Position numbers and translations under genes: made by a program
Assembly (NCBI RefSeq): GCF_022809355.1
Contig: NZ_JAKZMM010000005.1
Coordinates: 1 to 64,000, forward strand
Reading direction: 5' to 3'
Length of the DNA stretch: 64,000 bases
Source: Parabacteroides faecalis
Lineage (GTDB): Bacteria > Bacteroidota > Bacteroidia > Bacteroidales > Tannerellaceae
Shown: piece by piece, positions 1 through 64,000 of the stretch
Numbering within the stretch: position 1 is the first letter of the stretch
Layout of the letters: every line of letters starts with the position of its first letter
The notes under the pieces: model-generated
What the model was told of the DNA's origin: nothing
Seen by the model: the letters and a program-made list of their open reading frames with translations, nothing else
Databases searched by the model: none

Positions 1-172
1 GGATGGTGGCTACATATTGATGTTGTGCTGTTGCTTTTTACTGAAAGCTGCTACTAACGACTCATAAATCTACCCTTAATCGTGTATTGGATGATAGTTG
101 CGGATTTTAGGACTTCTTGAAAGTCTGTAATTTGATAAAATAACATAGATTCGATATAAAATCAAAAATAGT

Positions 173-216
173 AAGCCTGTCAGTGACAAAATTTGTGTCA
201 TTGACGGGCTTCTTTT
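173..216 (+). terminator. Terminator-like hairpin with T tract
   Basis: A 16-base stem (AAGCCTGTCAGTGACA with TGTCATTGACGGGCTT, two G-T pairs) encloses a 7-base loop and is followed by TCTTTT. It probably ends transcription from a gene left of the window. Confidence 0.6.
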
Positions 217-550
217 CAAAAAAACAGTATGCTGCGATAGCTGAAAAAGAATTGGATATGAATTTGCTGCATGAAGTTGTATGGATTGAAGAATGTTTAG
301 CTGTACAATATTCTTCAGTTCGTCATTGACAGGTTCATGTAAGGCTTTTTTAAGAGCAGTATATCGTCTACTACATTCATCAGTGAGTTCTTCATCTTGC
401 TTTCAACTTTAGTGATAAACTGTATACCATTAAGGAAATAGCATTTCAGATATTTCTAGACATAAATTGGAATAAAGAGTCTTTCTGATTGATATATTCT
501 TTTTTATGCTATCTGTAATTGGGGTAATCTTCTCTGTAATTCATCTACCG

Positions 551-578
551 TTTAGTTTATGTTTTCAACTTAATTTTG
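551..578 (+). promoter_or_regulatory. Bacteroides-type promoter for the first cargo gene
   Basis: TAATTTTG at 571-578 fits the Bacteroides -7 box TAnnTTTG, with a TTTAG -33-like box at 551-555. The start codon at 608 lies 30 bases downstream. Assignment is by consensus only. Confidence 0.5.
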
Positions 579-607
579 TAATATAAGAATGATAAAGATA
601 ATAAGAT

Positions 608-1303
608 ATGGAAAGAAGAACATTTTTAAGAAACTGTATACTGACTGCTGGTAGCGTACTGATTGGAGGGTCAGCAATCTTCCGCTTTCTGAAAGTCAGT
701 AAACAGAAAGAAGAGCCTCTCTCCACAACAATAGAGACAATATGTCAGGGTAATGGGAAGAATGTTCTTGTACTGATGAGTGCAGGTACGCGGAAAGGTA
801 ATACGGACCGTTTGACTGATGCTTATATCAGAGGGCTGTCTGAAAAGGGGCACAGCGTGACGAAAGTGTATTTGGGAAGTATGCACATGGCGGGATGTCG
901 AGGATGCGGAGCTTGCCAACACAATGGAAACCGTTGTGTAGTACAGGATGACATGCAACTACTTTATCCACTTTTTGTCGCATGTGATATGCTTGTAATG
1001 GCCTCACCTCTCTATTTTTGGACGATTACAGCGAAACTGAAATCTTTTATTGAACGTTTATATGCCATTTCTGTTGAGGATAAATATCCGGAGAAGGAAA
1101 CCGTACTGCTTATGACCGCAGGAGACAATAATAAGCATACTTTCGACCAGGCTTTGAACTATTTCCATATCATCAGCGGAGTGCTGGGAGGAAAAGAGAT
1201 TGGAACTTATTTAGCGGGAGGTTGCACGGGCTGTGAGAATATTTCCCGTCAAATTGCTCCAGAGCATCTTGAAAAAGCATATAAAATGGGACTGGATTTA
1301 TAA
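608..1303 (+). CDS. Flavodoxin-family NAD(P)H-dependent oxidoreductase with a Tat signal
   Basis: A 231-residue FMN-binding flavodoxin-fold reductase, probably acting outside the cytoplasm. Residues 3-8 read RRTFLR, a canonical twin-arginine motif, followed by a hydrophobic stretch to about residue 27, so it should be exported folded with its cofactor by the Tat pathway. The mature part begins with the flavodoxin phosphate-binding region (SAGTRKGNTD, near residue 60) and carries a GCRGCGACQ cysteine cluster near residue 100, usual for this oxidoreductase family and possibly redox active. A tatA-tatC pair lies 11 kb downstream on the same strand, a notable pairing of substrate and exporter. 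The electron donor and substrate cannot be told from sequence. Two cytoplasmic relatives lie at 7541 and 9762. Confidence 0.85.
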   Translation: MERRTFLRNCILTAGSVLIGGSAIFRFLKVSKQKEEPLSTTIETICQGNGKNVLVLMSAGTRKGNTDRLTDAYIRGLSEKGHSVTKVYLGSMHMAGCRGCGACQHNGNRCVVQDDMQLLYPLFVACDMLVMASPLYFWTITAKLKSFIERLYAISVEDKYPEKETVLLMTAGDNNKHTFDQALNYFHIISGVLGGKEIGTYLAGGCTGCENISRQIAPEHLEKAYKMGLDL

Positions 1304-1321
1304 ATATTAAATAGAAAAGAT

Positions 1322-1870
1322 ATGAACAAATGTATTATTATTCTGACTTTGTTGCTGATGTCTGTCACAACTGCACTGACTTCTTGTAGCCCAGAAGATG
1401 AACCGATAACGGAAAATATAATTCCACCTTCCATTCCGGATCCAGAGGAGCCGGAAGACGATAACGGTGATGAAAATGATAATGAAAATAACGGTAATAA
1501 TGAAGGAGAAAACCAAATGAATAGAAATATTACAATTCGTGTAGGTGATCGTAGTTTTGTTGCTACACTTGAGGATAACGCTACAGCACGTGCTTTTAAT
1601 TCTCTACTACCCATGAGAATAACGATGAACGAGATGAACGGGAACGAGAAGTATTATTACTTGTCTAAGAATTTGCCCACAAATAGTTATCGACCGGGAA
1701 CAATTCGTAACGGAGATTTGATGCTTTACGGTTCGAATTGTCTCGTTTTATTCTATGAAACATTCTCCTCGTCTTACAGCTATACACGTTTAGGACAAAT
1801 TGATGATCCGTCTGGATTATCTTCTGTTCTTGGTCGAGGCAATGTGACCGTAACTTTTGAAATTAAATAA
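1322..1870 (+). CDS. Cyclophilin-like fold lipoprotein
   Basis: A 182-residue predicted lipoprotein. The signal peptide ends at a lipobox with Cys22 (LTSC). Residues 24-65 are an acidic, Asn/Glu/Pro-rich linker, common in Bacteroidales surface lipoproteins. Residues 69-182 match what I know of the small bacterial cyclophilin-like domain (family Cyclophil_like2), including the late VTVTFE strand. No ligand or enzymatic role is established for this family. It follows the Tat-dependent flavodoxin by 18 bases and is probably cotranscribed with it, so a shared envelope role is plausible but inferred. Confidence 0.75.
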   Translation: MNKCIIILTLLLMSVTTALTSCSPEDEPITENIIPPSIPDPEEPEDDNGDENDNENNGNNEGENQMNRNITIRVGDRSFVATLEDNATARAFNSLLPMRITMNEMNGNEKYYYLSKNLPTNSYRPGTIRNGDLMLYGSNCLVLFYETFSSSYSYTRLGQIDDPSGLSSVLGRGNVTVTFEIK

Positions 1871-1890
1871 TCTTTAAACAAATATTTCAA

Positions 1891-2757
1891 ATGAAACTTA
1901 TTAAAGATACCGAATTTGGGGGCGAACGCCCTCTGTTTGAATCACATAATCTTCGTCTGGAGAATGTGATTATCCGCGCCGGGGAATCGGCCATCAAGGA
2001 GTGCAGCAACATTGAGGCGGTGGACTGCCGCTTTGAAGGGAATTATCCCTTCTGGCATGTACACGGTTTCAAGATAGAACGCTGCTATTTCGATGTGGGA
2101 GGACGTTCGGCCTTATGGTATTCCGACCATCTGGTGATGAAGGATACTGTGATTGATGCTCCGAAAATGTTCCGCGAAATGAGTGAGATCGATATCGAAA
2201 ACGTTACGATGAACGATGCCGATGAGGTGTTCTGGCGTTGCAACGGTATCCGTGTAAGAAATCTCAAACTGCACGGAGGAACTTATCCATTCATGTTCAG
2301 CCACGACATTTATGTGGACGGACTGGAGAGTGACAGCAAGTATGTGTTCCAGTATGTGAAGAACGTTGAAATCCACAATGCCAGAATTACCACAAAGGAT
2401 GCCTTCTGGGAAGTGGAGAATGTGACCATTTACGATTCCGAACTGAATGGTGAATATTTGGGCTGGCATTCGAAGAATCTGCGTCTGGTCAATTGTCATA
2501 TTACCGGCGAGCAGCCGCTCTGTTATGCCCATGACCTTGTGTTGGAGAATTGTACATTCGGACCGGATTGTGACCGAGCCTTTGAGTATAGTACGTTGCA
2601 GGCCGACATCCGTGGTGCCATAACTAACATCAAGAATCCTACATCCGGACGTATCGTGGCAGATGAATACGGTTCGATAACCATTGACGAGAACATCAAG
2701 GCTCCTGCCGATTGCGAAATCCGGCTTAGAGATGAGCACACCTGTTTTACTGACTGA
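1891..2757 (+). CDS. DUF3737 family protein, predicted beta-helix
   Basis: A 288-residue protein of the DUF3737 type. Short strands alternate with conserved turns (patterns such as LRLENV, IERCYF, VKNVEIHNA, LVLENCTF) about every 19-20 residues, typical of a right-handed parallel beta-helix. There is no signal peptide. Function is unknown; members are often found beside small redox or transport genes. It starts 20 bases after the lipoprotein gene and ends 12 bases before the PLP enzyme, so it is probably part of the same operon. Confidence 0.8.
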   Translation: MKLIKDTEFGGERPLFESHNLRLENVIIRAGESAIKECSNIEAVDCRFEGNYPFWHVHGFKIERCYFDVGGRSALWYSDHLVMKDTVIDAPKMFREMSEIDIENVTMNDADEVFWRCNGIRVRNLKLHGGTYPFMFSHDIYVDGLESDSKYVFQYVKNVEIHNARITTKDAFWEVENVTIYDSELNGEYLGWHSKNLRLVNCHITGEQPLCYAHDLVLENCTFGPDCDRAFEYSTLQADIRGAITNIKNPTSGRIVADEYGSITIDENIKAPADCEIRLRDEHTCFTD

Positions 2758-2769
2758 TATGTACGGACA

Positions 2770-3948
2770 ATGAAATACGATTTTGACACGATTGTTCCTC
2801 GCCGTGGAACCAATTCCTACAAGTGGGACAGTATGCCGGCCGGTAAGGACGTACTTCCTTTATGGGTGGCCGACATGGATTTCCGTACGGTTCCAGCCAT
2901 TACCGAAGCATTGGCAAGGCGGGTGCAGCACGGCATATTCGGGTATGTGCGTGTTCCCGATGAATATTATACGACCGTAACCCGATGGTTTGAAAGGCGT
3001 CATGACTGGTATATCGATAAAGAATGGATGATATATACCTCCGGAGTGGTGCCGGCTGTATCTGCTGTCATCAAGGCATTGACAGAACCCGGTGACGGTG
3101 TGGTCGTGCAGACTCCGGTATACAACTGCTTTTTCTCGTCCATCCGCAACAACGGATGCCGCATCGTCAGCAATCCGTTGATATATGAGGACGGTACATA
3201 CCATATTGACTTTGATGATTTGGAGCGCAAGACTTCTGATACAAGTGTAAAGCTATTGCTTCTGTGCAACCCACATAATCCGGCAGGACGTGTATGGACC
3301 CGTGAGGAGCTGTCCCGTATAGGGGAAATCTGTCATCGGAATAACGTGATGGTTATCACGGATGAAATACACTGTGAACTTGTCTTCCCGGGACATACCT
3401 ATACTCCGTTTGCCTCAGTCTGCGAGGAGCATTTATGGAACTCGGTAACTTGCGTATCACCCAGCAAGTCATTCAATATTGCAGGACTGCAGATAGCCAA
3501 TATCATAGCCCGTGACGAAGAGGTACGTCGGCGTATAGACCGAGCCATCAATATCAACGAGGTGTGCGATGTGAATCCGTTCGGCATAGAGGCCACTATC
3601 GCAGCCTACAATGAAGGCGAGGAATGGCTCATGTTGCTGCTAGACTATCTGAAGGCCAATTATGACCTTCTACGGGATTTCTTCCATACGTACCTGCCGG
3701 AAATATCTGTCACTAAGTTGGAAGGAACCTATCTGGTATGGACTGACTGCAGGATATTCAAACAGTCTTCCGATACATTGCAGTCCCGTCTGTTGGAAGA
3801 AACCGGACTTTGGCTCAACAGCGGTACCATGTATGGAGCCGAAGGAGAAGGATTTTTGCGTTGGAACATTGCCTGCCCGCGTACGGTACTAGAAGATGCT
3901 TTGGAAAGATTCAAATGTTTTGTTGACTCATTAAGTACTGATAAGTAA
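2770..3948 (+). CDS. MalY/PatB family PLP-dependent enzyme (C-S lyase type)
   Basis: A 392-residue fold-type I PLP enzyme of the MalY/PatB group, which cleaves cystathionine and other cysteine S-conjugates in the cytoplasm. Landmarks are a start close to the family pattern (YDFDTIVPRRGTNSYKWD), WVADMDF at 32-38, NPHNPAGRVW at 167-176, TDEIHCEL at 197-204 (the Asp contacts the PLP ring nitrogen), and the Schiff-base lysine in SPSKSFN at Lys233. Length is normal for the family. The ATG lies 12 bases after the DUF3737 stop. Actual substrate is unknown; cystathionine beta-lyase is the usual annotation. Confidence 0.88.
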   Translation: MKYDFDTIVPRRGTNSYKWDSMPAGKDVLPLWVADMDFRTVPAITEALARRVQHGIFGYVRVPDEYYTTVTRWFERRHDWYIDKEWMIYTSGVVPAVSAVIKALTEPGDGVVVQTPVYNCFFSSIRNNGCRIVSNPLIYEDGTYHIDFDDLERKTSDTSVKLLLLCNPHNPAGRVWTREELSRIGEICHRNNVMVITDEIHCELVFPGHTYTPFASVCEEHLWNSVTCVSPSKSFNIAGLQIANIIARDEEVRRRIDRAININEVCDVNPFGIEATIAAYNEGEEWLMLLLDYLKANYDLLRDFFHTYLPEISVTKLEGTYLVWTDCRIFKQSSDTLQSRLLEETGLWLNSGTMYGAEGEGFLRWNIACPRTVLEDALERFKCFVDSLSTDK

Positions 3949-3952
3949 TGAT

Positions 3953-5194
3953 ATGGAACATACACTAACCAATGACCTATCGCCTGTAAAATCATCGGAG
4001 CGCGTTGTCATTCTGGATGCATTGCGTGGCTTCGCTCTTTTGGGCATTGTCATCGCCAATTTCCCAGAGTTTTCACTGTATACGTTCATGTCAGCAGAAG
4101 ATACAGCACTGCTGCCGTTTTCTGCTGCCGACAGGTATGTGCGATATTTGCTCTATTTCTTTATTGACGGTAAATTTTATACCATATTTTCCCTGCTGTT
4201 CGGCATAGGTTTTTCCATTATTCTGGAGAATGTGGCAAAAAGAGGTGGAAATGCGATGAGGGTATTCTACAGGAGAATGTTTGTCTTGGCATTTATTGGA
4301 GCATTGCATCTGATGTTTATCTGGAGCGGAGACATCCTGCTGCTCTATGCATTGCTCGGGATGCTTCTTCCGCTTTTCAGAAAACTGTCGGACCGCATCT
4401 TGCTTACTGTTGCAGCCGTGTTGTTGTTCATTCCTGTAGTCATTGATTTTCTGTGTGAGGCCACGCGAACTGACCTTTCAGCCCCAGTAGTGCAGATGCA
4501 GCGGATGTATTGTACCCGATTCGGTATTACAGATGATAATTTTGCTTACTGGCTGCGTGACGCCTCAAGTTACAGGGAAGTTTTCCAGTTTCTGATTCAG
4601 GGAGCGCTTGTCCGTATACAGGAATTCATCGACGGGAACCGGTATTTCAAGGTGCTGGGACTATTTATCATCGGATTCTACATCGGACGACAACATCTTT
4701 ATGCCCGTCTTGAAGAGAAAAGAATAGGGTTGAAAAAAATTTTCGGAGCAGGAATTCTTATAGGATTACCATTCACAGTACTATATGCATACAGTACTGT
4801 GAACAGTCATCCATGGGGATTGGCCATGCATAGCCTAATCTATTTCTTTGGAGTATATCCATTGGCTTTTGCATACATATCCGGCGTCTGTCTGCTTCTA
4901 GTCAAGCATCCAGGCCTAGCTGTTTTCCACCAGTTTGCAGTCCCCGGAAGAATGGCCCTAACAAACTACATAGGACAGTCTGTTATAGGTATCCTGCTAT
5001 TTTACGGTATAGGATTGGGGTTTGGCGCAGGAATCGGGTTGGGTCTTGTAGTATTGATTGCAGCCGGCGTTTGGATGTTACAGGCGATAATCAGCAGAGT
5101 ATGGCTGCATTATTGTCAATTCGGCATTCTGGAATGGATGTGGCGTATGCTGACATACGGCAAGACATTCAGACTTGTCAAGAAACGGAGTTGA
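3953..5194 (+). CDS. DUF418 (YeiB-like) multi-pass membrane protein
   Basis: A 413-residue inner-membrane protein with about ten hydrophobic segments. The N-terminal motif DALRGFALLGI (from about residue 23) and the C-terminal region with MALTNY, GLGFGAG and LHYCQFGILEW are hallmarks of the YeiB/DUF418 family, distant relatives of membrane acyltransferases. A transport or acyl-transfer role is suspected for the family but unproven. It begins 4 bases after the PLP enzyme and its stop is almost fused to the MATE start, so the three genes are cotranscribed. Confidence 0.85.
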   Translation: MEHTLTNDLSPVKSSERVVILDALRGFALLGIVIANFPEFSLYTFMSAEDTALLPFSAADRYVRYLLYFFIDGKFYTIFSLLFGIGFSIILENVAKRGGNAMRVFYRRMFVLAFIGALHLMFIWSGDILLLYALLGMLLPLFRKLSDRILLTVAAVLLFIPVVIDFLCEATRTDLSAPVVQMQRMYCTRFGITDDNFAYWLRDASSYREVFQFLIQGALVRIQEFIDGNRYFKVLGLFIIGFYIGRQHLYARLEEKRIGLKKIFGAGILIGLPFTVLYAYSTVNSHPWGLAMHSLIYFFGVYPLAFAYISGVCLLLVKHPGLAVFHQFAVPGRMALTNYIGQSVIGILLFYGIGLGFGAGIGLGLVVLIAAGVWMLQAIISRVWLHYCQFGILEWMWRMLTYGKTFRLVKKRS

Positions 5195-5195
5195 T

Positions 5196-6620
5196 ATGTT
5201 GGAGGAAAAGAAAACAGACATTCTGCTCGGCTTTATCCGTGACGGCAAGCCGATGACACTCAAACAGCAGTTACGCCTGACCGTGCAGCTCAGTGTTCCT
5301 GCCATCATCGCGCAACTGTCATCCATTATCATGCAGTATATCGATGCGGCTATGGTGGGGAGTCTCGGTGCGGAGGCATCCGCTTCAGTCGGACTGGTAG
5401 CGACAACCACGTGGCTTTTCTGGGGGCTTTGTTCGGCTGCCGCTACCGGCTTTTCCGTACAGGTGGCGCACCGGATTGGAGCAAATGATATGAAGGGAGC
5501 CCGTATGGTGTTGCGACAGTCACTGGTTGCCACGCTTTTCTTCAGTCTGCTGCTGGCTGCTTTGGGAGCGGCAATCAGCCCTTCATTACCGGGATGGTTG
5601 AGGGGAGATATCTCCATACGCCAGGATGCTTCCGTCTATTTCTTCATTTTCTCCCTTTTCCTGCCTGCCCTGCAAATGAATTTTCTGGCAGGTGGCATGC
5701 TGCGATGCAGCGGAAATATGCATATCCCCAGTCTTATGGGAGTTATCATGTGTGTACTGGATGTCATATTCAATTTCTTTCTGATTTTTCCGGTGCGCGA
5801 GTGTTGTGTTTCCGGAGTGTGGTTCACTATACCGGGAGTCGGACTTGGAGTGATCGGTGCGGCATTGGGTACTGCTGCGGCAGAAATGGTTGCAGCGGGA
5901 GTCTTGTTATGGTATCTTCTGACACACTCTGATAAATTGAAGCATGTTCGCAGTGAAGGTAATTTCTGGCCGAAAACTAGAACTTTGAGAAAAGCACTCC
6001 GTATTGGTCTCCCTATGGGAATAGAGCATGTGGTCATTTGCGGTGCCCAGATTCTGACAACGGTTATTGTGGCTCCGCTCGGAGTTTTTGCTATCGCTGC
6101 CAATTCTTTTGCCATTACGGCCGAAAGTCTGTGTTATATGCCTGGTTATGGAATAGCAGATGCGGCGACGACTCTCGTAGGGCAAAGTATCGGAGCCGGA
6201 CGGCGGAAACTGACCCGCAGTTTCGCACATATCACTATTCTGATGGGCATGACCATAATGGGGATGATGGGAATACTTATGTATGTATTCGCTCCTGAGA
6301 TTATCGGTCTGATGACTCCTGTCGAGGAAATACGGACACTTGGCGTAATGGCCTTGCGAATAGAGGCATTTGCCGAACCGATGTTTGCTGCCTCGATTGT
6401 GGCATACGGTGTTTTTGTCGGTGCTGCCGATACGCTTGTTCCGTGTCTTATGAACTTCTTCAGTATATGGGCAGTACGCCTGACATTGGCCGCCTGGCTT
6501 GCCCCGGCATTTGGTCTGAAAGGTGTATGGATAGCCATGTGTGTCGAGTTATGCTTCCGTGGACTGATTTTCCTTATTCGGTTGAAACGGGAACGGTGGA
6601 TGAAACAGTTCAGCATATAA
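5196..6620 (+). CDS. MATE family efflux transporter
   Basis: A 474-residue, 12-segment MATE antiporter that would export cationic drugs or metabolites using a Na+ or H+ gradient. Both six-helix halves are present, with family positions such as QLSSIIMQYIDAAMVGSLG early and GIADAATTLVGQSIGAG in the second half. The ATG at 5196 is chosen because it immediately follows the DUF418 stop (TGATATG), although an upstream TTG also keeps the frame open. It closes the first cargo cluster; about 65 bases later a fresh promoter serves the next genes. It is unrelated in position to the truncated MATE fragment at 27.1 kb. Confidence 0.88.
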   Translation: MLEEKKTDILLGFIRDGKPMTLKQQLRLTVQLSVPAIIAQLSSIIMQYIDAAMVGSLGAEASASVGLVATTTWLFWGLCSAAATGFSVQVAHRIGANDMKGARMVLRQSLVATLFFSLLLAALGAAISPSLPGWLRGDISIRQDASVYFFIFSLFLPALQMNFLAGGMLRCSGNMHIPSLMGVIMCVLDVIFNFFLIFPVRECCVSGVWFTIPGVGLGVIGAALGTAAAEMVAAGVLLWYLLTHSDKLKHVRSEGNFWPKTRTLRKALRIGLPMGIEHVVICGAQILTTVIVAPLGVFAIAANSFAITAESLCYMPGYGIADAATTLVGQSIGAGRRKLTRSFAHITILMGMTIMGMMGILMYVFAPEIIGLMTPVEEIRTLGVMALRIEAFAEPMFAASIVAYGVFVGAADTLVPCLMNFFSIWAVRLTLAAWLAPAFGLKGVWIAMCVELCFRGLIFLIRLKRERWMKQFSI

Positions 6621-6665
6621 CGTAAAATCGAGTATAGGGGTATAAATATCGGTAATTTGTCTATG

Positions 6666-6694
6666 CGCATCTTTACCTTTTCAAACTATTTTTG
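6666..6694 (+). promoter_or_regulatory. Promoter for the second redox gene cluster
   Basis: TATTTTTG at 6687-6694 fits TAnnTTTG, with a TTTA-containing -33-like region about 16 bases upstream. The 150-base gap between the MATE gene and the flavin reductase is the longest intact gap in the early cargo, which supports a separate transcription start here. Confidence 0.5.
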
Positions 6695-6770
6695 CAGGAG
6701 AATCAGTAAGTTAAGAGCAAAATAGATATGTTGTAAGTTTATAAAAATTAGAATAATAAATTAATATACA

Positions 6771-7328
6771 ATGAAAAGAAATTTAGGTAGTGTACTTGGC
6801 CTGTATCCGACCCCGTTAGTGGTCGTCGGTACATTTGTTCAGGAAAAAGTCAATTGGGTATTGGTTGCCCATGTAGGAATCATCGGTCATAACCGTATTC
6901 TGGTTTCACTTGCCAAACCGCATTTCACCAATCAGGGAATTAAGGTTTCCGGACGCCTGTCTGTAAACATCGTGGATGAATCCTTGCTTCAGTCCGCCGA
7001 CTATGTCGGTTGCGTCAGCGGAGCAAAAACGGACAAGTCGGAAGTATTCGCCTTCCACGTGAGCGAATTTGGAGCTCCCGTTATCGAAAACTCACCGCTT
7101 GTCATGGACTGTGAGGTGCTGGATAATTACGAGACCGACACATTTGACAATTTTATATGCAGTATTTCAGCTACTTACGCTGAAGAGTCAGTGCTTAATG
7201 AAAACGGTAAGATCGATTACCATAAACTGAAACCGGTCCTTTTTGAAATGCCGACATATTCATATTTGCGCACTGGTGAAGTAATAGGTAAATGCATGTC
7301 TTTTGGAAAATCACTGAAAAATAGATAA
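6771..7328 (+). CDS. Flavin reductase family protein
   Basis: A 185-residue protein of the flavin reductase-like, FMN-binding split-barrel family, which uses NAD(P)H to reduce flavin or carries FMN for a partner enzyme. Recognisable are the N-terminal barrel strand with PTPLVVVGT, the ILVSLAKPHFTNQGIK segment and the VNIVDESLLQSADYVG helix typical of this cytoplasmic family. The gene is followed within 12 bases by a tautomerase and then a flavodoxin-like reductase, suggesting a small reductive pathway on an aromatic or quinone-like substrate. That pathway is inference from the neighbours. Confidence 0.85.
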   Translation: MKRNLGSVLGLYPTPLVVVGTFVQEKVNWVLVAHVGIIGHNRILVSLAKPHFTNQGIKVSGRLSVNIVDESLLQSADYVGCVSGAKTDKSEVFAFHVSEFGAPVIENSPLVMDCEVLDNYETDTFDNFICSISATYAEESVLNENGKIDYHKLKPVLFEMPTYSYLRTGEVIGKCMSFGKSLKNR

Positions 7329-7340
7329 GGAGGAATAAGT

Positions 7341-7529
7341 ATGCCATCAATAACCATGGAATTAGTAAAGATGAGCAGAGAGAAAAAGGCTCAGCTTGTT
7401 AAAGATGTTACGGAAGCGACTGCACGTGCAACTGGTATAGATCCACAGGCCATTTTTGTATTTATAAAGGAAAATGAACCTGAAAATGTTGGTGTCGGGG
7501 GTATATTGTTACCGGATTTGAAAAAGTAA
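7341..7529 (+). CDS. 4-oxalocrotonate tautomerase family protein
   Basis: A 62-residue protein of the 4-oxalocrotonate tautomerase family, which moves double bonds in enol/keto acids. Met is followed by Pro2, which becomes the catalytic N-terminal proline. The length, the MSREKKAQLVKDVTEA helix and the FVFIKENEPENVGVGG strand-loop are typical of the family, which forms oligomers. A GGAGG-like purine tract precedes the ATG, unusual for this phylum. It sits tightly between the flavin reductase and the next flavodoxin gene. Confidence 0.88.
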   Translation: MPSITMELVKMSREKKAQLVKDVTEATARATGIDPQAIFVFIKENEPENVGVGGILLPDLKK

Positions 7530-7540
7530 ATGGAATAGAA

Positions 7541-8179
7541 ATGGAATCTCTTAAAGTATTATTGGTAAATGGCAGCCCGCATAAAGAAGGATGTGTTTAT
7601 ACCGCTTTGTCTGAAATAGCAAAGACATTGAAGGCGGAAGGCATACAGTCCGAAATATTCTGGATAGGGAATCAACCTTTGGCCGGCTGTATCGGTTGCG
7701 GAACATGCATAGGCAAGAGATGTTGCTTCCGAAAGGATATTGTCAATGACTTCACGGCATTGATTGACGAGTATGACGGATTTGTCTTTGGAACTCCTGT
7801 CCATTATTCAGGAGCCAGTGGTTCCATGACATCATTTATGGATCGTGTATTCTTTATTGATGAGTTCAATGGAGAACATTTTGCCGGCAAACCAGCGGCA
7901 ACAATAGCTACCTGTCGTCGTAGCGGTGGTACGGCGACTCTTGATCAATTGAACAAATATATGGCCGATTGTAACATGCCTATTGTCCCGTCTCAGTATT
8001 GGAATATTGTCCATGGAAACAATGCTGAAGAAGTTCTGAATGATGAGGAAGGTTTGCAGACAATGCGAGTTTTGGCAAGAAATATGGCATGGCTGCTGAA
8101 ATGTATTCAAGCCGGACGGAAAGCCGGAATAACTTTCCCGGAACATGGGCCGCACACCATGACTAATTTTATACGTTAA
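7541..8179 (+). CDS. Flavodoxin family NAD(P)H-dependent oxidoreductase
   Basis: A 212-residue cytoplasmic flavodoxin-fold protein. The FMN phosphate loop is VNGSPHKEG near the N terminus, and a cysteine-rich segment (GCIGCGTCIGKRCCF) lies near residue 50. A SGASGSMTSFMDR segment matches the family. Reducing quinones, nitro groups or an iron-sulfur partner are known activities of relatives; the substrate here is unknown. It has no signal peptide, unlike the relative at 608. It lies in the run flavin reductase, tautomerase, this gene, aldo/keto reductase. Confidence 0.85.
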   Translation: MESLKVLLVNGSPHKEGCVYTALSEIAKTLKAEGIQSEIFWIGNQPLAGCIGCGTCIGKRCCFRKDIVNDFTALIDEYDGFVFGTPVHYSGASGSMTSFMDRVFFIDEFNGEHFAGKPAATIATCRRSGGTATLDQLNKYMADCNMPIVPSQYWNIVHGNNAEEVLNDEEGLQTMRVLARNMAWLLKCIQAGRKAGITFPEHGPHTMTNFIR

Positions 8180-8198
8180 ACTAAAAAAAGAATGTACT

Positions 8199-9146
8199 AT
8201 GGTAAATAAGCCGTCAATTGTATTGGGAACATGGTCGTGGGGCACAGGAATGGCCGGTGGCGATCAGGTATTTGGAAATTATCTTGGAGAAAAGGAGTTG
8301 CGTCCTGTTTTCGAGGAGGCAATGAAGAACGGTTTGAATCTGTGGGATTCGGCTGTGGTATATGGTATGGGATCATCAGAGACCCTGCTTTCTACCTTTA
8401 CCCGTGAATACCCGCGTGATGAGGTATTCATTTCCACTAAATTCACACCGCAAATTGCCGACAATCAGTCCGGAGACCCGGTTGCGAAGATGCTGGAAGG
8501 AAGCCTTGAACGCTTCGGAACGGATTATGTCGATATCTACTGGATTCATAATCCGGCTGATGTGGAACGCTGGACTCCTTTCCTTGCCCTGTTGGTTAAA
8601 GAAGGAAAAATCCGTCGTGTAGGCGTATCCAATCATAATCTGTCCCAACTCAAGCGTGCGGAAGAAATCCTCTCTGCCGAGGGTATTCACGTGTCTGCCG
8701 TACAGAACCATTACAGTCTGCTTTACCGCTCTTCCGAGAAGGCCGGCATATTGGACTACTGCCGTGAGAGAGGCATCGACTTCTGGGCATACATGGTATT
8801 GGAACAGGGCGCCCTGAGCGGAAAGTACGATACGACCCATCCTTTGCCTCAAGGAAGCCAGCGTGGAGAAACCTATAATCCGATGTTGCCTCAGATAGAG
8901 GAGCTTGTCCATGCAATGCGTTCCGTAGGCGATAAATATGGAGTGTCCCCTGCTCAGGTGGCAATTGCCTGGGCAATAGCCAAAGGTACTACTCCCATTA
9001 TCGGTGTAACGAAAGTGGAACAGGTTCGGGATATAGTCCAGGCTCTTCAAGTTACACTTTCACCGGAAAATATGAAGACGATTGAGTATGCGGCAGAAAA
9101 TACGGGTGTAGATACACGAGGCTCGTGGGAAATGCCGATGATTTGA
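8199..9146 (+). CDS. Aldo/keto reductase
   Basis: A 315-residue NADPH-dependent TIM-barrel aldo/keto reductase. The catalytic tetrad is visible as Asp50, Tyr55, Lys81 and His117 (in LWDSAVVYG, STKFTP and WIHNP), and the C-terminal cofactor region contains PIIGVTKVEQV. Length is normal. It follows the flavodoxin gene by 19 bases and probably reduces a carbonyl made or consumed by the same pathway. Everything immediately downstream is decayed, so the pathway is probably incomplete now. Confidence 0.9.
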   Translation: MVNKPSIVLGTWSWGTGMAGGDQVFGNYLGEKELRPVFEEAMKNGLNLWDSAVVYGMGSSETLLSTFTREYPRDEVFISTKFTPQIADNQSGDPVAKMLEGSLERFGTDYVDIYWIHNPADVERWTPFLALLVKEGKIRRVGVSNHNLSQLKRAEEILSAEGIHVSAVQNHYSLLYRSSEKAGILDYCRERGIDFWAYMVLEQGALSGKYDTTHPLPQGSQRGETYNPMLPQIEELVHAMRSVGDKYGVSPAQVAIAWAIAKGTTPIIGVTKVEQVRDIVQALQVTLSPENMKTIEYAAENTGVDTRGSWEMPMI

Positions 9147-9147
9147 C

Positions 9148-9578
9148 AATGCCTTATTGGAAAAGACGTTTCCGTTGTCGGAGTGGAGTGTTGAAGTTTA
9201 TCTGAAGTTCATGGACGAAGCCGGCATTGGCCAGTCTGTGGTTTCCATGCCTGCCATGCAGCTACAACGAGTCGTGCGCCAAGGGTGAAAACCAAGTATC
9301 AGAGTTGGTTCCTTTTCTGTACTTCGCTTCCATTGCCTGGTATAGGTGCATCCGTTCGGGAGACCATTTATGCACTGGAAACACTCGGCACAGCGATATC
9401 AAGCTGGAAACAAACAACCGAATATGTTGTTGATGCCGGACTTGATACACTCATGGACGTTCAGAATGAGTGGCAGGTTGTGGTGTTCCTACATCTGCAC
9501 AAACCACCCCCACACCGATATATGAAGGCATCTTCAGAAGACTGGATTGAAACGCTTGTAGGACAGGATGAGAGATGA
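9148..9578 (+). pseudogene. Decayed amidohydrolase (ACMSD-like metal hydrolase)
   Basis: Two pieces of one protein lie in different frames. The first encodes VEVYLKFMDEAGIGQSVVSM (about 9188-9255); the second (9285-9578) contains ASLPLP-like CTSLPLPGIGASVRETIYAL, a degenerate glycine region and VVVFLHLHKPPPH. These match the amidohydrolase_2 family, which includes aminocarboxymuconate-semialdehyde decarboxylase. The metal-binding N terminus and the C-terminal third are missing, and frameshifts separate the remains. It would have acted on a ring-cleavage type acid, in keeping with the tautomerase upstream. Identification rests on recalled family patterns. Confidence 0.7.
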
Positions 9579-9656
9579 TACGAAGCTGTCTGTTTCTTTA
9601 CCCGGAATCTTTACCAGAAATGCTGAAACGTCATTCCATAGCAACAAATAAGGAAT

Positions 9657-9722
9657 CTGGATAGAAGAGATTTTTTGAAATATTCGGCATCAGCGGTAGC
9701 GACAGTTTTATTGTCACGGTAA
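9657..9722 (+). pseudogene. Orphan twin-arginine signal peptide remnant
   Basis: An open frame here reads, from a CTG codon in place of ATG, DRRDFLKYSASAVATVLLS and then stops. RRDFLK followed by a small-residue hydrophobic stretch is a textbook Tat signal. No mature domain follows. It is best explained as the head of a lost Tat-exported protein whose body was deleted; the next gene starts 40 bases later without a signal. Confidence 0.6.
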
Positions 9723-9761
9723 ATCGTAGCCGATGAATTATTTAATGAAAATAAATATAAT

Positions 9762-10295
9762 ATGAAGATTGTAGTATTGACAGGAAGTCCCCGACGCAAC
9801 GGTAACACGAATTATCTGGCCGATCAGTTCATCGCCGGGGCGCAGGATAAGGGGCATGAGGTGTTCCGTTTCGATTGTACCACCCATAAAGTAAACGGTT
9901 GTATGGCTTGCAATCGCTGCGGCATGGATGGTGACTGCGTCTTGAAAGACGATTTCAGTATTGTACGCTCACATCTGCTGGAAGCAGATATGGTGGTATT
10001 TGTGACTCCTATGTATTATTTCGGATTTTCAGCACAGATCAAGAGTGTCATTGACCGCTTCTACGCCATCAACGGACGAATAAAAGGTGTTCCTAAAAAG
10101 ACGGCCTTCCTGATGGCATATGCTAATAGCGCATATAAGGATGCTGAAGCCATGCGGGTACATTACGCTACTTTGGCAGATTACCTTGGTTGGAGAGATA
10201 TGGGGTCTGTCATAGCTCCGGGCGTATGGACAGCCGGTTCAATACAGGAAACCAAATATGGAAAAGAAGCCTATCAACTTGGTAGAGGTTTATAA
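9762..10295 (+). CDS. Flavodoxin family NAD(P)H-dependent oxidoreductase
   Basis: A 177-residue member of the same family as the products at 608 and 7541. It has the FMN loop LTGSPRRNGNTN near residue 6, the CMACNRCGMDGDC cysteine cluster near residue 47 and TPMYYFGFSAQIKSVIDR. It is cytoplasmic. Length and all family landmarks are normal, so it is probably functional although both flanks are pseudogenes. It may once have been cotranscribed with the lost Tat protein just upstream. Confidence 0.85.
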   Translation: MKIVVLTGSPRRNGNTNYLADQFIAGAQDKGHEVFRFDCTTHKVNGCMACNRCGMDGDCVLKDDFSIVRSHLLEADMVVFVTPMYYFGFSAQIKSVIDRFYAINGRIKGVPKKTAFLMAYANSAYKDAEAMRVHYATLADYLGWRDMGSVIAPGVWTAGSIQETKYGKEAYQLGRGL

Positions 10296-10298
10296 CCA

Positions 10299-10581
10299 TT
10301 AGTGGCACGTTTACTTATAGAATACTGTTTCGGAGATATTTATACGCGTGATGGTCTGAGTTTGCGGCCCCGTGAATTACTTATTTATTGCATTTTCAAC
10401 ACACTGGAAGCCGATTTCCAACTTAAGTCCCATACTTTGGTAAATGTAAAGTTATGAACAGGCGGGGAAATACTTTTGACCGGTGTTATCCAGTATTTGC
10501 CTTACATCGGTTTTCCGCCTACCATGAAAGTGCTGAATGCCATCAAGAATGTCGGATGTGAAACTGTAGATCTGGCCAGAT
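10299..10581 (+). pseudogene. Decayed carboxymuconolactone decarboxylase-like gene
   Basis: The frame right after the flavodoxin stop encodes VARLLIEYCFGDIYTRDGL and LRPRELLIYCIL. A stop and shift near 10457 move to a second frame with ILLTGVIQYLPYIGFPP and TMKVLNAIK. These are the helix and PYIGFP signatures of the carboxymuconolactone decarboxylase/AhpD-like family. The N-terminal part and the central CxxH-type region are lost, so no active protein is expected. Confidence 0.72.
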
Positions 10582-10827
10582 AGCTGGTGCGTCTCTTGAA
10601 GATTGAAGTCTCTATGCGTCTTGAATCGGGAGTATTGACACTCTATGCCACAGCGAAGAAAGAAAACTTGAACAAAGTCACGATTCTGGAGATTTAAGCA
10701 GATGAAGAAGCTTATCGCAAGCACATCCAGACTCTGCATTTCCAAAAATACAAACAAGGAACGCTCAATATGTTCACTTGAACTGATAGATCCCACACCG
10801 TTTATCCCCGGACTAAAATCAAATGAC
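10582..10827 (+). pseudogene. Decayed quinol monooxygenase-like (ABM domain) gene
   Basis: Readable pieces are LVRLLKIEV, SMRLESGVLTLYATAKKEN, then after a stop ADEEAYRKHIQTLHFQKYKQ, and in a third frame CSLELIDPTPFIPGLK. Together they match an antibiotic-biosynthesis monooxygenase (YgiN-like) domain, where a dimeric barrel oxidises quinols with oxygen. At least one in-frame stop and one frameshift break it. It directly follows the decayed decarboxylase, and the two families are often neighbours. Confidence 0.65.
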
Positions 10828-11043
10828 ATGGAAAAGAGAATATTGGGAAAGAACGGACCGACAGTATTCACTATAGGACTGGGCTGTATGGGCTTCACGC
10901 AAAGCTATCCGTCAAGTCCAGAAAAAAGAGCCATTGCAATCTTGTGTAAGTCTATAGAAACCGGTATCACTTTCTTTGATACTGCTGAGGTCTACAGCAT
11001 GTTCAGAAATGATGAGTTCGTAGACGAGGCACTTGAACCCTAG
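10828..11043 (+). pseudogene. Truncated aldo/keto reductase (N-terminal fragment)
   Basis: An ATG at 10828 opens 71 codons with aldo/keto reductase signatures: MEKRILGKNG, TIGLGCMGFTQSY, ITFFDTAEVY with the catalytic Asp and Tyr, then a stop. The Lys and His of the tetrad and the rest of the barrel are missing. Sequence of a DUF362 gene follows at once, so a deletion has joined two genes. Confidence 0.78.
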
Positions 11044-11746
11044 TACAGAAAGTAAACGGAACCATTGTGGAGTGCAATACGGCATACGATGGAGATCGTT
11101 CCAACACGGAAAGTCATCTTAAGGCAGCTGCCGATCACGAGTTTACTGCCATTGCTACGTTAGATATCATGGATACGGAAGGCGAAACTGCATTACCCGT
11201 TATAGGCGGGAAACACCTTACGCGCAACATCGTGGGCAAGAATTATCTCAATTATGACTTCACGATTATCCTCTCCCATTTCAAAGGTCGTGCAATGGGT
11301 GGATTCGGTGGAGCCATCAAGAATATGTCTATCGCAATAGCGTCCTCCAATGGCAAACGCCTGATTCATTCCGCCGGTACAAGCACCATAAGTTGGGGAA
11401 ATCTTGCTCTGGACGATTTTCTGGAATCGATGTCAGAAGCAGCCAAGGCTGTAGCTGATCATTGCGGGGGAATATCCTGTATATCAGCGTAGCCAATAAC
11501 CTGTCCGTTGATTGTGACTGCGATTCTTCTCCAGAAGATCCCAGGATGGGTGATATCGGTATTCTGGCCTCACTGGATCCGGTGGCTCTTGACAGAGCCT
11601 GTACGGATCTTGTCCGCTCATCGGATGACCACTGGAAAATCCATTTGATTGAACGTATAGACTCACGCCACGGTATGCATACGCTGTATCATGCCGAGGC
11701 TCTAGGAATTGGAAACCAGAAATATGAACTAGTAGAACTTGATTGA
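11044..11746 (+). pseudogene. Broken DUF362 domain gene
   Basis: Two frames carry one protein. Bases 11067-11492 encode TIATLDIMD-like, GKNYLNYDFTIILSHFKGRA and GGFGGAIKNMSIAIASSNGK; after a frameshift near 11470 the second frame (to 11746) continues with ILYISVANNLSVDCDCDSSP and GDIGILASLDPVALDRAC. These are features of DUF362 proteins, which often occur with ferredoxin-like or other redox proteins. The N terminus was lost at the junction with the aldo/keto reductase fragment. It ends just before an intact membrane protein gene. Confidence 0.72.
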
Positions 11747-11757
11747 ATTATTATTTT

Positions 11758-12267
11758 ATGGAAGCAGTAATTAAACTCTATTCATTAGGGTATAAACAAG
11801 CGAAAACGTATTTGGCGGCTGCGCTTTTCACCTTGGGGAATATGATTGTCCCCCAGCTTTGCCATACGGTTCATATGGGAGGTCCGACCTGGTTGCCTAT
11901 CTATCTTTTCACATTAATAGGCGCCTATAAATATGGCTGGCGCGTCGGCCTGTTGACAGCGATAGCTTCACCATTGCTCAATTCCGCACTTTTCGGAATG
12001 CCTGCATTGTCTTCATTACCGGCTATTCTTCTTAAATCTGTCTTGCTTGCAGGAATAGCAGGATATACGGCACATAGATTTCAAAAGGTATCTGTTTTTC
12101 TGATGCTCGTGGTGGTATTGGGTTATCAGATATTAGGAGCATTGGGAGAATGGCTGTTGAAGGGAGATTTTTATCTGGCATCACAAGATTTCCGTATCGG
12201 CATTCCGGGAATGCTCATACAGATTTTTGGTGGATATTTGTTTGTTAAATACTTAATACATAAATAA
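11758..12267 (+). CDS. ECF-transporter S-component-like membrane protein
   Basis: A 169-residue protein with five or six hydrophobic segments. An early PxWLPIYLFTLIGAYKYGWR region and a GIPGMLIQIFGGYLFVKYLI end resemble the substrate-binding (S) subunits of ECF vitamin transporters, but I cannot name a substrate. No ECF ATPase is nearby. The ATG at 11758 is preferred over an upstream in-frame ATG lying inside the previous pseudogene. Its stop overlaps the tatA start (TAATG), so it is translated together with the Tat genes and may have joined them as one cargo unit. Confidence 0.6.
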   Translation: MEAVIKLYSLGYKQAKTYLAAALFTLGNMIVPQLCHTVHMGGPTWLPIYLFTLIGAYKYGWRVGLLTAIASPLLNSALFGMPALSSLPAILLKSVLLAGIAGYTAHRFQKVSVFLMLVVVLGYQILGALGEWLLKGDFYLASQDFRIGIPGMLIQIFGGYLFVKYLIHK

Positions 12268-12458
12268 TGATGTTTGGAATTGGTACACAAGAAATTATTT
12301 TTATCATACTGATTGTTCTTCTATTCTTTGGAGGGAAGAAGATTCCGGAACTGATGAAAGGCATAGGTAAAGGTGTCCGCAGTTTTAAGGAAGGTATGAA
12401 TGGGATTGAAAAAGAATTGGATGTGAAAGAAAACAATTCTTCCACAAAAAATGAATGA
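12267..12458 (+). CDS. tatA: Twin-arginine translocase subunit TatA/TatE
   Basis: A 63-residue pore-forming subunit of the Tat system, which moves folded, cofactor-bearing proteins across the inner membrane. It has a single N-terminal helix (about residues 6-22), the hinge FFGGKKIPELMKGIGKG, an amphipathic helix to about residue 45 and a short charged tail. This is the normal TatA layout. The start overlaps the stop of the membrane protein upstream, and tatC follows 15 bases later. There is no tatB, usual for the minimal Tat systems of this phylum. Confidence 0.93.
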   Translation: MMFGIGTQEIIFIILIVLLFFGGKKIPELMKGIGKGVRSFKEGMNGIEKELDVKENNSSTKNE

Positions 12459-12473
12459 AAATGAGGAGAGACC

Positions 12474-13274
12474 ATGCAGAAAACCGACATGACATTTTGG
12501 GAGCATCTGGATGTATTAAGAAATTCTTTGATTAAGATAGTATTAGCTGTTGTTATTTGTGGTTTAGTTGCTTTCTTTTTCAAAGATACGATGTTTGATG
12601 TCATTCTTGCTGCCAAGGACACAACTTTTGTTACCTATCGTTGGTTCAATGAAATATGCAGATTAATGCATCTTCAGACTATGGATCAGTTTTCTATAAA
12701 GCTGATAAATACAGGTCTTGCGGAACAGTTTATAATTCATATGAAAACCTCAGTCTGTGCAGGTTTCCTTTTGGCCTCTCCTTACGTCGTTTATCAACTT
12801 TTCCGGTTCATTTCTCCAGCATTGTATGACCGGGAACGGAAATATTCATTGGGAATAATAACCGGTGGATATATTATGTTTATCATAGGTGTCCTGTTCG
12901 GTTATTTTCTCATATTTCCATTGACCTTGCGCTTTTTGGGAACTTATCAGGTCAGTAGTGAAGTAGAAAACATGATTTCTATACAGTCTTATATTGGTAC
13001 TTTTATGATGATGAATTTATTGATAGGAATAGTGTTTGAACTACCGGTACTATGTTGGCTTTTGGGTCGTTTGGGCTTGTTGGATTCTACTATTATGCGC
13101 CGTTTCCGCAAACATGCAATAGTGGCTATTCTTATTATTGCTGCCATTATAACACCCACATCAGATATATTCACACTTATGCTGGTTGCATTGCCAATTT
13201 GGTTGTTGTATGAAATAAGCATTTATGTTGTAAAGGATAAATCATATCACTCGAATGAGCAGTTTGTTACGTAA
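12474..13274 (+). CDS. tatC: Twin-arginine translocase subunit TatC
   Basis: A 266-residue, six-helix TatC, the receptor that binds twin-arginine signals. Motifs are MTFWEHLDVLRNSL near the N terminus, the FLLASPYVVYQLFRFISPAL loop region and helix, FELPVLCWLLGRLG and AAIITPTSDIFT near the last helices. Length is normal. Its last 20 bases overlap the start of rteA, which suggests translational coupling of the exporter to the ICE regulators. The likely client is the Tat-signal flavodoxin at 608; chromosomal clients cannot be excluded. Confidence 0.93.
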   Translation: MQKTDMTFWEHLDVLRNSLIKIVLAVVICGLVAFFFKDTMFDVILAAKDTTFVTYRWFNEICRLMHLQTMDQFSIKLINTGLAEQFIIHMKTSVCAGFLLASPYVVYQLFRFISPALYDRERKYSLGIITGGYIMFIIGVLFGYFLIFPLTLRFLGTYQVSSEVENMISIQSYIGTFMMMNLLIGIVFELPVLCWLLGRLGLLDSTIMRRFRKHAIVAILIIAAIITPTSDIFTLMLVALPIWLLYEISIYVVKDKSYHSNEQFVT

Positions 13275-15573
13275 AAAAATATTTCTGTGTTATATTATCA
13301 TAACAGCTATAGTTCTATTTCTGACTGTTGTTATGGTCAACGAGCGTTTCCGCTTTCGAAGGTTTGAGGGCGTTATAAATGAAACGAATTATGCCCGTGA
13401 AAATATTCATAAAGCTCATTTGTATATTACCAGGTTGGCAACTTTAGGCGAATCGGTTATTGCATGGGATGAATCAGATTATAACAGATACCATTATCAG
13501 CGTCTTAAAACAGACAGTATTCTGCTTGAACTAAAATCCGGGTGTGGAAATTTCTTACGTCCTATTCAGATAGACTCTTTACGGGTGCTGCTTGAGACGA
13601 AAGAGACACACCTGTTCAGGATAATGAAAGCAGTCCAATCCTGGGTGGAGTCTGACAGTCTTCTTGCTAATGAATTACCTGCATTAGCCACCCAAACGGT
13701 CAGGATTAAGACAATAACACAGAAAAAGAAAGGAATTGCCGGATTATTTGGGAAAAAAGAAACGGTACAAGTTCCATATATTACAAATGAAATACAGGAC
13801 TTTAATAAAAGATTGACTTCTGCTAGAGATTTGCGAAACAATCAGATGGAAATTTATGTGGACAGCTTACGTTTACAGAATAGACTATTAAACCATAAGT
13901 TATATGATTTTGTTTCTTCTCTTGATAACCAAATACAGCAATCATTTACAGAACAATATCAGGAAATAACGGAGACAAGATGGAAATCTTTCCGACTGTT
14001 TGCTATAGTGATAAGTATTGTTATCGTTCTGTTTGTTATTTCTTTTTTCATTATACTATCTGATTTACGTAAGGAAGAAAAGATAAAAGTTAAACTACAG
14101 CAATCTGTTCAGGAAAATGAGGATTTGCTTGAAATGCGCAAAAGAATAATTCTGACTGTTTCTCACGATATACGTGGTCCTCTCGGTAATATTCATAACT
14201 GTGCTGATTTGGCTTCCCAAACACGGGAGAAAAAGAAACGTGAACCATATTTGGAGGATATACGTCATTCCTGTCATCATATCCTGCATTTGGTTAATGA
14301 CCTGATGGATGCCTATCGGATCAATGAAGCCGGTGATTTGCGTAACGATACGCCATTTTATCTTGACCGTTTCCTGCAACGCATCTCAGACGAGTTTTCC
14401 CGCAAGGCTGTTGCAAAGGCCTTATATCTTCAATCTGAACATCAAAATTCATCTTTTGTTGTAAAGGGTGATGCTGATAAACTGGAGCAGGTGCTTGCCA
14501 ATTTACTGACCAATGCTATCAAGTTTACTCCATCAGGAACCATAAGTTTTTATTCAAAATATTTGGAAGGAAAACTGCACATTGAAATCAGAGATACCGG
14601 TATCGGAATGGATGAGGAAACGCAGAAAAGAATATTTGCTCCGTTTGAACGTGCTGCACAGAATGTAAATTCGGAAGGTTTCGGCTTGGGCCTTTTTCTG
14701 ACAAAGGGACTGGTCAAAGTCCTGAATGGTATTATAACTGTGGAAAGCGCACCGGGAAAGGGAAGCATTTTCAGGCTTGAGATTCCTTTACCTGAAACGG
14801 ATGAACTTGTGGAAGAGGACAAGCCTGATAGTGATTCAATAACTATTTTACCGAAGAATGTGCTTGTTGTGGATGATGATCCTATATTGTTAAAAATAGC
14901 GGAGGACATGCTTGGACGTAAGGGAGTTTCCTGCACAACCTGTATGAATTTTCAGGAAGTCGTGGCTGCTCTTGGGAAATCGGATTATGATATTGTGTTG
15001 ACAGATCTACAAATGCCAGATACCGACGGGTTCGCTCTGTTAAGATTACTCCGAAATTCAGATATTGGAAATTCAAAAACGATTCCGATAGCAGTCATGA
15101 CAGCCCGTGGTGACAGCAATACAGATATTTATGAAAAAGAAGGGTTCGTAGGTTGTATTCATAAGCCGTTCAATATACATGCATTGCTGACTTTTTTATC
15201 ATCCGTTATGTCTCAAGCAAAAGTATCAGATGCCGGTGAATTTGATTTTTCCCGTTTATTGGAAGGTACGGATGATAATATGCATATGTTATCTTTGGTT
15301 GTCGATGAATCCAGAAAGGAACTTGAGGACCTGGAATCAGCCTTGAAAGATGATAACCGTGAAGTTATGAGAAAAACAATCCATCGAATGATACCTGTAT
15401 GGGAAATGCTAGGAAAGGAATACTTGTTGCGTGATTTTCAAGAACGGTTACATGATATGGACAGTAGTGATGAATTTATTTGTGAACATGCAATTCAGAT
15501 TATAGAGTGGGTAAAGAAATTGATAGAAGAAACAGAAAAAGAATTAAGGAAATATGAGAATACTGATTGTTGA
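13255..15573 (+). CDS. rteA: RteA-type hybrid sensor kinase of the ICE
   Basis: A 772-residue hybrid kinase corresponding to RteA of CTnDOT-type elements, where RteA-RteB raise transfer gene expression. The order is TM helix about 9-29, periplasmic sensor 30-245, TM helix 248-270, HisKA with His304 (SHDIRGPL), HATPase with N box near 416-420, DTGIGMD and GFGLGLFLTKGL, then a receiver domain with Asp584 (LTDLQMPDTDG) and a terminal HPt-like helix with His710. In CTnDOT tetQ precedes rteA; here tatC does. It overlaps tatC by 20 bases and rteB by 20 bases. The name rests on domain order and location next to mob/tra genes. Confidence 0.82.
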   Translation: MSSLLRKKIFLCYIIITAIVLFLTVVMVNERFRFRRFEGVINETNYARENIHKAHLYITRLATLGESVIAWDESDYNRYHYQRLKTDSILLELKSGCGNFLRPIQIDSLRVLLETKETHLFRIMKAVQSWVESDSLLANELPALATQTVRIKTITQKKKGIAGLFGKKETVQVPYITNEIQDFNKRLTSARDLRNNQMEIYVDSLRLQNRLLNHKLYDFVSSLDNQIQQSFTEQYQEITETRWKSFRLFAIVISIVIVLFVISFFIILSDLRKEEKIKVKLQQSVQENEDLLEMRKRIILTVSHDIRGPLGNIHNCADLASQTREKKKREPYLEDIRHSCHHILHLVNDLMDAYRINEAGDLRNDTPFYLDRFLQRISDEFSRKAVAKALYLQSEHQNSSFVVKGDADKLEQVLANLLTNAIKFTPSGTISFYSKYLEGKLHIEIRDTGIGMDEETQKRIFAPFERAAQNVNSEGFGLGLFLTKGLVKVLNGIITVESAPGKGSIFRLEIPLPETDELVEEDKPDSDSITILPKNVLVVDDDPILLKIAEDMLGRKGVSCTTCMNFQEVVAALGKSDYDIVLTDLQMPDTDGFALLRLLRNSDIGNSKTIPIAVMTARGDSNTDIYEKEGFVGCIHKPFNIHALLTFLSSVMSQAKVSDAGEFDFSRLLEGTDDNMHMLSLVVDESRKELEDLESALKDDNREVMRKTIHRMIPVWEMLGKEYLLRDFQERLHDMDSSDEFICEHAIQIIEWVKKLIEETEKELRKYENTDC

Positions 15574-16837
15574 GGACAATATGATACTCTGTGGCTTGAT
15601 TGAAAAATGGCTGCAGAAGGCTGGTTATGATGTATTGACGGCTATAGATGAACCTGGCGCACGTAGTATCCTGAAGAAAAACGAAATCAGTCTGGTATTG
15701 GGAGACGTGCGCCTGCCGGAAGGTGACGGTATCAGCCTTCTGGAATGGATGATACGTTCTAAGATGGAAGTTCCATTTATTGTCATGACAGATTATGCCT
15801 GTATTACGGATGCAGTCCGTGCTATCAAACTCGGTGCTAAGGATTATTTGCAAAAGCCTGTTCATCAAGAGCAACTGATAGAATTAGTACATAGTATACT
15901 TAAACAGCCTGTTATTGTACGTAAAGAGCGTTCTTTTGTTGAACGTACCAGTGAAGCTGCCAGAAAAGCCGCTTCACTGGCTCGTCGTGTGGCACCTTCA
16001 GAACTTTCAGTCCTGATACTTGGTCCGAGCGGAAGCGGTAAGGAAGTGATAGCCCAGATGATACATCGTTATAGTGACAGACGTGAGAAGCCTTTTGTTG
16101 CCGTCAATTGTGGAAGCATACCTAACGATTTGCAGGCTTCTGAATTTTTCGGTGCAGTCAAAGGAGCTTTTACAGGAGCTGTTGCTGATAGGAAAGGACA
16201 TTTTGAGACGGCCAACGGAGGAACCTTATTCCTGGATGAAGTCGGTAATATGCCGTATTCCATGCAGATTCTTCTTCTGCGTGTCCTTCAGGAAAAGGAG
16301 TTTAATCCGGTAGGAAGTGATAAAGTGAAACATACGGATGTACGTATTATTTCTGCTACCAATGAGGATATGAAAAAAGCGGTGGAGGAAGGTCGCTTTC
16401 GTGAGGATTTGTATTATCGCCTTGCAGAACTCGAAATTGTTCAACCGCCATTAAAAGATTGCAAAGACGATATTCTTCCGCTTGCCGAATACTTCAGAAA
16501 AGAACATTCCGGTAGAATTCATGTCAAAAATGAGGGATTTACGGAAGGAGCCAAAACATGTATGTTGAATTATGACTGGCCGGGTAATGTGCGGGAATTG
16601 AACGCAAAGATCAAACGTGCGGTAATTGTTGCGGATAATGCATTATTGGATGTTTGTGACTTGGGACTGGACAATGTAGATTGTAGTGACAATCCGGATA
16701 TTCGTATCATTCAGGAAAAGGAAAGGATACGAAATCTGCTTGATAAAAATCATGGTAATGTCAGCAAGACAGCAGCGGAACTCGGTTGCAGTCGTACAGC
16801 CCTGTATAAGAAAATGAAGAAACTTGGTCTGAAGTAA
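15554..16837 (+). CDS. rteB: RteB-type sigma-54-dependent response regulator
   Basis: A 427-residue NtrC-class activator, the partner of RteA. The receiver domain (about 1-115) has phospho-acceptor Asp51 in GDVRLPEGDG. The AAA+ domain has Walker A GPSGSGKE near 157-164, the sigma-54 contact loop GAFTGA at 204-209, Walker B GTLFLDEVGN and the arginine-finger region GRFREDLYYRL. A Fis-type helix-turn-helix ends the protein (NVSKTAAELGCSRTALYKKM). In CTnDOT RteB activates rteC; no rteC is in this window, so its target lies elsewhere or differs. It is convergent with the next gene. Confidence 0.85.
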   Translation: MRILIVEDNMILCGLIEKWLQKAGYDVLTAIDEPGARSILKKNEISLVLGDVRLPEGDGISLLEWMIRSKMEVPFIVMTDYACITDAVRAIKLGAKDYLQKPVHQEQLIELVHSILKQPVIVRKERSFVERTSEAARKAASLARRVAPSELSVLILGPSGSGKEVIAQMIHRYSDRREKPFVAVNCGSIPNDLQASEFFGAVKGAFTGAVADRKGHFETANGGTLFLDEVGNMPYSMQILLLRVLQEKEFNPVGSDKVKHTDVRIISATNEDMKKAVEEGRFREDLYYRLAELEIVQPPLKDCKDDILPLAEYFRKEHSGRIHVKNEGFTEGAKTCMLNYDWPGNVRELNAKIKRAVIVADNALLDVCDLGLDNVDCSDNPDIRIIQEKERIRNLLDKNHGNVSKTAAELGCSRTALYKKMKKLGLK

Positions 16838-16840
16838 TCT

Positions 16841-17254
16841 TTATTCTTTAAGGCGGTATACCAGTCTGCATACATTGTTTCGGAATGTTTTGGACTCACG
16901 TAAAGTCCATTGTCCGAATTGAATCTTTCCGGTTATGCTTTTCCCATTTTTGTATGATATTGGAAGCAGGTAAATGACCAGTTCATCTGCGAGTCGGAAG
17001 AGAAATACTCCACCGGCATATTCGGCACTTTTTTCGTCCTGTACTTTCATAAAGAAGGTACAGTTATTGTCTCGTCTCTCTTTTGCATCCATCAAGTCAA
17101 GCATACCGTAATGCGGATACATGTTGAATGTAGCCCGCTCTTCCCAATAAGGGAAGCCGTTCCGGTCTGTCCTGAGCCATTCCATCAGTATCTCATTTTT
17201 GTCCGGCAGGAAACCGTCCAATGTGACGGGCATAATAATCTGAACTTTTGCCAT
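16841..17254 (-). CDS. Conserved ICE protein of unknown function
   Basis: A 137-residue protein without a signal peptide or membrane segment. Its start (VQIIMPVTLDGFLPDK) recalls the first strand of RibD/DHFR-like proteins, but the rest (EERATFNMYPHYGMLDL, GGVFLFRLADELVIYLLP) does not follow that fold clearly. It has many Trp/Tyr and charged residues. It faces rteB tail to tail with 3 bases between the stops. I do not recognise a function. Confidence 0.6.
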   Translation of the reverse strand: MAKVQIIMPVTLDGFLPDKNEILMEWLRTDRNGFPYWEERATFNMYPHYGMLDLMDAKERRDNNCTFFMKVQDEKSAEYAGGVFLFRLADELVIYLLPISYKNGKSITGKIQFGQWTLRESKTFRNNVCRLVYRLKE

Positions 17255-17296
17255 ACCTCTGCTATTAAAAATAAAAGCATGAAACCCATGCTGTTT

Positions 17297-17415
17297 TTAA
17301 ACTGAGGCTCTGGCAAGCCCAAAACGAAAAACATGCATGGGCTCACGCTATAGGGTACAGCATAAGCCTCACGCAATAATCTTCGTTTTTGAAATTTTGC
17401 CAGATTTCAGTTTAA
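17297..17415. other. Long imperfect stem-loop between mobC and the 16841 gene
   Basis: Three consecutive perfectly paired blocks form one long stem: TTAAACTGA (17297) with TCAGTTTAA (17407), TCTGGCAA (17309) with TTGCCAGA (17397), and AAAACGAA (17321) with TTCGTTTT (17382). The terminal loop holds a second hairpin (GGCT/AGCC around GCT/AGC, about 17339-17368). It fills most of the 293-base gap after mobC. It could be a small RNA, a structured 3' end or a DNA site for a recombinase or relaxase; the sequence alone does not decide. Confidence 0.6.
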
Positions 17416-17547
17416 GACACTTGCGACTTATGTATATAATCGACGGAAAACATCCCGTAATCCGCCGTTATGTTCTATTTCAAGTTCAAAGATAAGGAAT
17501 GTTCCCTGAAAATCAAACTGATTCAGGATTTATTTGTCATTCTGTAT

Positions 17548-18666
17548 CTATTCAGCTTTTCTTTTCTCCTCTTCTGCATTTTCTATTCCCAGCCGTTCAC
17601 ATAGTTCCGGGTCGTTCTTTATACGTTCCATCTCATCGTTAATGATAGCCTGGGCATCCGCCTTTATCTGGTCATAATTACGCTGTATCTGCTGGAGCAT
17701 GATGTCATTCCCTTCACTGTCCTTGAACGTGTTGATAACCGGGATTTTTTTATAAGCCTTTTCTTCCGCACTTACTTTGGCATGGTCCACGATAATTTCC
17801 GCATGGAAAATCTTTTGGTCGATTTTCTCACCGAAATTGTCCGACACGGAACCGACAAACGTACCCTGTGAAAGATTGGAAATCTTGGATGCAGGAATCA
17901 GGGAGTCCAGCTGGGTATTGATTGATGTGGAAACATCCTGACGGTTGATGGATATGGACTGCCGTTTTTGTAGAATCTTACCGAAGCGTTCGGAAAGTGT
18001 CTTGGCCGTTTCACCGACCACCTGTCCACTGAATATGTTGCCGACTGTATTTTGAATCACCTTGCTCTCCTTTTCACCGTAGTCACGATTAAGCTGGCTG
18101 AAGTCCTGAAATCCCAAACAGACCGCCACCTTGTTGGAACGTGCCGTTGCAATCAGGTTGTCCAGTCCTCGGAAATAGATGGTTGGAAGCTCATCTATAA
18201 TGACCGTGCTTTTAAGTTGCCCTTTCTTGTTTATCAGTTTGACGATTCTGGAATTATACAGTCCGAGCGCAGCGGAATAGATGTTCTGGCGGTCCGGATT
18301 ATTGCCCACACAAAGGATTTTAGGCTCTTTCGGATTATTGATATCCAGAGAAAAATCATTGCCTGTCATGACCCAGTACAGCTGTGGAGAAATCATTCTG
18401 GTAAGCGGAATTTTCGCGGAAGCTATCTGGCCTTGCAACTGATCCTGTGCCCCACCTTTCCATGCATCCATGAAAGGGGAGAGGTAATTCTCTAACTCAG
18501 GATAGGATGTCAGGATGGTAAACAAATCAGAGTAAGGTTTATTCAGCAGTTCCACGGCATGAGGAAAACTGCAATAGATACCGTTTTTGTATATTTTCAA
18601 ATACCAGATTATAGCTGCCAGCAGGATAATCGGAGACTCTACAAAGAAGTCACCCTGTTTTTCAAT
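17548..18666 (-). CDS. mobC: MobC coupling protein, second exon (372 codons)
   Basis: The C-terminal part of the VirD4/TraG-type coupling ATPase that links the relaxosome to the secretion channel. It begins at the group II intron 3' boundary with codons for IEKQGDFFVES. It contains the Walker B/motor region SSTVIIDELPTIYFRGLDN-like (here LKSTVIIDELPTIYF), the AVCLGFQDFSQL segment and NTVGNIFSGQVVGETAKTL, all standard for Bacteroidales MobC. Joined to exon 1 the protein is 678 residues. Without splicing this segment cannot be translated in continuity with the Walker A part. Confidence 0.88.
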   Translation of the reverse strand: MEKQGDFFVESPIILLAAIIWYLKIYKNGIYCSFPHAVELLNKPYSDLFTILTSYPELENYLSPFMDAWKGGAQDQLQGQIASAKIPLTRMISPQLYWVMTGNDFSLDINNPKEPKILCVGNNPDRQNIYSAALGLYNSRIVKLINKKGQLKSTVIIDELPTIYFRGLDNLIATARSNKVAVCLGFQDFSQLNRDYGEKESKVIQNTVGNIFSGQVVGETAKTLSERFGKILQKRQSISINRQDVSTSINTQLDSLIPASKISNLSQGTFVGSVSDNFGEKIDQKIFHAEIIVDHAKVSAEEKAYKKIPVINTFKDSEGNDIMLQQIQRNYDQIKADAQAIINDEMERIKNDPELCERLGIENAEEEKRKAE

Positions 18667-18707
18667 ATCGGGTAAGTCAAGGGCATTGCTGCCCCCTTCT
18701 CCCCTAA

Positions 18708-18741
18708 GAACCGTACGTGAGAGTTTCCCCTCATACGGCTC
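18708..18741 (-). ncRNA. Group II intron domain V
   Basis: On the - strand this 34-base segment starts GAGCCGTATGAGG, turns through GAAA and closes with CACGTACGGTTC. The hairpin with its AGC-like catalytic base and 2-base bulge is the conserved catalytic core of group II ribozymes. It lies 41 bases before the predicted 3' splice site. Confidence 0.88.
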
Positions 18742-18787
18742 AAGCAACTCAATATTTCTATTTGTTGTTAGAAATCGGCTCATACTT

Positions 18788-20440
18788 TCAACATTTTCGT
18801 TTATTTCGCTTGTAGCAGTTGTTGTGGACAAGTTGCCGTACAATCGAACCACCAACAGATATTTCGTTGACGTTCCATGCTTTTGTACAGTCTATTTCCT
18901 TGCCACATAACGGACAAATCCGGTTCTGCTTGTTCCATAAATATAAGAGAGACTTACGTCCTTTGAGAGATTCCAGCATTTGTTGCTCCTTACGCTGAGA
19001 GAAATAATCATCGTATTCCGGGTCAAAAGGATTTGCCTCTCCCTTGACTTGCTTGTACGGAGTATAATGTATATCCGACAATCTTTTAAGGGTCAGGTAG
19101 TTCACTTTCATACTTTTCGTTTCATATTTCCACGCAAACGTCCATTTGCGTCCCCGAATTTCATGCCAATACCTGTCTGCGACCCAAGACTTGCGTTTCT
19201 TAGGGTGACGACGTAAGGCCCATTTCTTCGTGAGATTATAAATGTGGTAGTCGCAACCATGAAAAGCATCGGTCGATGCACCATATCGGTAATAGTTACC
19301 CCATCCTGTGATTACAGGATTGAGCATTCGTATCAGCGATTCCTGCTTACACATCTTATGTCCTTTGACTATGTCACTGATTTTTGCCCTAAAGCGTTTC
19401 TGTGCGTCTTTGGACGGAGATGTGTATAGCTTTTTGCCGAACTTCCTTACATTGAAACCCAAGAAATCAAATCCGTCATATATGTTCGTAATAGTAGTTT
19501 TCTCTTCGGATAAGGTAAGACCTCTTTCTTTGAGAAATTCTATCACTATTGGTTTGACTTCGTTTTCCAATAGTTCCTTATCTCGGCCTGTGATTATAAA
19601 GTCGTCAGCATAGCGAATAAGATTTACCTTGTAATGGAATGTCTTGTTGTTACGCCATAGTCTTTTGAATCTTTTAGCCAAGAGCGGCTGAAGCCCGTCA
19701 AGTACCATGTTTGCAAGTGTCGGTGATATGATACCTCCTTGTGGCGTACCCTCTTCTGTCGGGAATAGTTTTCCGTTGAACACAGCTCCACATTTCAACC
19801 ATTTTCTGAGTATTGTCTTATCCATAGGGATATTCTCAATGAGCCAGTCGTGGCTGATGTGGTCGAAACAGCCTTTTATATCTCCCTCCAAAATCCATTC
19901 GGGAGAATGTTGGCGGTTTAAAACCGTATCAATCTGACGGATTGCGTCCATTGTCCTGCGCTTCTTTCGGAAGCCGTAGGAGAAACGGTCGCCTGTCGTT
20001 TCGGCTATCGGTTCCAATGCCATGAGATATAAAGCCTGCATCGCCCTGTCTTTCATGGTCGGTATTCCCAACGGTCGGAGTTTACCGTTCTTTTTCTTGA
20101 TGTGAACCCTACGGAGTGGCTGCGGATTGTAGCCACGGCGTTTCAGTTCACTGATTGCTTTGTACTTGCGCTTGGGAGAGTCCCAAAGCTGTTTATCTAC
20201 TCCAGACGTTTTCTTCCCTTTGTTGGAAGTAACCCTCTTTACAGCCAATGCCTTGGCGTAAAAAGAGTGAGTGAGCATCCATTGCAAGGCTTTCACCTTG
20301 TTATGTCTGCCTTCTTTCTGAGCCTTTACAATACGCGCTTGAAGCTTTCGGACATAGGCTTCGCACTTGGACCAGTTCATACCGTCCCAAGTCAGATTCC
20401 TGTTGTCAGCAGGCGCACACGATGTCTTAGTTTCGTTCAT
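18788..20440 (-). CDS. ltrA: Group II intron reverse transcriptase/maturase
   Basis: A 550-residue intron-encoded protein that helps the intron fold and copies it into new sites. The RT domain shows IPTMKDRAMQ near 126-135, the GDIKGCFD block near 186-193, GTPQGGIISP at 231-240 and the catalytic YADD at 277-280. A maturase X domain follows. The C-terminal HNH-type zinc region keeps two cysteine pairs (CPLC near 511 and a late NNCY), but the usual His-His of the HNH motif is replaced by NVNEI, so DNA cleavage may be impaired. The gene symbol is the generic maturase name. Confidence 0.9.
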   Translation of the reverse strand: MNETKTSCAPADNRNLTWDGMNWSKCEAYVRKLQARIVKAQKEGRHNKVKALQWMLTHSFYAKALAVKRVTSNKGKKTSGVDKQLWDSPKRKYKAISELKRRGYNPQPLRRVHIKKKNGKLRPLGIPTMKDRAMQALYLMALEPIAETTGDRFSYGFRKKRRTMDAIRQIDTVLNRQHSPEWILEGDIKGCFDHISHDWLIENIPMDKTILRKWLKCGAVFNGKLFPTEEGTPQGGIISPTLANMVLDGLQPLLAKRFKRLWRNNKTFHYKVNLIRYADDFIITGRDKELLENEVKPIVIEFLKERGLTLSEEKTTITNIYDGFDFLGFNVRKFGKKLYTSPSKDAQKRFRAKISDIVKGHKMCKQESLIRMLNPVITGWGNYYRYGASTDAFHGCDYHIYNLTKKWALRRHPKKRKSWVADRYWHEIRGRKWTFAWKYETKSMKVNYLTLKRLSDIHYTPYKQVKGEANPFDPEYDDYFSQRKEQQMLESLKGRKSLLYLWNKQNRICPLCGKEIDCTKAWNVNEISVGGSIVRQLVHNNCYKRNKRKC

Positions 20441-21083
20441 TTGCTTTCCTCCTTTTGAAAGTTCTAAAAGTTATCTTGTAAAGAGTTACCATATACGGAA
20501 GTCTGCCCACTTTCGTGTCGGATGATGTTATCCACAATCAGCCCGTGATGTCGATTCAATCCGTATCCTCCCCATTACAGGGAGGCGTTCGCTTTCTCCG
20601 TTATCTCATACCTGCACCCCTTTCGGCTTGCCTTGCGGTTCGCTTACTCGCGTTGTTACGAGAGAGATACAGGCTTGCCCTGTTCCACGTAATTGACAAA
20701 AGGATAGTTTAGGTTCTGTCAAGTCCACCGGCAGTGCCATGTCCGTGTAACCCCAACATGGGCAGGGGTTATCCGACTGCTTACCTTTTGGTGAGAGCTA
20801 AAGTATCTTCCGCTCCTTCAAACCTCACGATGGCTAAAGACAGTTCACTTATGTTAACCATGCTATCCAGCCTCGCCACTCGGCAGTATGATACTAACCG
20901 CCCTTGACGTTCCCTCACGGTTCAGTCTTGTCCTTTCGGAGAGTGTACTTTGTCCTATAAGCTTGGCACAACCCATCACTGGAGATGCACCTTATAGTAG
21001 GCTACCGCTGACGGAACAGCGGGTTAAATCATGCAACTAATATCACTGTTTAACAATCAATTACGCGACTTTACAGGTCACAC

Positions 21084-22001
21084 CCAGGTCTTGTTCAAAT
21101 TGAGCATAATCGTGTAGGCAGATTCGTAGGCATCCGAGATGTCCGCCATGAATTTCGGGTTGATGGGATTGCACCTGTGCGAACGTCGCGGATCATCGAA
21201 ATTGATGACATAAAATTCCGGCTTCACTTTGTAATTCTGAGTGTGTTTAAGTAGATGGTTATAAGCAATTTCGGACAAATCTGGAAACTTATAATCGTAA
21301 ATATACATGGCGAAGGATTTTTCAATCTGCTGTTTTATGTAGTTGTTTACCACTGCGTAGCTCTTACCCGAGCCGGGAGTTCCAAGCACGATGGACGCAC
21401 GAAAAACATTTACAACATTAATCCATCCGTTCCATTCCCTGCCTTGATAGACGAACTTTGTCGGCAGGTTGACGGAATACTCGTTCTCCATGAGCCGTGT
21501 CTCCTGCATGAAACTCTCGTTGGCGGTATTGAATACATCTTCCATGAGGTTGTGTTTCAGCATCCGGCTTATCCACACGCCGGACATCAACAACAGGATA
21601 TACCCGGCTGTAAGTGTTGCCGTGTACAAGGTGGCATTGACCATCGGACTGAACGGCAGGTCGAGCATCCACCAGTTCATGAAAAACAGCACCAATCCGG
21701 CAAGGAAAGAGGCATATATTTTCTGCCATGTCATCTTCTGATTCTTTACGCCTTTTGTTCCCAAACACGAGAGGGCAAGGAATATGACGGCAAATACTTT
21801 TGTGATGAGCAGGTTGCTGAAAAGCCCCGCTGTCCTCTGGAAATTCAGGAGTATCCTGTCGACTACCCCGATATTGATACCCATATCCACGAATGAACGG
21901 TAGCAGTACCAATAGACGTGGATGACAATAAACACGATGGATATGGCACGCATGAACTCCATGACCTTGGCCAGTCCCCTCAAATCATCTTCTTGTTGCA
22001 T
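21084..22001 (-). CDS. mobC: MobC coupling protein, first exon (306 codons)
   Basis: The N-terminal part of the conjugative coupling protein. Four hydrophobic segments lie in residues 15-170, then the nucleotide-binding P loop GTPGSGKSYAVV and the KFPDLSEIAYNHLL region. The exon ends with codons NKTW at the intron boundary; the frame then enters the intron and stops after two codons (GTG TGA), so an unspliced transcript gives a truncated protein lacking the Walker B half. It starts 37 bases after mobB and is part of the leftward mobABC operon. Confidence 0.9.
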
Positions 22002-22037
22002 AATGAATATAGTTTTAATGGTTTATAAAATCTGTAA

Positions 22038-23291
22038 TCAGGATATTCCGCGGGAACGGCGTTTCTTTTTCTTCTTGCGTTGCAGCCTGCGGGCAAGCGC
22101 CTCTTCCTGCGGGTCGGGACCGTTGGCGTCAATGCCGAAGATTCCGAAAGCCTGTTCGATGGAGCTTTCCATTTCGGAGGAGAAAACGCCTTGCCGATTA
22201 AGAGCAGGCATTGGCATATCCAAGTCAGGCATATTGGTCGGACTGTTAAACAGCCGCTCAAAAGCGTTTGCCGAAAACTCTTTTCCAAGTCGGGAACCGT
22301 TATATACCTCACGGTTCTTATGGTCGATGAAAGTTGCGCCATAGATACGTCCTTCATCATTTTCACGGAATACCACATCAATACCTTTCCCGGCGAGCAA
22401 ACGGGTGAACTCCTCCTTGTTTCCACGGCATCCGTGCATGGCAAGCGCCACTTCGTTCCGTATCTTCGGTTGCCATTTCTTGTTCTTGTATTCACGGGCG
22501 TTGTACCCGATACGCTTTTCCAATCCCTCGTAGCCGTAGCGTTTTTCGATAAGAGAAGATTTGACGGGCGTACATATCGGCTTGCCACTATCATCGGTCA
22601 TCGTATAGACAATTCCATTATAGGGTGTTCCTTCAAATTCGCCTTTTACTTGTTTCGCCTCGATATTGAAACAGGAGAGCAAGGCGCTGTACTCGCCGAA
22701 AGACTGGAAACGATAAGTGGAGAATACACTCTTGACGATATTGGAAACCTGCCGCTTCACATCACCATTTTGGTAGTCAGCCTTTTTCAGATACGGCTCC
22801 AATAGTTCCTTGCGCTTGTCATCCACCTGTTTCAACCCGAATTTCTTTTCCAGTTCCCGGCAGGCTTTCATCGAGCGGTTCCACTCGTAGGCGTCGTCTA
22901 TCTTTTCACCTTTTTCGTTCACGCAGGTGGAAACGATATGGATATGCCTCCGGTCTATGTCCTCGTGCATATATACAATGTAAGGCTGGTTGCCATAGCC
23001 CATTCGCTGCATATACTCCCTGGCCAGTTCCGTGAATTGCAAATCCGTGAGCCGGTCGTCCAAAGAAGGGTTCAACGATATATGCAGGACTGGCTTTTCT
23101 GTATTCTTGTTGGCAAGCAGGTAGTTGTCAAACGCCCACAGGGTCTGTTGCATGACACGCTCCGTGTTCCCCGACACATTGGCAATCATGCGGTTCCCGT
23201 AAATGATGCGGGCTGTATTGTCGTTCACTTTCTGCTGGTTGTAGATGATTGCACCGTAGAGCGAAGCACCTCTGTTGATTTTAGCCACCAT
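22038..23291 (-). CDS. mobB: MobB relaxase
   Basis: A 417-residue relaxase/mobilisation nuclease that nicks oriT and pilots the strand through the mating channel. The metal-binding histidine motif is HEDIDRRHIHIVSTCVN near residue 110, and an early tyrosine-rich region (GAIIYNQQKVND) may hold the nucleophile. The C terminus is basic (RRLQRKKKKKRR). The start overlaps the mobA end by 11 bases, so the two are translationally coupled. This is the standard Bacteroidales mobA-mobB-mobC order. Confidence 0.9.
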   Translation of the reverse strand: MVAKINRGASLYGAIIYNQQKVNDNTARIIYGNRMIANVSGNTERVMQQTLWAFDNYLLANKNTEKPVLHISLNPSLDDRLTDLQFTELAREYMQRMGYGNQPYIVYMHEDIDRRHIHIVSTCVNEKGEKIDDAYEWNRSMKACRELEKKFGLKQVDDKRKELLEPYLKKADYQNGDVKRQVSNIVKSVFSTYRFQSFGEYSALLSCFNIEAKQVKGEFEGTPYNGIVYTMTDDSGKPICTPVKSSLIEKRYGYEGLEKRIGYNAREYKNKKWQPKIRNEVALAMHGCRGNKEEFTRLLAGKGIDVVFRENDEGRIYGATFIDHKNREVYNGSRLGKEFSANAFERLFNSPTNMPDLDMPMPALNRQGVFSSEMESSIEQAFGIFGIDANGPDPQEEALARRLQRKKKKKRRSRGIS

Positions 23292-23748
23292 TTTCCTCCT
23301 CCTTCCGTTGTTTTATCAGATAGTTTTCTTCAAACTCACGGGTCAGCATGATAATCCGCTTGCTCAGCAACACTAAGTCTATTGTTGCTTTTTCCAGATT
23401 ACGGAGCAGGACGAAAGCCCGTTTCTCCCCGAAATTTGTCTTTACGGCTTTCACCGTCTGGTTGTAGTTGTTGCCGATACTCTGGAATTGGTGGTAGAAA
23501 TTGGTCAGGCGGATATAATAATCCATCGTCGCCTTGTCTATTCTCACCACCTTGATTTCCTTGCCGAAAATCATTGTCTTGATAAACTTGGAGCGTTCTT
23601 TCAATCCTGATTTTTGGAATTGAATATCAAAACGTCCGTTCTCTTCCGAGTTCAACCGTACCACATAACGATGCACGGCAGGGTCGGATTTTGGTTTCCT
23701 GCCTGCGCTTTTTCTTGAGTTTTTCTTCTTGTTTTCTTCCATACGCAT
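23281..23748 (-). CDS. mobA: MobA relaxosome accessory protein
   Basis: A 155-residue basic DNA-binding protein of the Bacteroidales MobA/MobC-like accessory family that helps the relaxase bind oriT. The N terminus is Lys/Arg-rich, followed by a ribbon-helix-helix-like segment (HRYVVRLNSEENGRF, SKFIKTMIFG) and a helical region with FYHQFQSIGNNYNQTVKAV, typical of MobC-like proteins. Either of two ATGs two codons apart could be used. A promoter box lies about 240 bases upstream, beyond the candidate oriT repeats. Confidence 0.88.
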   Translation of the reverse strand: MRMEENKKKNSRKSAGRKPKSDPAVHRYVVRLNSEENGRFDIQFQKSGLKERSKFIKTMIFGKEIKVVRIDKATMDYYIRLTNFYHQFQSIGNNYNQTVKAVKTNFGEKRAFVLLRNLEKATIDLVLLSKRIIMLTREFEENYLIKQRKEEENGG

Positions 23749-23780
23749 TGATATTTTCAGTTTCTAATCTTCCGGCCCCG

Positions 23781-23880
23781 GATTCACGACTTTGGAGTGA
23801 ATCCTCCCCGAGCCGTCAGGCGAGTGGCAAGTTGTTTTGAGTGCCCGAATTTATTTCGGGTGCCTCAAAACACAACTTGC
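23781..23880. other. Candidate oriT: inverted repeats next to mobA
   Basis: Two inverted repeats lie between mobA and traA: GATTCAC/GTGAATC (23781-23803) and a large imperfect hairpin whose arms start GCAAGTTG (23827) and end CAACTTGC (23880) around CCGAATTTATTTCGG. Hairpins beside the relaxase genes are the usual form of an oriT. No nick site can be named from sequence alone, and the same structures could serve mob gene control. Confidence 0.45.
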
Positions 23881-23989
23881 TATGTTCGCTTGAACATGAA
23901 TTTTCCTTCCGTCAAATTGTGTTTGACCCTCCGGCCTCATTCTTCGGCTTCGGGAAAGCCCCGCAGCGGTGTCCGTTCCGTTGTCGGTG

Positions 23990-23997
23990 CAAAGTTA
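23990..23997 (-). promoter_or_regulatory. mobABC promoter -7 box
   Basis: The - strand reads TAACTTTG followed by CA, an exact TAnnTTTG box, with a T-rich stretch about 20 bases upstream as a -33 candidate. It directs transcription through the candidate oriT into mobA. Confidence 0.5.
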
Positions 23998-24031
23998 CGG
24001 CGGTATATACTACTGTAAAATAGTGAGTTAT

Positions 24032-24058
24032 ATGTAACGTGATGACAAACGATGACAC
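24032..24058. repeat. 27-base motif upstream of traA (copy 1)
   Basis: The sequence starts ATGTAACGTGATGACA, has AACGATGACAC as its second half, and recurs with one mismatch at 35672-35698 before traE. It contains GATGACA twice, ten bases apart. In this copy the motif extends into a near-palindrome (GTGATGAC ... GTCGTCAC). Being placed in front of both tra transcription units, it is a good candidate binding site for a tra activator or repressor. Confidence 0.7.
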
Positions 24059-24121
24059 AGGTCGTCACCTCCCTTGAAACATGGTGCCGGTATGAAAAAA
24101 TACCCTTTTATTTGCAGCGTG

Positions 24122-24353
24122 AACGGATGAAACCGCACTTCCGATAATGGTATAATGGTCATATTGTTTGATGCTTCCGTTATCGGTCCGGATAGTGGAA
24201 GCAATGTCGGATATGACAGTTATCGGAATGTCATGACCAACAGACCGACCATTAACGGAAAGATGCTATAACGGATAAGTTACCGGTCGGAATAACGGAT
24301 GAAGCATATCGTGGTCGGTTGGAAGGAAGCGTTCACGGATTGACGGATGAAAC
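24122..24353. repeat. Cluster of TAACGGAT-like repeats upstream of traA
   Basis: About seven short related repeats occur in 230 bases: AACGGATGAAAC (24122), TCCGTTATCGG (24176), TTATCGGAAT (24220), TAACGGAA (24253), TAACGGAT (24269 and 24293), and GACGGATGAAAC (24342). Both orientations are present. The arrangement looks like an operator array or iterons ahead of the traA operon. No known regulator site is claimed. Confidence 0.55.
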
Positions 24354-24389
24354 AGATATATATTCAATAACCCATTAAAAGAAAAGATT

Positions 24390-25154
24390 ATGAGCAAAGA
24401 GCCTTTATTCGTTGCAGTCAGCAACCAAAAGGGAGGGGTCGGGAAATCGGCCTTGACGGTAGTGCTTTCCAGCTACCTCCATTTCGAGAAAAACCTGAAC
24501 GTGGCAATCATTGATTGTGATTCTCCACAGCACAGCCTCGTGCGCATGAGAGAACGGGATAAAAAAGCCATTGCCAACAGTGCCTATTTTCAACAATTGT
24601 TACAGCAGCAATGGAATCGCGTACCAAAGAAAGCTTATCCGATTGTCGGGTCTACTTCGGAAAAGGCAAGGGAAGCCGCGGACGAGCTTGCCGCAAGCGG
24701 TGACTATGATCTGATTTTTGTGGATTTGCCCGGAACAGTGGAATCCACGGGGGTGTTCCGCACCATCGTCAATATGGATTATGTCCTGACTCCCACCACT
24801 CCCGATCTTATCATCATGCAGAGCACGCTCGCTTTTTCCACGACGGTTCTTGATTATGTCAAGAACACGAAAGATGTGCCGCTCAAGGATATTCTCTTCT
24901 TCTGGAACAAGTTGAAAAAACGTACCAACGTGGAAATTTACAAATCCTATGCAGAGGTCATGAGGGAACTGCATCTGACTGTCCTTGACACCAAACTTCC
25001 CGATTTATGCCGTTACGAGAAGGAAATCACACATGCAAAACGTGATTTTTTCCGCTGCACCCTGCTGCCTCCGCCTCCCAAGCAATTGGAAGGAAGCGGT
25101 CTGAAGGAACTGGCGGAGGAGCTTATTGTCAAACTTAAATTGGAACACGCATGA
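24390..25154 (+). CDS. traA: TraA, ParA-family ATPase
   Basis: A 254-residue P-loop ATPase of the ParA/MinD class, the first gene of the CTnDOT-type transfer operon. The deviant Walker A is SNQKGGVGKSALTV near residue 11, Walker A-prime is IIDCDSPQHS, and IFVDLPGTVES matches switch II. The role is probably in positioning DNA or the transfer apparatus. It follows a long repeat-rich control region and overlaps traB by 4 bases (ATGA). Confidence 0.85.
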   Translation: MSKEPLFVAVSNQKGGVGKSALTVVLSSYLHFEKNLNVAIIDCDSPQHSLVRMRERDKKAIANSAYFQQLLQQQWNRVPKKAYPIVGSTSEKAREAADELAASGDYDLIFVDLPGTVESTGVFRTIVNMDYVLTPTTPDLIIMQSTLAFSTTVLDYVKNTKDVPLKDILFFWNKLKKRTNVEIYKSYAEVMRELHLTVLDTKLPDLCRYEKEITHAKRDFFRCTLLPPPPKQLEGSGLKELAEELIVKLKLEHA

Positions 25155-25606
25155 CAAAGAAAAAGGTGGAAGTGAATGAGGATATCCTCAAGAATATCAT
25201 TGTCGGGGATATTCCTGTATTCGGCAGGGCGCAACCCATGAACGAGAATACGGAACAACCCGGACAGGAATCCGTACCCGTCAAAAATACGGGACCGGCT
25301 CCAGCTACGGAACCGGTTGAGATACAGTCTGAGAAAACGTCCCCTGTAAAACCTCGAAAAAAGAAAGATGAAGCGGGTAGCTATAGAGACAAGTATCTGG
25401 TAAACATTCCGGCATCTAACCGTTCCCATGTCTATATAAATCGCGAGGTGGCCGAATGTATCAAGCGCATCCTTCCGGTCATTGCCCCGGACATGAGCAT
25501 ATCGGGGTATATAAGCAATATCCTCGTTGACCATATCCAGCAGCATTGGGAGGAAATCAGCGAATTGTATAACAAAGAATATTACAAACCATTAAAACCA
25601 TTTTAG
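25151..25606 (+). CDS. traB: TraB, DUF3408 protein
   Basis: A 151-residue protein with a Pro/Lys-rich N-terminal half and a C-terminal DUF3408-like domain (residues about 80-150: YRDKYLVNIPASNRSHVYIN, APDMSISGYISNILVDHI). The domain resembles a small ribbon-helix-helix fold and is paired with ParA-like ATPases in Bacteroidales ICEs, which suggests a ParB-like partner role; that is inference. The start overlaps the traA stop. Confidence 0.78.
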   Translation: MTKKKVEVNEDILKNIIVGDIPVFGRAQPMNENTEQPGQESVPVKNTGPAPATEPVEIQSEKTSPVKPRKKKDEAGSYRDKYLVNIPASNRSHVYINREVAECIKRILPVIAPDMSISGYISNILVDHIQQHWEEISELYNKEYYKPLKPF

Positions 25607-25608
25607 TC

Positions 25609-26064
25609 ATGACACAGATTATCTTTCACATTGCGGCCATTGCCTGCATCGTTTACACATTTTGCCGTTTCGGATTGTTCATTCACAAAAGAATGCGCAA
25701 GAACAAAAACATCGGAAAGCACGTCCACGTTCCTCCGCCCGAAACTTCCGGCAAAGCGGAACCGGATACCTGGGAAGACACCGCTTGTACATCTGCCTTA
25801 AAGGATGTCATCAACACGTCTTCAATTCAAATCGTTGAAGATCCATCGTATCGAACGACATATCTGGTAAATCACCCTATAGGTAATCGAATCCAGGTTT
25901 ACATAAACAGGGACAGCTATGCCTACATCAAACGTTTTTTGGCAGTTGTCGCTCCGGAGACATCCATGTCAGGATATGTAAGCACAATCATTGATGAGCA
26001 TCTGACAAAATATGAGGATGAGATGTCTGAATTATACACGGAAGCCATAAATAAACCCCTGTAG
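25609..26064 (+). CDS. traC: TraC, DUF3408 protein with N-terminal membrane anchor
   Basis: A 151-residue paralogue of TraB. It starts with a hydrophobic helix (about 3-25) and a basic patch, then a C-terminal domain that is clearly related to TraB (YRTTYLVNHPIGNRIQVYIN, APETSMSGYVSTIIDEHL). The membrane anchor suggests it tethers the TraA/TraB machinery to the membrane. It lies 2 bases after traB. Confidence 0.75.
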   Translation: MTQIIFHIAAIACIVYTFCRFGLFIHKRMRKNKNIGKHVHVPPPETSGKAEPDTWEDTACTSALKDVINTSSIQIVEDPSYRTTYLVNHPIGNRIQVYINRDSYAYIKRFLAVVAPETSMSGYVSTIIDEHLTKYEDEMSELYTEAINKPL

Positions 26065-26066
26065 CC

Positions 26067-26816
26067 ATGGAAGCAAAAATTTATTTCACGATAAAACTCG
26101 TGTGTGCGGTTTTCATATTCCGGCAACTGTGGATATTCATCTTCAATCGGGAAATGTATGGCATTTGGGAGAAAGCCTACCGCTTGATGCGCATAGTCCG
26201 CATCAATCTATGGAAATACCGGAAGAAACGTTCGGAACAAAAAGCGCGTGAGGCCAATAAAAAGGCAAGGCGAAGGGAAAAGACCGACGCACACAACAGG
26301 CATACGGCACAGCCGTCTTCTGCTGTTACTGAAGATGTAATCGGCAAGACAAAAATTGTCTATCTCGAAGACCCGGAAGTGGCGAGAAAAACTCCGACAC
26401 GTTCCGAACCTATGGAAAAAGAGTCGATAGAGGAGGATGAGGAAATCGGTCCGGATGATGTAATACAGGAAGAAAAAGGTCTCACCAAAGAGGAAAAAGA
26501 AGAATTGATGGCTCCTGTGGATGCTGAACCTGACCCGGATTTTGACACAGCCATGACCTTTGAGGATATAAACAATGTGGCAGAGGTGCTGATATCTGAA
26601 AATCCGGATGAAGAGAAAGCCATACGTGCAGCCACTACCATACATCACAAGATGCACGATACGGTTATACTATCTTTTCTCACGGACAAGTTGAGTAATC
26701 AGGAAAAGGTAAACCGCCTGGTCAGCGAATGTCTGGATGAATCGGGCAGACCGTTGGCAAAACGAAAGACCGCATCCAAGAAGGTGGAGGCTTTCAACAT
26801 AGATAAATTCGTTTAA
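26067..26816 (+). CDS. traD: TraD, DUF4122-type membrane-anchored protein
   Basis: A 249-residue protein with one N-terminal membrane helix (about 5-25), a strongly basic stretch (WKYRKKRSEQKAREANKKAR), a long acidic middle (residues 110-170) and a C-terminal helical domain ending MHDTVILSFLTDKLSNQEKV. It matches what I recall of DUF4122 proteins in the traABCD block. The exact role in transfer is unknown. A terminator-like hairpin follows. Confidence 0.7.
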   Translation: MEAKIYFTIKLVCAVFIFRQLWIFIFNREMYGIWEKAYRLMRIVRINLWKYRKKRSEQKAREANKKARRREKTDAHNRHTAQPSSAVTEDVIGKTKIVYLEDPEVARKTPTRSEPMEKESIEEDEEIGPDDVIQEEKGLTKEEKEELMAPVDAEPDPDFDTAMTFEDINNVAEVLISENPDEEKAIRAATTIHHKMHDTVILSFLTDKLSNQEKVNRLVSECLDESGRPLAKRKTASKKVEAFNIDKFV

Positions 26817-26844
26817 TTGTTTCTTTTTGCTGTCATAGTTTTTG

Positions 26845-26877
26845 AAGGCATGTCGATGTGATATCGGTGTGCCTTTT
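26845..26877 (+). terminator. Terminator-like hairpin after traD
   Basis: AAGGCATG and TGTGCCTTTTC arms enclose a short CGAT/ATCG helix, followed by a T tract. It would end or attenuate the traABCD transcript before the small gene at 26962. Confidence 0.5.
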
Positions 26878-26943
26878 CATTTTCAGAGAATATCATCGGA
26901 TAAAATTCAAATAATCATATCGTTATCATAATGGCAGGATTCG

Positions 26944-26951
26944 TACCTTTG
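26944..26951 (+). promoter_or_regulatory. Promoter -7 box ahead of the disrupted small gene
   Basis: TACCTTTG followed by CA is an exact TAnnTTTG box 11 bases before the ATG at 26962. A start this close would leave a nearly leaderless transcript, so the true arrangement is uncertain. Confidence 0.4.
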
Positions 26952-26961
26952 CAAAAAATGA

Positions 26962-27107
26962 ATGATTATGGCAGTGACAAAAGCGATATTGGAGAAATGG
27001 ATGGTGGAGCAGAAACGCCACCGCCTTTTCGACAAACAGGTGCAGATGGCCCGTGAACTGGGATTGAACCCTGGCAAGCTCGGAAAGATAGATAACCACA
27101 AGCAGGA
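26962..27107 (+). pseudogene. 5' half of a small ICE gene split by an 8.2-kb insertion
   Basis: The frame encodes AVTKAILEKWMVEQKRHRL and ARELGLNPGKLGKIDNHKQ, matching a family of small conserved proteins whose next residues are normally EPWK.PLPQ. Here the expected sequence ends at about 27107 and unrelated DNA begins. The missing half is found at 35293-35487. The family function is unknown to me. Splitting it apparently does not harm the tra units on either side. Confidence 0.75.
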
Positions 27108-27407
27108 TCACGAAAAGAAAAGCCAAAAAGCGACAAGAAAAAGATGAGTCCTACAAAATGTTCTTCCCGTTTCCGAATACTGCTGTTCCCCGTTACGGCG
27201 GGCAATTACCACTTGCAACCCCAAACTGAACCCGAAGCCGAGCATATAAATCGCCAAGAACCATATTCCGGCAATGGCGGATGCGCCCAGTTCCACATCA
27301 CCCACATGCCCCAAGAACAAGGCATCGGTAATATTTATCAGTTGTTCGATAAGGATGCTCATCATTACAGGAAAAGCGATGAGCCAAATTTTCTTATAGG
27401 TATAATC
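27108..27407 (-). pseudogene. Truncated MATE transporter (N-terminal 99 codons)
   Basis: From an ATG at 27407 the frame encodes YTYKKIWLIAFPVMMSILIE, NITDALFLGHVGDVELGASA and GFSLGLQVVIARRNGE, the first helices of a MATE exporter. It stops at the left border of the insertion after about 100 residues, missing three quarters of the protein. It is low in GC and differs from the intact MATE at 5196. Confidence 0.8.
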
Positions 27408-27633
27408 CATTTGTTCAAACCAATATGATACAATAAGCCATGCCGCTTGGACAGCACAACAATCTTGTAGATTTACAATTAGGGATAATGACAAGGCAGT
27501 AATAGACAAACTTAAACGATAAGCCTGTCTATTGCTGAATAGCGTTAATCGAGGGCGCTATTCGCCCGGCGTAGCTATATGCACAACTGCCATTTCATAT
27601 TGTTGAACAACTATTCTTTTTCTGTTAGGGCTA

Positions 27634-27641
27634 CAAAGATA
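27634..27641 (-). promoter_or_regulatory. Promoter -7 box for the MATE fragment
   Basis: The - strand reads TATCTTTG in an otherwise empty 290-base gap between the MATE fragment and the ABC permease genes. Its presence suggests that the MATE gene arrived with its own promoter. Confidence 0.4.
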
Positions 27642-27696
27642 GCGTTTTTCCCTGAATTTGTATCTGTAAACTATCAATTAGCAGTTTTAGGAGAAA

Positions 27697-28395
27697 CTAT
27701 ATTTTTGTGCTATACCTATTATATAATATGCAAATCAGCCCCCCGGAAAGAAAGATAGCTGGCAGAATAAACCAATAGTTGTTACTTATCAGAAACTTGG
27801 CTATCCAAAAAGAAGGGAGAAATGAAAATACATATTGGGTACTATCTGTAATGACAAAAGGTATGATCAATCCCACCATAACCAAAGCAGATACTTTTGC
27901 AAGTGCCATACCTTCCACTTTATTCCCCGCGTATGCTAAAATAATCATAGCAGCCACAACGCTTAGTATTGTAGCCAATATGGATATGATAAATGTAGTC
28001 CATAATGACATATCTGATACGGAACAGAAAGAAAGCAGCACGAAAGAAACAATGGCTGCAAATAAAACAGGAATAATCAATCTTGATATAAGATAACCCT
28101 TCTTCCCAAGTGGGGTGATTGTGATATACCTGTTGATTTTCATATCTGTTTCATCCAATACCACCAAGACCGAAGCGAAGCAAATCATGTAAGGACACAT
28201 AATTGCAAGGAATAAATCCAATATCGGATAATATAGACTGAAATCCTTTAGCATCGGATAATGCTGTACAATTAAGGGGAAAACAAACCTATATATTGCC
28301 GCTAATAGTAACGGAATACATATTATTGCAGATAACATACCATCTGAGAATATGTTTCTGATAAACATTTTGAAAGAAATAATATTCTGATTCAT
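27697..28395 (-). CDS. ABC-2 type transporter permease
   Basis: A 232-residue protein with six hydrophobic segments, the last gene of a three-gene exporter operon. It has no nucleotide-binding domain. Segments such as CFASVLVVLDETDMKINRYI and ITPLGKKGYLISRLI (a coupling-helix-like element after the second helix) fit ABC-2 permeases. The ATG at 28395 is chosen because it overlaps the end of the preceding permease gene; a longer start is possible. Its substrate is unknown. Confidence 0.72.
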   Translation of the reverse strand: MNQNIISFKMFIRNIFSDGMLSAIICIPLLLAAIYRFVFPLIVQHYPMLKDFSLYYPILDLFLAIMCPYMICFASVLVVLDETDMKINRYITITPLGKKGYLISRLIIPVLFAAIVSFVLLSFCSVSDMSLWTTFIISILATILSVVAAMIILAYAGNKVEGMALAKVSALVMVGLIIPFVITDSTQYVFSFLPSFWIAKFLISNNYWFILPAIFLSGGLICILYNRYSTKI

Positions 28396-28397
28396 AA

Positions 28398-29060
28398 TTA
28401 TATCGTCATCATTTTTTTTACTGACAGACAAGAAAAAATATACATCGCAATGCACCAAATGCTTATTGCCATTAGAGATATGACACTGATATTTCCAGAC
28501 ATAAGTTCTATCAGACTTATACTTGGATGTAATAGCATAACTCCCGATTTATAGCCCATTGTATAAACAGATATGGGAGCTACGGATATTATTAAAGTGG
28601 GAACCATAATCAGCATAAAGTTATTCATGGTTGAAATGAAAGCGGAAAGTGATATTCCAACCAGTGTGAATAATGCTGAACCTAACATAATTCCAACAGC
28701 AAGATGTATGTAAGAATGTTCCATGCCTGAGAACAATGCGATGAGAACTCCACTTAGCAAAGAAATTAGTCCAATGGAAATTACCTTTGACAAAATGTAT
28801 GCGTGTATCGATATGGGCGAAACAGCTAATGCCTGCATTACTTTTTCGCTTTTCTCGAATAATATGATTGCTCCCATAAACATTAATCCAATCAGCACGG
28901 GGTCTGAAAATATAAGGGTAGTTGTGCATAGTTCTTTCCACTGCATAGGAAGAATGCGCAATACAGCAATATACACCAGTGTAAATAGCGTATATAGGGC
29001 ATAAAAACCATATTTGTATTGTTGCCGAATATCGCCAAAGTATAAACCTTTAAGTTTCAT
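28398..29060 (-). CDS. ABC-2 type transporter permease
   Basis: A 220-residue, six-helix permease, second gene of the exporter operon. After the first helices, SEKVMQALAVSPISIHAYIL forms the usual coupling region of ABC-2 permeases, and the shared pattern of this region with the 27697 product supports a heterodimeric channel. The start overlaps the ATPase gene by 4 bases (ATGA). Confidence 0.75.
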   Translation of the reverse strand: MKLKGLYFGDIRQQYKYGFYALYTLFTLVYIAVLRILPMQWKELCTTTLIFSDPVLIGLMFMGAIILFEKSEKVMQALAVSPISIHAYILSKVISIGLISLLSGVLIALFSGMEHSYIHLAVGIMLGSALFTLVGISLSAFISTMNNFMLIMVPTLIISVAPISVYTMGYKSGVMLLHPSISLIELMSGNISVISLMAISIWCIAMYIFSCLSVKKMMTI

Positions 29061-29905
29061 AGTAATTTCCTCCCTGTTATTTCTGAGAATATATGGTCTA
29101 ATGTCGGCTCATTGCTATGTATTGACAATAAGGCATTAGCTTGAATCAGAGATTGCAGCTTTTTGTCTGTACTTATTTTGTCAAGTGCGATTGTAGTATT
29201 CAATTCTTGTTGATTCTCCAAATATGAATATGTCACTTCATTATAACGCCTTGACATGATAAGATTATGAGGAGTGTCCATAGCTTTAATGTTGCCATCG
29301 ACAATAAATGCCACACGGTCACAAAGTTCGGTCGCATCGTGCATATTGTGAGTAGTCAGAATGATTGTCACTCCTTTATTTTTAAGCTCACGAATAATGT
29401 CTTTCATCACTTGGGAGTTTGAGGGGTCTAAACCTGATGTTGGCTCATCCAAAAATAACACTTTGGGTTGATGAATGATTGACCGGGCAAAGTTTAATCT
29501 GGATTTCATTCCTTTAGAAAAACCTGCCACTTTCTTGTTGGCATGTTGTGACAGTCCGACCATTTCTAATAGTTGTTCGGCAGGAATAAGCTTGCTGTCA
29601 TATAAAGAGCCAAAGAATTTTAAGTTCTCCAATGCGGTGAATTTCTCATAAAAACTAGGAAATTCAAAATCGACACCAATACTCTCATAGAAATGGTCAG
29701 GCTTATTTCTAATTTCATTATTATTAATAGAAACACTCCCCTTATATTTAGGGAGCATACCTATTAATATCTTTTGAAGAGTGCTTTTTCCTGCTCCAGA
29801 AGGTCCTAAAAAGCCAAATATTTCTCCGCTTCTTACTTGAAAATTCATATTCTCAATAAATGGTAGTTGAGAATAACTAAACGATAAGTTTTTTACTGTA
29901 ATCAT
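29057..29905 (-). CDS. ABC transporter ATP-binding protein
   Basis: A 282-residue ABC ATPase powering the two permeases downstream. Walker A is GPSGAGKST near residue 34-42, the signature is the variant FSKGMKSRL near 128, Walker B is VLFLDEPTSGLDPS and the H-loop His is in LTTHNMHD. Such exporters handle peptides, antibiotics or lipids. A perfect 13-base palindrome lies 24 bases before the start, and a TetR gene is upstream on the same strand, so induction by ligand release of the repressor is likely. Confidence 0.9.
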   Translation of the reverse strand: MITVKNLSFSYSQLPFIENMNFQVRSGEIFGFLGPSGAGKSTLQKILIGMLPKYKGSVSINNNEIRNKPDHFYESIGVDFEFPSFYEKFTALENLKFFGSLYDSKLIPAEQLLEMVGLSQHANKKVAGFSKGMKSRLNFARSIIHQPKVLFLDEPTSGLDPSNSQVMKDIIRELKNKGVTIILTTHNMHDATELCDRVAFIVDGNIKAMDTPHNLIMSRRYNEVTYSYLENQQELNTTIALDKISTDKKLQSLIQANALLSIHSNEPTLDHIFSEITGRKLL

Positions 29906-29928
29906 AATTTTTAATTTTTATATTTTAT

Positions 29929-29941
29929 GACTAAATTAGTC
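29929..29941. promoter_or_regulatory. Palindromic operator candidate for the ABC exporter operon
   Basis: GACTAAATTAGTC is a palindrome around one central base, placed just before the ATPase start codon. A related GTGAC/GGTCAC inverted pair lies at about 30623-30654 before the TetR gene. Placement between the TetR gene and its probable target operon suggests a repressor site. Confidence 0.45.
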
Positions 29942-30028
29942 TATATGGTCATATTGTGAATTCAGAGCATCGCCATGTAGCATATTTGCACATAGTCAGT
30001 TGATATTATATAATCTTATTGTGTTGGA

Positions 30029-30619
30029 TTAGTCTTTAAGTAGTTGCTTTACTATTCCCCTAACTATAAACTTGAAAACTTCATTGTAAATATCTGTTCC
30101 AATTGTTTTCTCGTTTAGAATAGTCAAGAATGCAGCTCTTAAAGCCCCTGCAAATACCTTTGTGTCAATTGATTTACTTTCTGGAATAAATTTCAGCACT
30201 TCGTTTGCCAGCATGACATCATCATCTACGTGTTGTGAAAGTACTTCTTGAGGGAGCTTTCTACTTAGATATTCCACGTCACTATTCACAAAGACAGATA
30301 CAAAGTATGGCTTGTTGTTGATTAGCAAGTCAGATATAATATCTGTCAATGTATCAACCGTAATATTATCGGTATGCTTATTTATGGCATTAAGAAATTC
30401 TTTTTCCAATTTCTTATGATAGTCTATTATTGTATCAAAAAAAAGAAGTTCTTTTGATGTATAGAATAGATAAAATGCTCCTTTAGAAATATTAGCATAT
30501 TTAACAAGCTCATCTACAGAAGTTTTACGTACCCCTTGTTGCTGGATAAATAGCAAAGCTCCTTCTTTGAGTTTATCCTTTATAAGCTTCCTTTCGTTGT
30601 CATCAAATGCTTTTGCCAT
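30029..30619 (-). CDS. TetR/AcrR family transcriptional regulator
   Basis: A 196-residue one-component repressor. The N-terminal helix-turn-helix is clear (TSVDELVKYANISKGAFYLF near residues 28-47), and the rest is the ligand-binding helical bundle. It lies immediately upstream of the ABC exporter genes on the same strand and most probably represses them. The ligand is unknown. Confidence 0.9.
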   Translation of the reverse strand: MAKAFDDNERKLIKDKLKEGALLFIQQQGVRKTSVDELVKYANISKGAFYLFYTSKELLFFDTIIDYHKKLEKEFLNAINKHTDNITVDTLTDIISDLLINNKPYFVSVFVNSDVEYLSRKLPQEVLSQHVDDDVMLANEVLKFIPESKSIDTKVFAGALRAAFLTILNEKTIGTDIYNEVFKFIVRGIVKQLLKD

Positions 30620-30733
30620 ACCGTGTGACTATTTTATTATTATTGGTCACTGCAAACATAAGCGTTATTTTTGAATTGACAAAGAAATATCAGTTTATTT
30701 TTCCCCAGAAAGTTACTTCATATCAACTTGCAG

Positions 30734-31114
30734 TTATATCTTTCGACACAAATTAGTCAGTGTAAAGTCCAATGTGATTGCCCGCAGGGTCAGCAAATAC
30801 GGCAAAATACCATTTCCCATCGGCTTGAATTTTAGTCTTGGGATAACTATGCTGCCACCTTGCTTCATTACTTGCCGGATTGACCTGTCAATGTCTTCAC
30901 AGTTAAAGTGAATTAATACACCATGCTCTGAGGGTTTGAAGTTCGGTGCATAAGATATAGTACCTACCGTTTGTCCGTCCTGCACGAAACAAGCCATTTT
31001 CTCGTTATTATATTCGGCTACCATAAGTTCAACTCCCAAGATTGTTTGATAGAAATTTACTGATTGGTAGAAGTAGGTAACGGGAATTTCAAAGAATGCG
31101 ATTAAATTTTTCAC
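30734..31114 (-). pseudogene. VOC (glyoxalase-like) family gene with a frameshift
   Basis: The first 95 residues form a normal vicinal oxygen chelate protein (YFYQSVNFYQTILGVELMVA, GVLIHFNCEDIDRSIRQV, GGSIVIP). Near 30843 the frame changes: the other frame continues with TKIQADGKWYFAVFADPAGN and a family-like HIGLYTD end at 30753. A one-base loss therefore replaces the C-terminal strand with its metal ligand. The product is probably inactive unless the shift is a sequencing error. Confidence 0.75.
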
Positions 31115-31250
31115 GTTCTTTTTCTTTTAGTTGCTATTTTGTCCTGCGCTAAGACAGTGCAAAATTACGATTGGCATAAGGAACTGGATAGAACGAAGGG
31201 GACATTTTAGAGGGTGCAACTTCACACGTTGTTGCCCCCTCCCTGTTGTT

Positions 31251-31273
31251 AACTTTCACTGACAGTGAAAGTT
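31251..31273 (-). terminator. Hairpin downstream of the methyltransferase gene
   Basis: AACTTTCACT and AGTGAAAGTT pair perfectly around GAC directly after the methyltransferase stop on the - strand. It has no long T tract in that direction, so it may protect the 3' end more than terminate. Confidence 0.4.
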
Positions 31274-32047
31274 TTAGATTTTCTTTCCGATATAAAATAC
31301 ATAGCCATAAAAGCCTTTATACTTATTGTATAATGCTTCTTCAAGATGCTGAAACTCTATGATTTTCTTTACGGTTTCATTATGGGGATATTTTTTCAGC
31401 ATTAGTTTACGGGCTTCACTCAAAGGCTGATAGTAATGTTCCGTCCAGCATTTTTCCGGCAACACAAATGAAGCAACTGGGAGATAGCCAGCTCTCTGCA
31501 TTTGTGCGACTTTAACAGGAATTGTATCTATCTCTTGATACCCCTGCATCCAAAAATCGTGTATTTCAGCCGGACGCTTTTCTGTAAACCATGAACTTTC
31601 CGAAACTGCAATATACCCATTAGGTTTCAAATAATCACGCCATTCATTTATACCTCTCTCAAAGCCGATATTATAAATAGCACCTTCCGACCATATCAAG
31701 TCTAAAGATTCTTTTTCAAAAGGTAGATTGTCCATTGAGCCGACAATCCCCTTTACTCTATTTTGCAAATTCAGCTTTAAGGCATCAAGATTAAACTTGT
31801 CAATAAACCCTGAAAAGAAATCAAGTCCTGTAATAGTTCCTGATACATTTTGTGCCAAAACCATAGTTTGACCTCCCGTTCCACAACCAATGTCTGCAAT
31901 CTGCGCAGTATCACTCAGATTATCAATGAAACTTAAAGCCTTTAATGTAACATCAGGACTTCCCGGACCTTGCCTTTTTGTATTAAGAAAAAAATCACAA
32001 ATTAAATTTACATCAAACCCGTAAATTGTGTTGTTATTGTTATTCAT
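31274..32047 (-). CDS. Class I SAM-dependent methyltransferase
   Basis: A 257-residue Rossmann-fold methyltransferase. Motif I is [15 protein letters not shown] near residue 55, an acidic GLDFFSGF follows as motif II, and [13 protein letters not shown] corresponds to motif IV. It resembles small-molecule (UbiE/YcgJ-like) methyltransferases; the target is unknown. It lies between the VOC remnant and the IS66 element, with its start 117 bases from the IS end. Confidence 0.82.
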
Positions 32048-32251
32048 TTTTATTGTATATATTGTGTACAGGGAAAATATGATGATACCTTACCTATACA
32101 CAGATTAAAATTATAATATAAGCACACGAAAATAGCCCCCGAAAAGAATTATCCGAGAGTAAACGTAACCATTCTATTTTCCGCCACGACAATTTTATCG
32201 GCTGTTTTTCAGCCGATAAAATAAAAATGTCCGTAAGAAAATATTTTTGTT

Positions 32252-34033
32252 TTAACATTCCGATTGATAAAAACATGGCAGAAGGGCTTTTTTGTCGCAG
32301 TCCTTACCATGAAGAATACATTCAAACAAGTGCTTCAGGTAATCCTGAGGATCTATGTCATTAAGTTTACAGCTTTCTATCAGAGAGAAGATGAATGCCG
32401 AGTTTCCTGCTGCATCCTCACTGCCGATGTTCATACAGTTCTTGAGCAGCAGCTTTACAGGTTTCATCCTTTGCTCACAGAGGTTGTTCGATATTTCCGC
32501 TGCACCGTCCTTGAGGATATTTTTCAAGGATTTCCACTGGTTTATCGTATAGTTCACAGCCTTTCTCATCAGTTCGTTTGCCATGAGTTTGGTATCCTGC
32601 ATCATCATGACCACCTTATGATGGATACGTTCAAGAATAGGTCTCGTAAGCTTAAGTCTTTTTTCCTTAATCTGCTCACCGCTGAGTTTCATTGTGCGGA
32701 ACAAGTCTTCATTTCTGAACATATCACCGATAGGGTCTATTATATCCATCGCAGTTCTGTCTGATGGCAAGGCATCGACCCACAACCTCCTGCAGTGTGT
32801 CCAGCAGCCTATATGAAGCACCTTTGAGTCTTCTCCGTCGAACATCCTGTAAACCGTATATCCGTCTGTAGATACAGATCCCATAAAATGTTCAAGGAAG
32901 GTCTTTGCTACATCAGAGGCTCTGCTGCCGTTATTGTAATGATAGTAAACCAACTTGACATGCTTTGCAAAAAAAGCCCATAAATACTTTCTCCTGTAAG
33001 CCTTGCCTTCCGGTGTTTCAACTCCGACAAGTTCGGTCGTCTCGTCAACCATAAGGTATTTTGCCTGTTGTACAAACTCCTTGAAGACATCTTCCATAAA
33101 CTCCCTAAGTCTGGAGATTCCGTTATGGATATAGCTGTTCAGCGTGGTGTTGCTTATGTGGATGCCTTCTCTTGCAAGCAGTCTTATCTGTCTGTTTTCA
33201 GGCATACTTAAGTCATATTTCAGACAAAGCAGACGGGCAAGCAAATCAGGGGAAAAGATTCCTCCAAGGTTTTTCAAGGGATGCTCCATCGTGTTAGTGA
33301 AAGTACCGTCTGCAAGCTTTACCCTTGCCACCTTGTACACATGTTCCACGTTATGAGCACGAACATGTTCTATAAACCTGTATTCCCACACATCAGCCAT
33401 TCCGTTACGGTTCATAAGCCTTGCGCCATCCGGGAGTTGGTAATAGTCTTCTATCTCATGAACAATTACCTTACCCACCTTCAGTCTGGTCTTTTCTGCA
33501 CGGGGAGCAGTTTCCTTTTTCCTTGAAGGTCTGCAGTCCTGTGCAGATACGTTACCGGAAGAGGTATTGCTGCCGGTACCGTTACCATCGGTCTTATTAT
33601 CATCATCACCTTTCTTGCCAGAACCGTCGTACTCGGACTTCTCCATTGCAGACTTGTCAATGTTACGGTTGTTCAGCAGCCTTCTTTGTTCTGAGGTACG
33701 GCCGAAACGGTGTTTCCTGCTGCCCTCAAGCTGAAGCCTGAGATTGGATATCTCATTTGCCAGCATCATGTTCACCTCGTCTTTTGCCTCAAGCTGCTTT
33801 CTCATAAGTTCCATCTCTTTCCTGTAATGTTCAACCGTACTCAATTGCTTTTCGAGGGATTCTTTGAGGTCATTGATTGTATCAACCAGAGCCTTGGAGT
33901 TCTCTTTGTTGGATTCTTCAATAGCCTTAAGCCTCGCAATCAGTTCGTTTACTTGTTTGCGAAGTCCTGCCTTTTCCTCATTAGCCAGACCCAGCTGGCA
34001 GCAAAGTAACTCGTATGCCCTTTCATCAATCAT
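32252..34033 (-). CDS. tnpC: IS66 transposase (TnpC)
   Basis: A 593-residue DDE transposase of the IS66 family. The N-terminal 120 residues are a leucine-zipper-like coiled coil, followed by the HRFGRTSEQRRLL region, a zinc-binding-like segment, and the catalytic core with YLMVDETTELVG, VSTDGYTVYRMF and HIGCWTHCRRLWVDAL, and a C-terminal NNLCEQRMKPVKLLLKN segment. All expected landmarks are present. Confidence 0.93.
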   Translation of the reverse strand: MIDERAYELLCCQLGLANEEKAGLRKQVNELIARLKAIEESNKENSKALVDTINDLKESLEKQLSTVEHYRKEMELMRKQLEAKDEVNMMLANEISNLRLQLEGSRKHRFGRTSEQRRLLNNRNIDKSAMEKSEYDGSGKKGDDDNKTDGNGTGSNTSSGNVSAQDCRPSRKKETAPRAEKTRLKVGKVIVHEIEDYYQLPDGARLMNRNGMADVWEYRFIEHVRAHNVEHVYKVARVKLADGTFTNTMEHPLKNLGGIFSPDLLARLLCLKYDLSMPENRQIRLLAREGIHISNTTLNSYIHNGISRLREFMEDVFKEFVQQAKYLMVDETTELVGVETPEGKAYRRKYLWAFFAKHVKLVYYHYNNGSRASDVAKTFLEHFMGSVSTDGYTVYRMFDGEDSKVLHIGCWTHCRRLWVDALPSDRTAMDIIDPIGDMFRNEDLFRTMKLSGEQIKEKRLKLTRPILERIHHKVVMMMQDTKLMANELMRKAVNYTINQWKSLKNILKDGAAEISNNLCEQRMKPVKLLLKNCMNIGSEDAAGNSAFIFSLIESCKLNDIDPQDYLKHLFECILHGKDCDKKALLPCFYQSEC

Positions 34034-34120
34034 GATATAAAGGTACGGAAAATCAGGCAGTTACGCAAACTTTTTATCGTTTGTTTTTGCATCATTTTGT
34101 TGATAATCAATGTATTAATA

Positions 34121-34465
34121 TTAATCTTTCGGACTAACGTACATCTTGTCAACTACTATACTTTCAGTAAGATAGGCCATGTCCGACCATTGTATCCGGT
34201 AGCATTTGGAGACTTCATCAAACACAGGTTTCTTGAATCTCCCCATGACAGGACGTTTCTCGTAAAGCACATAAAATCCGCGTTCATAATGAAGTATTTT
34301 CACAACTTTTCGGTTCCTGGACATAAACATATATACATTGGATGCATCGCTCGGGTCAAGTGACATCTCTTCCCTTATACTCTCACACAGGCGGAAGATT
34401 CCTTTCCGCAAATCAACATTACCGTTAAACAGGTAATAGTTCAGGTTAGCACTCAGTCCAAGCAT
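34121..34465 (-). CDS. tnpB: IS66 accessory protein TnpB
   Basis: A 114-residue IS66 Orf2 protein required for transposition. Family landmarks are VDLRKGIFRLCESI near residue 18, SNVYMFMSRNRKVVKILHYE in the middle and GFYVLYEKR. It ends 2 bases before the tnpA coding end in the usual tnpA-tnpB-tnpC order. Confidence 0.92.
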   Translation of the reverse strand: MLGLSANLNYYLFNGNVDLRKGIFRLCESIREEMSLDPSDASNVYMFMSRNRKVVKILHYERGFYVLYEKRPVMGRFKKPVFDEVSKCYRIQWSDMAYLTESIVVDKMYVSPKD

Positions 34466-34466
34466 A

Positions 34467-34841
34467 TCATCCTATCATTTTATTAAGCAACAGGCTCAAG
34501 TCAAGAACTGTGGTGTTTCTCAGGAACAGTGTGGCACCTGATGTCAATTGCAGCTTAACCCATCTTATAGGAGGTTCACCTTCAGGCTGTTTAACTTCCA
34601 TCTTCACGGTTGGACTGTTGCAAGGCTTGCCGGTTATCCGGACTTTGGCAACCTTGGGCTGCTCAACCTGGACTGTCTTGCCTAACTTCTCGCTCCACAG
34701 CTGGTGACGCTGCCAGTTCATGAACTTGTCGTAATTTACTCCATAATCAGCACAGAACTCCCGAAGATCCTTGGTCTCGCTGCATAACTGGTAGAGGTCA
34801 TATACCTCCTGGTAGTTTACTTTCTCTTTTGCCATAATCAT
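34467..34841 (-). CDS. tnpA: IS66 accessory protein TnpA
   Basis: A 124-residue IS66 first-frame protein with an N-terminal helix-turn-helix-like region (YQEVYDLYQLCSETKDLREF, GVNYDKFMNWQRHQ) and a C-terminal half with WVKLQLTSGATLFL. It is the DNA-binding accessory subunit. The start may be the second ATG two codons in. Confidence 0.88.
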   Translation of the reverse strand: MIMAKEKVNYQEVYDLYQLCSETKDLREFCADYGVNYDKFMNWQRHQLWSEKLGKTVQVEQPKVAKVRITGKPCNSPTVKMEVKQPEGEPPIRWVKLQLTSGATLFLRNTTVLDLSLLLNKMIG

Positions 34842-34922
34842 TTTTGTTAAAGGTTACGGCGCAAAGATATGTCGGCTAACAACTTATGTCAAGGCGGAAA
34901 ATAGAATGGTTACAGAGTAAAC

Positions 34923-35292
34923 GTAAAGAACAATCTACATTAGAAATGCAGATTGCTTACAACACAATATCCGATTGGTTTGTTTTCTTCATGCGAGCGA
35001 AGGTAGTGAATTATTTTATGCCATGCAAATTCAGCTTTGAATTTAGGTCGAGTATGCCTGGGCATTTCAGCCCAAACCTACTCGACCCAATCGTAAAAAG
35101 TTTATTTTCAATGATTTGTGTTTGTAGAAATAGAATGGTATCTTTGAACTGAAGATAAAGGCAGACACAATCCCGACAAGGGAAGCCAAATGTCCTTTGA
35201 AAAAAGTACCTAATTCGTATCCATCAAAAGATTGAGGTACGCTAAAATATTGATTTTAAGACTTGTGAACTGCTCGATTCAAGTCCCGAGCG
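34923..35292. other. Right flank of the insertion: hairpin and gene fragment
   Basis: No intact gene. A nested hairpin occupies 35046-35087 (GGTCGAGTA with TACTCGACC, inner TGGGC with GCCCA). On the - strand from about 35250 to 35090 a frame stays open and encodes GTFFKGHLASLVGIVSAFIF and FYFYKHKSL, looking like a piece of a membrane protein, but I cannot identify it. A small GCTCG/CGAGC hairpin is at about 35270-35291, at the right border. Confidence 0.45.
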
Positions 35293-35487
35293 GAACCGAG
35301 GAAAGTGCCGCTTCCACAGCTTATAGAGCACATCTATTTCAAGCGGTTCAAGCGTGAGAAACCGGAAACGGTCAAGCCGCTGAAACAGATTCTGAAGGAA
35401 ATGGAGACCAAGAAGAAGCTGCAAAAAGAGAAAAAGGAGGAACGGAGGAAACAGCGTGCCCTCTCTTCCGATTCCGCAGCAGAGTAA
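35293..35487 (+). pseudogene. 3' half of the small ICE gene split by the insertion
   Basis: From 35293 the frame encodes EPRKVPLPQLIEHIYFKRF and then a Lys/Glu-rich helix ending in SSDSAAE. It continues where the 26962 fragment stops (DNHKQ + EP.KVPLPQ). A GTG at 35305 could start a short peptide but no promoter is evident. A strong terminator follows, showing this gene was the last of the traA-led unit. Confidence 0.75.
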
Positions 35488-35505
35488 ACAGCGTTCACAT
35501 GACAT

Positions 35506-35550
35506 GAAGCGAAGTCTGAAAGCCGTCCGGTTTTCAGGCTTCGCTTTTTT
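35506..35550 (+). terminator. Rho-independent terminator of the first tra unit
   Basis: GAAGCGAAGTCTGAAA and TTTTCAGGCTTCGC form a long stem followed by six T residues. It separates the traABCD unit from the traE unit. Confidence 0.82.
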
Positions 35551-35671
35551 GGTGATTCGAACCAATTGTCGCTTTTTCATTCCTCATGAAGAGTGCCCGT
35601 TTTTATTTTCTGTTTTTCCCATCCTTCCCTGCCCAAAATCCTCTTTTTTATCGTTTGGAAAATCCTTGCTG

Positions 35672-35698
35672 ATGTAACGTGATGACATACGATGACAC
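35672..35698. repeat. 27-base motif upstream of traE (copy 2)
   Basis: It matches the motif before traA at 26 of 27 positions (ATGTAACGTGATGACA then TACGATGACAC) and includes two GATGACA units. In this copy ACGAT ... ATCGT forms a small palindrome at its right edge. It lies 90 bases before traE. Confidence 0.7.
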
Positions 35699-35787
35699 GC
35701 ATCGTAAGGTTTGTAAATCAATGAATTAAACGCTATATATTCGCTGTCGAAATGATTTTTTGTTTCACCAATTAAAATTTTCGACAC

Positions 35788-36084
35788 ATGAAAAAAAGAT
35801 TCTTTTCGGCAGCTTTCATGCTGCTTGCGACAGTCGGGGCTTTCGCCCAGGGTAACGGTATCGGCGGCATTACGGAAGCCACCAACATGGTCACTTCCTA
35901 CTTCGACCCCGGCACCAAGTTGATTTACGCCATCGGAGCCGTCGTCGGCCTGATCGGGGGCGTGAAGGTCTATTCCAAGTTCTCCTCGGGCGACCCTGAC
36001 ACCTCGAAGACCGCCGCGAGCTGGTTCGGCGCATGTATCTTCCTTATCGTGGCCGCTACCATCTTACGCTCATTCTTCCTGTAA
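35788..36084 (+). CDS. traE: TraE, DUF4134 membrane protein
   Basis: A 98-residue protein with a cleavable signal (ends GAFAQG near residue 21) and two later hydrophobic helices (about 48-63 and 80-97), the DUF4134 layout. It resembles VirB2-like pilin subunits in size and layout and opens the traE-traQ operon. The gene is clearly GC-richer than the insertion to its left. Confidence 0.85.
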   Translation: MKKRFFSAAFMLLATVGAFAQGNGIGGITEATNMVTSYFDPGTKLIYAIGAVVGLIGGVKVYSKFSSGDPDTSKTAASWFGACIFLIVAATILRSFFL

Positions 36085-36085
36085 C

Positions 36086-36418
36086 ATGGCGAAGTATCCG
36101 GTCAACAAGGGGATAGGCCGCAGCCCGGAGTTCAAAGGGCTCAAGAGTCAGTACCTGTTCATCTTCGCGGGCGGGCTGCTCGCCCTGTTCGTGGTGTTCG
36201 TCATCATGTACATGGTGGGTATCGACCAGTGGGTCTGCATCGGTTTCGGTGTCGTTTCCGCTTCGGTGCTTGTCTGGGCGACATTCCGAATGAACGCGAA
36301 GTACGGCGAATGGGGGCTTATGAAACTCCACGCGCTGCGTAGCCATCCCCGCTACATCATCAACCGGAGGAAGTTCCTTCGGTTGATTTCTCCAACCGCA
36401 AAAAAAGGAAAAGTATGA
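36086..36418 (+). CDS. traF: TraF, DUF4133 membrane protein
   Basis: A 110-residue protein with two adjacent membrane helices (about 26-46 and 51-68) and basic ends, matching DUF4133. By size and place just before the VirB4 ATPase it is the VirB3-like component. It starts 1 base after traE and overlaps traG by 4 bases. Confidence 0.85.
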   Translation: MAKYPVNKGIGRSPEFKGLKSQYLFIFAGGLLALFVVFVIMYMVGIDQWVCIGFGVVSASVLVWATFRMNAKYGEWGLMKLHALRSHPRYIINRRKFLRLISPTAKKGKV

Positions 36419-38922
36419 GAAATGTAATGAAAACAGCAACGCTGGAAAGCAAATTCCCGTTGCTCTCGGTGGAGCACGGATGCATCGTCAGCAAGGACGC
36501 GGACATTACCGTGGCTTACAAGGTGGAGCTGCCTGAACTCTTCACGCTCACGAAGGCGGAATACGAGGCCGTCCACTCGACCTGGGCGAAAGCGGTCAAG
36601 GTGCTGCCGAACTACAGCATCGTGCACAAGCAGGACTTCTTTATCGAGGAAAGCTACCGTCCCGACATTTGCAAGGACGACCTGAGTTTTCTCAGCCGCA
36701 GCTTCGAGCGGCATTTCAACGAACGCCCGTATTTGCAGCACACCTGCTACCTGTTCCTGACCAAGACGACTAAGGAACGCAACCGCACGACCAGCAGCTT
36801 CAACGCCCTCACGCGGAATTTCATCATCCCGAAGGAAATGACGGACAGGGAGACCATCACCCGTTTCATGGAGAGCTGTGAGCAGTTCGAGCGTATCGTC
36901 AACGACAGCGGTCTCCTTCGCATGACACGCCTGACGGATGAGGAAATCACGGGAACGGACACCTCTGCGGGAATCATCGAGAAATACTTCTCGCTCTCGC
37001 AGGAGGACACCGCCTGCTTGCAGGACCTGTCACTCGGTGCCGGGGAGATGAAGATAGGCGACAACTACCTCTGCCTGCACACCCTTTCCGACCCGGAGGA
37101 CCTGCCCTCAAACGTGGCTACCGATTGCCGCTACGAACGGTTGTCCACCGACCGGAGCGACTGCCGCCTCTCCTTCGCCGCGCCGATAGGCATCCTGCTC
37201 ACATGCAACCATGTCGTGAACCAGTACCTCTTCATCGACGATTCGGCGGAGAGCCTGCGCAAGTTCGAGCAGACCGCGAGGAACATGCACTCGCTTTCCC
37301 GTTACAGCCGTTCCAACCAGATCAACCGCGAATGGATCGAGGAATACCTGAACGAGGCGCACAGCAAGGGGCTGACTTCTATCCGGGCACACTGCAACGT
37401 CATGGCATGGAGCGACGACCGGGAGAAACTCAAACGCATCAAGAACGATGTCGGCAGCCAGCTGGCACTCATGGAGGCGAAGCCGCGCCACAACACGGTA
37501 GATGTCCCGACGCTGTTCTGGGCGGCGATACCCGGCAATGCCGGTGATTTCCCGTTCGAGGAGAGTTTCCACACCTTCATCGAGCAGGCGTTGTGCCTGT
37601 TCATCGGGGAAACGTCCTACAAGGATTCGCTATCGCCGTTCGGCATCCGCATGGTGGACCGGCTGACGGGCAAGCCCGTTCATCTGGATATTTCCGACCT
37701 GCCGATGAAGAACGGTACAATCACGAATAGGAATAAATTTATACTCGGACCCTCCGGTTCGGGCAAGTCTTTCTTCACCAACCACATGGTGCGCCAATAT
37801 TATGAACAAGGGACCCACGTGCTTTTGGTGGATACCGGAAATTCCTATCAGGGACTGTGCAACCTTATCCACGCGAGGACACACGGCGAGGACGGCATCT
37901 ACTTTACCTACAAGGAGGAAGACCCGATTGCCTTCAACCCTTTCTACGTGGAGGACGGCGTGTTCGACATCGAGAAAAAGGAATCCATCAAGACGCTCAT
38001 CCTGACCCTTTGGAAACGTGACGACGAACCGCCCACGAGAGCCGAGGAGGTGGCACTGTCCAATGCCGTGAACCTCTTTTTGGCGAATATCCGCAAGGAC
38101 AGGAGCATCAAGCCCTCCTTCAATAGTTTTTACGAGTTCATCCGTGACGAGTATCAGGACATCCTGAAGGAAAAGCGCACCCGCGAGAAGGATTTCGATG
38201 TATTCAACTTCCTGAACGTGCTTGAACCTTACTACCGGGGCGGCGAGTATGACTACCTTCTGAACAGCGACAAGCAGCTTGATTTACTCGGTAAACGTTT
38301 CATTGTATTTGAGTTAGACAATATCAAGGACAACAAGGTACTGTTCCCGATTGTGACCATCATCATCATGGAAACCTTCATCAACAAGATGAGGAAGTTG
38401 AAAGGTGTCCGTAAGATGATATTGCTGGAAGAAGCCTGGAAAGCCATCAGCAAGGAGGGCATGGCGGAATATCTGAAGTATCTCTTTAAGACCGTCAGAA
38501 AGTTCTTCGGCGAGGCCGTTGTCGTCACGCAGGAGGTCGAGGATATCATTTCGTCTCCTATTGTCAAAAGTACCATCATCAACAACAGCGACTGCAAGAT
38601 TCTTCTTGACCAGCGCAAATACATGAACAAGTTCGACGAGATACAGGCGTTGCTCGGCCTGACCGACAAGGAACGTGCGCAGATCCTTTCCATCAACATG
38701 GCGAACAATCCTTCCAGAAAGTACAAGGAGGTCTGGATTGGTCTGGGAGGTACACAATCGGCGGTATATGCCACAGAAGTTTCACTTGAGGAATATTATT
38801 GCTACACGACTGAGGAAACGGAAAAGCTGGAACTGTTCCGTCTTTCCGAAAAGTTAGGTGGCAATATCGAGCTTGCCATCAAGCAGTTGTCGGAGAGCAA
38901 ACGTGAGAAGAACATCTTATAA
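36415..38922 (+). CDS. traG: TraG, VirB4-type conjugation ATPase
   Basis: An 835-residue cytoplasmic ATPase that powers assembly of the type IV channel. The N-terminal half is the VirB4 CagE-like domain; Walker A is GPSGSGKSFFTN near residue 444 and Walker B is KMILLEEAWKAI near 668, with a following TQEVEDIISS segment. Length is normal. The first half is GC-rich while parts after 38280 are more AT-rich, hinting at a mosaic gene. It is in the centre of the traE-Q operon. Confidence 0.92.
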   Translation: MRNVMKTATLESKFPLLSVEHGCIVSKDADITVAYKVELPELFTLTKAEYEAVHSTWAKAVKVLPNYSIVHKQDFFIEESYRPDICKDDLSFLSRSFERHFNERPYLQHTCYLFLTKTTKERNRTTSSFNALTRNFIIPKEMTDRETITRFMESCEQFERIVNDSGLLRMTRLTDEEITGTDTSAGIIEKYFSLSQEDTACLQDLSLGAGEMKIGDNYLCLHTLSDPEDLPSNVATDCRYERLSTDRSDCRLSFAAPIGILLTCNHVVNQYLFIDDSAESLRKFEQTARNMHSLSRYSRSNQINREWIEEYLNEAHSKGLTSIRAHCNVMAWSDDREKLKRIKNDVGSQLALMEAKPRHNTVDVPTLFWAAIPGNAGDFPFEESFHTFIEQALCLFIGETSYKDSLSPFGIRMVDRLTGKPVHLDISDLPMKNGTITNRNKFILGPSGSGKSFFTNHMVRQYYEQGTHVLLVDTGNSYQGLCNLIHARTHGEDGIYFTYKEEDPIAFNPFYVEDGVFDIEKKESIKTLILTLWKRDDEPPTRAEEVALSNAVNLFLANIRKDRSIKPSFNSFYEFIRDEYQDILKEKRTREKDFDVFNFLNVLEPYYRGGEYDYLLNSDKQLDLLGKRFIVFELDNIKDNKVLFPIVTIIIMETFINKMRKLKGVRKMILLEEAWKAISKEGMAEYLKYLFKTVRKFFGEAVVVTQEVEDIISSPIVKSTIINNSDCKILLDQRKYMNKFDEIQALLGLTDKERAQILSINMANNPSRKYKEVWIGLGGTQSAVYATEVSLEEYYCYTTEETEKLELFRLSEKLGGNIELAIKQLSESKREKNIL

Positions 38923-38942
38923 ACCATCTAAAAATCACAAGT

Positions 38943-39563
38943 ATGTATAGCGATTTGGAATCAGACCAGAGGAAACGCGAGGAAGTCATCTCGTCCCTTT
39001 ATTGGTCATTGATGCAGAATTGGGACATTCCGAAATCCATTTATGACCATTACGGATTTACAGAGGATTACCGGCTGTTCCATCAACTTGAAGAGTTGGA
39101 GCCTGCCGAATACAAGCGGAAAAGAGAAACCGGTGAAGTTCCTGATATTCTGGAAGTGGATGCAAGGCTGACCCGCACAGTCGAAAAGGTCTTTGAGAGT
39201 TTGTGCGGTAAACCTCCTGCACCGTATCTCGACAAGATGAACGAGGAACTGGAGAAGTTGGGACAGATTGCCGCCTTGCCGGATTCCGTCCATGACATCC
39301 TCCATATCACTCCTGCCTTTCTCGTCAAGTACGGTATAGACAAAAATGCCTCTGCCACGGAACGCTCCTGTCAAGCGGAGAAAGCATATCGGGCACTGGA
39401 TGCCAGGTTTGTGAAGATGACAGGACGCAGACCGTATGCCGATGAGCTTTTCGCTTCCCTCAGACAAAGGAAGGAAAAGACGCCGGAGGCGAAACGTCCG
39501 AAGCAGGTACACAAGCCTATCCTCCGCAACTCGCCGTCCAAAGGGCGAAAGATGGGACTTTGA
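38943..39563 (+). CDS. Conserved tra-operon protein between TraG and TraI
   Basis: A 206-residue soluble, helical, charged protein with no signal peptide. It occupies the traH position of CTnDOT-like operons, but I do not recognise a domain. Features are an early YWSLMQNWDIPKSIYDHYGF segment and a basic C-terminal tail (PEAKRPKQVHKPILRN). It is presumably an accessory of transfer. Confidence 0.6.
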   Translation: MYSDLESDQRKREEVISSLYWSLMQNWDIPKSIYDHYGFTEDYRLFHQLEELEPAEYKRKRETGEVPDILEVDARLTRTVEKVFESLCGKPPAPYLDKMNEELEKLGQIAALPDSVHDILHITPAFLVKYGIDKNASATERSCQAEKAYRALDARFVKMTGRRPYADELFASLRQRKEKTPEAKRPKQVHKPILRNSPSKGRKMGL

Positions 39564-39604
39564 CATTCAACAGAATTTTATTCACCAATTAAAACAGTTA
39601 CATC

Positions 39605-40234
39605 ATGAAAAAGAAAATTCTCATGCTGTGTATGGGCTGTTTCTTCATCAGCCTTACAGCGAAAGCGCAATGGGTCGTGAGCGATCCCGGCAATCTTGCC
39701 CAGGGTATCATCAATGCCGCCAAGAATATCGTTCACACGTCTTCCACCGCGAGCAACATGCTCAACAATTTTCAGGAGACAGTGAAGATTTATAAACAGG
39801 GCAAGGAGTATTACGATGGACTCCGCAAGATCAAGAACCTTGTCCGCGATGCACGTAAGGTGCAGCAGACCATCCTCATGGTCGGCGACATCACGGATAT
39901 CTACGTGAACAGTTTCGAGCGTATGCTCAGCGACCCTTATTTCACGCCGGAAGAGCTGAGTGCCATTGCAATCGGTTACACGAAGTTGCTGGAAGAGAGC
40001 GCACACCTGCTGAACGACCTGAAAACGGTGGTCAACGAGAACGGACTTTCGATGAACGACAAGGAGCGGATGGATATCATCGACCGCTGCTACACCGATA
40101 TGCTGCAATATCGCAGCCTGGTGCAATATTACACCAACAAGAACATCGGCGTTTCCTACCTGCGTGCCAAGAAACGGAACGACCTGGACCGTGTGATGGC
40201 CCTTTACGGCTCACCGAATGAACGTTACTGGTAA
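39605..40234 (+). CDS. traI: TraI, DUF4141 secreted protein
   Basis: A 209-residue protein with an N-terminal signal peptide (to about residue 22, TAKAQW) and a helical mature domain (DPGNLAQGIINAAKNIV, LLNDLKTVVNENGLSMNDKE), matching DUF4141 and recalling VirB5-like proteins of the channel. It comes just before the VirB6-like TraJ, the same order as virB5-virB6. Confidence 0.85.
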   Translation: MKKKILMLCMGCFFISLTAKAQWVVSDPGNLAQGIINAAKNIVHTSSTASNMLNNFQETVKIYKQGKEYYDGLRKIKNLVRDARKVQQTILMVGDITDIYVNSFERMLSDPYFTPEELSAIAIGYTKLLEESAHLLNDLKTVVNENGLSMNDKERMDIIDRCYTDMLQYRSLVQYYTNKNIGVSYLRAKKRNDLDRVMALYGSPNERYW

Positions 40235-40253
40235 TCCCTAATCCGATTCACTT

Positions 40254-41258
40254 ATGGTATTGTTGGCAATAAATTTCGACAACCTGCATCAGATCCTGCA
40301 AAACCTCTACACGGATATGATGCCGCTCTGCTCGCAGATGACGGGTGTGGCGAAAGGACTCGCGGGGCTTGGCGCCCTGTTTTACGTGGCCTACCGGGTA
40401 TGGCAGTCTCTGGCAAGGGCGGAGCCCGTGGATGTCTTTCCCCTTCTCCGTCCGTTTGCGTTGGGGTTATGTATCATGTTTTTCCCGACCATCGTGCTGG
40501 GCACGCTGAACAGTGTCATGTCGCCTATCGTGAAAGGTACACATTCAATACTGGAGGCACAGACCTTCGACATGAACGAGTACCGTGCGCAGAAGGACAG
40601 GCTGGAGTTCGAGGCGATGAAGCGCAATCCCGAGACGGCCTATCTGGTCGACAAGGAGTCTTTCGACAACAAACTGGACGAATTGGGGGTTATGGACGCG
40701 ATAGAGGCCTGCGGGATGTATGTAGACCGGGCAATGTACAACATGAAGAAGGCGGTTCAGAATTTCTTCCGCGAACTGCTGGAACTCATGTTCAACGCGG
40801 CCGCCCTTGTCATCGACACGCTGCGGACGTTCTTCCTGATTGTGCTTTCGATACTGGGACCGATTTCGTTCGCCCTGTCCTGCTGGGACGGTTTCCAGGC
40901 CTCGCTCAGCCAATGGTTCGTCCGTTATATCAGCATTTACCTGTGGCTCCCGGTGAGTGACCTCTTCAGCAGTGTGCTGGCACGGATACAGGTGTTGATG
41001 CTCCGGCAGGACATCGAACAGCTTTCCGACCCGAACTTCATCCCGGACGGCTCCAACGGGGTTTACATCACTTTTCTGATTATCGGTATCATCGGGTATT
41101 TCACCATCCCAACAGTGGCCAACTGGATTATCCAGGCAGGAGGCGGTGCAGGCAATTACGGCAAGAACGTGACCCAGACGGCATCCAAGACCGGTTCCGT
41201 GGTGGCAGGAGCCGGCGGTGCGGCGGTAGGCAACATCGCAGGAAGGCTCATCAAATAG
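40254..41258 (+). CDS. traJ: TraJ, VirB6-like polytopic membrane protein
   Basis: A 334-residue protein with about six hydrophobic segments, e.g. GLAGLGALFYVAYRVWQSL, LCIMFFPTIVLGTLNSV and GVYITFLIIGIIGYFTIP, and a Gly/Ala-rich end. It fits TraJ of Bacteroidales ICEs, the inner-membrane VirB6-type channel component. Confidence 0.88.
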   Translation: MVLLAINFDNLHQILQNLYTDMMPLCSQMTGVAKGLAGLGALFYVAYRVWQSLARAEPVDVFPLLRPFALGLCIMFFPTIVLGTLNSVMSPIVKGTHSILEAQTFDMNEYRAQKDRLEFEAMKRNPETAYLVDKESFDNKLDELGVMDAIEACGMYVDRAMYNMKKAVQNFFRELLELMFNAAALVIDTLRTFFLIVLSILGPISFALSCWDGFQASLSQWFVRYISIYLWLPVSDLFSSVLARIQVLMLRQDIEQLSDPNFIPDGSNGVYITFLIIGIIGYFTIPTVANWIIQAGGGAGNYGKNVTQTASKTGSVVAGAGGAAVGNIAGRLIK

Positions 41259-41285
41259 TAATAACCATCTTAAAACGACATTGGA

Positions 41286-41909
41286 ATGGAATTCAAATCA
41301 TTAAAAAACATCGAGACCAGTTTCAGGCATTTGCGTCTGTTCGGTATCGTCTATCTCTGCGCGTGTACCCTGCTTGTGGGATATTCGGTGTGGAAGGCAT
41401 ACGGCTTTGCCGAGGCGCAGAGGCAGAAAATCTATGTGCTGGACGAGGGGAAGTCGCTCATGCTCGCCCTCTCGCAGGACCTGGAGCAGAACCGTCCCGT
41501 GGAGGCGAGGGAGCATGTCAGACGCTTCCATGAGCTATTTTTCTCGCTGGCTCCTGACAAGAGTGCGATAGAGGGCAATATCCAGCGTGCCATGTTCCTG
41601 AGCGACCGCTCTGCCTATGCCCATTACCGGGATCTGGCGGAACAGGGCTACTACAACCGGATCATCTCCGGCAACATGAGCCAGCGCATCGGGATTGACA
41701 GCGTGAAATGCGACTTCAACAGCTACCCGTATGAGGTAGTGACGTATGCCCGCCTTTCCATCATCCGGGAGAAGAGCGTGACGGAGCGCAGCCTCGTCAC
41801 GCGGGGCAGGCTGCTCAATTCCACCCGCAGCGACAACAATCCGCACGGCTTCATCCTCGAAGCCTTCCGTGTGGTGGAAAACAGGGACATCAGAGTATAT
41901 GACCGTTAA
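41286..41909 (+). CDS. traK: TraK, VirB8-like channel protein
   Basis: A 207-residue protein with one N-terminal membrane helix (about 18-40) and a periplasmic domain with a repeated pattern (FLSDRSAYAHYRDLAEQGYY, NMSQRIGIDSVKCDFNSYP) known from TraK. It has the layout of VirB8-type bridging proteins. It lies between TraJ and TraL in the standard order. Confidence 0.87.
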   Translation: MEFKSLKNIETSFRHLRLFGIVYLCACTLLVGYSVWKAYGFAEAQRQKIYVLDEGKSLMLALSQDLEQNRPVEAREHVRRFHELFFSLAPDKSAIEGNIQRAMFLSDRSAYAHYRDLAEQGYYNRIISGNMSQRIGIDSVKCDFNSYPYEVVTYARLSIIREKSVTERSLVTRGRLLNSTRSDNNPHGFILEAFRVVENRDIRVYDR

Positions 41910-41920
41910 ATTTTGAATGT

Positions 41921-42226
41921 ATGAAAAAGATGCTTGTAAAAATCAGGGACTTGGCCGAAGAAAAACTGCGCGCTGCCTGCGCCGGGTTGAGTCCTGAAAA
42001 GAGAGTGATAACCATCGTCGTGCTGACCGTCCTGTTCGCGCTTGGGAATTTCTACATGATTTTCCGCGCCATATACGACATTGGACGGGAGGATGCCAAA
42101 CGTGAGGTCATCGAGATAACCCCGCTGGATATCCCGGACTTTATTCAGGCGGACACCCTTACGGACAGTAAAATCCGCGAGATGGAAGAGTTTTTTAACC
42201 AGTTCAACAAAGAAGACAATGAGTAA
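41921..42226 (+). CDS. traL: TraL, DUF3989 membrane protein
   Basis: A 101-residue protein with one membrane helix (about residues 32-52), a basic cytoplasmic start and an acidic C-terminal periplasmic part (ITPLDIPDFIQADTL). This matches DUF3989/TraL. Its stop overlaps the traM start by 8 bases. Confidence 0.82.
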   Translation: MKKMLVKIRDLAEEKLRAACAGLSPEKRVITIVVLTVLFALGNFYMIFRAIYDIGREDAKREVIEITPLDIPDFIQADTLTDSKIREMEEFFNQFNKEDNE

Positions 42227-43517
42227 CGATGCAAACAAATTGAGACAGAGGCAGGAAATCAGGAAATACCTGGTCTTTGCCGGAATGTTCCTCCTGTTTG
42301 TCGGCTGCATGTGGCTGATTTTCGCGCCGTCCAAGGAGGAACGGCAGAGGGAGGAAAGGAATGCCGGTTTCAATTCCGAACTGCCCGACCCGAGAGGGGC
42401 AGGTATCGAGGCGGACAAGATTGCCGCCTACGAGCAGGCGGACATGAAACGCAGGCAGGAAGAGAAGATGCGCACGCTGGAGGATTTTTCCGCGCTTGCC
42501 GATGAAAACAGGCAGAATGAAACAAGCAGTCCTGTCGTGGAAATACCGCAGGAGCGGGAATCCGAAAGTGCATCATCCTATCGTGGCAGTGGAAACCGCA
42601 GGAATGGGGCCATATCTTCGTCCACATCCGCCTATAACGATATTAACGCCACGCTCGGCAGTTTCTATGAGGCACCGAGAGAAGACCCCGAAAAGGAGGC
42701 ATTGAAAGCCGAGGTGGAGCAGTTGAAGCAGGCTGCCGCGGTACAGCAACCCGCACAGATGACCTACGAGGAGCAGGTAGCATTGCTGGAAAAATCTTAC
42801 GAACTGGCCGCCAAATATACGCCGGGCAAGGATGGCGCAGGTACGGAAAAACGGGAAGAAACCGAACCTGCCGCCAACGGCAGGAAGGCAAGAGCCGTTC
42901 CCGTGGGACAGGTCTCCACACCGGTGGTGTCATCGCTTCCGCAACCCGTCAGTGATTCCGTACTGTTGGCACGGATGGCACAGACCGGATATGCTGGATT
43001 CCATACCGCCGTGGGAAAGACGGCTGACGGGCATACGAGGAATACCATCCGTGCCTGCGTGCATGGTGACCAGACCATAAGAAGCGGGCAGAGCGTTAGG
43101 TTAAGGCTTTTGGAACCGATGCGTGTCGGCAGGTATGTCCTTCCACGCAACTCCCTTGTCACGGGCGAGGGGCGCATACAAGGCGAAAGGCTCGGCATTG
43201 GAATCATACAGGTGGAGCACGACGGCATCATCATTCCCGTGGAGCTTGCCGTGTATGACAATGACGGACAGGAGGGCATCTTCATTCCCGGCTCGATGGA
43301 AGCGAATGCCGCCAAGGAGGTAGCGGCCAACTTGGGACAAAACCTTGGCACGAGCATATCCATCACCAACCAGTCAGCCGGAGACCAGCTGCTCTCCGAA
43401 CTCGGCAGGGGTGCCATACAGGGAGTGTCGCAATACATATCCCGGAAGATGCGGGAGGAAAAAGTACACCTCAAATCCGGTTATACCCTGATGCTTTACC
43501 AGAACGATAATCAATAA
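42219..43517 (+). CDS. traM: TraM, VirB10-like channel protein
   Basis: A 432-residue protein with an N-terminal membrane helix (about 14-31), a long charged and Ser/Glu-rich spacer (40-230) and a C-terminal domain with SGQSVRLRLLEPMRVGRYVL and NSLVTGEGRIQGERLGI, as in TraM. The shape fits a VirB10-type protein that spans the envelope. Confidence 0.88.
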   Translation: MSNDANKLRQRQEIRKYLVFAGMFLLFVGCMWLIFAPSKEERQREERNAGFNSELPDPRGAGIEADKIAAYEQADMKRRQEEKMRTLEDFSALADENRQNETSSPVVEIPQERESESASSYRGSGNRRNGAISSSTSAYNDINATLGSFYEAPREDPEKEALKAEVEQLKQAAAVQQPAQMTYEEQVALLEKSYELAAKYTPGKDGAGTEKREETEPAANGRKARAVPVGQVSTPVVSSLPQPVSDSVLLARMAQTGYAGFHTAVGKTADGHTRNTIRACVHGDQTIRSGQSVRLRLLEPMRVGRYVLPRNSLVTGEGRIQGERLGIGIIQVEHDGIIIPVELAVYDNDGQEGIFIPGSMEANAAKEVAANLGQNLGTSISITNQSAGDQLLSELGRGAIQGVSQYISRKMREEKVHLKSGYTLMLYQNDNQ

Positions 43518-43537
43518 CCCATTAAAATTCACAAAGT

Positions 43538-44518
43538 ATGAAAAAGATTTTTGTAATGTTTGCCCTCATGACGGGCGCAGTGAGTGCTTTTGCACAGAAT
43601 GCAGCCGATTCTATATCGGCAGAAACAGGCAGAGTCACAATGACCAGGGAACTCTATCCCGGGCAGGAGGATGGCGACCTCTACCACGGTCTGACCCGGA
43701 AGCTCACCTTTGACAGGATGGTTCCCCCGTATGGGCTGGAAGTGACCTACGACAAGACCACGCACATCATTTTCCCCTCCGCCGTCCGCTATGTGGACCT
43801 CGGTTCCCCGAATCTTGTGGCGGGAAAGGCCGACGGTGCGGAGAATGTTATCCGCGTAAAGGCGGTGGTCAGGAATTTCCGTGACGAGACGAACATGTCG
43901 GTCATCACCGAAAGCGGCAGTTTCTACACGTTCAATGTCAAGTATGCGGACGAGCCGTTGTTGCTGAACATCGAGATGAAGGACTTCATCCATGACGGCA
44001 GCAAGGTGAACCGTCCGAACAACGCGCTTGACATATATCTAAAGGAACTGGGCAGTGAATCCCCCAAACTCGTGCAACTGATCAACAAGAGTATCCACAA
44101 AGAGAACAAACGCCATGTCAAGCACATCGGTAGCAAGGCTTTCGGCATCCAGTACCTCCTGCGCGGTATTTATACCCATAACGGGCTGCTCTATTTCCAC
44201 ACGCAGGTACGCAACCAGTCGAATGTGCCTTTCGAGGTGGATTTCGTGACGTTCAAGATTGTGGATAAGAAGGTAATGAAGCGTACAGCCATCCAGGAGC
44301 AGATTGTTTTTCCTCTCAGAGCCTATAACTATGCCACTTTGGTAGCTGGAAATAAGGACGAACGTACCATGTTCACTTTTGACAAGTTCACCATCCCTGC
44401 CGGTAAGGTGCTGGTCGTGGAACTGAACGAGAAAAGCGGCGGGCGTCACCAGTCGTTCACCGTGGAGAGCGAGGACATCGTGAGAGCCAAAGTGATCAAC
44501 GAACTTAAAGTGAAGTAG
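43538..44518 (+). CDS. traN: TraN, DUF4138 (VirB9-like)
   Basis: A 326-residue exported protein. A signal peptide ends near residue 20 (SAFAQN). The first domain has THIIFPSAVRYVDLGSPNLV and the second has RHQSFTVESEDI near the end, both typical of DUF4138/TraN. It resembles VirB9-type outer-membrane core proteins in position and in its two beta domains. Confidence 0.88.
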   Translation: MKKIFVMFALMTGAVSAFAQNAADSISAETGRVTMTRELYPGQEDGDLYHGLTRKLTFDRMVPPYGLEVTYDKTTHIIFPSAVRYVDLGSPNLVAGKADGAENVIRVKAVVRNFRDETNMSVITESGSFYTFNVKYADEPLLLNIEMKDFIHDGSKVNRPNNALDIYLKELGSESPKLVQLINKSIHKENKRHVKHIGSKAFGIQYLLRGIYTHNGLLYFHTQVRNQSNVPFEVDFVTFKIVDKKVMKRTAIQEQIVFPLRAYNYATLVAGNKDERTMFTFDKFTIPAGKVLVVELNEKSGGRHQSFTVESEDIVRAKVINELKVK

Positions 44519-44520
44519 CC

Positions 44521-45093
44521 ATGCGTAAGGTCATCTATATGTTAGTAGCGGTCGTATCGCTTGCCCTGTTTTCAGGGCAGGCATACGCCCAACGCTGTCT
44601 CCCCGGCATGAAAGGCGTGGAGCTGCGGGGCGGATTTGCGGAAGGCTCGAAATCACCCTTGAACCATTATGCGGGATTCGCGGTATCGGGATATACCAAG
44701 AAAGCCAACCGCTGGATTGTCGGTGCGGAATACCTGTTGAAGAATTACGAGTACCGTAACGTGTCCGTTCCTCGTGCGCAGTTCACTGCCGAGGGTGGGT
44801 ACTATCTGAAATTCCTGTCCGACCCTTCCAAAACACTGTTCCTTTCCATCGGCGGCTCGGCTTTGGCCGGTTACGAAACCGTGAATTGGGGGAATAAGAT
44901 GTTGTATGACGGCTCGAAGTTGCTCGCCAAGGATGCCTTTATCTATGGCGGGGCGATAACACTGGAGCTTGAAACCTATGTCACGGACCGTATCGTGCTG
45001 CTTGCCAGCGTCCGGGAACGCGCCATGTGGGGAGGTTCATTATCCGTGTTCACTATGCAATTCGGGCTGGGCGTGAAATTTATCATCAATTAA
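44521..45093 (+). CDS. traO: TraO, outer membrane protein
   Basis: A 190-residue exported protein with a signal peptide ending near AYAQR (residue 23). Alternating beta-strand pattern and the terminal MQFGLGVKFIIN suggest a small eight-stranded beta-barrel. It matches TraO of conjugative transposons and starts 2 bases after traN. Confidence 0.83.
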   Translation: MRKVIYMLVAVVSLALFSGQAYAQRCLPGMKGVELRGGFAEGSKSPLNHYAGFAVSGYTKKANRWIVGAEYLLKNYEYRNVSVPRAQFTAEGGYYLKFLSDPSKTLFLSIGGSALAGYETVNWGNKMLYDGSKLLAKDAFIYGGAITLELETYVTDRIVLLASVRERAMWGGSLSVFTMQFGLGVKFIIN

Positions 45094-45106
45094 AACATCA
45101 CGGCTT

Positions 45107-45982
45107 ATGAATATAGAAGATATAAGGAAGATTCCCATTACGGATTTTCTGGCACGGATGGGACATGAGCCGACGGCCCGGAAAGGGAATGAATGGTGGT
45201 ATTCCGCCCCTTATCGGGAAGAACGGACACCGTCGTTCAGGGTGAATATTCTAAAGAATGTGTGGCAGGACTTCGGCATCGGGCGTGGCGGGGATATATT
45301 CTCGCTTGCAGGAGAAATCATTGGCAGCGGTGATTTCAAGTCGCAGGCTAAATTCATTTCGGAATCATTGGGTGGTATTGTTCCGGAAATAGTTTTCCGT
45401 CCGAAAGAAAAATGTTTCGACACCACACCTGGTGAAGAGAATTGCTTCGTGAATGTACGCATTGAGCCATTGAACAACAAAATCCTGCTCAATTATCTGA
45501 AAGAGCGTGGCATTTGCAGCGATGTGGCATTGCCGAACTGTGAGGAAGTCAGATATACCTTGCATGGCAAGCGGTACTTCTCCATCGGATTCAGGAACAT
45601 CAGCGGTGGGTATGAGTTGCGCAGCCGCCTGTTCAAGGGCAGTATGTCGCCGAAGGACATATCGCTCATCGACAACGGTTCGGACACCTGTAACATTTTC
45701 GAGGGGTTCATTGACTATCTCTCATGGATGGTGCTCGGCCTGGGATGCGGCGATGACTACCTCGTGCTGAACTCGGTGGCTTTATTGGAACGCTCGTATG
45801 GTTTCCTTGACAAGTACGACCGGGTCAATTGTTACCTGGACCGTGACGAAGCGGGGCGAAGGACACTGGAAGCCCTCCGCAAACGCTACGGCAACAAGAT
45901 AGAGGACTGTTCTTCCCTGTACAAGGGATTCAAGGATTTGAACGAATACCTGCAATATTGGGAAGGAATTATTGAACCATAG
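45107..45982 (+). CDS. traP: TraP, DnaG-like primase with Toprim domain
   Basis: A 291-residue primase-like protein probably priming complementary-strand synthesis in the recipient. The N-terminal DnaG-type domain (1-90) keeps APYREERTPSFRVN and DFGIGRGGDIFSLA but lacks the CHC2 zinc ligands, so it is a metal-free variant. The Toprim domain has FEGFIDYLS near 198 and YLDRDEAGRRTLEAL near 242, carrying the catalytic Glu and Asp-x-Asp. It is inside the tra operon. Confidence 0.86.
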   Translation: MNIEDIRKIPITDFLARMGHEPTARKGNEWWYSAPYREERTPSFRVNILKNVWQDFGIGRGGDIFSLAGEIIGSGDFKSQAKFISESLGGIVPEIVFRPKEKCFDTTPGEENCFVNVRIEPLNNKILLNYLKERGICSDVALPNCEEVRYTLHGKRYFSIGFRNISGGYELRSRLFKGSMSPKDISLIDNGSDTCNIFEGFIDYLSWMVLGLGCGDDYLVLNSVALLERSYGFLDKYDRVNCYLDRDEAGRRTLEALRKRYGNKIEDCSSLYKGFKDLNEYLQYWEGIIEP

Positions 45983-45995
45983 AAAAACCATTAAA

Positions 45996-46559
45996 ATGAC
46001 AATGAACATGAAAAAGAAAAATAAGATGAACGCGTTTGCCGCTATCTTTTCGGCAATGCTTGCGACTGTAGTAGCAATAGCCCTGGTATCCTGTGACAAT
46101 GATTTGGATGTGCAGCAGGGATATCCCTTCACAGTGGAGACGATGCCAGTACCCAAACGTATCGTGAAAGGCGAGACCGTGGAAATACGGTGCGAACTCA
46201 AGCGTGAGGGCCGGTTCTCCGATGCACGGTACACCGTCCGTTATTTCCAGCCTGACGGCAAAGGCTCGCTCCGCATGGACGACGGGATGGTGTTGCTGCC
46301 CAACGACCGTTATCCGCTTGACAGGGAGGTGTTCCGGCTGTACTACACTTCCGAGTGCGAGGACCAACAGAGTATTGACATATATTTCGAGGACAACAGT
46401 GCCCCTGCACAATTATTCCTGCTTAGTTTTGATTTCAACAACGAGAAAAAGGATGACGCAGAAGATGATACGGGAGGAACCGGCAGAATTCCCCGAACCG
46501 GTGGGGAACTTGTGAAAAATCCTTTGGTGAACATTGAAACGGTTACGGTATGCGAGTGA
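45996..46559 (+). CDS. traQ: TraQ, DUF3872 protein
   Basis: A 187-residue protein with an N-terminal hydrophobic signal anchor ending in a lipobox-like VALVSC. The mature part has an immunoglobulin-like beta pattern (VKGETVEIRCELKREG, RYTVRYFQPDGKG, FRLYYTSEC), matching DUF3872/TraQ. The ATG at 45996 is preferred because it is preceded by the usual ACCATTAAAA leader; an upstream ATG overlaps traP. Confidence 0.8.
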   Translation: MTMNMKKKNKMNAFAAIFSAMLATVVAIALVSCDNDLDVQQGYPFTVETMPVPKRIVKGETVEIRCELKREGRFSDARYTVRYFQPDGKGSLRMDDGMVLLPNDRYPLDREVFRLYYTSECEDQQSIDIYFEDNSAPAQLFLLSFDFNNEKKDDAEDDTGGTGRIPRTGGELVKNPLVNIETVTVCE

Positions 46560-47068
46560 TTGTAGCGGCTATATGCCTGATTCTAACCTGTAACTGTCTG
46601 GCGGCTCATCCACGGGGAGGCGGTGGCTCGCCTCCCACTGCCACGGAAATCCCGGATTCGCTTTTCGAGCAGGCCATCGCCTGCATCAAGCGGTTCGAGG
46701 GTTGGCATGGAAAACATCTGCCTTATGTGGGCTGGGGTCACAAACTTTTGCCGGGAGAGACGTTCAGACCGGATATGAGCAAGGCACAGGCGGATTCATT
46801 GCTCAGAGCGGATTTGAGGAAACTGTGCAGGATGTGCAGCCGTTTCGGAAAGGATGCCCTTTTAGTCGCCACCTTGTCTTATAATGTGGGATATTACCGT
46901 GTGGTCGGCTATGGCAAGATACCCAAGAGCAGGCTTATTCAAAAGTTGGAAGCCGGGGACAGGGACATTTACAACGAGTATGTCTCATTCCGGTGCTACA
47001 AGGGGAAAGTGGTACCGAGCATTGAACGGAGAAGAAAAGTGGAATATATGCTACTGTTTAAGAAGTAA
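46550..47068 (+). CDS. GH24-like lysozyme of the transfer operon
   Basis: A 172-residue exported muramidase that probably opens the peptidoglycan for the channel. A signal peptide ends near residue 19. The T4-lysozyme-type catalytic Glu is in KRFEGWHGKHLPYVGWGHKL near residue 49, followed by TLSYNVGYYRVVG and the RRRKVEYMLLF end. It overlaps traQ by 10 bases and closes the tra operon. Confidence 0.87.
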   Translation: MRVIVAAICLILTCNCLAAHPRGGGGSPPTATEIPDSLFEQAIACIKRFEGWHGKHLPYVGWGHKLLPGETFRPDMSKAQADSLLRADLRKLCRMCSRFGKDALLVATLSYNVGYYRVVGYGKIPKSRLIQKLEAGDRDIYNEYVSFRCYKGKVVPSIERRRKVEYMLLFKK

Positions 47069-47073
47069 AAAAG

Positions 47074-47120
47074 AAGAGGGAGAATCATTCGGCATCAGAC
47101 CGCCAGGTTCTCCCTCTTTT
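47074..47120. terminator. Bidirectional terminator between tra operon and accessory block
   Basis: AAGAGGGAGAA and TTCTCCCTCTT form a perfect 11-base stem with A tracts before and T tracts after, so it works both ways. It separates the converging lysozyme and DUF3871 genes. Confidence 0.85.
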
Positions 47121-47144
47121 GTGATTTCAATGGAATCCATCCGT

Positions 47145-48068
47145 TCAGCCTACCGGTATGGCGTCCATGATTTCCGCTTCTTCTGGCAGGCGTGACAGCA
47201 ATAGCTCCGCCATCGCCCCGTTCTGCGGAATCAAAGCCGGAAAGTCCGTCTTACCAGGTTTGTATATCTCCGTAGCGACATTGTAAAGATCCCAGGCGGT
47301 AATCTGTCCCTTTGTCATTACCAGCTTCAGCACCTCTTCCGTGAATACCGATATCTGCCCCTGATTCAAGGGATAGGTCTCCACGGTGGAGGAAAGGTTC
47401 TTGTCCGCGCTGTCGTGGGAAACACGCAATGCCGTCAACAGTCCTATATACATATATATTTCTTCCAAAGGGATAACTCTGCGTTTCAATCTCTGTATCC
47501 GTTCGATGTCCTCGTTCATGTTCACCTCGAAGTTTGCCATCCAGCCATCCACGGTGTCGAACAACTCTTCTGTAGTCACCTTTTTCTTTCCATAATTACA
47601 TACGCTTCTTTCCGGAGAAAGGATGCACTGGTTATGGCAGATTTTCACACAAGGGCCTATGGCCGCCTGTACCCCGTCCTGGTGGTAGGCTACGACAAGC
47701 GTGGTCGTCAGCTCGTCGGTTTCCCAGTCCTTGATGCGGATGGTGGTGAAGATACGGCGGAGTATATGCGCTTCCACCGCCTTTTCCCCGTGGATTTGTT
47801 CCACTTGCGGGAGTATGCTCACGCCGGGTTGTGTCTTGTTCCTGTTTTGTGCGGCGAAGATTTCCTCCACCTCGTAGTCAAGGTTGTGCTTTTCACAGAT
47901 ATCCATCATGCGCTGGATGACCTGGTAATGGTAGATGCCCTGTACCGGATTGTTGTAAATGTCATTCTCCTTGTAGGTACGCTGTAATGTCTCGAAGTCC
48001 ATCACTTCGATTCCGTTCTGCTGGAAATCAAACTGCTGTTGTCTTTCCAATACTGCCAGATTTGCCAT
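47145..48068 (-). CDS. DUF3871 family protein
   Basis: A 307-residue soluble protein of the DUF3871 type common in Bacteroidales ICEs. Landmarks are DFETLQRTYKENDIYNNPVQ, HILRRIFTTIRIKDWETDEL and CVKICHNQCILS, a pattern that loosely recalls the phage/plasmid-like DUF932 proteins. Function is unknown. It is the last gene of the leftward accessory operon. Confidence 0.72.
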   Translation of the reverse strand: MANLAVLERQQQFDFQQNGIEVMDFETLQRTYKENDIYNNPVQGIYHYQVIQRMMDICEKHNLDYEVEEIFAAQNRNKTQPGVSILPQVEQIHGEKAVEAHILRRIFTTIRIKDWETDELTTTLVVAYHQDGVQAAIGPCVKICHNQCILSPERSVCNYGKKKVTTEELFDTVDGWMANFEVNMNEDIERIQRLKRRVIPLEEIYMYIGLLTALRVSHDSADKNLSSTVETYPLNQGQISVFTEEVLKLVMTKGQITAWDLYNVATEIYKPGKTDFPALIPQNGAMAELLLSRLPEEAEIMDAIPVG

Positions 48069-48125
48069 AATCTTGAAGTTTATTAAGTTAATACTATGTT
48101 GATGTTACTTTTCCTTTTGTTCCGG

Positions 48126-48416
48126 TCAGGTATGTATCTGCCATCCGTGGAACGGTTCCAGTGTGACGGCAAAAGACCTGTCCGGTATTCCGTGATAAAG
48201 CAGGCCTCCCACGATGCCGGTTCTTCCATCGGGATAGCGTTGCGTGAAGCCGAACGAATACGGGGCATGGTCGTAGTAGAGCGATATTTCATTGGGATGG
48301 TCGGGATTCTTCTCCCAGCTTTCCAGCCTGTCCAGGCACTTCTGGAACGAGGTGTCGCCGATGGACTCGGCATAGCGCTTTACATTCTCGAAATGTTCTT
48401 CATTCAGGATTTTCAT
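48126..48416 (-). CDS. DUF4120-type small protein
   Basis: A 96-residue soluble protein (KILNEEHFENVKRYAESIGD, GGLLYHGIPDRSFAVTLEP) that matches my memory of DUF4120, a Bacteroidales ICE family of unknown function. It is the first gene downstream of structured repeat copy 1. A CCGGCT/AGCCGG hairpin (48446-48462) lies 30 bases before its ATG and could affect translation. Confidence 0.65.
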   Translation of the reverse strand: MKILNEEHFENVKRYAESIGDTSFQKCLDRLESWEKNPDHPNEISLYYDHAPYSFGFTQRYPDGRTGIVGGLLYHGIPDRSFAVTLEPFHGWQIHT

Positions 48417-48490
48417 GACTTTTGCATTTTATCTGTTAAACACGTCCGGCTCCGGGAGCCGGTATTTTTATTTCTCGCCTGCCTGACTGT

Positions 48491-48616
48491 CCCGTGTCCG
48501 CATCCGGCAAGGTTTGGCGAAAGAAAATACCGCAGCAGCGGCGAGGATGATTTTCTTTCAGCCAACCCCGAAGGGACCTGACCTTGCAGGATACACAGGA
48601 CACGGGGCTACCTTTG
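48491..48616. repeat. Structured intergenic element, copy 1
   Basis: Nested stems: CCCGTGTCC (48491) with GGACACGGG (48598), GCAAGGT (48507) with ACCTTGC (48581), and TTGGC plus AAAGAAAAT (48514-48528) with ATTTTCTTT plus GCCAA (48550-48565). The apical part holds ATACCG and the invariant GCGAGGATGATTTT (48541-48554). TACCTTTG follows at 48609-48616. Two more copies occur at 55030 and 60114, with different stem bases but preserved pairing. The element lies upstream of the leftward DUF4120 gene. Confidence 0.8.
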
Positions 48617-48659
48617 CAGGGTGGGAAATAAAATAATAGCCCCGTTGTTGCCTGTTTTG

Positions 48660-49178
48660 TCAGATACGATTCAATTTTTGCATGGATTCCATCTCAGAAC
48701 GGATTTCATGTTCCAATGCCGTGTATTTTTCCTTTTTCATACGCAGTTTTTCACGAAACCCTACCAGCTGTTCATCTGTATTTTCATCAAAGAACAGGTT
48801 GTTTGTACGCTGGTATTGGATATACTCACGTTCTTTACGCTCCGCGATGGAGATTTGGGCTTTGGCTGCTGACAGTCTTGACAGTGAGGAGTTGAAATTG
48901 GTACGCAGTCCGGTACGTCTGTCATAATAGCTGTAATAGGTATTGATTTGCCTTTTGGGGTACAGGCATTGCAACCGGGCTTCACGCCAGCGGACTACCC
49001 AACGGTAACGCTTGTGCAGTTCCCTCGGAAGGTCATACGAATGAAGCCGGATTGGATTGCCGGCTTCATCCTTGCATTCGATGGAAATGAATACCCAGCG
49101 TTCAACCCGCAGTTCACGCTCGGCACGTGCCAGTTCCCTGGCATATTCCATCCAGTCGTCCATTCGTTCCTGTGCCAT
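48660..49178 (-). CDS. Hypothetical ICE protein with C-terminal coiled coil
   Basis: A 172-residue, highly charged soluble protein. Residues 95-170 are predicted helix with heptad character (SRLSAAKAQISIAERKEREY, LRMKKEKYTALEHEIRSEME). The N-terminal half is rich in Arg/Trp/Tyr. No domain is recognised. It is followed by structured repeat copy 1 and preceded by a 236-residue gene. Confidence 0.6.
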   Translation of the reverse strand: MAQERMDDWMEYARELARAERELRVERWVFISIECKDEAGNPIRLHSYDLPRELHKRYRWVVRWREARLQCLYPKRQINTYYSYYDRRTGLRTNFNSSLSRLSAAKAQISIAERKEREYIQYQRTNNLFFDENTDEQLVGFREKLRMKKEKYTALEHEIRSEMESMQKLNRI

Positions 49179-49189
49179 ATCGAGAAAGG

Positions 49190-49900
49190 TCAGCTTTCGG
49201 TAATTGTTTCCAGAAATGTCAGGTAAGCGGCAATAGCCTTGTGGCAGCCGGAAAAATCAGGCGTGCGACAACCGCGTTTCTTGTAGAAACGAATGCTCCC
49301 GGACTTATTCAACCCGCATACATGACGGTTCAATGTCCCTTTGGTCCGTATATGGATTTCAAAGCCGTCCCGTTTGGTTATTTCAAGGAACATATTTGCC
49401 GGGATGTATTCCCCGTTCAGAAACTTTTGTTTCTCCTCGTCAAGTTCCTGTTGCCACTTCGCTTCCTCCAGCCTGCGTTTCTCCTCTTCCTGTTCTTTTT
49501 GCTCCTGCCGTCTTTGTTCCTGTTTCTTCCGGTACGCTTCACGGGCTTGCAGCAAAGGAACTGTGTCAAGTCCGAGTTCTTCAAAAACACGGATCGACAA
49601 AAGGGAGACATGGTTCCCGTTTTCCGCATCCTGAAGCATATTCGCAATCCAGTTTTTGCAATACTTGACAAGTTTTTCTTTTTGTTCCTCCCTTCCAAGC
49701 ATTTCCCTGGAATACTGCCCGCAAGAGAAATAGATGTTTTCAACCTTGCAGACCACATGGAAATAATCATAGTTTTCATTCCCGTATTCGTTCTTGTCCG
49801 ATAACGAGAGATAGATGTTTTCCGCATACGCTTCCAGTTCCATGTACGGAGCCACGACGGTATTTCCGTCAAACTTGTATTTCAATACTTTCGCTTTCAT
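49190..49900 (-). CDS. Hypothetical ICE protein
   Basis: A 236-residue soluble protein. The first 120 residues look like a globular domain (LKYKFDGNTVVAPYMELEAY, FHVVCKVENIYFSC), residues 130-175 are a Glu/Gln/Lys-rich coiled coil, and the end is a short mixed domain with HIRTKGTLNRHVCGLNKSG. Function unknown. It starts 11 bases upstream of the 49178 gene and belongs to the leftward operon. Confidence 0.6.
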   Translation of the reverse strand: MKAKVLKYKFDGNTVVAPYMELEAYAENIYLSLSDKNEYGNENYDYFHVVCKVENIYFSCGQYSREMLGREEQKEKLVKYCKNWIANMLQDAENGNHVSLLSIRVFEELGLDTVPLLQAREAYRKKQEQRRQEQKEQEEEKRRLEEAKWQQELDEEKQKFLNGEYIPANMFLEITKRDGFEIHIRTKGTLNRHVCGLNKSGSIRFYKKRGCRTPDFSGCHKAIAAYLTFLETITES

Positions 49901-49932
49901 GATTCATTCTTGTTTTGACATTTCGAGTTGTC

Positions 49933-50955
49933 TCAGTTGGTTTGTATTCGCCTTGCCTGCCATGCCTGATGTGCAATAATGACCTCTTCGCGTTCTTGTT
50001 CCAGCAAAGTCTTCGTCTCCGGGGTATATCCGAGGAATTGGATGTATCCGCCATTATACCCTGTGAGTCTGCACCGCATTCCGGCCTGTTCTAATTTGTC
50101 AATCCGCTTTTGCGCGGTTTTGGCACTTGAATACTCTTTCGGCCAGAAATAATGCTCGCCTTGTGAGCCGTAATGGTCTTCCCCGAGTATCATCTCGCCG
50201 ATATGCCTCCTGTGTTCGATGAAACCGAACCGTGCCGTACCCAATGCCTGCCGCAGGGCCTTGTGCGCCGTACCTTCGGGGTGCTTGAACACTTCCTGCT
50301 TCTCCTTTCCCTTGCAGGCGAGTTTCGGCAATTCCACCTTGTAAGGTTTCCGGTAGCTGCCTATGCCCAATGTCAGGTAGAAATTGGTGTGGAAATAGTC
50401 CGTCATGGCATTGCTGTCATCGAAGTTGTACGACATGACAAAGTCGCAGACATTCATCATCACCTCCTTCGCACGGTCTGTAAGGTCAGGATTCCACTCT
50501 ATGTTGTAGTGGTTGATGGTGTCCTGCACCTTGCCGGATTCCTTGGTGAACGCCTCGAAGTCCGCGCTCATCAGCTTGATGTAAATGGAATTGTAATTCT
50601 CCCGTCTGACGGAGAACCTGTATCTGGGATAGGTTTCCTTGAGCCAGGTCCGCACCAGTTCCACAATCTCGGGAGCGTGCTGTCCCTTGTAATTGCGGCC
50701 TTTCCACCGGTATTCGTTATATACATACTCGGCATATTCCTTTGCCGTGGCCCCGGAATAGTCATATTCGTAGCCGGTGGTGTCAGCGGACATATTAGTG
50801 GAGTCCTTCCACACGTCATAAAGTTTTTCAAACTCGACGTTCACCTGCTGCATGACGGCAGTGTCACCACCCTTGTCCGGGTGGTGCTGCAATGCCAGAC
50901 GGCGGTACTCTTTCTTCAAGTCCGCCAGACTGTGTATGTTCTGAAAATAAGTCAT
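49933..50955 (-). CDS. J-domain protein with LPD29-like region
   Basis: A 340-residue protein. Residues 8-60 form a J domain with the HPD motif at 25-27 (HHPDKGGD), the DnaK-stimulating element. Residues about 75-130 (KEYAEYVYNEYRW, VRTWLKETYPRYRFSVRREN, NSIYIKLMSADFEAF) resemble the LPD29 domain of the polyvalent proteins of phages and conjugative elements. The rest is unassigned. It may recruit the host chaperone DnaK to incoming DNA or proteins; that role is inferred. Confidence 0.72.
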   Translation of the reverse strand: MTYFQNIHSLADLKKEYRRLALQHHPDKGGDTAVMQQVNVEFEKLYDVWKDSTNMSADTTGYEYDYSGATAKEYAEYVYNEYRWKGRNYKGQHAPEIVELVRTWLKETYPRYRFSVRRENYNSIYIKLMSADFEAFTKESGKVQDTINHYNIEWNPDLTDRAKEVMMNVCDFVMSYNFDDSNAMTDYFHTNFYLTLGIGSYRKPYKVELPKLACKGKEKQEVFKHPEGTAHKALRQALGTARFGFIEHRRHIGEMILGEDHYGSQGEHYFWPKEYSSAKTAQKRIDKLEQAGMRCRLTGYNGGYIQFLGYTPETKTLLEQEREEVIIAHQAWQARRIQTN

Positions 50956-50967
50956 AACCGTAAGTTT

Positions 50968-51177
50968 TTATGCCCCTGCAAGGCGATTGATAAAATATTC
51001 CTGATAGTCGAGGTCGAGACCGAGATTGCTGCAAGCGAGTTCAATGTCGCCTTCCCTCAAATCATCCACATCCTGTAATTCGTGCAGGTATTGAAGTTCG
51101 GAATCCAGATACTCCTGCGCTTCTGTCTTGTCGCAACTGCATGAGTTGCAGATTAAGTCAATGATATTTTCTCCCAT
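50968..51177 (-). CDS. Small hypothetical protein
   Basis: A 69-residue acidic protein with a CNSCSCDK cysteine cluster and YLDSELQYLHELQDVDDLRE. The ATG at 51177 is chosen because it follows the upstream stop by one base; longer in-frame starts overlap that gene. No family recognised. Confidence 0.5.
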   Translation of the reverse strand: MGENIIDLICNSCSCDKTEAQEYLDSELQYLHELQDVDDLREGDIELACSNLGLDLDYQEYFINRLAGA

Positions 51178-51178
51178 A

Positions 51179-51796
51179 TTATTCATTGTTAGAGGTATGT
51201 TTGTTATAGACATTTCGCTTTCCGTCGTAATCCAGATTATACCACCATTTATCGGTAGCACCGGCAAATGTCTGTGAACTATTGTTGGAAAGATAATCCG
51301 TTTCTTTCAGTCCTGTAATGCCTTCCAAAGTCCTGATGTCATTGCCGGTCCACCAACTTTGCATTATCTGCTTGAATTCTTCCAACGAACAGAAGTCAAC
51401 ATTCTCCTCACATTCTTCACACCATTTGCCATCACAATCATGTGCCGTATCGCAGATATACATTTCTGTATTCGCATCTATCCAGGCCTGTGTCTCCACT
51501 TGCCTTGAACCACATTCTTCGCATACCAGAACTTTAGAATCATCAGGCTCTTTTCTAAAAGCCTTGCCGTCATAAAGCGATACGGCACGTTCCACCAGCA
51601 AAGTCCGGCTGCATTCCGATAATTCGGTATAGAACCGTTCCGCCGCACCATAAATGGAATTTTCAGCCTGTGCGTTCCATTTTTCCCAAAAGTGCAGGTA
51701 GTCACCTCCGAACACGACTTTACATTCCTCCTTGCTCCATGCGTTCCACATATAGTAGAAGAAGCTGGAGACTGCATTTTCTGCGTGGTATTTCAT
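51179..51796 (-). CDS. Hypothetical protein with zinc-ribbon-like cysteines
   Basis: A 205-residue protein. The first third is aromatic-rich (SSFFYYMWNAWSKEECKVVF). A CEECGSRQVETQAWIDANTE segment and a later CEECEENVDFC supply four or more paired cysteines, likely binding zinc. The C-terminal third contains FAGATDKWWYNL. Function unknown. The start overlaps the 51793 gene by 4 bases. Confidence 0.55.
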   Translation of the reverse strand: MKYHAENAVSSFFYYMWNAWSKEECKVVFGGDYLHFWEKWNAQAENSIYGAAERFYTELSECSRTLLVERAVSLYDGKAFRKEPDDSKVLVCEECGSRQVETQAWIDANTEMYICDTAHDCDGKWCEECEENVDFCSLEEFKQIMQSWWTGNDIRTLEGITGLKETDYLSNNSSQTFAGATDKWWYNLDYDGKRNVYNKHTSNNE

Positions 51797-52386
51797 GATT
51801 TTTCAGTTTCAGGTTCAACATTTTCTTTGCCTTCCAATTGCCTCCATACGACATCATACATTTCGTGGAGCCAGTCGATGTTCCTCGTTCCGAGTTCAAA
51901 CGGACTGTGACATTCCACTTCATAACCGCTCTCTTTCTCCTCGGCAAAAACGGTCAGGCTGTTTTCCGTTACCCGAAGTCCTGTTACCATACATTCATAC
52001 GGATCACCGTTCTTACTGAACCATATCACCCAGACCGGGTCGTATCCATCATCTTCAGGGAACCGTATCTCGGTCATGCAGTGTGCTTGAAGCAATTGTC
52101 GTATCGCTTCAATGATATCCGCTCGTAATTCCTCAATTCTCCCGCTAAAATCAATGGATGCCGAAGTCCCTTTCCCGTTTCGTTGAGCCACAGAAAGAAT
52201 CTGTGTGTCGGGGTGAACCCCGAAATTCCAGTCTACATCTTCATCATCGAGAGTAGTGTGGATATTGCCGCCCAGAACCAGCCCACAGTCCTCAGACACC
52301 ATTTGTCTTGCTTCATCGTGGTCTTCAGCCACTACCGTGTAAGTGCCCTCGAAGGCATACCTTACTCTTACATCATACTTTGCCAT
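51793..52386 (-). CDS. Hypothetical ICE protein
   Basis: A 197-residue acidic soluble protein. The N terminus (KYDVRVRYAFEGTYTVVAED) resembles a small alpha-beta domain, and FPEDDGYDPVWVIWF is a conserved-looking segment in the middle. No family recognised. It is translationally coupled to the next gene. Confidence 0.55.
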   Translation of the reverse strand: MAKYDVRVRYAFEGTYTVVAEDHDEARQMVSEDCGLVLGGNIHTTLDDEDVDWNFGVHPDTQILSVAQRNGKGTSASIDFSGRIEELRADIIEAIRQLLQAHCMTEIRFPEDDGYDPVWVIWFSKNGDPYECMVTGLRVTENSLTVFAEEKESGYEVECHSPFELGTRNIDWLHEMYDVVWRQLEGKENVEPETEKS

Positions 52387-52423
52387 AATTCTTATGATTT
52401 GATTGTTTGTAATTGATTTAACA

Positions 52424-53353
52424 TTAAGAGACTATGCTGACAGGATTGTTGAAAAATGAATCGTCCACGCCATACACATGCTGTATGGAATAGTCGTACT
52501 TGGATCGTTCATCGTCCAGACGGAAACGGAAGCCGTTACAGCCTTTGACTTCCAGCTTGAGCTTCACATCTTGTTTCAGTTCCATTTCAAGCAGGCTTCC
52601 GCCGCCATACGTGGAACTGAACAGCCCGCAACAGTTCCCTTTGGGGATAATGACCTCTTTCAGCGAGAAGTCTGCATCATACAACTCTTTCAGACTTACC
52701 TTTCCGATATAGGTCAGCAGGTTCGCACCGCAACAGGAATTGATAAGTTCCTCGTAGAATTGCTCGTATGAGACCTGTTCTTTCCCGTTCCTGCTTTTCC
52801 GGTTCGGGAAACGCCCGTAAACTTTGTAGCCGTGGCTCGTCAGCAGTTTCTTTACTTGCGCCGGATTGAGGTTCAGGCTGTCTACCATGTCCCCGAAATA
52901 GGATTCCTCGTAACTGTAACCGCCCTGCGATTCAAACCAGTTGGAGTTGATGCAGTCGTAGTCGGAAAGCATCTCCACCCGGATGGGAATGTCATCCGTG
53001 TACCTTATCAGGTCTTTCACTACGTCCGAATCGTTCCTGCTGTAAATCTCGTCCCGGATTGCATCCTCATGTTCATCGAAAAAGGCATCGACCTCGTGTT
53101 CGTCAAAGTCGTTGAATACAAAGCATTCTTCTTTCAGCTTTTCCATAATCCCATGAACAGCTTCATATTCCGCATCGCCATACCATTCGCCCGCCTTTTC
53201 CCACAGGCAATCGCAATTCCGCCTGTCCAGACATTTCCGGATGATGTCAAGGTGGTTGTCAAGGTTGTCGTTATAATCCGTCCATACCAGCGTGTAGGAT
53301 GGTTCCATGAGGGATTTCACGAAATCCAACGTAAGCGTTCTCTGTTCTTCCAT
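52424..53353 (-). CDS. Hypothetical ICE protein
   Basis: A 309-residue, strongly acidic protein (many Asp/Glu/Tyr). Segments such as FNDFDEHEVDAFFDEHEDAI are unusually negative, and the second half carries KEVIIPKGNCCGLFSSTYGG. Highly acidic ICE proteins are sometimes DNA mimics, but nothing here proves that. No family recognised. Confidence 0.55.
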   Translation of the reverse strand: MEEQRTLTLDFVKSLMEPSYTLVWTDYNDNLDNHLDIIRKCLDRRNCDCLWEKAGEWYGDAEYEAVHGIMEKLKEECFVFNDFDEHEVDAFFDEHEDAIRDEIYSRNDSDVVKDLIRYTDDIPIRVEMLSDYDCINSNWFESQGGYSYEESYFGDMVDSLNLNPAQVKKLLTSHGYKVYGRFPNRKSRNGKEQVSYEQFYEELINSCCGANLLTYIGKVSLKELYDADFSLKEVIIPKGNCCGLFSSTYGGGSLLEMELKQDVKLKLEVKGCNGFRFRLDDERSKYDYSIQHVYGVDDSFFNNPVSIVS

Positions 53354-53443
53354 TTTTCTTTACCTGTGTACGGCAGGGTTCTGTTTCCCGTACATACCGT
53401 TATAAATGACAGAAGCGACCTTCCGGCCGCCTCCGTATTACTA

Positions 53444-53731
53444 TTACCCATACAGTTCTTTCACTATCTCGTCATACCTTTCCTTTACCATCTCCGTCTT
53501 ACGGTTGAAGTGAAAATATGCGGTGTACCTGTAACCGGTACTTGGCTCTCCGCCGCATTGTCGTATTGCCGTGTCAATATCCCAGTCAATATCACCAATG
53601 CCGAGTGATATGCTTGTGCCTTGCAACAGACAACGGGCAAGCCGGAGCGCGGAATCCTTCTTGTTTTCCTTGCGAAGCCTGTCGAGAGCCATCATTGCAA
53701 TTTGCCGGTTTGAAATCTTCAACTCTTCCAT
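53444..53731 (-). CDS. Small hypothetical protein
   Basis: A 95-residue protein with a basic first helix (QIAMMALDRLRKENKKDSAL) and GDIDWDIDTAIRQCGG. No family recognised. It lies in the middle of the leftward accessory operon, 90 bases upstream of the 53353 gene. Confidence 0.5.
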   Translation of the reverse strand: MEELKISNRQIAMMALDRLRKENKKDSALRLARCLLQGTSISLGIGDIDWDIDTAIRQCGGEPSTGYRYTAYFHFNRKTEMVKERYDEIVKELYG

Positions 53732-53748
53732 ATATTCATCTGTTTGGG

Positions 53749-54117
53749 TCAGACAATCCCGGCCAGTTGTTTGAACCGCGCTACGATCTCATTGCACTTG
53801 CTTTCGGCAAGCCCTTCATGTTTTCGGCAAATAGCACAATATTCCTTCCAGGGCCTGCCTTCAAGCTCGTGTTCGTATGATGACATGACCAATTCCGGAT
53901 ATTCCTCAAAAAGGATATTGAACGCTTTTCTCCATTTGCGAACCTGCCACGAACCGCTTGCTACCAATTTTATGAATTCAAACATCTGTTTGTCCGTTTT
54001 TACATCCAAGTCATAAAAATGGTCTGTTTTCGGCCATACGTTGTTGGAATGCTGCCAGGTCTCAATCTGCTTGTTTTTGGCATTGTATGCCATTTTTGTG
54101 ATTATCTGGTAACTCAT
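53749..54117 (-). CDS. Small hypothetical protein
   Basis: A 122-residue basic/aromatic protein (QIETWQHSNNVWPKTDHFYD, GSWQVRKWRKAFNILFEEYP). It has a CAICRKHEG cysteine pair near residue 95. No family recognised. Confidence 0.5.
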   Translation of the reverse strand: MSYQIITKMAYNAKNKQIETWQHSNNVWPKTDHFYDLDVKTDKQMFEFIKLVASGSWQVRKWRKAFNILFEEYPELVMSSYEHELEGRPWKEYCAICRKHEGLAESKCNEIVARFKQLAGIV

Positions 54118-54133
54118 GTTGATATATATGTTT

Positions 54134-54448
54134 TCAGTTCATTATCATATTGTTCCTTTTCCTGTCGCGGCTTGCCAGCATACCGAAATGGATGCTGAAT
54201 ATGCGCTGTCCGAAGCAGATTGGTGAATTGTACTCCATGCGCTGCCACAGCGTGAAATGGTCGTTTGCGTAAGACCAGCGGAAATGTCCCGACAGCGAGC
54301 CGAAGGTGGGATTGACGTTTCTTCCGATAAGCATCCGGTTCACGTCCACGATGTTGTCGGAGGTCAGGATGATGTTCAGGATTTCCACGAAAGCCATCTG
54401 CGTGAAACTGTCTGTCGGTAAGACCGGTCCGAGAAAATTGATGTTCAT
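54134..54448 (-). CDS. Small hypothetical protein
   Basis: A 104-residue protein beginning NINFLGPVLPTDSFTQMAFV. Its end is basic (ASRDRKRNN). The ATG at 54448 is chosen because longer frames overlap the ArdA-like gene. No family recognised. Confidence 0.45.
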   Translation of the reverse strand: MNINFLGPVLPTDSFTQMAFVEILNIILTSDNIVDVNRMLIGRNVNPTFGSLSGHFRWSYANDHFTLWQRMEYNSPICFGQRIFSIHFGMLASRDRKRNNMIMN

Positions 54449-54461
54449 AAGCGTTTGTCTT

Positions 54462-54971
54462 TTAATCGTAATTGTCATCGAATACTTCAAAACGAGGGAA
54501 ACAGTTATCGAAATAGTTGCCTGATATGCCCGGATAATACAGCAGGCTGTCATCCCCGCTGTCCGGGCAGGAGTCATCGTCGATATAGGTCACGTTCCCG
54601 AACAGTTCCAGGTAATGCGCTACCAGCAGGTGCGGGTCTTCCGTACTGATATCGTGTCCGTAACGGTCGCACCAGTCGAAGAAAAAATCCTTGTCGGGTT
54701 CCTCCAGCTGCTCCATTGCCTCCCTTATATCAAAGAAGTTGGGACAAAGCCATTCCCTGTTGATAAGCGGGTCCGGGATTTCCTCCCATTTCGTATACCT
54801 GTACTCCGGTGTTTCCTCTTCGGGAAACAATTCGGAGCAGGTGCATAGGAATTCTCCCATGTCGCCGAAATCGGACATACGCAGCAGGCTGTCCCTTTCC
54901 TGCCGGATGTCGATGAGATGCTGCGTGGTCACTGCCACTTCTGCCTGATTCAAGTCCATAATCTTTTTCAT
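54462..54971 (-). CDS. ArdA-like anti-restriction protein
   Basis: A 169-residue, very acidic protein. The middle part (FLCTCSELFPEEETPEYRYT, WEEIPDPLINREWLCPNFFD, then acidic EAMEQLEEPDKDFFFDWCDR) follows the ArdA pattern, where an elongated acidic dimer mimics B-form DNA and blocks type I restriction enzymes. The N-terminal ArdA domain is poorly conserved, so this may be a distant relative. It is the first gene after structured repeat copy 2, an arrangement that would make it a gene expressed early after transfer if the repeat is a promoter element. Confidence 0.65.
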   Translation of the reverse strand: MKKIMDLNQAEVAVTTQHLIDIRQERDSLLRMSDFGDMGEFLCTCSELFPEEETPEYRYTKWEEIPDPLINREWLCPNFFDIREAMEQLEEPDKDFFFDWCDRYGHDISTEDPHLLVAHYLELFGNVTYIDDDSCPDSGDDSLLYYPGISGNYFDNCFPRFEVFDDNYD

Positions 54972-55029
54972 TACAGTTATTGATGCGGAACCGGGGATTT
55001 TATTCCACAGGCTCCAAAAGGTCCGGGCC

Positions 55030-55143
55030 CCGGCTGTGCAGGGTTTTTCGGGGAAATACCGGAGCCTCCGGCGAGGATGATTTTCCCGAAAACCGCTTGC
55101 GGCTTGACCTTGCCCAGCCGGTAAAGGCGCGGAGTTACCTTTG
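55030..55143. repeat. Structured intergenic element, copy 2
   Basis: Stems: CCGGCTG (55030) with CAGCCGG (55115), GCAGGGT (55038) with ACCTTGC (55107), TTTTCGGGGAAAT (55045) with ATTTTCCCGAAAA (55080). The apex contains ATACCG, a CCGGAGCCTCCGG hairpin and the invariant GCGAGGATGATTTT (55071-55084). TACCTTTG follows at 55136-55143. Stem sequences differ from the other two copies while pairing is kept. It lies upstream of the ArdA-like gene. Confidence 0.8.
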
Positions 55144-55184
55144 CCTGTGGAATGGAATCTGCGGTTATTCATGTTTTTTCATTT

Positions 55185-58100
55185 TTAGCCGGTTATGCGC
55201 TGGCTTCCCCAGCTGATATGTATCTTGCCCTCCCTGTCACGTTCCCTGACCAGCAGGCTCTCGATGACGGACATAGTGACGTCAAACTCCTCGAAGATGT
55301 CTGACTGTTCTTTCACCTCACCACTTTTGATGAACTCGTTCAGCCGCTCCTTGGTAAGTACCAGTGCCATCAGGTTCTGCTCCACGGAATCCTTGTAGGT
55401 GACATAATGTACGTCCTTCAGTTCTTTGGAATCAAGACGTATGAAGCGGAAGTAGAACTGCTCCATCTTCGGGATATTCCATTGGAGCGATTCCAGAATC
55501 ACATCGTTACAGGTCGGGATGTTCACCGAACTGCTCAGACTCTGCTGTGTGCAGACCAGTATGCCGTTGACGGTGGAATCGAACTCAGTCACGATGCTCT
55601 GCCGTTTCTTGAAGGTCACGTCGCCTTTGACCACAAACACCGGACGGTTCGGAAAGCATTCGCGGAGATGATTCTCGTAAAGGTCGAACGCCGCTATGGA
55701 GGTGCAGCCGACAGCCACCTTGCCGGGAATCTTCCGTATCAGTTTCTCGATATATCTTGTCTTGTTCGGAATCCCGTCGCCGAAATAGCCATCTATCAGG
55801 TGCGGGACGGAGCACGCCTTGATGAGCAGCTTGATCTGTCGCATGAGCCTAAGCCCGGCATCCTTCTTCGCGTCTCCCGTACTGTTGTAATACAGCTCGC
55901 AAATGCGGCAGAATTCCTCGATAATGACGCGGTAAACCTCGTGCTCGCCTTCAGCCGGGCTGACCGTATGGGTACGTATCTTGTACTTCTCGCCTGCGAA
56001 GTCCCTGAACTTGCGGGTGATGATGGTCTTTCCGATAAGCTCCGCCAGTTCCTCCTTGTTGTACACGTCCTGGTTCTGCTTCTCTATGCCGAATACGGTG
56101 GATTTTCCGGGGCAATGACAGGAACGGAAAAGCACATGGCCTCTGAAAGCCGGGAACGGCTCTCCGTAATGCCGGTTGCTTTCTTCCTCTATCTCCTTGT
56201 CTCTGTTCTCGTGGTATATCCGGTCGCACCAGCAGACCATGTTGACGGAATTGTTGTACAGCAGTTCAAATTGGCTGTACAGTTCCGCGATGTTGTTCCG
56301 CGTGGTGGTTCCCGTGTCGAGTATCTTGTATTTGAGACGGCGGAAAATGCTCAAGACAAGCCTTGTCCGTTGTGAAGACGGGTTGGTTATCTCATCGGAT
56401 TCATCGAAAACCAGGCAGAGTTTCCCGGATGTGCGTCTGACAAATTTTGACAGTCCACGCTTCAGTTTGGAGAGTATGGAGGTGGAGAGGATGAGTAATA
56501 CACCTTCAGGTACTGTTTCCAAATCGGCATTACTTCTGACTATACGGAATTTCTCCCGATTGATTGTCAGAAACGGTATCCAAGTCATATTGGTGGCAAT
56601 GGCCGGAGCCAGAATGACGGCATTGCGTACCTTATGGAATTTAAGCAGGTATTTTGCCCGATGATACACGGCTGCCGTCTTGCCGGAACCTTGCTGCCAG
56701 TTCAGCAAAGCATAACGCTTCTGCAAGACCAGGTTCAGGTCGTGTTTTTGAAGTGATGTAAACTCACATATCTCACCGTCCTTGTTTCTGAAAGTGGTGC
56801 GATCGAGGTATTCTTGCAGAAATGGGTCTGGTTGCATTTCTGTAAACTGCCGGTTCTGGTTTTCGTATTGCCTGCGTTTCTTGCGTATCAGTTTTTCCGC
56901 TGCACGTATCTGGCGCATGTTCTTTTCAGTCGGCAGTTCCGGTAAGGGAAGTTCGCTCCGTCCCAGCACAAGGTCATTGATACTTGCCGCCTTGTGTGAA
57001 ACCTTATCCAGCAGACGGGGTGCATACTGTTTCAGCTTGAAGCCGTAGGAGGTCTTCACCAGGGCCACTTCCTTGCGTGGTACGGTATTCTGCGAGGTGA
57101 TATACCTGCGGATGATACCGAGGACTTTGGTCGTGGTCAGCTTGTTCTTCTCCCATTGGTTTACCTGTTCCCGGGTGGCATTTTCCGGCGGTTTCTGGTT
57201 ACGGAACTTCGTGACCAGTGCTTCCGCTTTGTCTATGTGTTTGTTCAGCTTGGTGTGGGCTTTCAACTCGTACATGTACTTGGCGAGTTTGTACTCGAAT
57301 ACCTCCAGTTCCTCCTTGTCAATCCGGTTGGTCTCGCGCATCAGGTCGAAGCGTATTTTGTGCTTCATCAGCCTTGCCTCGCGGATGCGCTCTTTCAATT
57401 CAGACATGGAGATGAACTCTTCCGCGTTGTAGGCCTGCATCTCGATATGCAGCGACTTGCGCAGGAACACCATTACTTTCGTGTTGAAGTTGTGGACTCC
57501 CGTGGAAGCGAAGGCATTGGGATTTAACTTCACTTGCCCGATGAACGAGAACCGGCTGTTGATGCCCGTTATGCGTGTCTTCTCCCAGAACTCGCTCTGC
57601 ATGAACGAGCTGGGAACAATGACCATCAGGATGCCTGCCGGGTTGAGCACATCGTAGGCTTTTTCCATATAGTATTCCTGTGACAGCCTGTAATCAAATT
57701 TCAGGTTGAAAGGCGGATTGCCGATAATGATGTCAAAGCGTTGTTCCGGGTAATATTGCCGGATGTCGCATTTCTCGATATGGGCGTCCGGGTAGAGATA
57801 CCTTGCAACGGCCACCGCCTTTCCGTCTATGTCGAAACCGTAGGTGTTATGATGGTTCGGAAGGTGGTTGAAGAAGTTTCCCATGCCGCAGCACATGTCG
57901 AGTATCATCTCGGAAGAGGCCGGAGACAGCATATCCACTATGTCTCTGCATACTTCATGCGGGGTGAAGAACTGTCCCATCTCATACTCTTTCTTGGCCT
58001 CCGCGTACTCGTTGTAATTGGCAAAGTCGGACTGTTTCAGGTTGTGCAGCCCGCCGATGCCGGTATAGCAGTTGTAGATGCTCTCCGCCGGAATCAGATC

Positions 58101-58187
58101 CTTGCCGGAGTCTATGGCGAAAAGAATCTTCTCGTTGACCTCGGCCCGCCTGTCCTGTGGTATCTGTTGGGGTATGATGGCGTACAT
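55185..58187 (-). CDS. DNA methylase-helicase fusion (DarB-like)
   Basis: A 1000-residue fusion. Residues 70-250 are an N6-adenine DNA methyltransferase: QFFTPHEVCRDIVDML, SAM motif ILDMCCGMGNF at 95-105 and catalytic NPPF at 157-160. Residues 475-960 are an SF2/SNF2-like helicase with GSGKT at 500-504, FDESDE at 594-599 and a C-terminal half with VFVVKGDVTFKKRQSIVTEF and VCTQQSLSSSVNIP. Phage P1 DarB has the same pairing and protects DNA from type I restriction. No specificity subunit or nuclease is nearby, so restriction itself is unlikely. Confidence 0.85.
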   Translation of the reverse strand: MYAIIPQQIPQDRRAEVNEKILFAIDSGKDLIPAESIYNCYTGIGGLHNLKQSDFANYNEYAEAKKEYEMGQFFTPHEVCRDIVDMLSPASSEMILDMCCGMGNFFNHLPNHHNTYGFDIDGKAVAVARYLYPDAHIEKCDIRQYYPEQRFDIIIGNPPFNLKFDYRLSQEYYMEKAYDVLNPAGILMVIVPSSFMQSEFWEKTRITGINSRFSFIGQVKLNPNAFASTGVHNFNTKVMVFLRKSLHIEMQAYNAEEFISMSELKERIREARLMKHKIRFDLMRETNRIDKEELEVFEYKLAKYMYELKAHTKLNKHIDKAEALVTKFRNQKPPENATREQVNQWEKNKLTTTKVLGIIRRYITSQNTVPRKEVALVKTSYGFKLKQYAPRLLDKVSHKAASINDLVLGRSELPLPELPTEKNMRQIRAAEKLIRKKRRQYENQNRQFTEMQPDPFLQEYLDRTTFRNKDGEICEFTSLQKHDLNLVLQKRYALLNWQQGSGKTAAVYHRAKYLLKFHKVRNAVILAPAIATNMTWIPFLTINREKFRIVRSNADLETVPEGVLLILSTSILSKLKRGLSKFVRRTSGKLCLVFDESDEITNPSSQRTRLVLSIFRRLKYKILDTGTTTRNNIAELYSQFELLYNNSVNMVCWCDRIYHENRDKEIEEESNRHYGEPFPAFRGHVLFRSCHCPGKSTVFGIEKQNQDVYNKEELAELIGKTIITRKFRDFAGEKYKIRTHTVSPAEGEHEVYRVIIEEFCRICELYYNSTGDAKKDAGLRLMRQIKLLIKACSVPHLIDGYFGDGIPNKTRYIEKLIRKIPGKVAVGCTSIAAFDLYENHLRECFPNRPVFVVKGDVTFKKRQSIVTEFDSTVNGILVCTQQSLSSSVNIPTCNDVILESLQWNIPKMEQFYFRFIRLDSKELKDVHYVTYKDSVEQNLMALVLTKERLNEFIKSGEVKEQSDIFEEFDVTMSVIESLLVRERDREGKIHISWGSQRITG

Positions 58188-58266
58188 ATCTTTAATAGTT
58201 TACGGTTGGAAATGAAGACACCCCGCAAGAGTTGCCTTACGGGGTGCTGTGGGATTCTTCTCATGG

Positions 58267-59208
58267 TCAGTTCTCCGGTAATGTGATTTCATCCAATCGG
58301 AGACGCTTGAAGCAGCTCTCGGCTGCCGCGCTGTCCTTGAATTTGACGTCGATACGTCCGTTCTTGTAGAATCGGATTTGCTCGGCGTTGGTGGTCGTGA
58401 GGTCGTACCAGTCATTGACAGACACGTCGTTGTCATCGAAACGGATAATCATTTTCGAGTTGCCGCACAGTACATCATCCGCACCGTAAGCGATACCCGC
58501 GCATAGGGTTTCCAGCTCTCCACTGTAATTGTAACTGATTTTGCACCGTTGGTGGTATTGTATGTAATAATCATCGAAGCGAATGATTTCGGGAAAGACA
58601 ATCTTGTCCTTCTTCAGCTCCGTTTTGACCTTGCTCCAGCAGGAAGGCTTGACTACCTTTGCGACTCTGGCAAGCAGTTCTTCCACTGCCGTTTCCCGGA
58701 AACTCTTGCCACCTAAATGCTCGATAACCGCATCCACGTATGTCCCATAGACCGGACGGAAGCCCATGCGGAGTGTCTTTTCGTTTATCCTTTGTTCCGG
58801 CACCGACACGTTGTACGTCCTGTTGAAGTAGGCGATGATACGGTTGGCGAAGTTAGAGTTGGCGTTGTGGTTCTTGTCTACCAAATCGTTCAGCACATCG
58901 AACGGCTTGAACTCGTTGTGCGAATAATCGTCCTTACCGTTTCTGAGCGAGTAAAGGTCACGCATGGATATTTTCCCATTGTCGTCGTATGAGAAGTCCC
59001 GTTCTGTTCGGTATTGTTCCGCCTCTTCCTTGAAGATGGTATACCAGCGGTCTATCCGGTCAAGCGTCTTGTAGAGCATGTCCTGCTGGTTCTGACAAAA
59101 CAGGCGGTCTTGCTCGGTAATCTTGTCCTCGTTTCTTACTTGTACGCTCAATATTCCTGAAAGCAGGTCGGGAGCGTTGCCGGGTTTGAATGATGTTGTC
59201 GTTTGCAT
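58267..59208 (-). CDS. DUF4942 domain protein
   Basis: A 313-residue soluble protein matching DUF4942, a domain often found with methylase-helicase proteins in Bacteroidales ICEs. Features are FANRIIAYFNRTYNVSVPEQ, VYGTYVDAVIEHLGGKSF and KFKDSAAAESCFKRLRLDEI at the end. Function is unknown. It sits 79 bases upstream of the methylase-helicase gene and is probably cotranscribed. Confidence 0.78.
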   Translation of the reverse strand: MQTTTSFKPGNAPDLLSGILSVQVRNEDKITEQDRLFCQNQQDMLYKTLDRIDRWYTIFKEEAEQYRTERDFSYDDNGKISMRDLYSLRNGKDDYSHNEFKPFDVLNDLVDKNHNANSNFANRIIAYFNRTYNVSVPEQRINEKTLRMGFRPVYGTYVDAVIEHLGGKSFRETAVEELLARVAKVVKPSCWSKVKTELKKDKIVFPEIIRFDDYYIQYHQRCKISYNYSGELETLCAGIAYGADDVLCGNSKMIIRFDDNDVSVNDWYDLTTTNAEQIRFYKNGRIDVKFKDSAAAESCFKRLRLDEITLPEN

Positions 59209-59227
59209 ATCTGTTTGATTTTAAGTG

Positions 59228-60046
59228 TTAGAAATCCTGTGATTGGATACGGTGGAAATAGGTGATGTGCTTCTCCATGTCCTTGACAATCTTCACCTGC
59301 TCGGGATGGAAATTAAGCCTTCGCTCCACTGCCGGGACATCAATCTTTTCCCATTCCGACAGAGGCAGGAAGACATATTCCCTGCGGAAGCACCATACCA
59401 CGATCTGGTTTTTCCAATTCCCCTTGAATACCGTTCCCTCATAGTCTTGCAGGAATTGCCGGAAGTCCTCTTCATTGTGAAAAGCGATATCAAGACTTTG
59501 GTAGAGGTTTCTCGCTTCCAGGTCTTTGTGAAGATAAAAACGGCGGTATGTCTCTGTCGTGAAATCACCATAGAGCGGTTCCGGCTCACGGTAAATCCAT
59601 TGTGGGACTTTTGCCGTGAATGTAACTGATCCGTGAGCGCACGATCCGCAATGTCCCCAGTCTTTGAATGCTCCTTCCGTCCAACCGTTGAATTTCAGAT
59701 CATCCGTTTTTACATGGTGGAAAGCTCCACCGCTGACGCTCAGGCGGATATTATCCGCAGATTGCCATACGAATGGGACATACGGCTGTTCGCAGATGGA
59801 AAGCAGGCCTTTCTTTTCATCCATACTGTCTATGAGTGCATTGCCGTAATAGTCCCCATGACGGCTGAGATAAATCAGCCTGTCACCGGTTTGCGGTGTG
59901 ATTTCCGAGCGCGTCTGCTCTATAAGTTCGACATAACGGTTGGCCATATCCACATCCTCCTGCGTCAGCCAATGTTCATGGTCGTACAAAACATTCAGTG
60001 TCTTGAGCGTTTCAATACCGTACTTGTTCTTTGTTGCCTGTAACAT
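59228..60046 (-). CDS. DUF4121-type protein
   Basis: A 272-residue soluble protein that fits my memory of DUF4121. Landmarks are TGDRLIYLSRHGDYYGNALI, GHCGSCAHGSVTFTAKVPQW and FKGNWKNQIVVWCFRREYVF. Function is unknown. It is the first gene of the leftward accessory operon, right after structured repeat copy 3. Confidence 0.65.
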   Translation of the reverse strand: MLQATKNKYGIETLKTLNVLYDHEHWLTQEDVDMANRYVELIEQTRSEITPQTGDRLIYLSRHGDYYGNALIDSMDEKKGLLSICEQPYVPFVWQSADNIRLSVSGGAFHHVKTDDLKFNGWTEGAFKDWGHCGSCAHGSVTFTAKVPQWIYREPEPLYGDFTTETYRRFYLHKDLEARNLYQSLDIAFHNEEDFRQFLQDYEGTVFKGNWKNQIVVWCFRREYVFLPLSEWEKIDVPAVERRLNFHPEQVKIVKDMEKHITYFHRIQSQDF

Positions 60047-60066
60047 GACATTGTTTTTTTGTTAGT

Positions 60067-60084
60067 CCGGCTTTTCGGGGCCGG
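60067..60084. repeat. Small hairpin before the DUF4121 start
   Basis: CCGGC and GCCGG arms around TTTTCGGG lie 20 bases before the ATG. A comparable CCGGCT/AGCCGG hairpin precedes the DUF4120 gene, so a second small hairpin recurs between the structured element and the start codon. Confidence 0.5.
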
Positions 60085-60113
60085 AGTTCCCGTAACTACA
60101 GGCTTTAAAAGGT

Positions 60114-60235
60114 CGTGTTCCGTACATGCAAGGTTGGCGGGAAAAATACCGAAGCCCTCCGGGGCGAGGATGATTTTTCCACGCCACCCGGAGGGCTTGA
60201 CCTTGCTTGTACGATAAGAACACGAGTTACCTTTG
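60114..60235. repeat. Structured intergenic element, copy 3
   Basis: Stems: CGTGTTC (60114) with GAACACG (60218), CGTACA (60121) with TGTACG (60208), GCAAGGT (60128) with ACCTTGC (60200), and TGGCGGGAAAAAT (60135) with ATTTTTCCACGCCA (60173). A further pair AAGCCCTCCGGG with CCCGGAGGGCTT interleaves with the last, giving a pseudoknot or two alternative folds. The invariant GCGAGGATGATTTT is at 60164-60177 and TACCTTTG at 60228-60235. It lies upstream of the DUF4121 gene and is the best-formed copy. Confidence 0.82.
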
Positions 60236-60538
60236 CCTGTGAGTTACGTGAACTCGGCTACGGTACAGATGTCATTCTTGATTTGGATTATTTTTGAAAT
60301 CACCGTGAAGATTATACCCGGAAAATTCCGGTATTCAGAGGAAAAACATTATCTTTGCAGAAAGATAAAGAGTTATTTGACAGCATGAGGAATATAGTGA
60401 TTCTAAACAGTTTGCATTTTTCTTATCCGTTGCCCATTCTCATGCGAGTTTCATATAATACACTGATAGTCAAACAAAATACTTCTGACTATTACAAATA
60501 TAGTAAATTTTTAATAAGAAATATAGGTGTGATAAATA
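60236..60538. other. ICE right end / chromosome junction zone
   Basis: No gene seen. The ICE-like sequence ends somewhere in here and chromosomal DNA begins before the lpxA terminator. TATCTTTGC at 60350-60358 resembles the core of CTnDOT att sites (GTAnnTTTGC) but lacks the first G; it is also a promoter box. The exact junction needs the left end for comparison. Confidence 0.4.
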
Positions 60539-60569
60539 AAAAAGTCCTGCTTGTTGGGCAGGACTTTTG
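60539..60569 (-). terminator. Terminator of the lpx operon
   Basis: AAAGTCCTGC and GCAGGACTTT pair perfectly around TTGTTGG, with T tracts on both sides, 19 bases after the lpxA stop on the - strand. Confidence 0.85.
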
Positions 60570-60587
60570 AATACAACTATTTATGAA

Positions 60588-61376
60588 TTACATTTCGTCG
60601 ATAGAACCACGAACAATGCCTCGTTTGGAAGATTTGATAAAGTTGAGGATCAAATCACGTTCCTCACTGGGCTCGTATTCTGTCTCGATAGCTTTGAGTG
60701 CATCCGAGTTGTTCAGTCCGCGGGTGTACAATGTACGATAGATATCTTGGATCAGATATACTTGCTGATTGGTAAAACCTCTGCGGCGAAGTCCTACAAT
60801 ATTGATTCCGCAATAAACGATCGGATCACGTCCGATCAGTGTATAAGGAGGAATATCTTTTCCGATACGTGATCCGCCCTGAATCATGACGTGCTTGGAG
60901 ATACGTGAGAACTGATGTACCAATGTACCACCGCTGACGATTGCATAGTCGTCGATATCCACTTCTCCTGCTATCTGTGATGCATTACCTATAATAACAT
61001 GATCTCTGACAACACAGTCGTGAGCCACGTGTGAATAAGCCATGATCAAACAATCATTTCCAACGATTGTTTTTCCTTTGGAAGCTGTTCCTCGGTTAAC
61101 GGTTACACACTCGCGGATGGTTGTATTGTTTCCGATCTCGGCAGTGGTAATCTCGCCCTTGAACTTCAAGTCCTGCGGAATACCGGCAATGACAGCTCCC
61201 GGGAAAATACGGCAGTTATTACCGATGCGTGCTCCATTCAGGATGACAGCATGAGGGAATATATGGCAATTGTCTCCGATGACAACGTCCTTCTCTATAA
61301 CGGCAAAAGGATCAATCTGGACATTTTCGCCGATTGTCGCTCCTGGATCAACTACGGCTAATGGTGAAATATTCAT
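60588..61376 (-). CDS. lpxA: LpxA, UDP-GlcNAc acyltransferase
   Basis: A 262-residue left-handed beta-helix enzyme for the first step of lipid A synthesis: acyl transfer from acyl-ACP to O-3 of UDP-GlcNAc. Hexapeptide repeats run through residues 1-185 (e.g. PGATIGENVQIDPFAVIEKD), the catalytic His lies in AYSHVAHDCVV near 122, and a C-terminal helical domain follows. It starts 14 bases after lpxC-fabZ and is chromosomal. Confidence 0.95.
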   Translation of the reverse strand: MNISPLAVVDPGATIGENVQIDPFAVIEKDVVIGDNCHIFPHAVILNGARIGNNCRIFPGAVIAGIPQDLKFKGEITTAEIGNNTTIRECVTVNRGTASKGKTIVGNDCLIMAYSHVAHDCVVRDHVIIGNASQIAGEVDIDDYAIVSGGTLVHQFSRISKHVMIQGGSRIGKDIPPYTLIGRDPIVYCGINIVGLRRRGFTNQQVYLIQDIYRTLYTRGLNNSDALKAIETEYEPSEERDLILNFIKSSKRGIVRGSIDEM

Positions 61377-61390
61377 CTTGAAAATATAAG

Positions 61391-62776
61391 TTATTTGTTT
61401 TTAATGATCTGAGCCATAAATTCAGCTTCGCTAACCAGTTTGTCGCCCACAAAGACATATCCTTTCATTGTAGAGATACCACGACGGATCGGAGCCAGTA
61501 ATTCCAGACGTAAGATTAATGTATCACCCGGAACTACTTTCTGACGGAATTTTACACCATCTATTTTCATGAAATAAGTAGAGTAACGTTCCGGTTCATC
61601 TACTGTATTGAGAACTAACAAACCTCCTGTTTGTGCCATGGCTTCTACTTGTAAAACTCCTGGCATAACCGGTTCCTGTGGGAAATGTCCCTGGAAGAAA
61701 GGTTCGTTGGTTGTTATGTTTTTCACACCTACGATATAATTCTTGCCCAACTCGATGATTTTGTCGACTAGCAAGAACGGGTAGCGGTGAGGAAGCAGTT
61801 CGCGGATACGGTTGATATCCATGACCGGTTCAGCATTCGGGTCATAGATAGGAGCCTGTACATCGTTTAATTTAATCTGTTTACGGATGATACGTGCTAA
61901 TTTGTTGTTGATGCTGTGTCCCGGGCGGGTTGCAATGACACGGCCTTTGATCGGTTTGCCAATCAAAGCAATGTCTCCAATTACATCCAGCAGCTTGTGG
62001 CGAGCCGGTTCGTTGTCGAATACCAGTGGTTCGTGGTTAATATATCCCAGTTCCTGGATGTTCTGGTGGGGAACATTCATCATGTCTGCCAATTTATCCA
62101 ATGCTTCTTGTGACACTTTCTGGTCGTAAATAACAATCGCATTGTCTAAATCTCCTCCTTTGATCAAGTTGTTTTGCAGAAGCATTTCCAATTCCCGTAC
62201 AAATACGAAAGTACGTGAAGCAGCAATTTCGGTAGGGAAGTCTTTTACATCGTTCATGGTAGCGAACTGATTGTTCAATACCGGTGAGTTGAACGAAATC
62301 AAAGTATTGACACAGAAATGATCATCGGGCAACAACATGATTGATGCACCAGTTTCTTCGTCTTTTACTTCAACTTTGTGCTTGACGATATAATAATCCC
62401 TTGCTGCATTTTGTTCCTGAAGTCCTACTTTCTGTATTTCTTCCACATAATGGCGGGCACTGCCGTCGAGGATAGGAAACTCAGGAGCATTGACTTCGAT
62501 TAAGCAGTTATCAACACCCATAGCATACAGAGCTGCCATAGCATGTTCGATCGTACTGATTTGTATATCTTTTCTGCCGATAACGGTACCACGTTGGGTG
62601 TTTATTACGTTTTCTGCCACAGCATCAATAACAGGCTGCTCAGGCAAATCAACACGTTTGATCTTATAGCCATGGTTCTCAGGTGCAGGATTGAATGATA
62701 CCTCAATATTCAATCCGGAATGTAGTCCTTTACCTTGCAAGCTGAAACTTGCGGCCAGCGTATTTTGCTTCTGCAT
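61391..62776 (-). CDS. lpxC: Bifunctional LpxC deacetylase / FabZ dehydratase
   Basis: A 461-residue fusion found in Bacteroidetes. The N-terminal 300 residues are the zinc deacetylase LpxC with ligands His78 (STIEHAMA), His260 and Asp264 (HKLLDVIGD). Residues 320-461 are FabZ, 3-hydroxyacyl-ACP dehydratase, with catalytic His in GHFPQEPVMPG near 364 and Glu in VEAMAQTGG near 378. It commits the pathway to lipid A and links it to fatty acid supply. It is 5 bases downstream of lpxD. Confidence 0.95.
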   Translation of the reverse strand: MQKQNTLAASFSLQGKGLHSGLNIEVSFNPAPENHGYKIKRVDLPEQPVIDAVAENVINTQRGTVIGRKDIQISTIEHAMAALYAMGVDNCLIEVNAPEFPILDGSARHYVEEIQKVGLQEQNAARDYYIVKHKVEVKDEETGASIMLLPDDHFCVNTLISFNSPVLNNQFATMNDVKDFPTEIAASRTFVFVRELEMLLQNNLIKGGDLDNAIVIYDQKVSQEALDKLADMMNVPHQNIQELGYINHEPLVFDNEPARHKLLDVIGDIALIGKPIKGRVIATRPGHSINNKLARIIRKQIKLNDVQAPIYDPNAEPVMDINRIRELLPHRYPFLLVDKIIELGKNYIVGVKNITTNEPFFQGHFPQEPVMPGVLQVEAMAQTGGLLVLNTVDEPERYSTYFMKIDGVKFRQKVVPGDTLILRLELLAPIRRGISTMKGYVFVGDKLVSEAEFMAQIIKNK

Positions 62777-62781
62777 AGTCT

Positions 62782-63828
62782 TTATTCTTTATTTATTAAT
62801 TTCTTTAATTCTGCTATTTCTCGTTGTAACTGCCCCATGGTCCGGTACATATCCGGCAATCGGTTGAAGATTGCACTCGAACGCATAAATGCTTTGGCTT
62901 GAATAGCTGGTGCACCTAAAACGGTTGTTGGCTCTTTGATGTCACTGATAACACCAGACTGTGCTCCGAAATTTACATGGTCTGTAATCTTGATATGACC
63001 GGCAAGCCCTACCTGGCCTCCGAACATACAATGTTTTCCAATCTTGGTAGATCCGGCAACACCAACTTGGGCAGCCATTACGGTGTTTTCTCCAACTTCT
63101 ACGTTATGAGCTATTTGTACCAAGTTGTCTAATTTAACACCTTTATGAATGATGGTTGAATCCATAACGGCACGGTCGATTGTGGTATTGGCTCCAATCT
63201 CTACATCATCTTCCAGAACAACATTTCCCAATTGAGGGATCTTTTTATAAAGGTCGCCTTCGGGAGCAAACCCAAATCCGTCAGATCCGATGACTGAACC
63301 TGCATGCAGAATATTGTTATTCCCGATCACACAGCCATCATAGATTGTTACATGAGGATAAATAATGCAATTATCACCGATTGTTACATCATCTCCGATG
63401 TATGCCTGAGGATAAATCCGGCAATTCTTACCAATGGTTGTATTTTTACCGACATAGGCGAAATGACCGATGTAACAATTTTCTCCGACAGAAGCACTTG
63501 GGGCGATAAAAGCAGAAGAATCGATACCTGTCTGTTGTTTTTGTTTGTGTTGTTCTACCATATTCAGCAAAATAGCCAATGCTGCATAGGCATTTTCCAC
63601 ACGAATCAACGTGGCAGGAATCTGTTCTGTTGGAGTAAAGTCGTTATTCACCAAAACAATACTTGCCTTTGTGCTATAAATGTAGTGCTCATATTTCGGA
63701 TTTGCCAGGAAGGTCAATGTCCCCGGTTTTCCTTCTTCTATCTTCGAAAAGCTTTTCACTGTTACTTCCGGATTACCTTCGACGGTTCCGTTTAGAAAGG
63801 CTGCAATTTGTTGGGCTGAAAACTCCAT
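62782..63828 (-). CDS. lpxD: LpxD, UDP-3-O-acylglucosamine N-acyltransferase
   Basis: A 348-residue beta-helix acyltransferase for the third lipid A step. The N-terminal uridine-binding domain (1-100) is followed by hexapeptide repeats with the catalytic His in [13 protein letters not shown] near residue 240 and a C-terminal helix. First gene of the lpxD-lpxC/fabZ-lpxA operon. Confidence 0.95.
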
Positions 63829-63916
63829 TACTAATTCAATTCATTTATTCATTTGGAAGATGCAGGCAACGGGCTTTTTGTTGCATGTTGCCTGTCATCT
63901 TTATATCGTTATATTA

Positions 63917-64000
63917 TTAAATTATTCCTTTGTCTTTTAAATAGCCGGCCATTTCCTGTTGAACAGCTTTGGCTGCTTCGCGAGATGCTGCAGCAAAGTT
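63917..64000 (-). CDS. pyrF: C-terminal end of orotidine 5'-phosphate decarboxylase (partial)
   Basis: The last 27 codons of a gene running off the right edge, including AAKAVQQEMAGYLKDKGII. The helix matches the end of Bacteroidales PyrF (pattern NFAEAARKAAQEV.QM). The assignment rests on this short tail alone. PyrF makes UMP in pyrimidine synthesis. Confidence 0.6.
   Translation of the reverse strand, partial: NFAAASREAAKAVQQEMAGYLKDKGII

Follow-up and report, generated by a model that had tools for sequence, protein, structure and literature searches.

Three related hairpin elements lie in the window (the whole stretch of DNA analysed, 64,000 nucleotides), and each of them is probably a promoter that works on single-stranded DNA in the manner of Frpo, a reading to which we give a probability of about 0.77. 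Conjugation is one of the main ways in which gut Bacteroidales exchange genes, and single-strand promoters are known from E. coli plasmids; to our knowledge, little is known of how an ICE becomes established in a new cell in gut Bacteroidales.

We propose that when the transferred strand of the ICE, putatively the + strand, enters a recipient, the element would fold into a hairpin whose 3' arm would supply a Bacteroidota housekeeping promoter (-33 CCTTG, -7 TAnnTTTG) and whose 5' arm would be the template. RNA polymerase with sigma-ABfr would start near the base of the hairpin and copy the 5' flank, and the mRNA of the leftward operon would be made ahead of second-strand synthesis, its 5' ends being predicted, from folds read by eye, to lie some 35-65 nt before the start codons (ATG) at 54971, 60046 and 48416. 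Once both strands are present this promoter faces away from the gene, which would leave the operon silent or reliant on other promoters. If polymerase binding, transcription, its timing and a role of the operons in establishment in the recipient are as we infer, the hairpins mark, from sequence, the ICE genes that are read first in the recipient, and many unannotated ICE genes become candidates for anti-defence or establishment functions. Single-strand promoters would then occur in a phylum whose housekeeping sigma factor differs, and a type strain, for example Phocaeicola vulgatus ATCC 8482, would allow the question to be tested.

Hairpin elements in the window

48466..48633, + strand: hairpin copy A, proposed single-strand promoter of the DUF4120 unit (fold, outer pair 48466/48633; covariance model 105.6 bits)
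54989..55166, + strand: hairpin copy B, proposed single-strand promoter of the unit headed by 54462-54971 (fold, outer pair 54989/55166; covariance model 106.2 bits)
60076..60262, + strand: hairpin copy C, proposed single-strand promoter of the DUF4121 / MTase-helicase unit (fold, outer pair 60076/60262; covariance model 103.7 bits)
48527..48554, + strand: apical A+T-rich stem and conserved loop ATACCG...GCGAGGATGATTTT of copy A, possibly UP-element-like
55056..55084, + strand: apical stem and loop of copy B
60146..60177, + strand: apical stem and loop of copy C
48582..48586, + strand: -33 box CCTTG of copy A, spacer 22
48609..48616, + strand: -7 box TACCTTTG of copy A, open in the folded strand (mean pairing 0.08)
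55108..55112, + strand: -33 box CCTTG of copy B, spacer 23
55136..55143, + strand: -7 box TACCTTTG of copy B, mostly paired (0.78)
60201..60205, + strand: -33 box CCTTG of copy C, spacer 22
60228..60235, + strand: -7 box TACCTTTG of copy C, mostly paired (0.78)

An earlier note on this DNA had described three related structured elements, and the analysis confirms that they are real. The 14-mer GCGAGGATGATTTT occurs exactly three times in the window, always on the + strand (at 48541, 55071 and 60164), and a search with up to two mismatches returns the same three matches only (shuffles average 0.85, and 3 of 100 reach three). Copies A, B and C align with a mean column identity of 71%, and their folding z scores are -6.0, -3.1 and -9.2 on the + strand and -6.5, -3.4 and -8.8 on the - strand. 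A covariance model of 47 representatives, run on the window up to E = 5, finds only these three copies (E 3e-26 to 1.4e-25), which are part of its own training set. Rfam, proposed in the earlier note as a check for known RNA motifs, holds no match to the elements at gathering score, nor up to E = 5 across 48400-60400.

ATACCG, the GCARGGT/ACCTTGC stem and TACCTTTG lie at the positions that had been given for them. The architecture described earlier thus stands and its ends do not, the hairpins being longer since the base stem goes on beyond TACCTTTG. A side hairpin gives them a branched top, and in the minimum-energy fold of copy C the inner stems are paired differently.

The family, its fold and covariation

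The family comprises at least 93 sequence-read copies, mostly from Bacteroidales records; divergent relatives occur in further orders of the same class. The 93 copies, from 78 source loci, were gathered over genome contigs by the pattern ATACCG...GCGAGGATGATTT, which is therefore conserved by construction, as search bait; the stems and promoter boxes are not. A stem filter set aside 36 of 146 places (129 distinct) having at least 100 nt on each side, and places closer to a locus end were excluded (7 at a slightly smaller margin). Most of the places filtered out resemble chance hits within coding sequence, but at least L058 (one place) and L059 seem genuine. Four of the 78 source loci (L022, L043, L086 and L093) come from MAGs labelled Clostridia.

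Among the 47 representatives, 90.1% of cells are paired against 78.4% in shuffles, 18 of 29 pairs show changes on both sides, and none of 500 shuffles reaches any of five measures. The covariance-model search suggested earlier found further copies with pairing kept. A further set of 25 matches (16 from other orders and 9 from Bacteroidales) contains 24 distinct copies, which are 86.6% paired with 21 of 29 pairs changed on both sides, in an alignment fitted to the model. By computation, then, the fold is there, and the covariation between stem arms that had been claimed from three copies is real in the family and in the further copies. Two exceptions are L167, a weak model match that does not fold as an element, and L121, a relative with neither a recognisable -7 box nor a nearby ORF.

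The window's own genome has 16 model matches at E <= 0.001 and Phocaeicola vulgatus ATCC 8482 (type strain) has 10, while one mapped ICE carries seven copies on a single strand, one of them before a leftward gene set among rightward tra genes. Such numbers per genome, together with inverted ends and mobile surroundings, would suit a dispersed repeat or miniature transposon with long inverted ends; the sequences, however, diverge widely and yet keep their pairing, and the near-constant orientation to gene and oriT and the narrow spacing are not expected of transposed repeats, which leaves this explanation very improbable.

Promoter-like motif on the 3' arm

The 3' arm of the elements carries a promoter of Bacteroidota type, CCTTG (-33) and TAnnTTTG (-7) with a spacer of mostly 22 nt. 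The consensus, that of the Bacteroidota housekeeping factor sigma-ABfr, was taken from the accessible text of PMC7366714. Judged by its sequence, the stem presents the boxes of the host housekeeping sigma factor in their Bacteroidota form. Of the 47 representatives, 42 have a relaxed -7 box at a spacer of 19-24 (shuffled arms, 0.7%) and 28 have a perfect one (shuffled arms, 0.05%).

Across the 93 copies the best -7 match is perfect in 58, one position off in 32 and worse in 3. When a best match of at least 4 of 6 is demanded, which 88 of the 93 copies give, the A and the TT are each conserved in 88, the third T in 84 and the G in 87; the first T is weaker (59) and the two n positions are free. 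The spacer is 22 in 60 of 93 copies and falls within 19-24 in all 93 when 18-24 is allowed, or in 88 of 93 when 14-29 is allowed. Reading the 25 further matches at one fixed position of the model gives the A of the -7 box in 24 and the G in all 25. TAnnTTTG was found on the gene-ward strand near the gene in none of the 47 representatives, and AAAGGT stands on the arm partnering the -7 box in 5 of 47, that is, the partner arm is not conserved.

In the fold, CCTTG is paired at 0.97-0.99, and the first seven positions of the -7 box average 0.35-0.45 between strongly paired flanks on both sides. The box is mostly open in 64 of 93 copies (about two thirds), copy A included, as if it were pre-melted; a second kind, to which copies B and C belong, has it mostly paired (>0.75; 23 of 93). 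Pairs of boxes resembling those of E. coli sigma70 were found on the 3' arm of 2 of 47 representatives, a count that does not discriminate, since at the cut-off used the same scan finds none in F Frpo and so cannot place the F boxes.

Genes beside the elements

48126..48416, - strand: DUF4120 gene, first after copy A (Pfam PF13496, E 5.9e-58)
54462..54971, - strand: gene for an acidic 169-aa protein of no known family, first after copy B
59228..60046, - strand: DUF4121 gene, first after copy C (Pfam PF13497, E 6.5e-67)
55185..58187, - strand: N6-methyltransferase/helicase fusion, third gene of the copy-C unit (Pfam; PHROG 24008)

Each copy lies just upstream of a leftward gene, as had been observed before, and the Pfam matches bear out the names DUF4120 and DUF4121. 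The label ArdA-like for 54462-54971 is not supported, the protein having no match in Pfam, NCBIfam, PADLOC or PHROGs at E 0.001. When the threshold is relaxed to E 1, one of six homologues weakly matches Pfam DUF7569 (E 0.039), and the sole match of the profile in the PDB has E 0.99. Its predicted model matches no known fold, a weak test with a model of low confidence (pLDDT 50).

Computation finds the same position before genes in the family. A leftward ATG ORF of at least 60 aa begins within 160 nt of 86 of 87 elements, and a rightward one on the other side of 41 of 86; the 58 leftward ORFs of at least 90 aa start at a median of 45 nt from the element. The downstream ORFs fall into many groups, 29 in a crude clustering that includes some wrong frames; since the ATG-distance test picks out the longest ORF, which is at times in a wrong frame (as for copy A), the 29 clusters overstate the gene groups. 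A first gene calling (leftward 65, rightward 24, none 4; n = 93) was misled by shadow ORFs, and the ATG-distance test was used instead.

These counts bear on the idea that the motif acts on double-stranded DNA as a conventional promoter whose rightward transcript is an antisense or small RNA. The -33/-7 motif does stand on the + strand at near-normal spacing, but rightward ORFs are far from matching the leftward ones (41/86 against 86/87), and such a promoter gives no reason for a long covarying hairpin or for a fixed relation to the oriT motif; we regard it as highly unlikely.

The strand selected for pairing

On the + strand of the 47 representatives, in wobble-free folds, 1x1 mismatches are G.T in 41 cases and A.C in 9, an excess of G.T with p = 0.002 against composition when mismatches are treated as independent. 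The further set alone gives 17:7 (p = 0.40), which is not significant. L167 and the duplicate L177 were excluded from the strand test. With DNA parameters the + strand fold is the more stable in 40/47 and 19/19. The wobble-free alignment fold keeps only 6 pairs, with 2 G.T and 2 A.C, and is uninformative on strand. This bias towards G.T over A.C on the + strand points to selection on the gene's template strand; taken over the family, + (the template for the leftward gene) is the strand selected for pairing.

The window copies by themselves do not show a preference. Copy A is slightly more stable on the - strand (DNA -54.5 vs -54.3 on +; RNA -64.1 vs -60.4), and the G.T/A.C mismatch counts of copies A, B and C are 0/0, 2/0 and 0/0.

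Selection on the template strand argues against a leader RNA, in which the hairpin would sit in the 5' region of the mRNA of the leftward genes as a regulator or terminator. The elements do lie between genes, directly upstream of start codons, and in the three copies of the window the sense strand has folds of similar quality, slightly better for copy A. Against this, wobble-type changes favour the antisense strand by 41:9, and TAnnTTTG is conserved on that strand, which a leader does not explain, and its partner arm is not conserved; the Rfam search gave no match, and the downstream ORFs are diverse even if their clustering overstates it. We consider a leader decidedly unlikely. Of the two roles offered in the earlier note, an mRNA leader and an Frpo-like single-strand promoter, it is the latter that agrees with the promoter motif and with the strand and orientation tests.

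Orientation to the putative oriT and relaxase

23827..23895, + strand: putative oriT, a large inverted repeat followed by CTTGCTATGTTCnnnnGAAC
22038..23291, - strand: relaxase MobB, on the strand opposite the elements (Pfam PF03432; NCBIfam NF041325 Bacteroid_MobB, E 4.9e-169)

The architecture of the putative oriT, with conserved sequence on one side of the inverted repeat, suggests that + is the transferred strand. We compared 154 elements (the best 150 of 213 model matches and 4 of 31 matches from further genomes, the others of which have no listed oriT motif within 60 kb). The putative motif lies within 60 kb of 86 of them and is on the strand of the element in 83 and on the opposite strand in 3. 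A relaxase gene lies within 80 kb of 102 elements among the best 150 of 213 matches, and the element is opposite the nearest one in 94 and on its strand in 8; in 14 further genomes, 10 of 13 elements are opposite and 3 of 13 on the same strand. The strand agreement with oriT motif and relaxase is thus a computed result. Among the 10 papers listed, out of 581 that contain a short string from the oriT motif, none looked relevant by title.

Copies A-C are 24.6-36.2 kb behind the putative nick and are therefore not the first DNA to enter. In some relatives the distance is 2-5 kb; in others it reaches up to 49 kb on this side of the putative nick or up to 55 kb on the opposite one.

The strand agreement would fit equally well a single-strand origin of the sso/ssi kind, at which RNA polymerase uses the hairpin mainly to make a primer for the second strand and the nearby genes are incidental. 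Several copies per element could speed conversion, and Frpo is reported to prime DNA synthesis in vitro in the available portion of PMC7690428. A priming site, however, needs no gene beside it, and a leftward ATG ORF was found within 160 nt of 86 of 87 elements; nor does this explanation suit seven copies among leftward genes in one mapped ICE. As the main function it seems unlikely, and priming may be a second role of the proposed single-strand promoters rather than a rival to them.

Comparison with known systems

We know of no tie between sso or ssi sites and gene starts. Common to the elements and these sites is a single strand that folds and that RNA polymerase presumably recognises, as far as the available portion of PMC7690428 describes the sites. 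With Frpo/ssi of F and ColIb-P9, compared on the F plasmid, the elements share a long imperfect hairpin on the transferred strand (putatively so here), an A+T-rich apical stem and more than one copy per element. The geometry is also that of F Frpo, where on the T-strand the gene lies 5' of the hairpin. Located by position and mutual similarity, F Frpo1 and Frpo2 fold at -74.3 vs -67.7 and -68.8 vs -65.4, the T-strand being ahead, with the same sign as the elements. Homology to Frpo is not detectable, the covariance model giving one match on the F leading region (E 4.6, 7.2 bits). Unlike Frpo, the elements have Bacteroidota -33/-7 boxes in a different host phylum, occur in up to seven copies in one mapped ICE and also far from oriT, and have a conserved apical ATACCG...GCGAGGATGATTTT in the Bacteroidales copies read, a motif that was the search bait.

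Samuel et al. 2024 (PMC11541004), in the text at hand, propose T-strand promoters before anti-defence operons and list Frpo-like candidates; unlike our elements, these were sought by known Frpo/ssi sequences and the sigma70 -35/-10 consensus, and a term count of the main text gives no occurrence of 'Bacteroid'. The EGeRS of pLS20 plasmids are described in the accessible part of PMC8708921 as regulatory sequences common to several establishment operons; the authors there oppose single-strand promoters, partly by the nicked strand, whereas for the elements here the strand agrees. In the literature searched we found no description of these elements or of single-strand promoters in Bacteroidota.

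A broader proposal, which we advance tentatively and at somewhat less than even odds, is that the elements constitute a class of single-strand promoters spanning the phylum, evolutionarily independent of Frpo and suited to sigma-ABfr, that would switch on an entire establishment programme in cells receiving Bacteroidota conjugative elements, with up to seven operons per ICE, mostly for proteins of unknown function. The pre-melted -7 loop in most copies would restrict them to single strands, and ATACCG...GCGAGGATGATTTT would be a dedicated contact for the RNA polymerase alpha subunit or a single-strand-binding factor.

A blastn search of plasmids with copy B gave no match. In a phage collection copy C matched four faecal records titled 'Bacteriophage sp.', which lack annotation and could be fragments of ICEs.

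The ICE and its three hairpin elements

The window contains a Bacteroides MobB-type ICE, its relaxase matching PF03432 and NCBIfam Bacteroid_MobB. After the relaxase gene comes a mostly rightward block, which we take, with one annotated relative as a guide, to be the tra block, and then a leftward block; the genes beyond 60588 are presumably chromosomal lpx genes. Hairpin copies A, B and C split the leftward block into three units: unit C with DUF4121, a 313-aa protein and a methyltransferase-helicase, unit B with an acidic 169-aa protein and the genes after it, and unit A with DUF4120 and a 307-aa protein.

Features of the ICE
18667-21023, -, group II intron (Rfam RF00029, RF02012)
18788-20440, RT/maturase of the group II intron
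22038-23291, -, relaxase gene
23827-23895, +, putative oriT: large inverted repeat, then conserved CTTGCTATGTTCnnnnGAAC
24390-47068, mostly +, rightward block after the relaxase gene
27108-34841, -, leftward insertion inside the rightward block
47145-60046, -, leftward block after the rightward block
48466-48633, +, copy A hairpin with base stem (fold, outer pair)
54989-55166, +, copy B hairpin with base stem (fold, outer pair)
55185-58187, -, N6-methyltransferase/helicase fusion, 1000 aa (PHROG 24008, full length)
60076-60262, +, copy C hairpin with base stem (fold, outer pair)

The three structured intergenic elements claimed in the earlier note are real: a conserved 14-mer occurs exactly three times in the window, always on the + strand, the copies align with 71% mean column identity, and they fold far better than shuffled sequences (z = -6.0, -3.1 and -9.2 for A, B and C). 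In the Rfam comparison that the note had suggested, no known RNA family matched any of the three. Between copy A's base and the start codon there is a small GC-rich hairpin (48446-48462), which would therefore belong to the predicted 5' UTR; many relatives visibly carry comparable GC-rich repeats.

Relatives and covariation

The exact pattern is present in 4 of 295 Bacteroidales species, the window's own genome counted, and that genome holds 8 copies by exact pattern and 16 by R1, a covariance model built from 47 representatives. A scan of genome contigs gave at least 115 stretches with the pattern; 129 distinct places were read, of which 93 were kept after a stem filter. R1 matched all 18 genomes preselected for having copies (1 to 24 each, 213 in total, the best 150 listed) and, under stricter filters, 16 of 395 genomes across the phylum (own counted), 12 from other orders of the class. 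In those other-order copies the core is often AAAATACTACCC..GGGTGGAGATTTT or near that, and the position of TACCTTTG is unchanged.

Copies beyond the window keep the pairing, and the covariation first claimed from three copies is upheld on larger sets. Among the 47 representatives 90.1% of cells pair, against 78.4% in shuffles and at most 59.7% with slid partners, two-sided changes occur in 18 of 29 pairs, and none of 500 shuffles matched the real value on any measure; in 24 further distinct copies, in an alignment fitted to R1, the values are 86.6% and 21 of 29.

A circular 250-kb plasmid record from Parabacteroides (L183), which has tra genes and is typed as non-mobilizable by MOB-suite, carries three R1 copies (440-591, 7949-8095 and 8519-8673). 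A second plasmid record, L182, with a DUF4121 gene, gave one weak match only (15.9 bits, E 0.04). Copy C also matches four unannotated faecal 'Bacteriophage sp.' records, MT837091.1, MT836373.1, MT840077.1 and MT836551.1 (identity 89-93% for three of them, 71% for the fourth); these records may therefore be pieces of ICEs that were deposited as phage.

The strand under selection

On a single strand G.T is better tolerated than A.C, and the reverse holds for the opposite strand. Folds without wobble pairs were used in the strand test, so that neither strand was favoured. On the + strand G.T mismatches outnumbered A.C by 41 to 9 in the 47 representatives; in a second set of 19, drawn from the further copies as their representatives, the ratio is 17 to 7. 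Relative to base composition the excess gives p = 0.002 in the first set, a value that is optimistic because the sequences are related and mismatches were counted as independent, and p = 0.40 in the second. Under DNA parameters the + strand folds more stably in 40/47 and 19/19. Over the family, mismatch bias and stability therefore place selection on the strand that serves the leftward gene as template. This preference belongs to the family, and the three window copies alone would not reveal it: the - strand is slightly more stable in copy A (-54.5 vs -54.3), the + strand in copies B (-57.9 vs -52.2) and C (-65.4 vs -64.7). The T-strand is likewise the more stable, with the same sign, in Frpo1 and Frpo2, the single-strand promoters of the F plasmid.

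Promoter boxes on the 3' arm

The 3' arm of the 93 copies carries, in order, CCTTG (the -33 box), a spacer of 19-24 nt (18-24 nt permitted in the search; 22 nt in 60/93) and TAnnTTTG (the -7 box), which is perfect in 58 and one position off in 32. In the 88 of 93 copies left after a filter, variation in the -7 box falls at free positions of the consensus of sigma-ABfr, the Bacteroidota housekeeping sigma factor, given as TAnnTTTG at -7 and TTTG near -33 (PMC7366714). A relaxed -7 box stands at the set spacing in 42 of the 47 representatives, against 0.7% of shuffled arms, and none of the 47 has TAnnTTTG close to the gene on its gene-ward strand. Within the fold, pairing is 0.97-0.99 for CCTTG and averages 0.35-0.45 for the -7 box, whose flanks are closed. 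Two kinds of -7 box lie behind this average, with mean pairing below 0.5 in 64/93 and above 0.75 in 23/93; in the window the box is open in copy A (0.08) and mostly paired in B and C (0.78).

Neighbouring genes, relaxase and putative oriT

Nearly all of the elements with enough flank, 86 of 87, have a leftward ORF with an ATG start, 60 aa or longer, no more than 160 nt away, and such an ORF lies on the other side in 41/86; for the 58 leftward ORFs of at least 90 aa the median start is 45 nt from the element. Among 10 hand-picked first-gene representatives compared with Pfam, one exceeded the cut-off of its family (YpsA/SLOG); among 10 compared with NCBIfam, none did.

For 102 of the best 150 elements listed, a relaxase lies no more than 80 kb away on the contig; 94 of these elements are on the strand opposite the nearest relaxase gene and 8 on the same; for 30 of 35 relaxases all their elements among the matches listed are opposite. 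Among 13 elements from 14 further genomes, 10 are opposite; the other three adjoin relaxases of 306-313 aa. Six elements (on genome contigs G105:C68, G059:C25, G301:C124 and G303:C35) share the strand of a short nearest relaxase (306-315 aa); counter-cases near relaxases of 315 aa (G323) and 321 aa (G000:C21) do not. The same-strand elements at short relaxases may belong to a different oriT layout, or the neighbouring relaxases may be unrelated to them.

In 15 of 21 regions read, the stretch upstream of mobA has a large inverted repeat with TTGCTATGTTCnnnnGAAC after it on the + strand; the number is 17 if TTGCTCTGTTC is accepted, and four regions lack the motif. The exact pattern of this putative oriT motif occurs in 19/26 genomes. 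At known nic sites the cut strand carries such a repeat on the 5' side of the nick; from this architecture the + strand would be the transferred strand. Among the matches listed, 86 of 154 elements have the motif within 60 kb, on the same strand in 83, and element strand is uniform at 24/26 motif sites. One ICE has seven copies, each on the same strand as the motif. One of these, situated 4.1-4.2 kb beyond the motif, stands before a leftward gene surrounded by rightward tra genes; the product of that leftward gene is identical over its first 40 residues to the YpsA-domain protein of another locus read (L117).

Predicted function and precedent

The proposal that the hairpins are a new Bacteroidota form of single-strand promoter is well supported by this comparative evidence. 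An Frpo-like promoter on single-stranded DNA was one option of the earlier note; boxes, strand, orientation and genes now speak for it, with polymerase predicted to act on the folded strand. The transferred strand would fold and thereby assemble the promoter, with the 3' arm as non-template and the 5' arm as template, and transcription would exit the hairpin base into the leftward gene; in double-stranded DNA the same promoter would be directed away from the gene. The apical stem is A+T-rich, as in F Frpo, and would correspond to the UP element marked there by Samuel et al. By analogy with Frpo, for which second-strand priming has been proposed (PMC7690428), the hairpins may also prime second-strand synthesis.

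Promoters of the Frpo type have been described in F and ColIb-P9 (PMC9849209, PMC7690428). The wide search by Samuel et al. relied on known Frpo sequences together with sigma70 boxes; the main text has no occurrence of Bacteroid*. Literature on Frpo or single-strand promoters in Bacteroid* gave no description of the hairpins; novelty is not thereby proved, because preprints and most subscription papers were outside the search. The papers found to combine Frpo with Bacteroid, PMC9024699 among them, were judged unrelated. A literature search on DUF4120/DUF4121 found nothing, and the passages found on the fragilis ArdA protein describe no Bacteroides promoter.

Other features of the ICE

DarB-like antirestriction proteins matched the methyltransferase/helicase fusion weakly and locally only. 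Leftward genes (27108-34841) occupy a gap, from 26816 to 35788, in the rightward tra block; some of their ORFs look like a transposase set of the IS66 type and like an ABC transporter. Within the mob operon the group II intron comes directly after a YWFCY gene (21078-22001), and it is probably the gene for the coupling protein that the intron interrupts.
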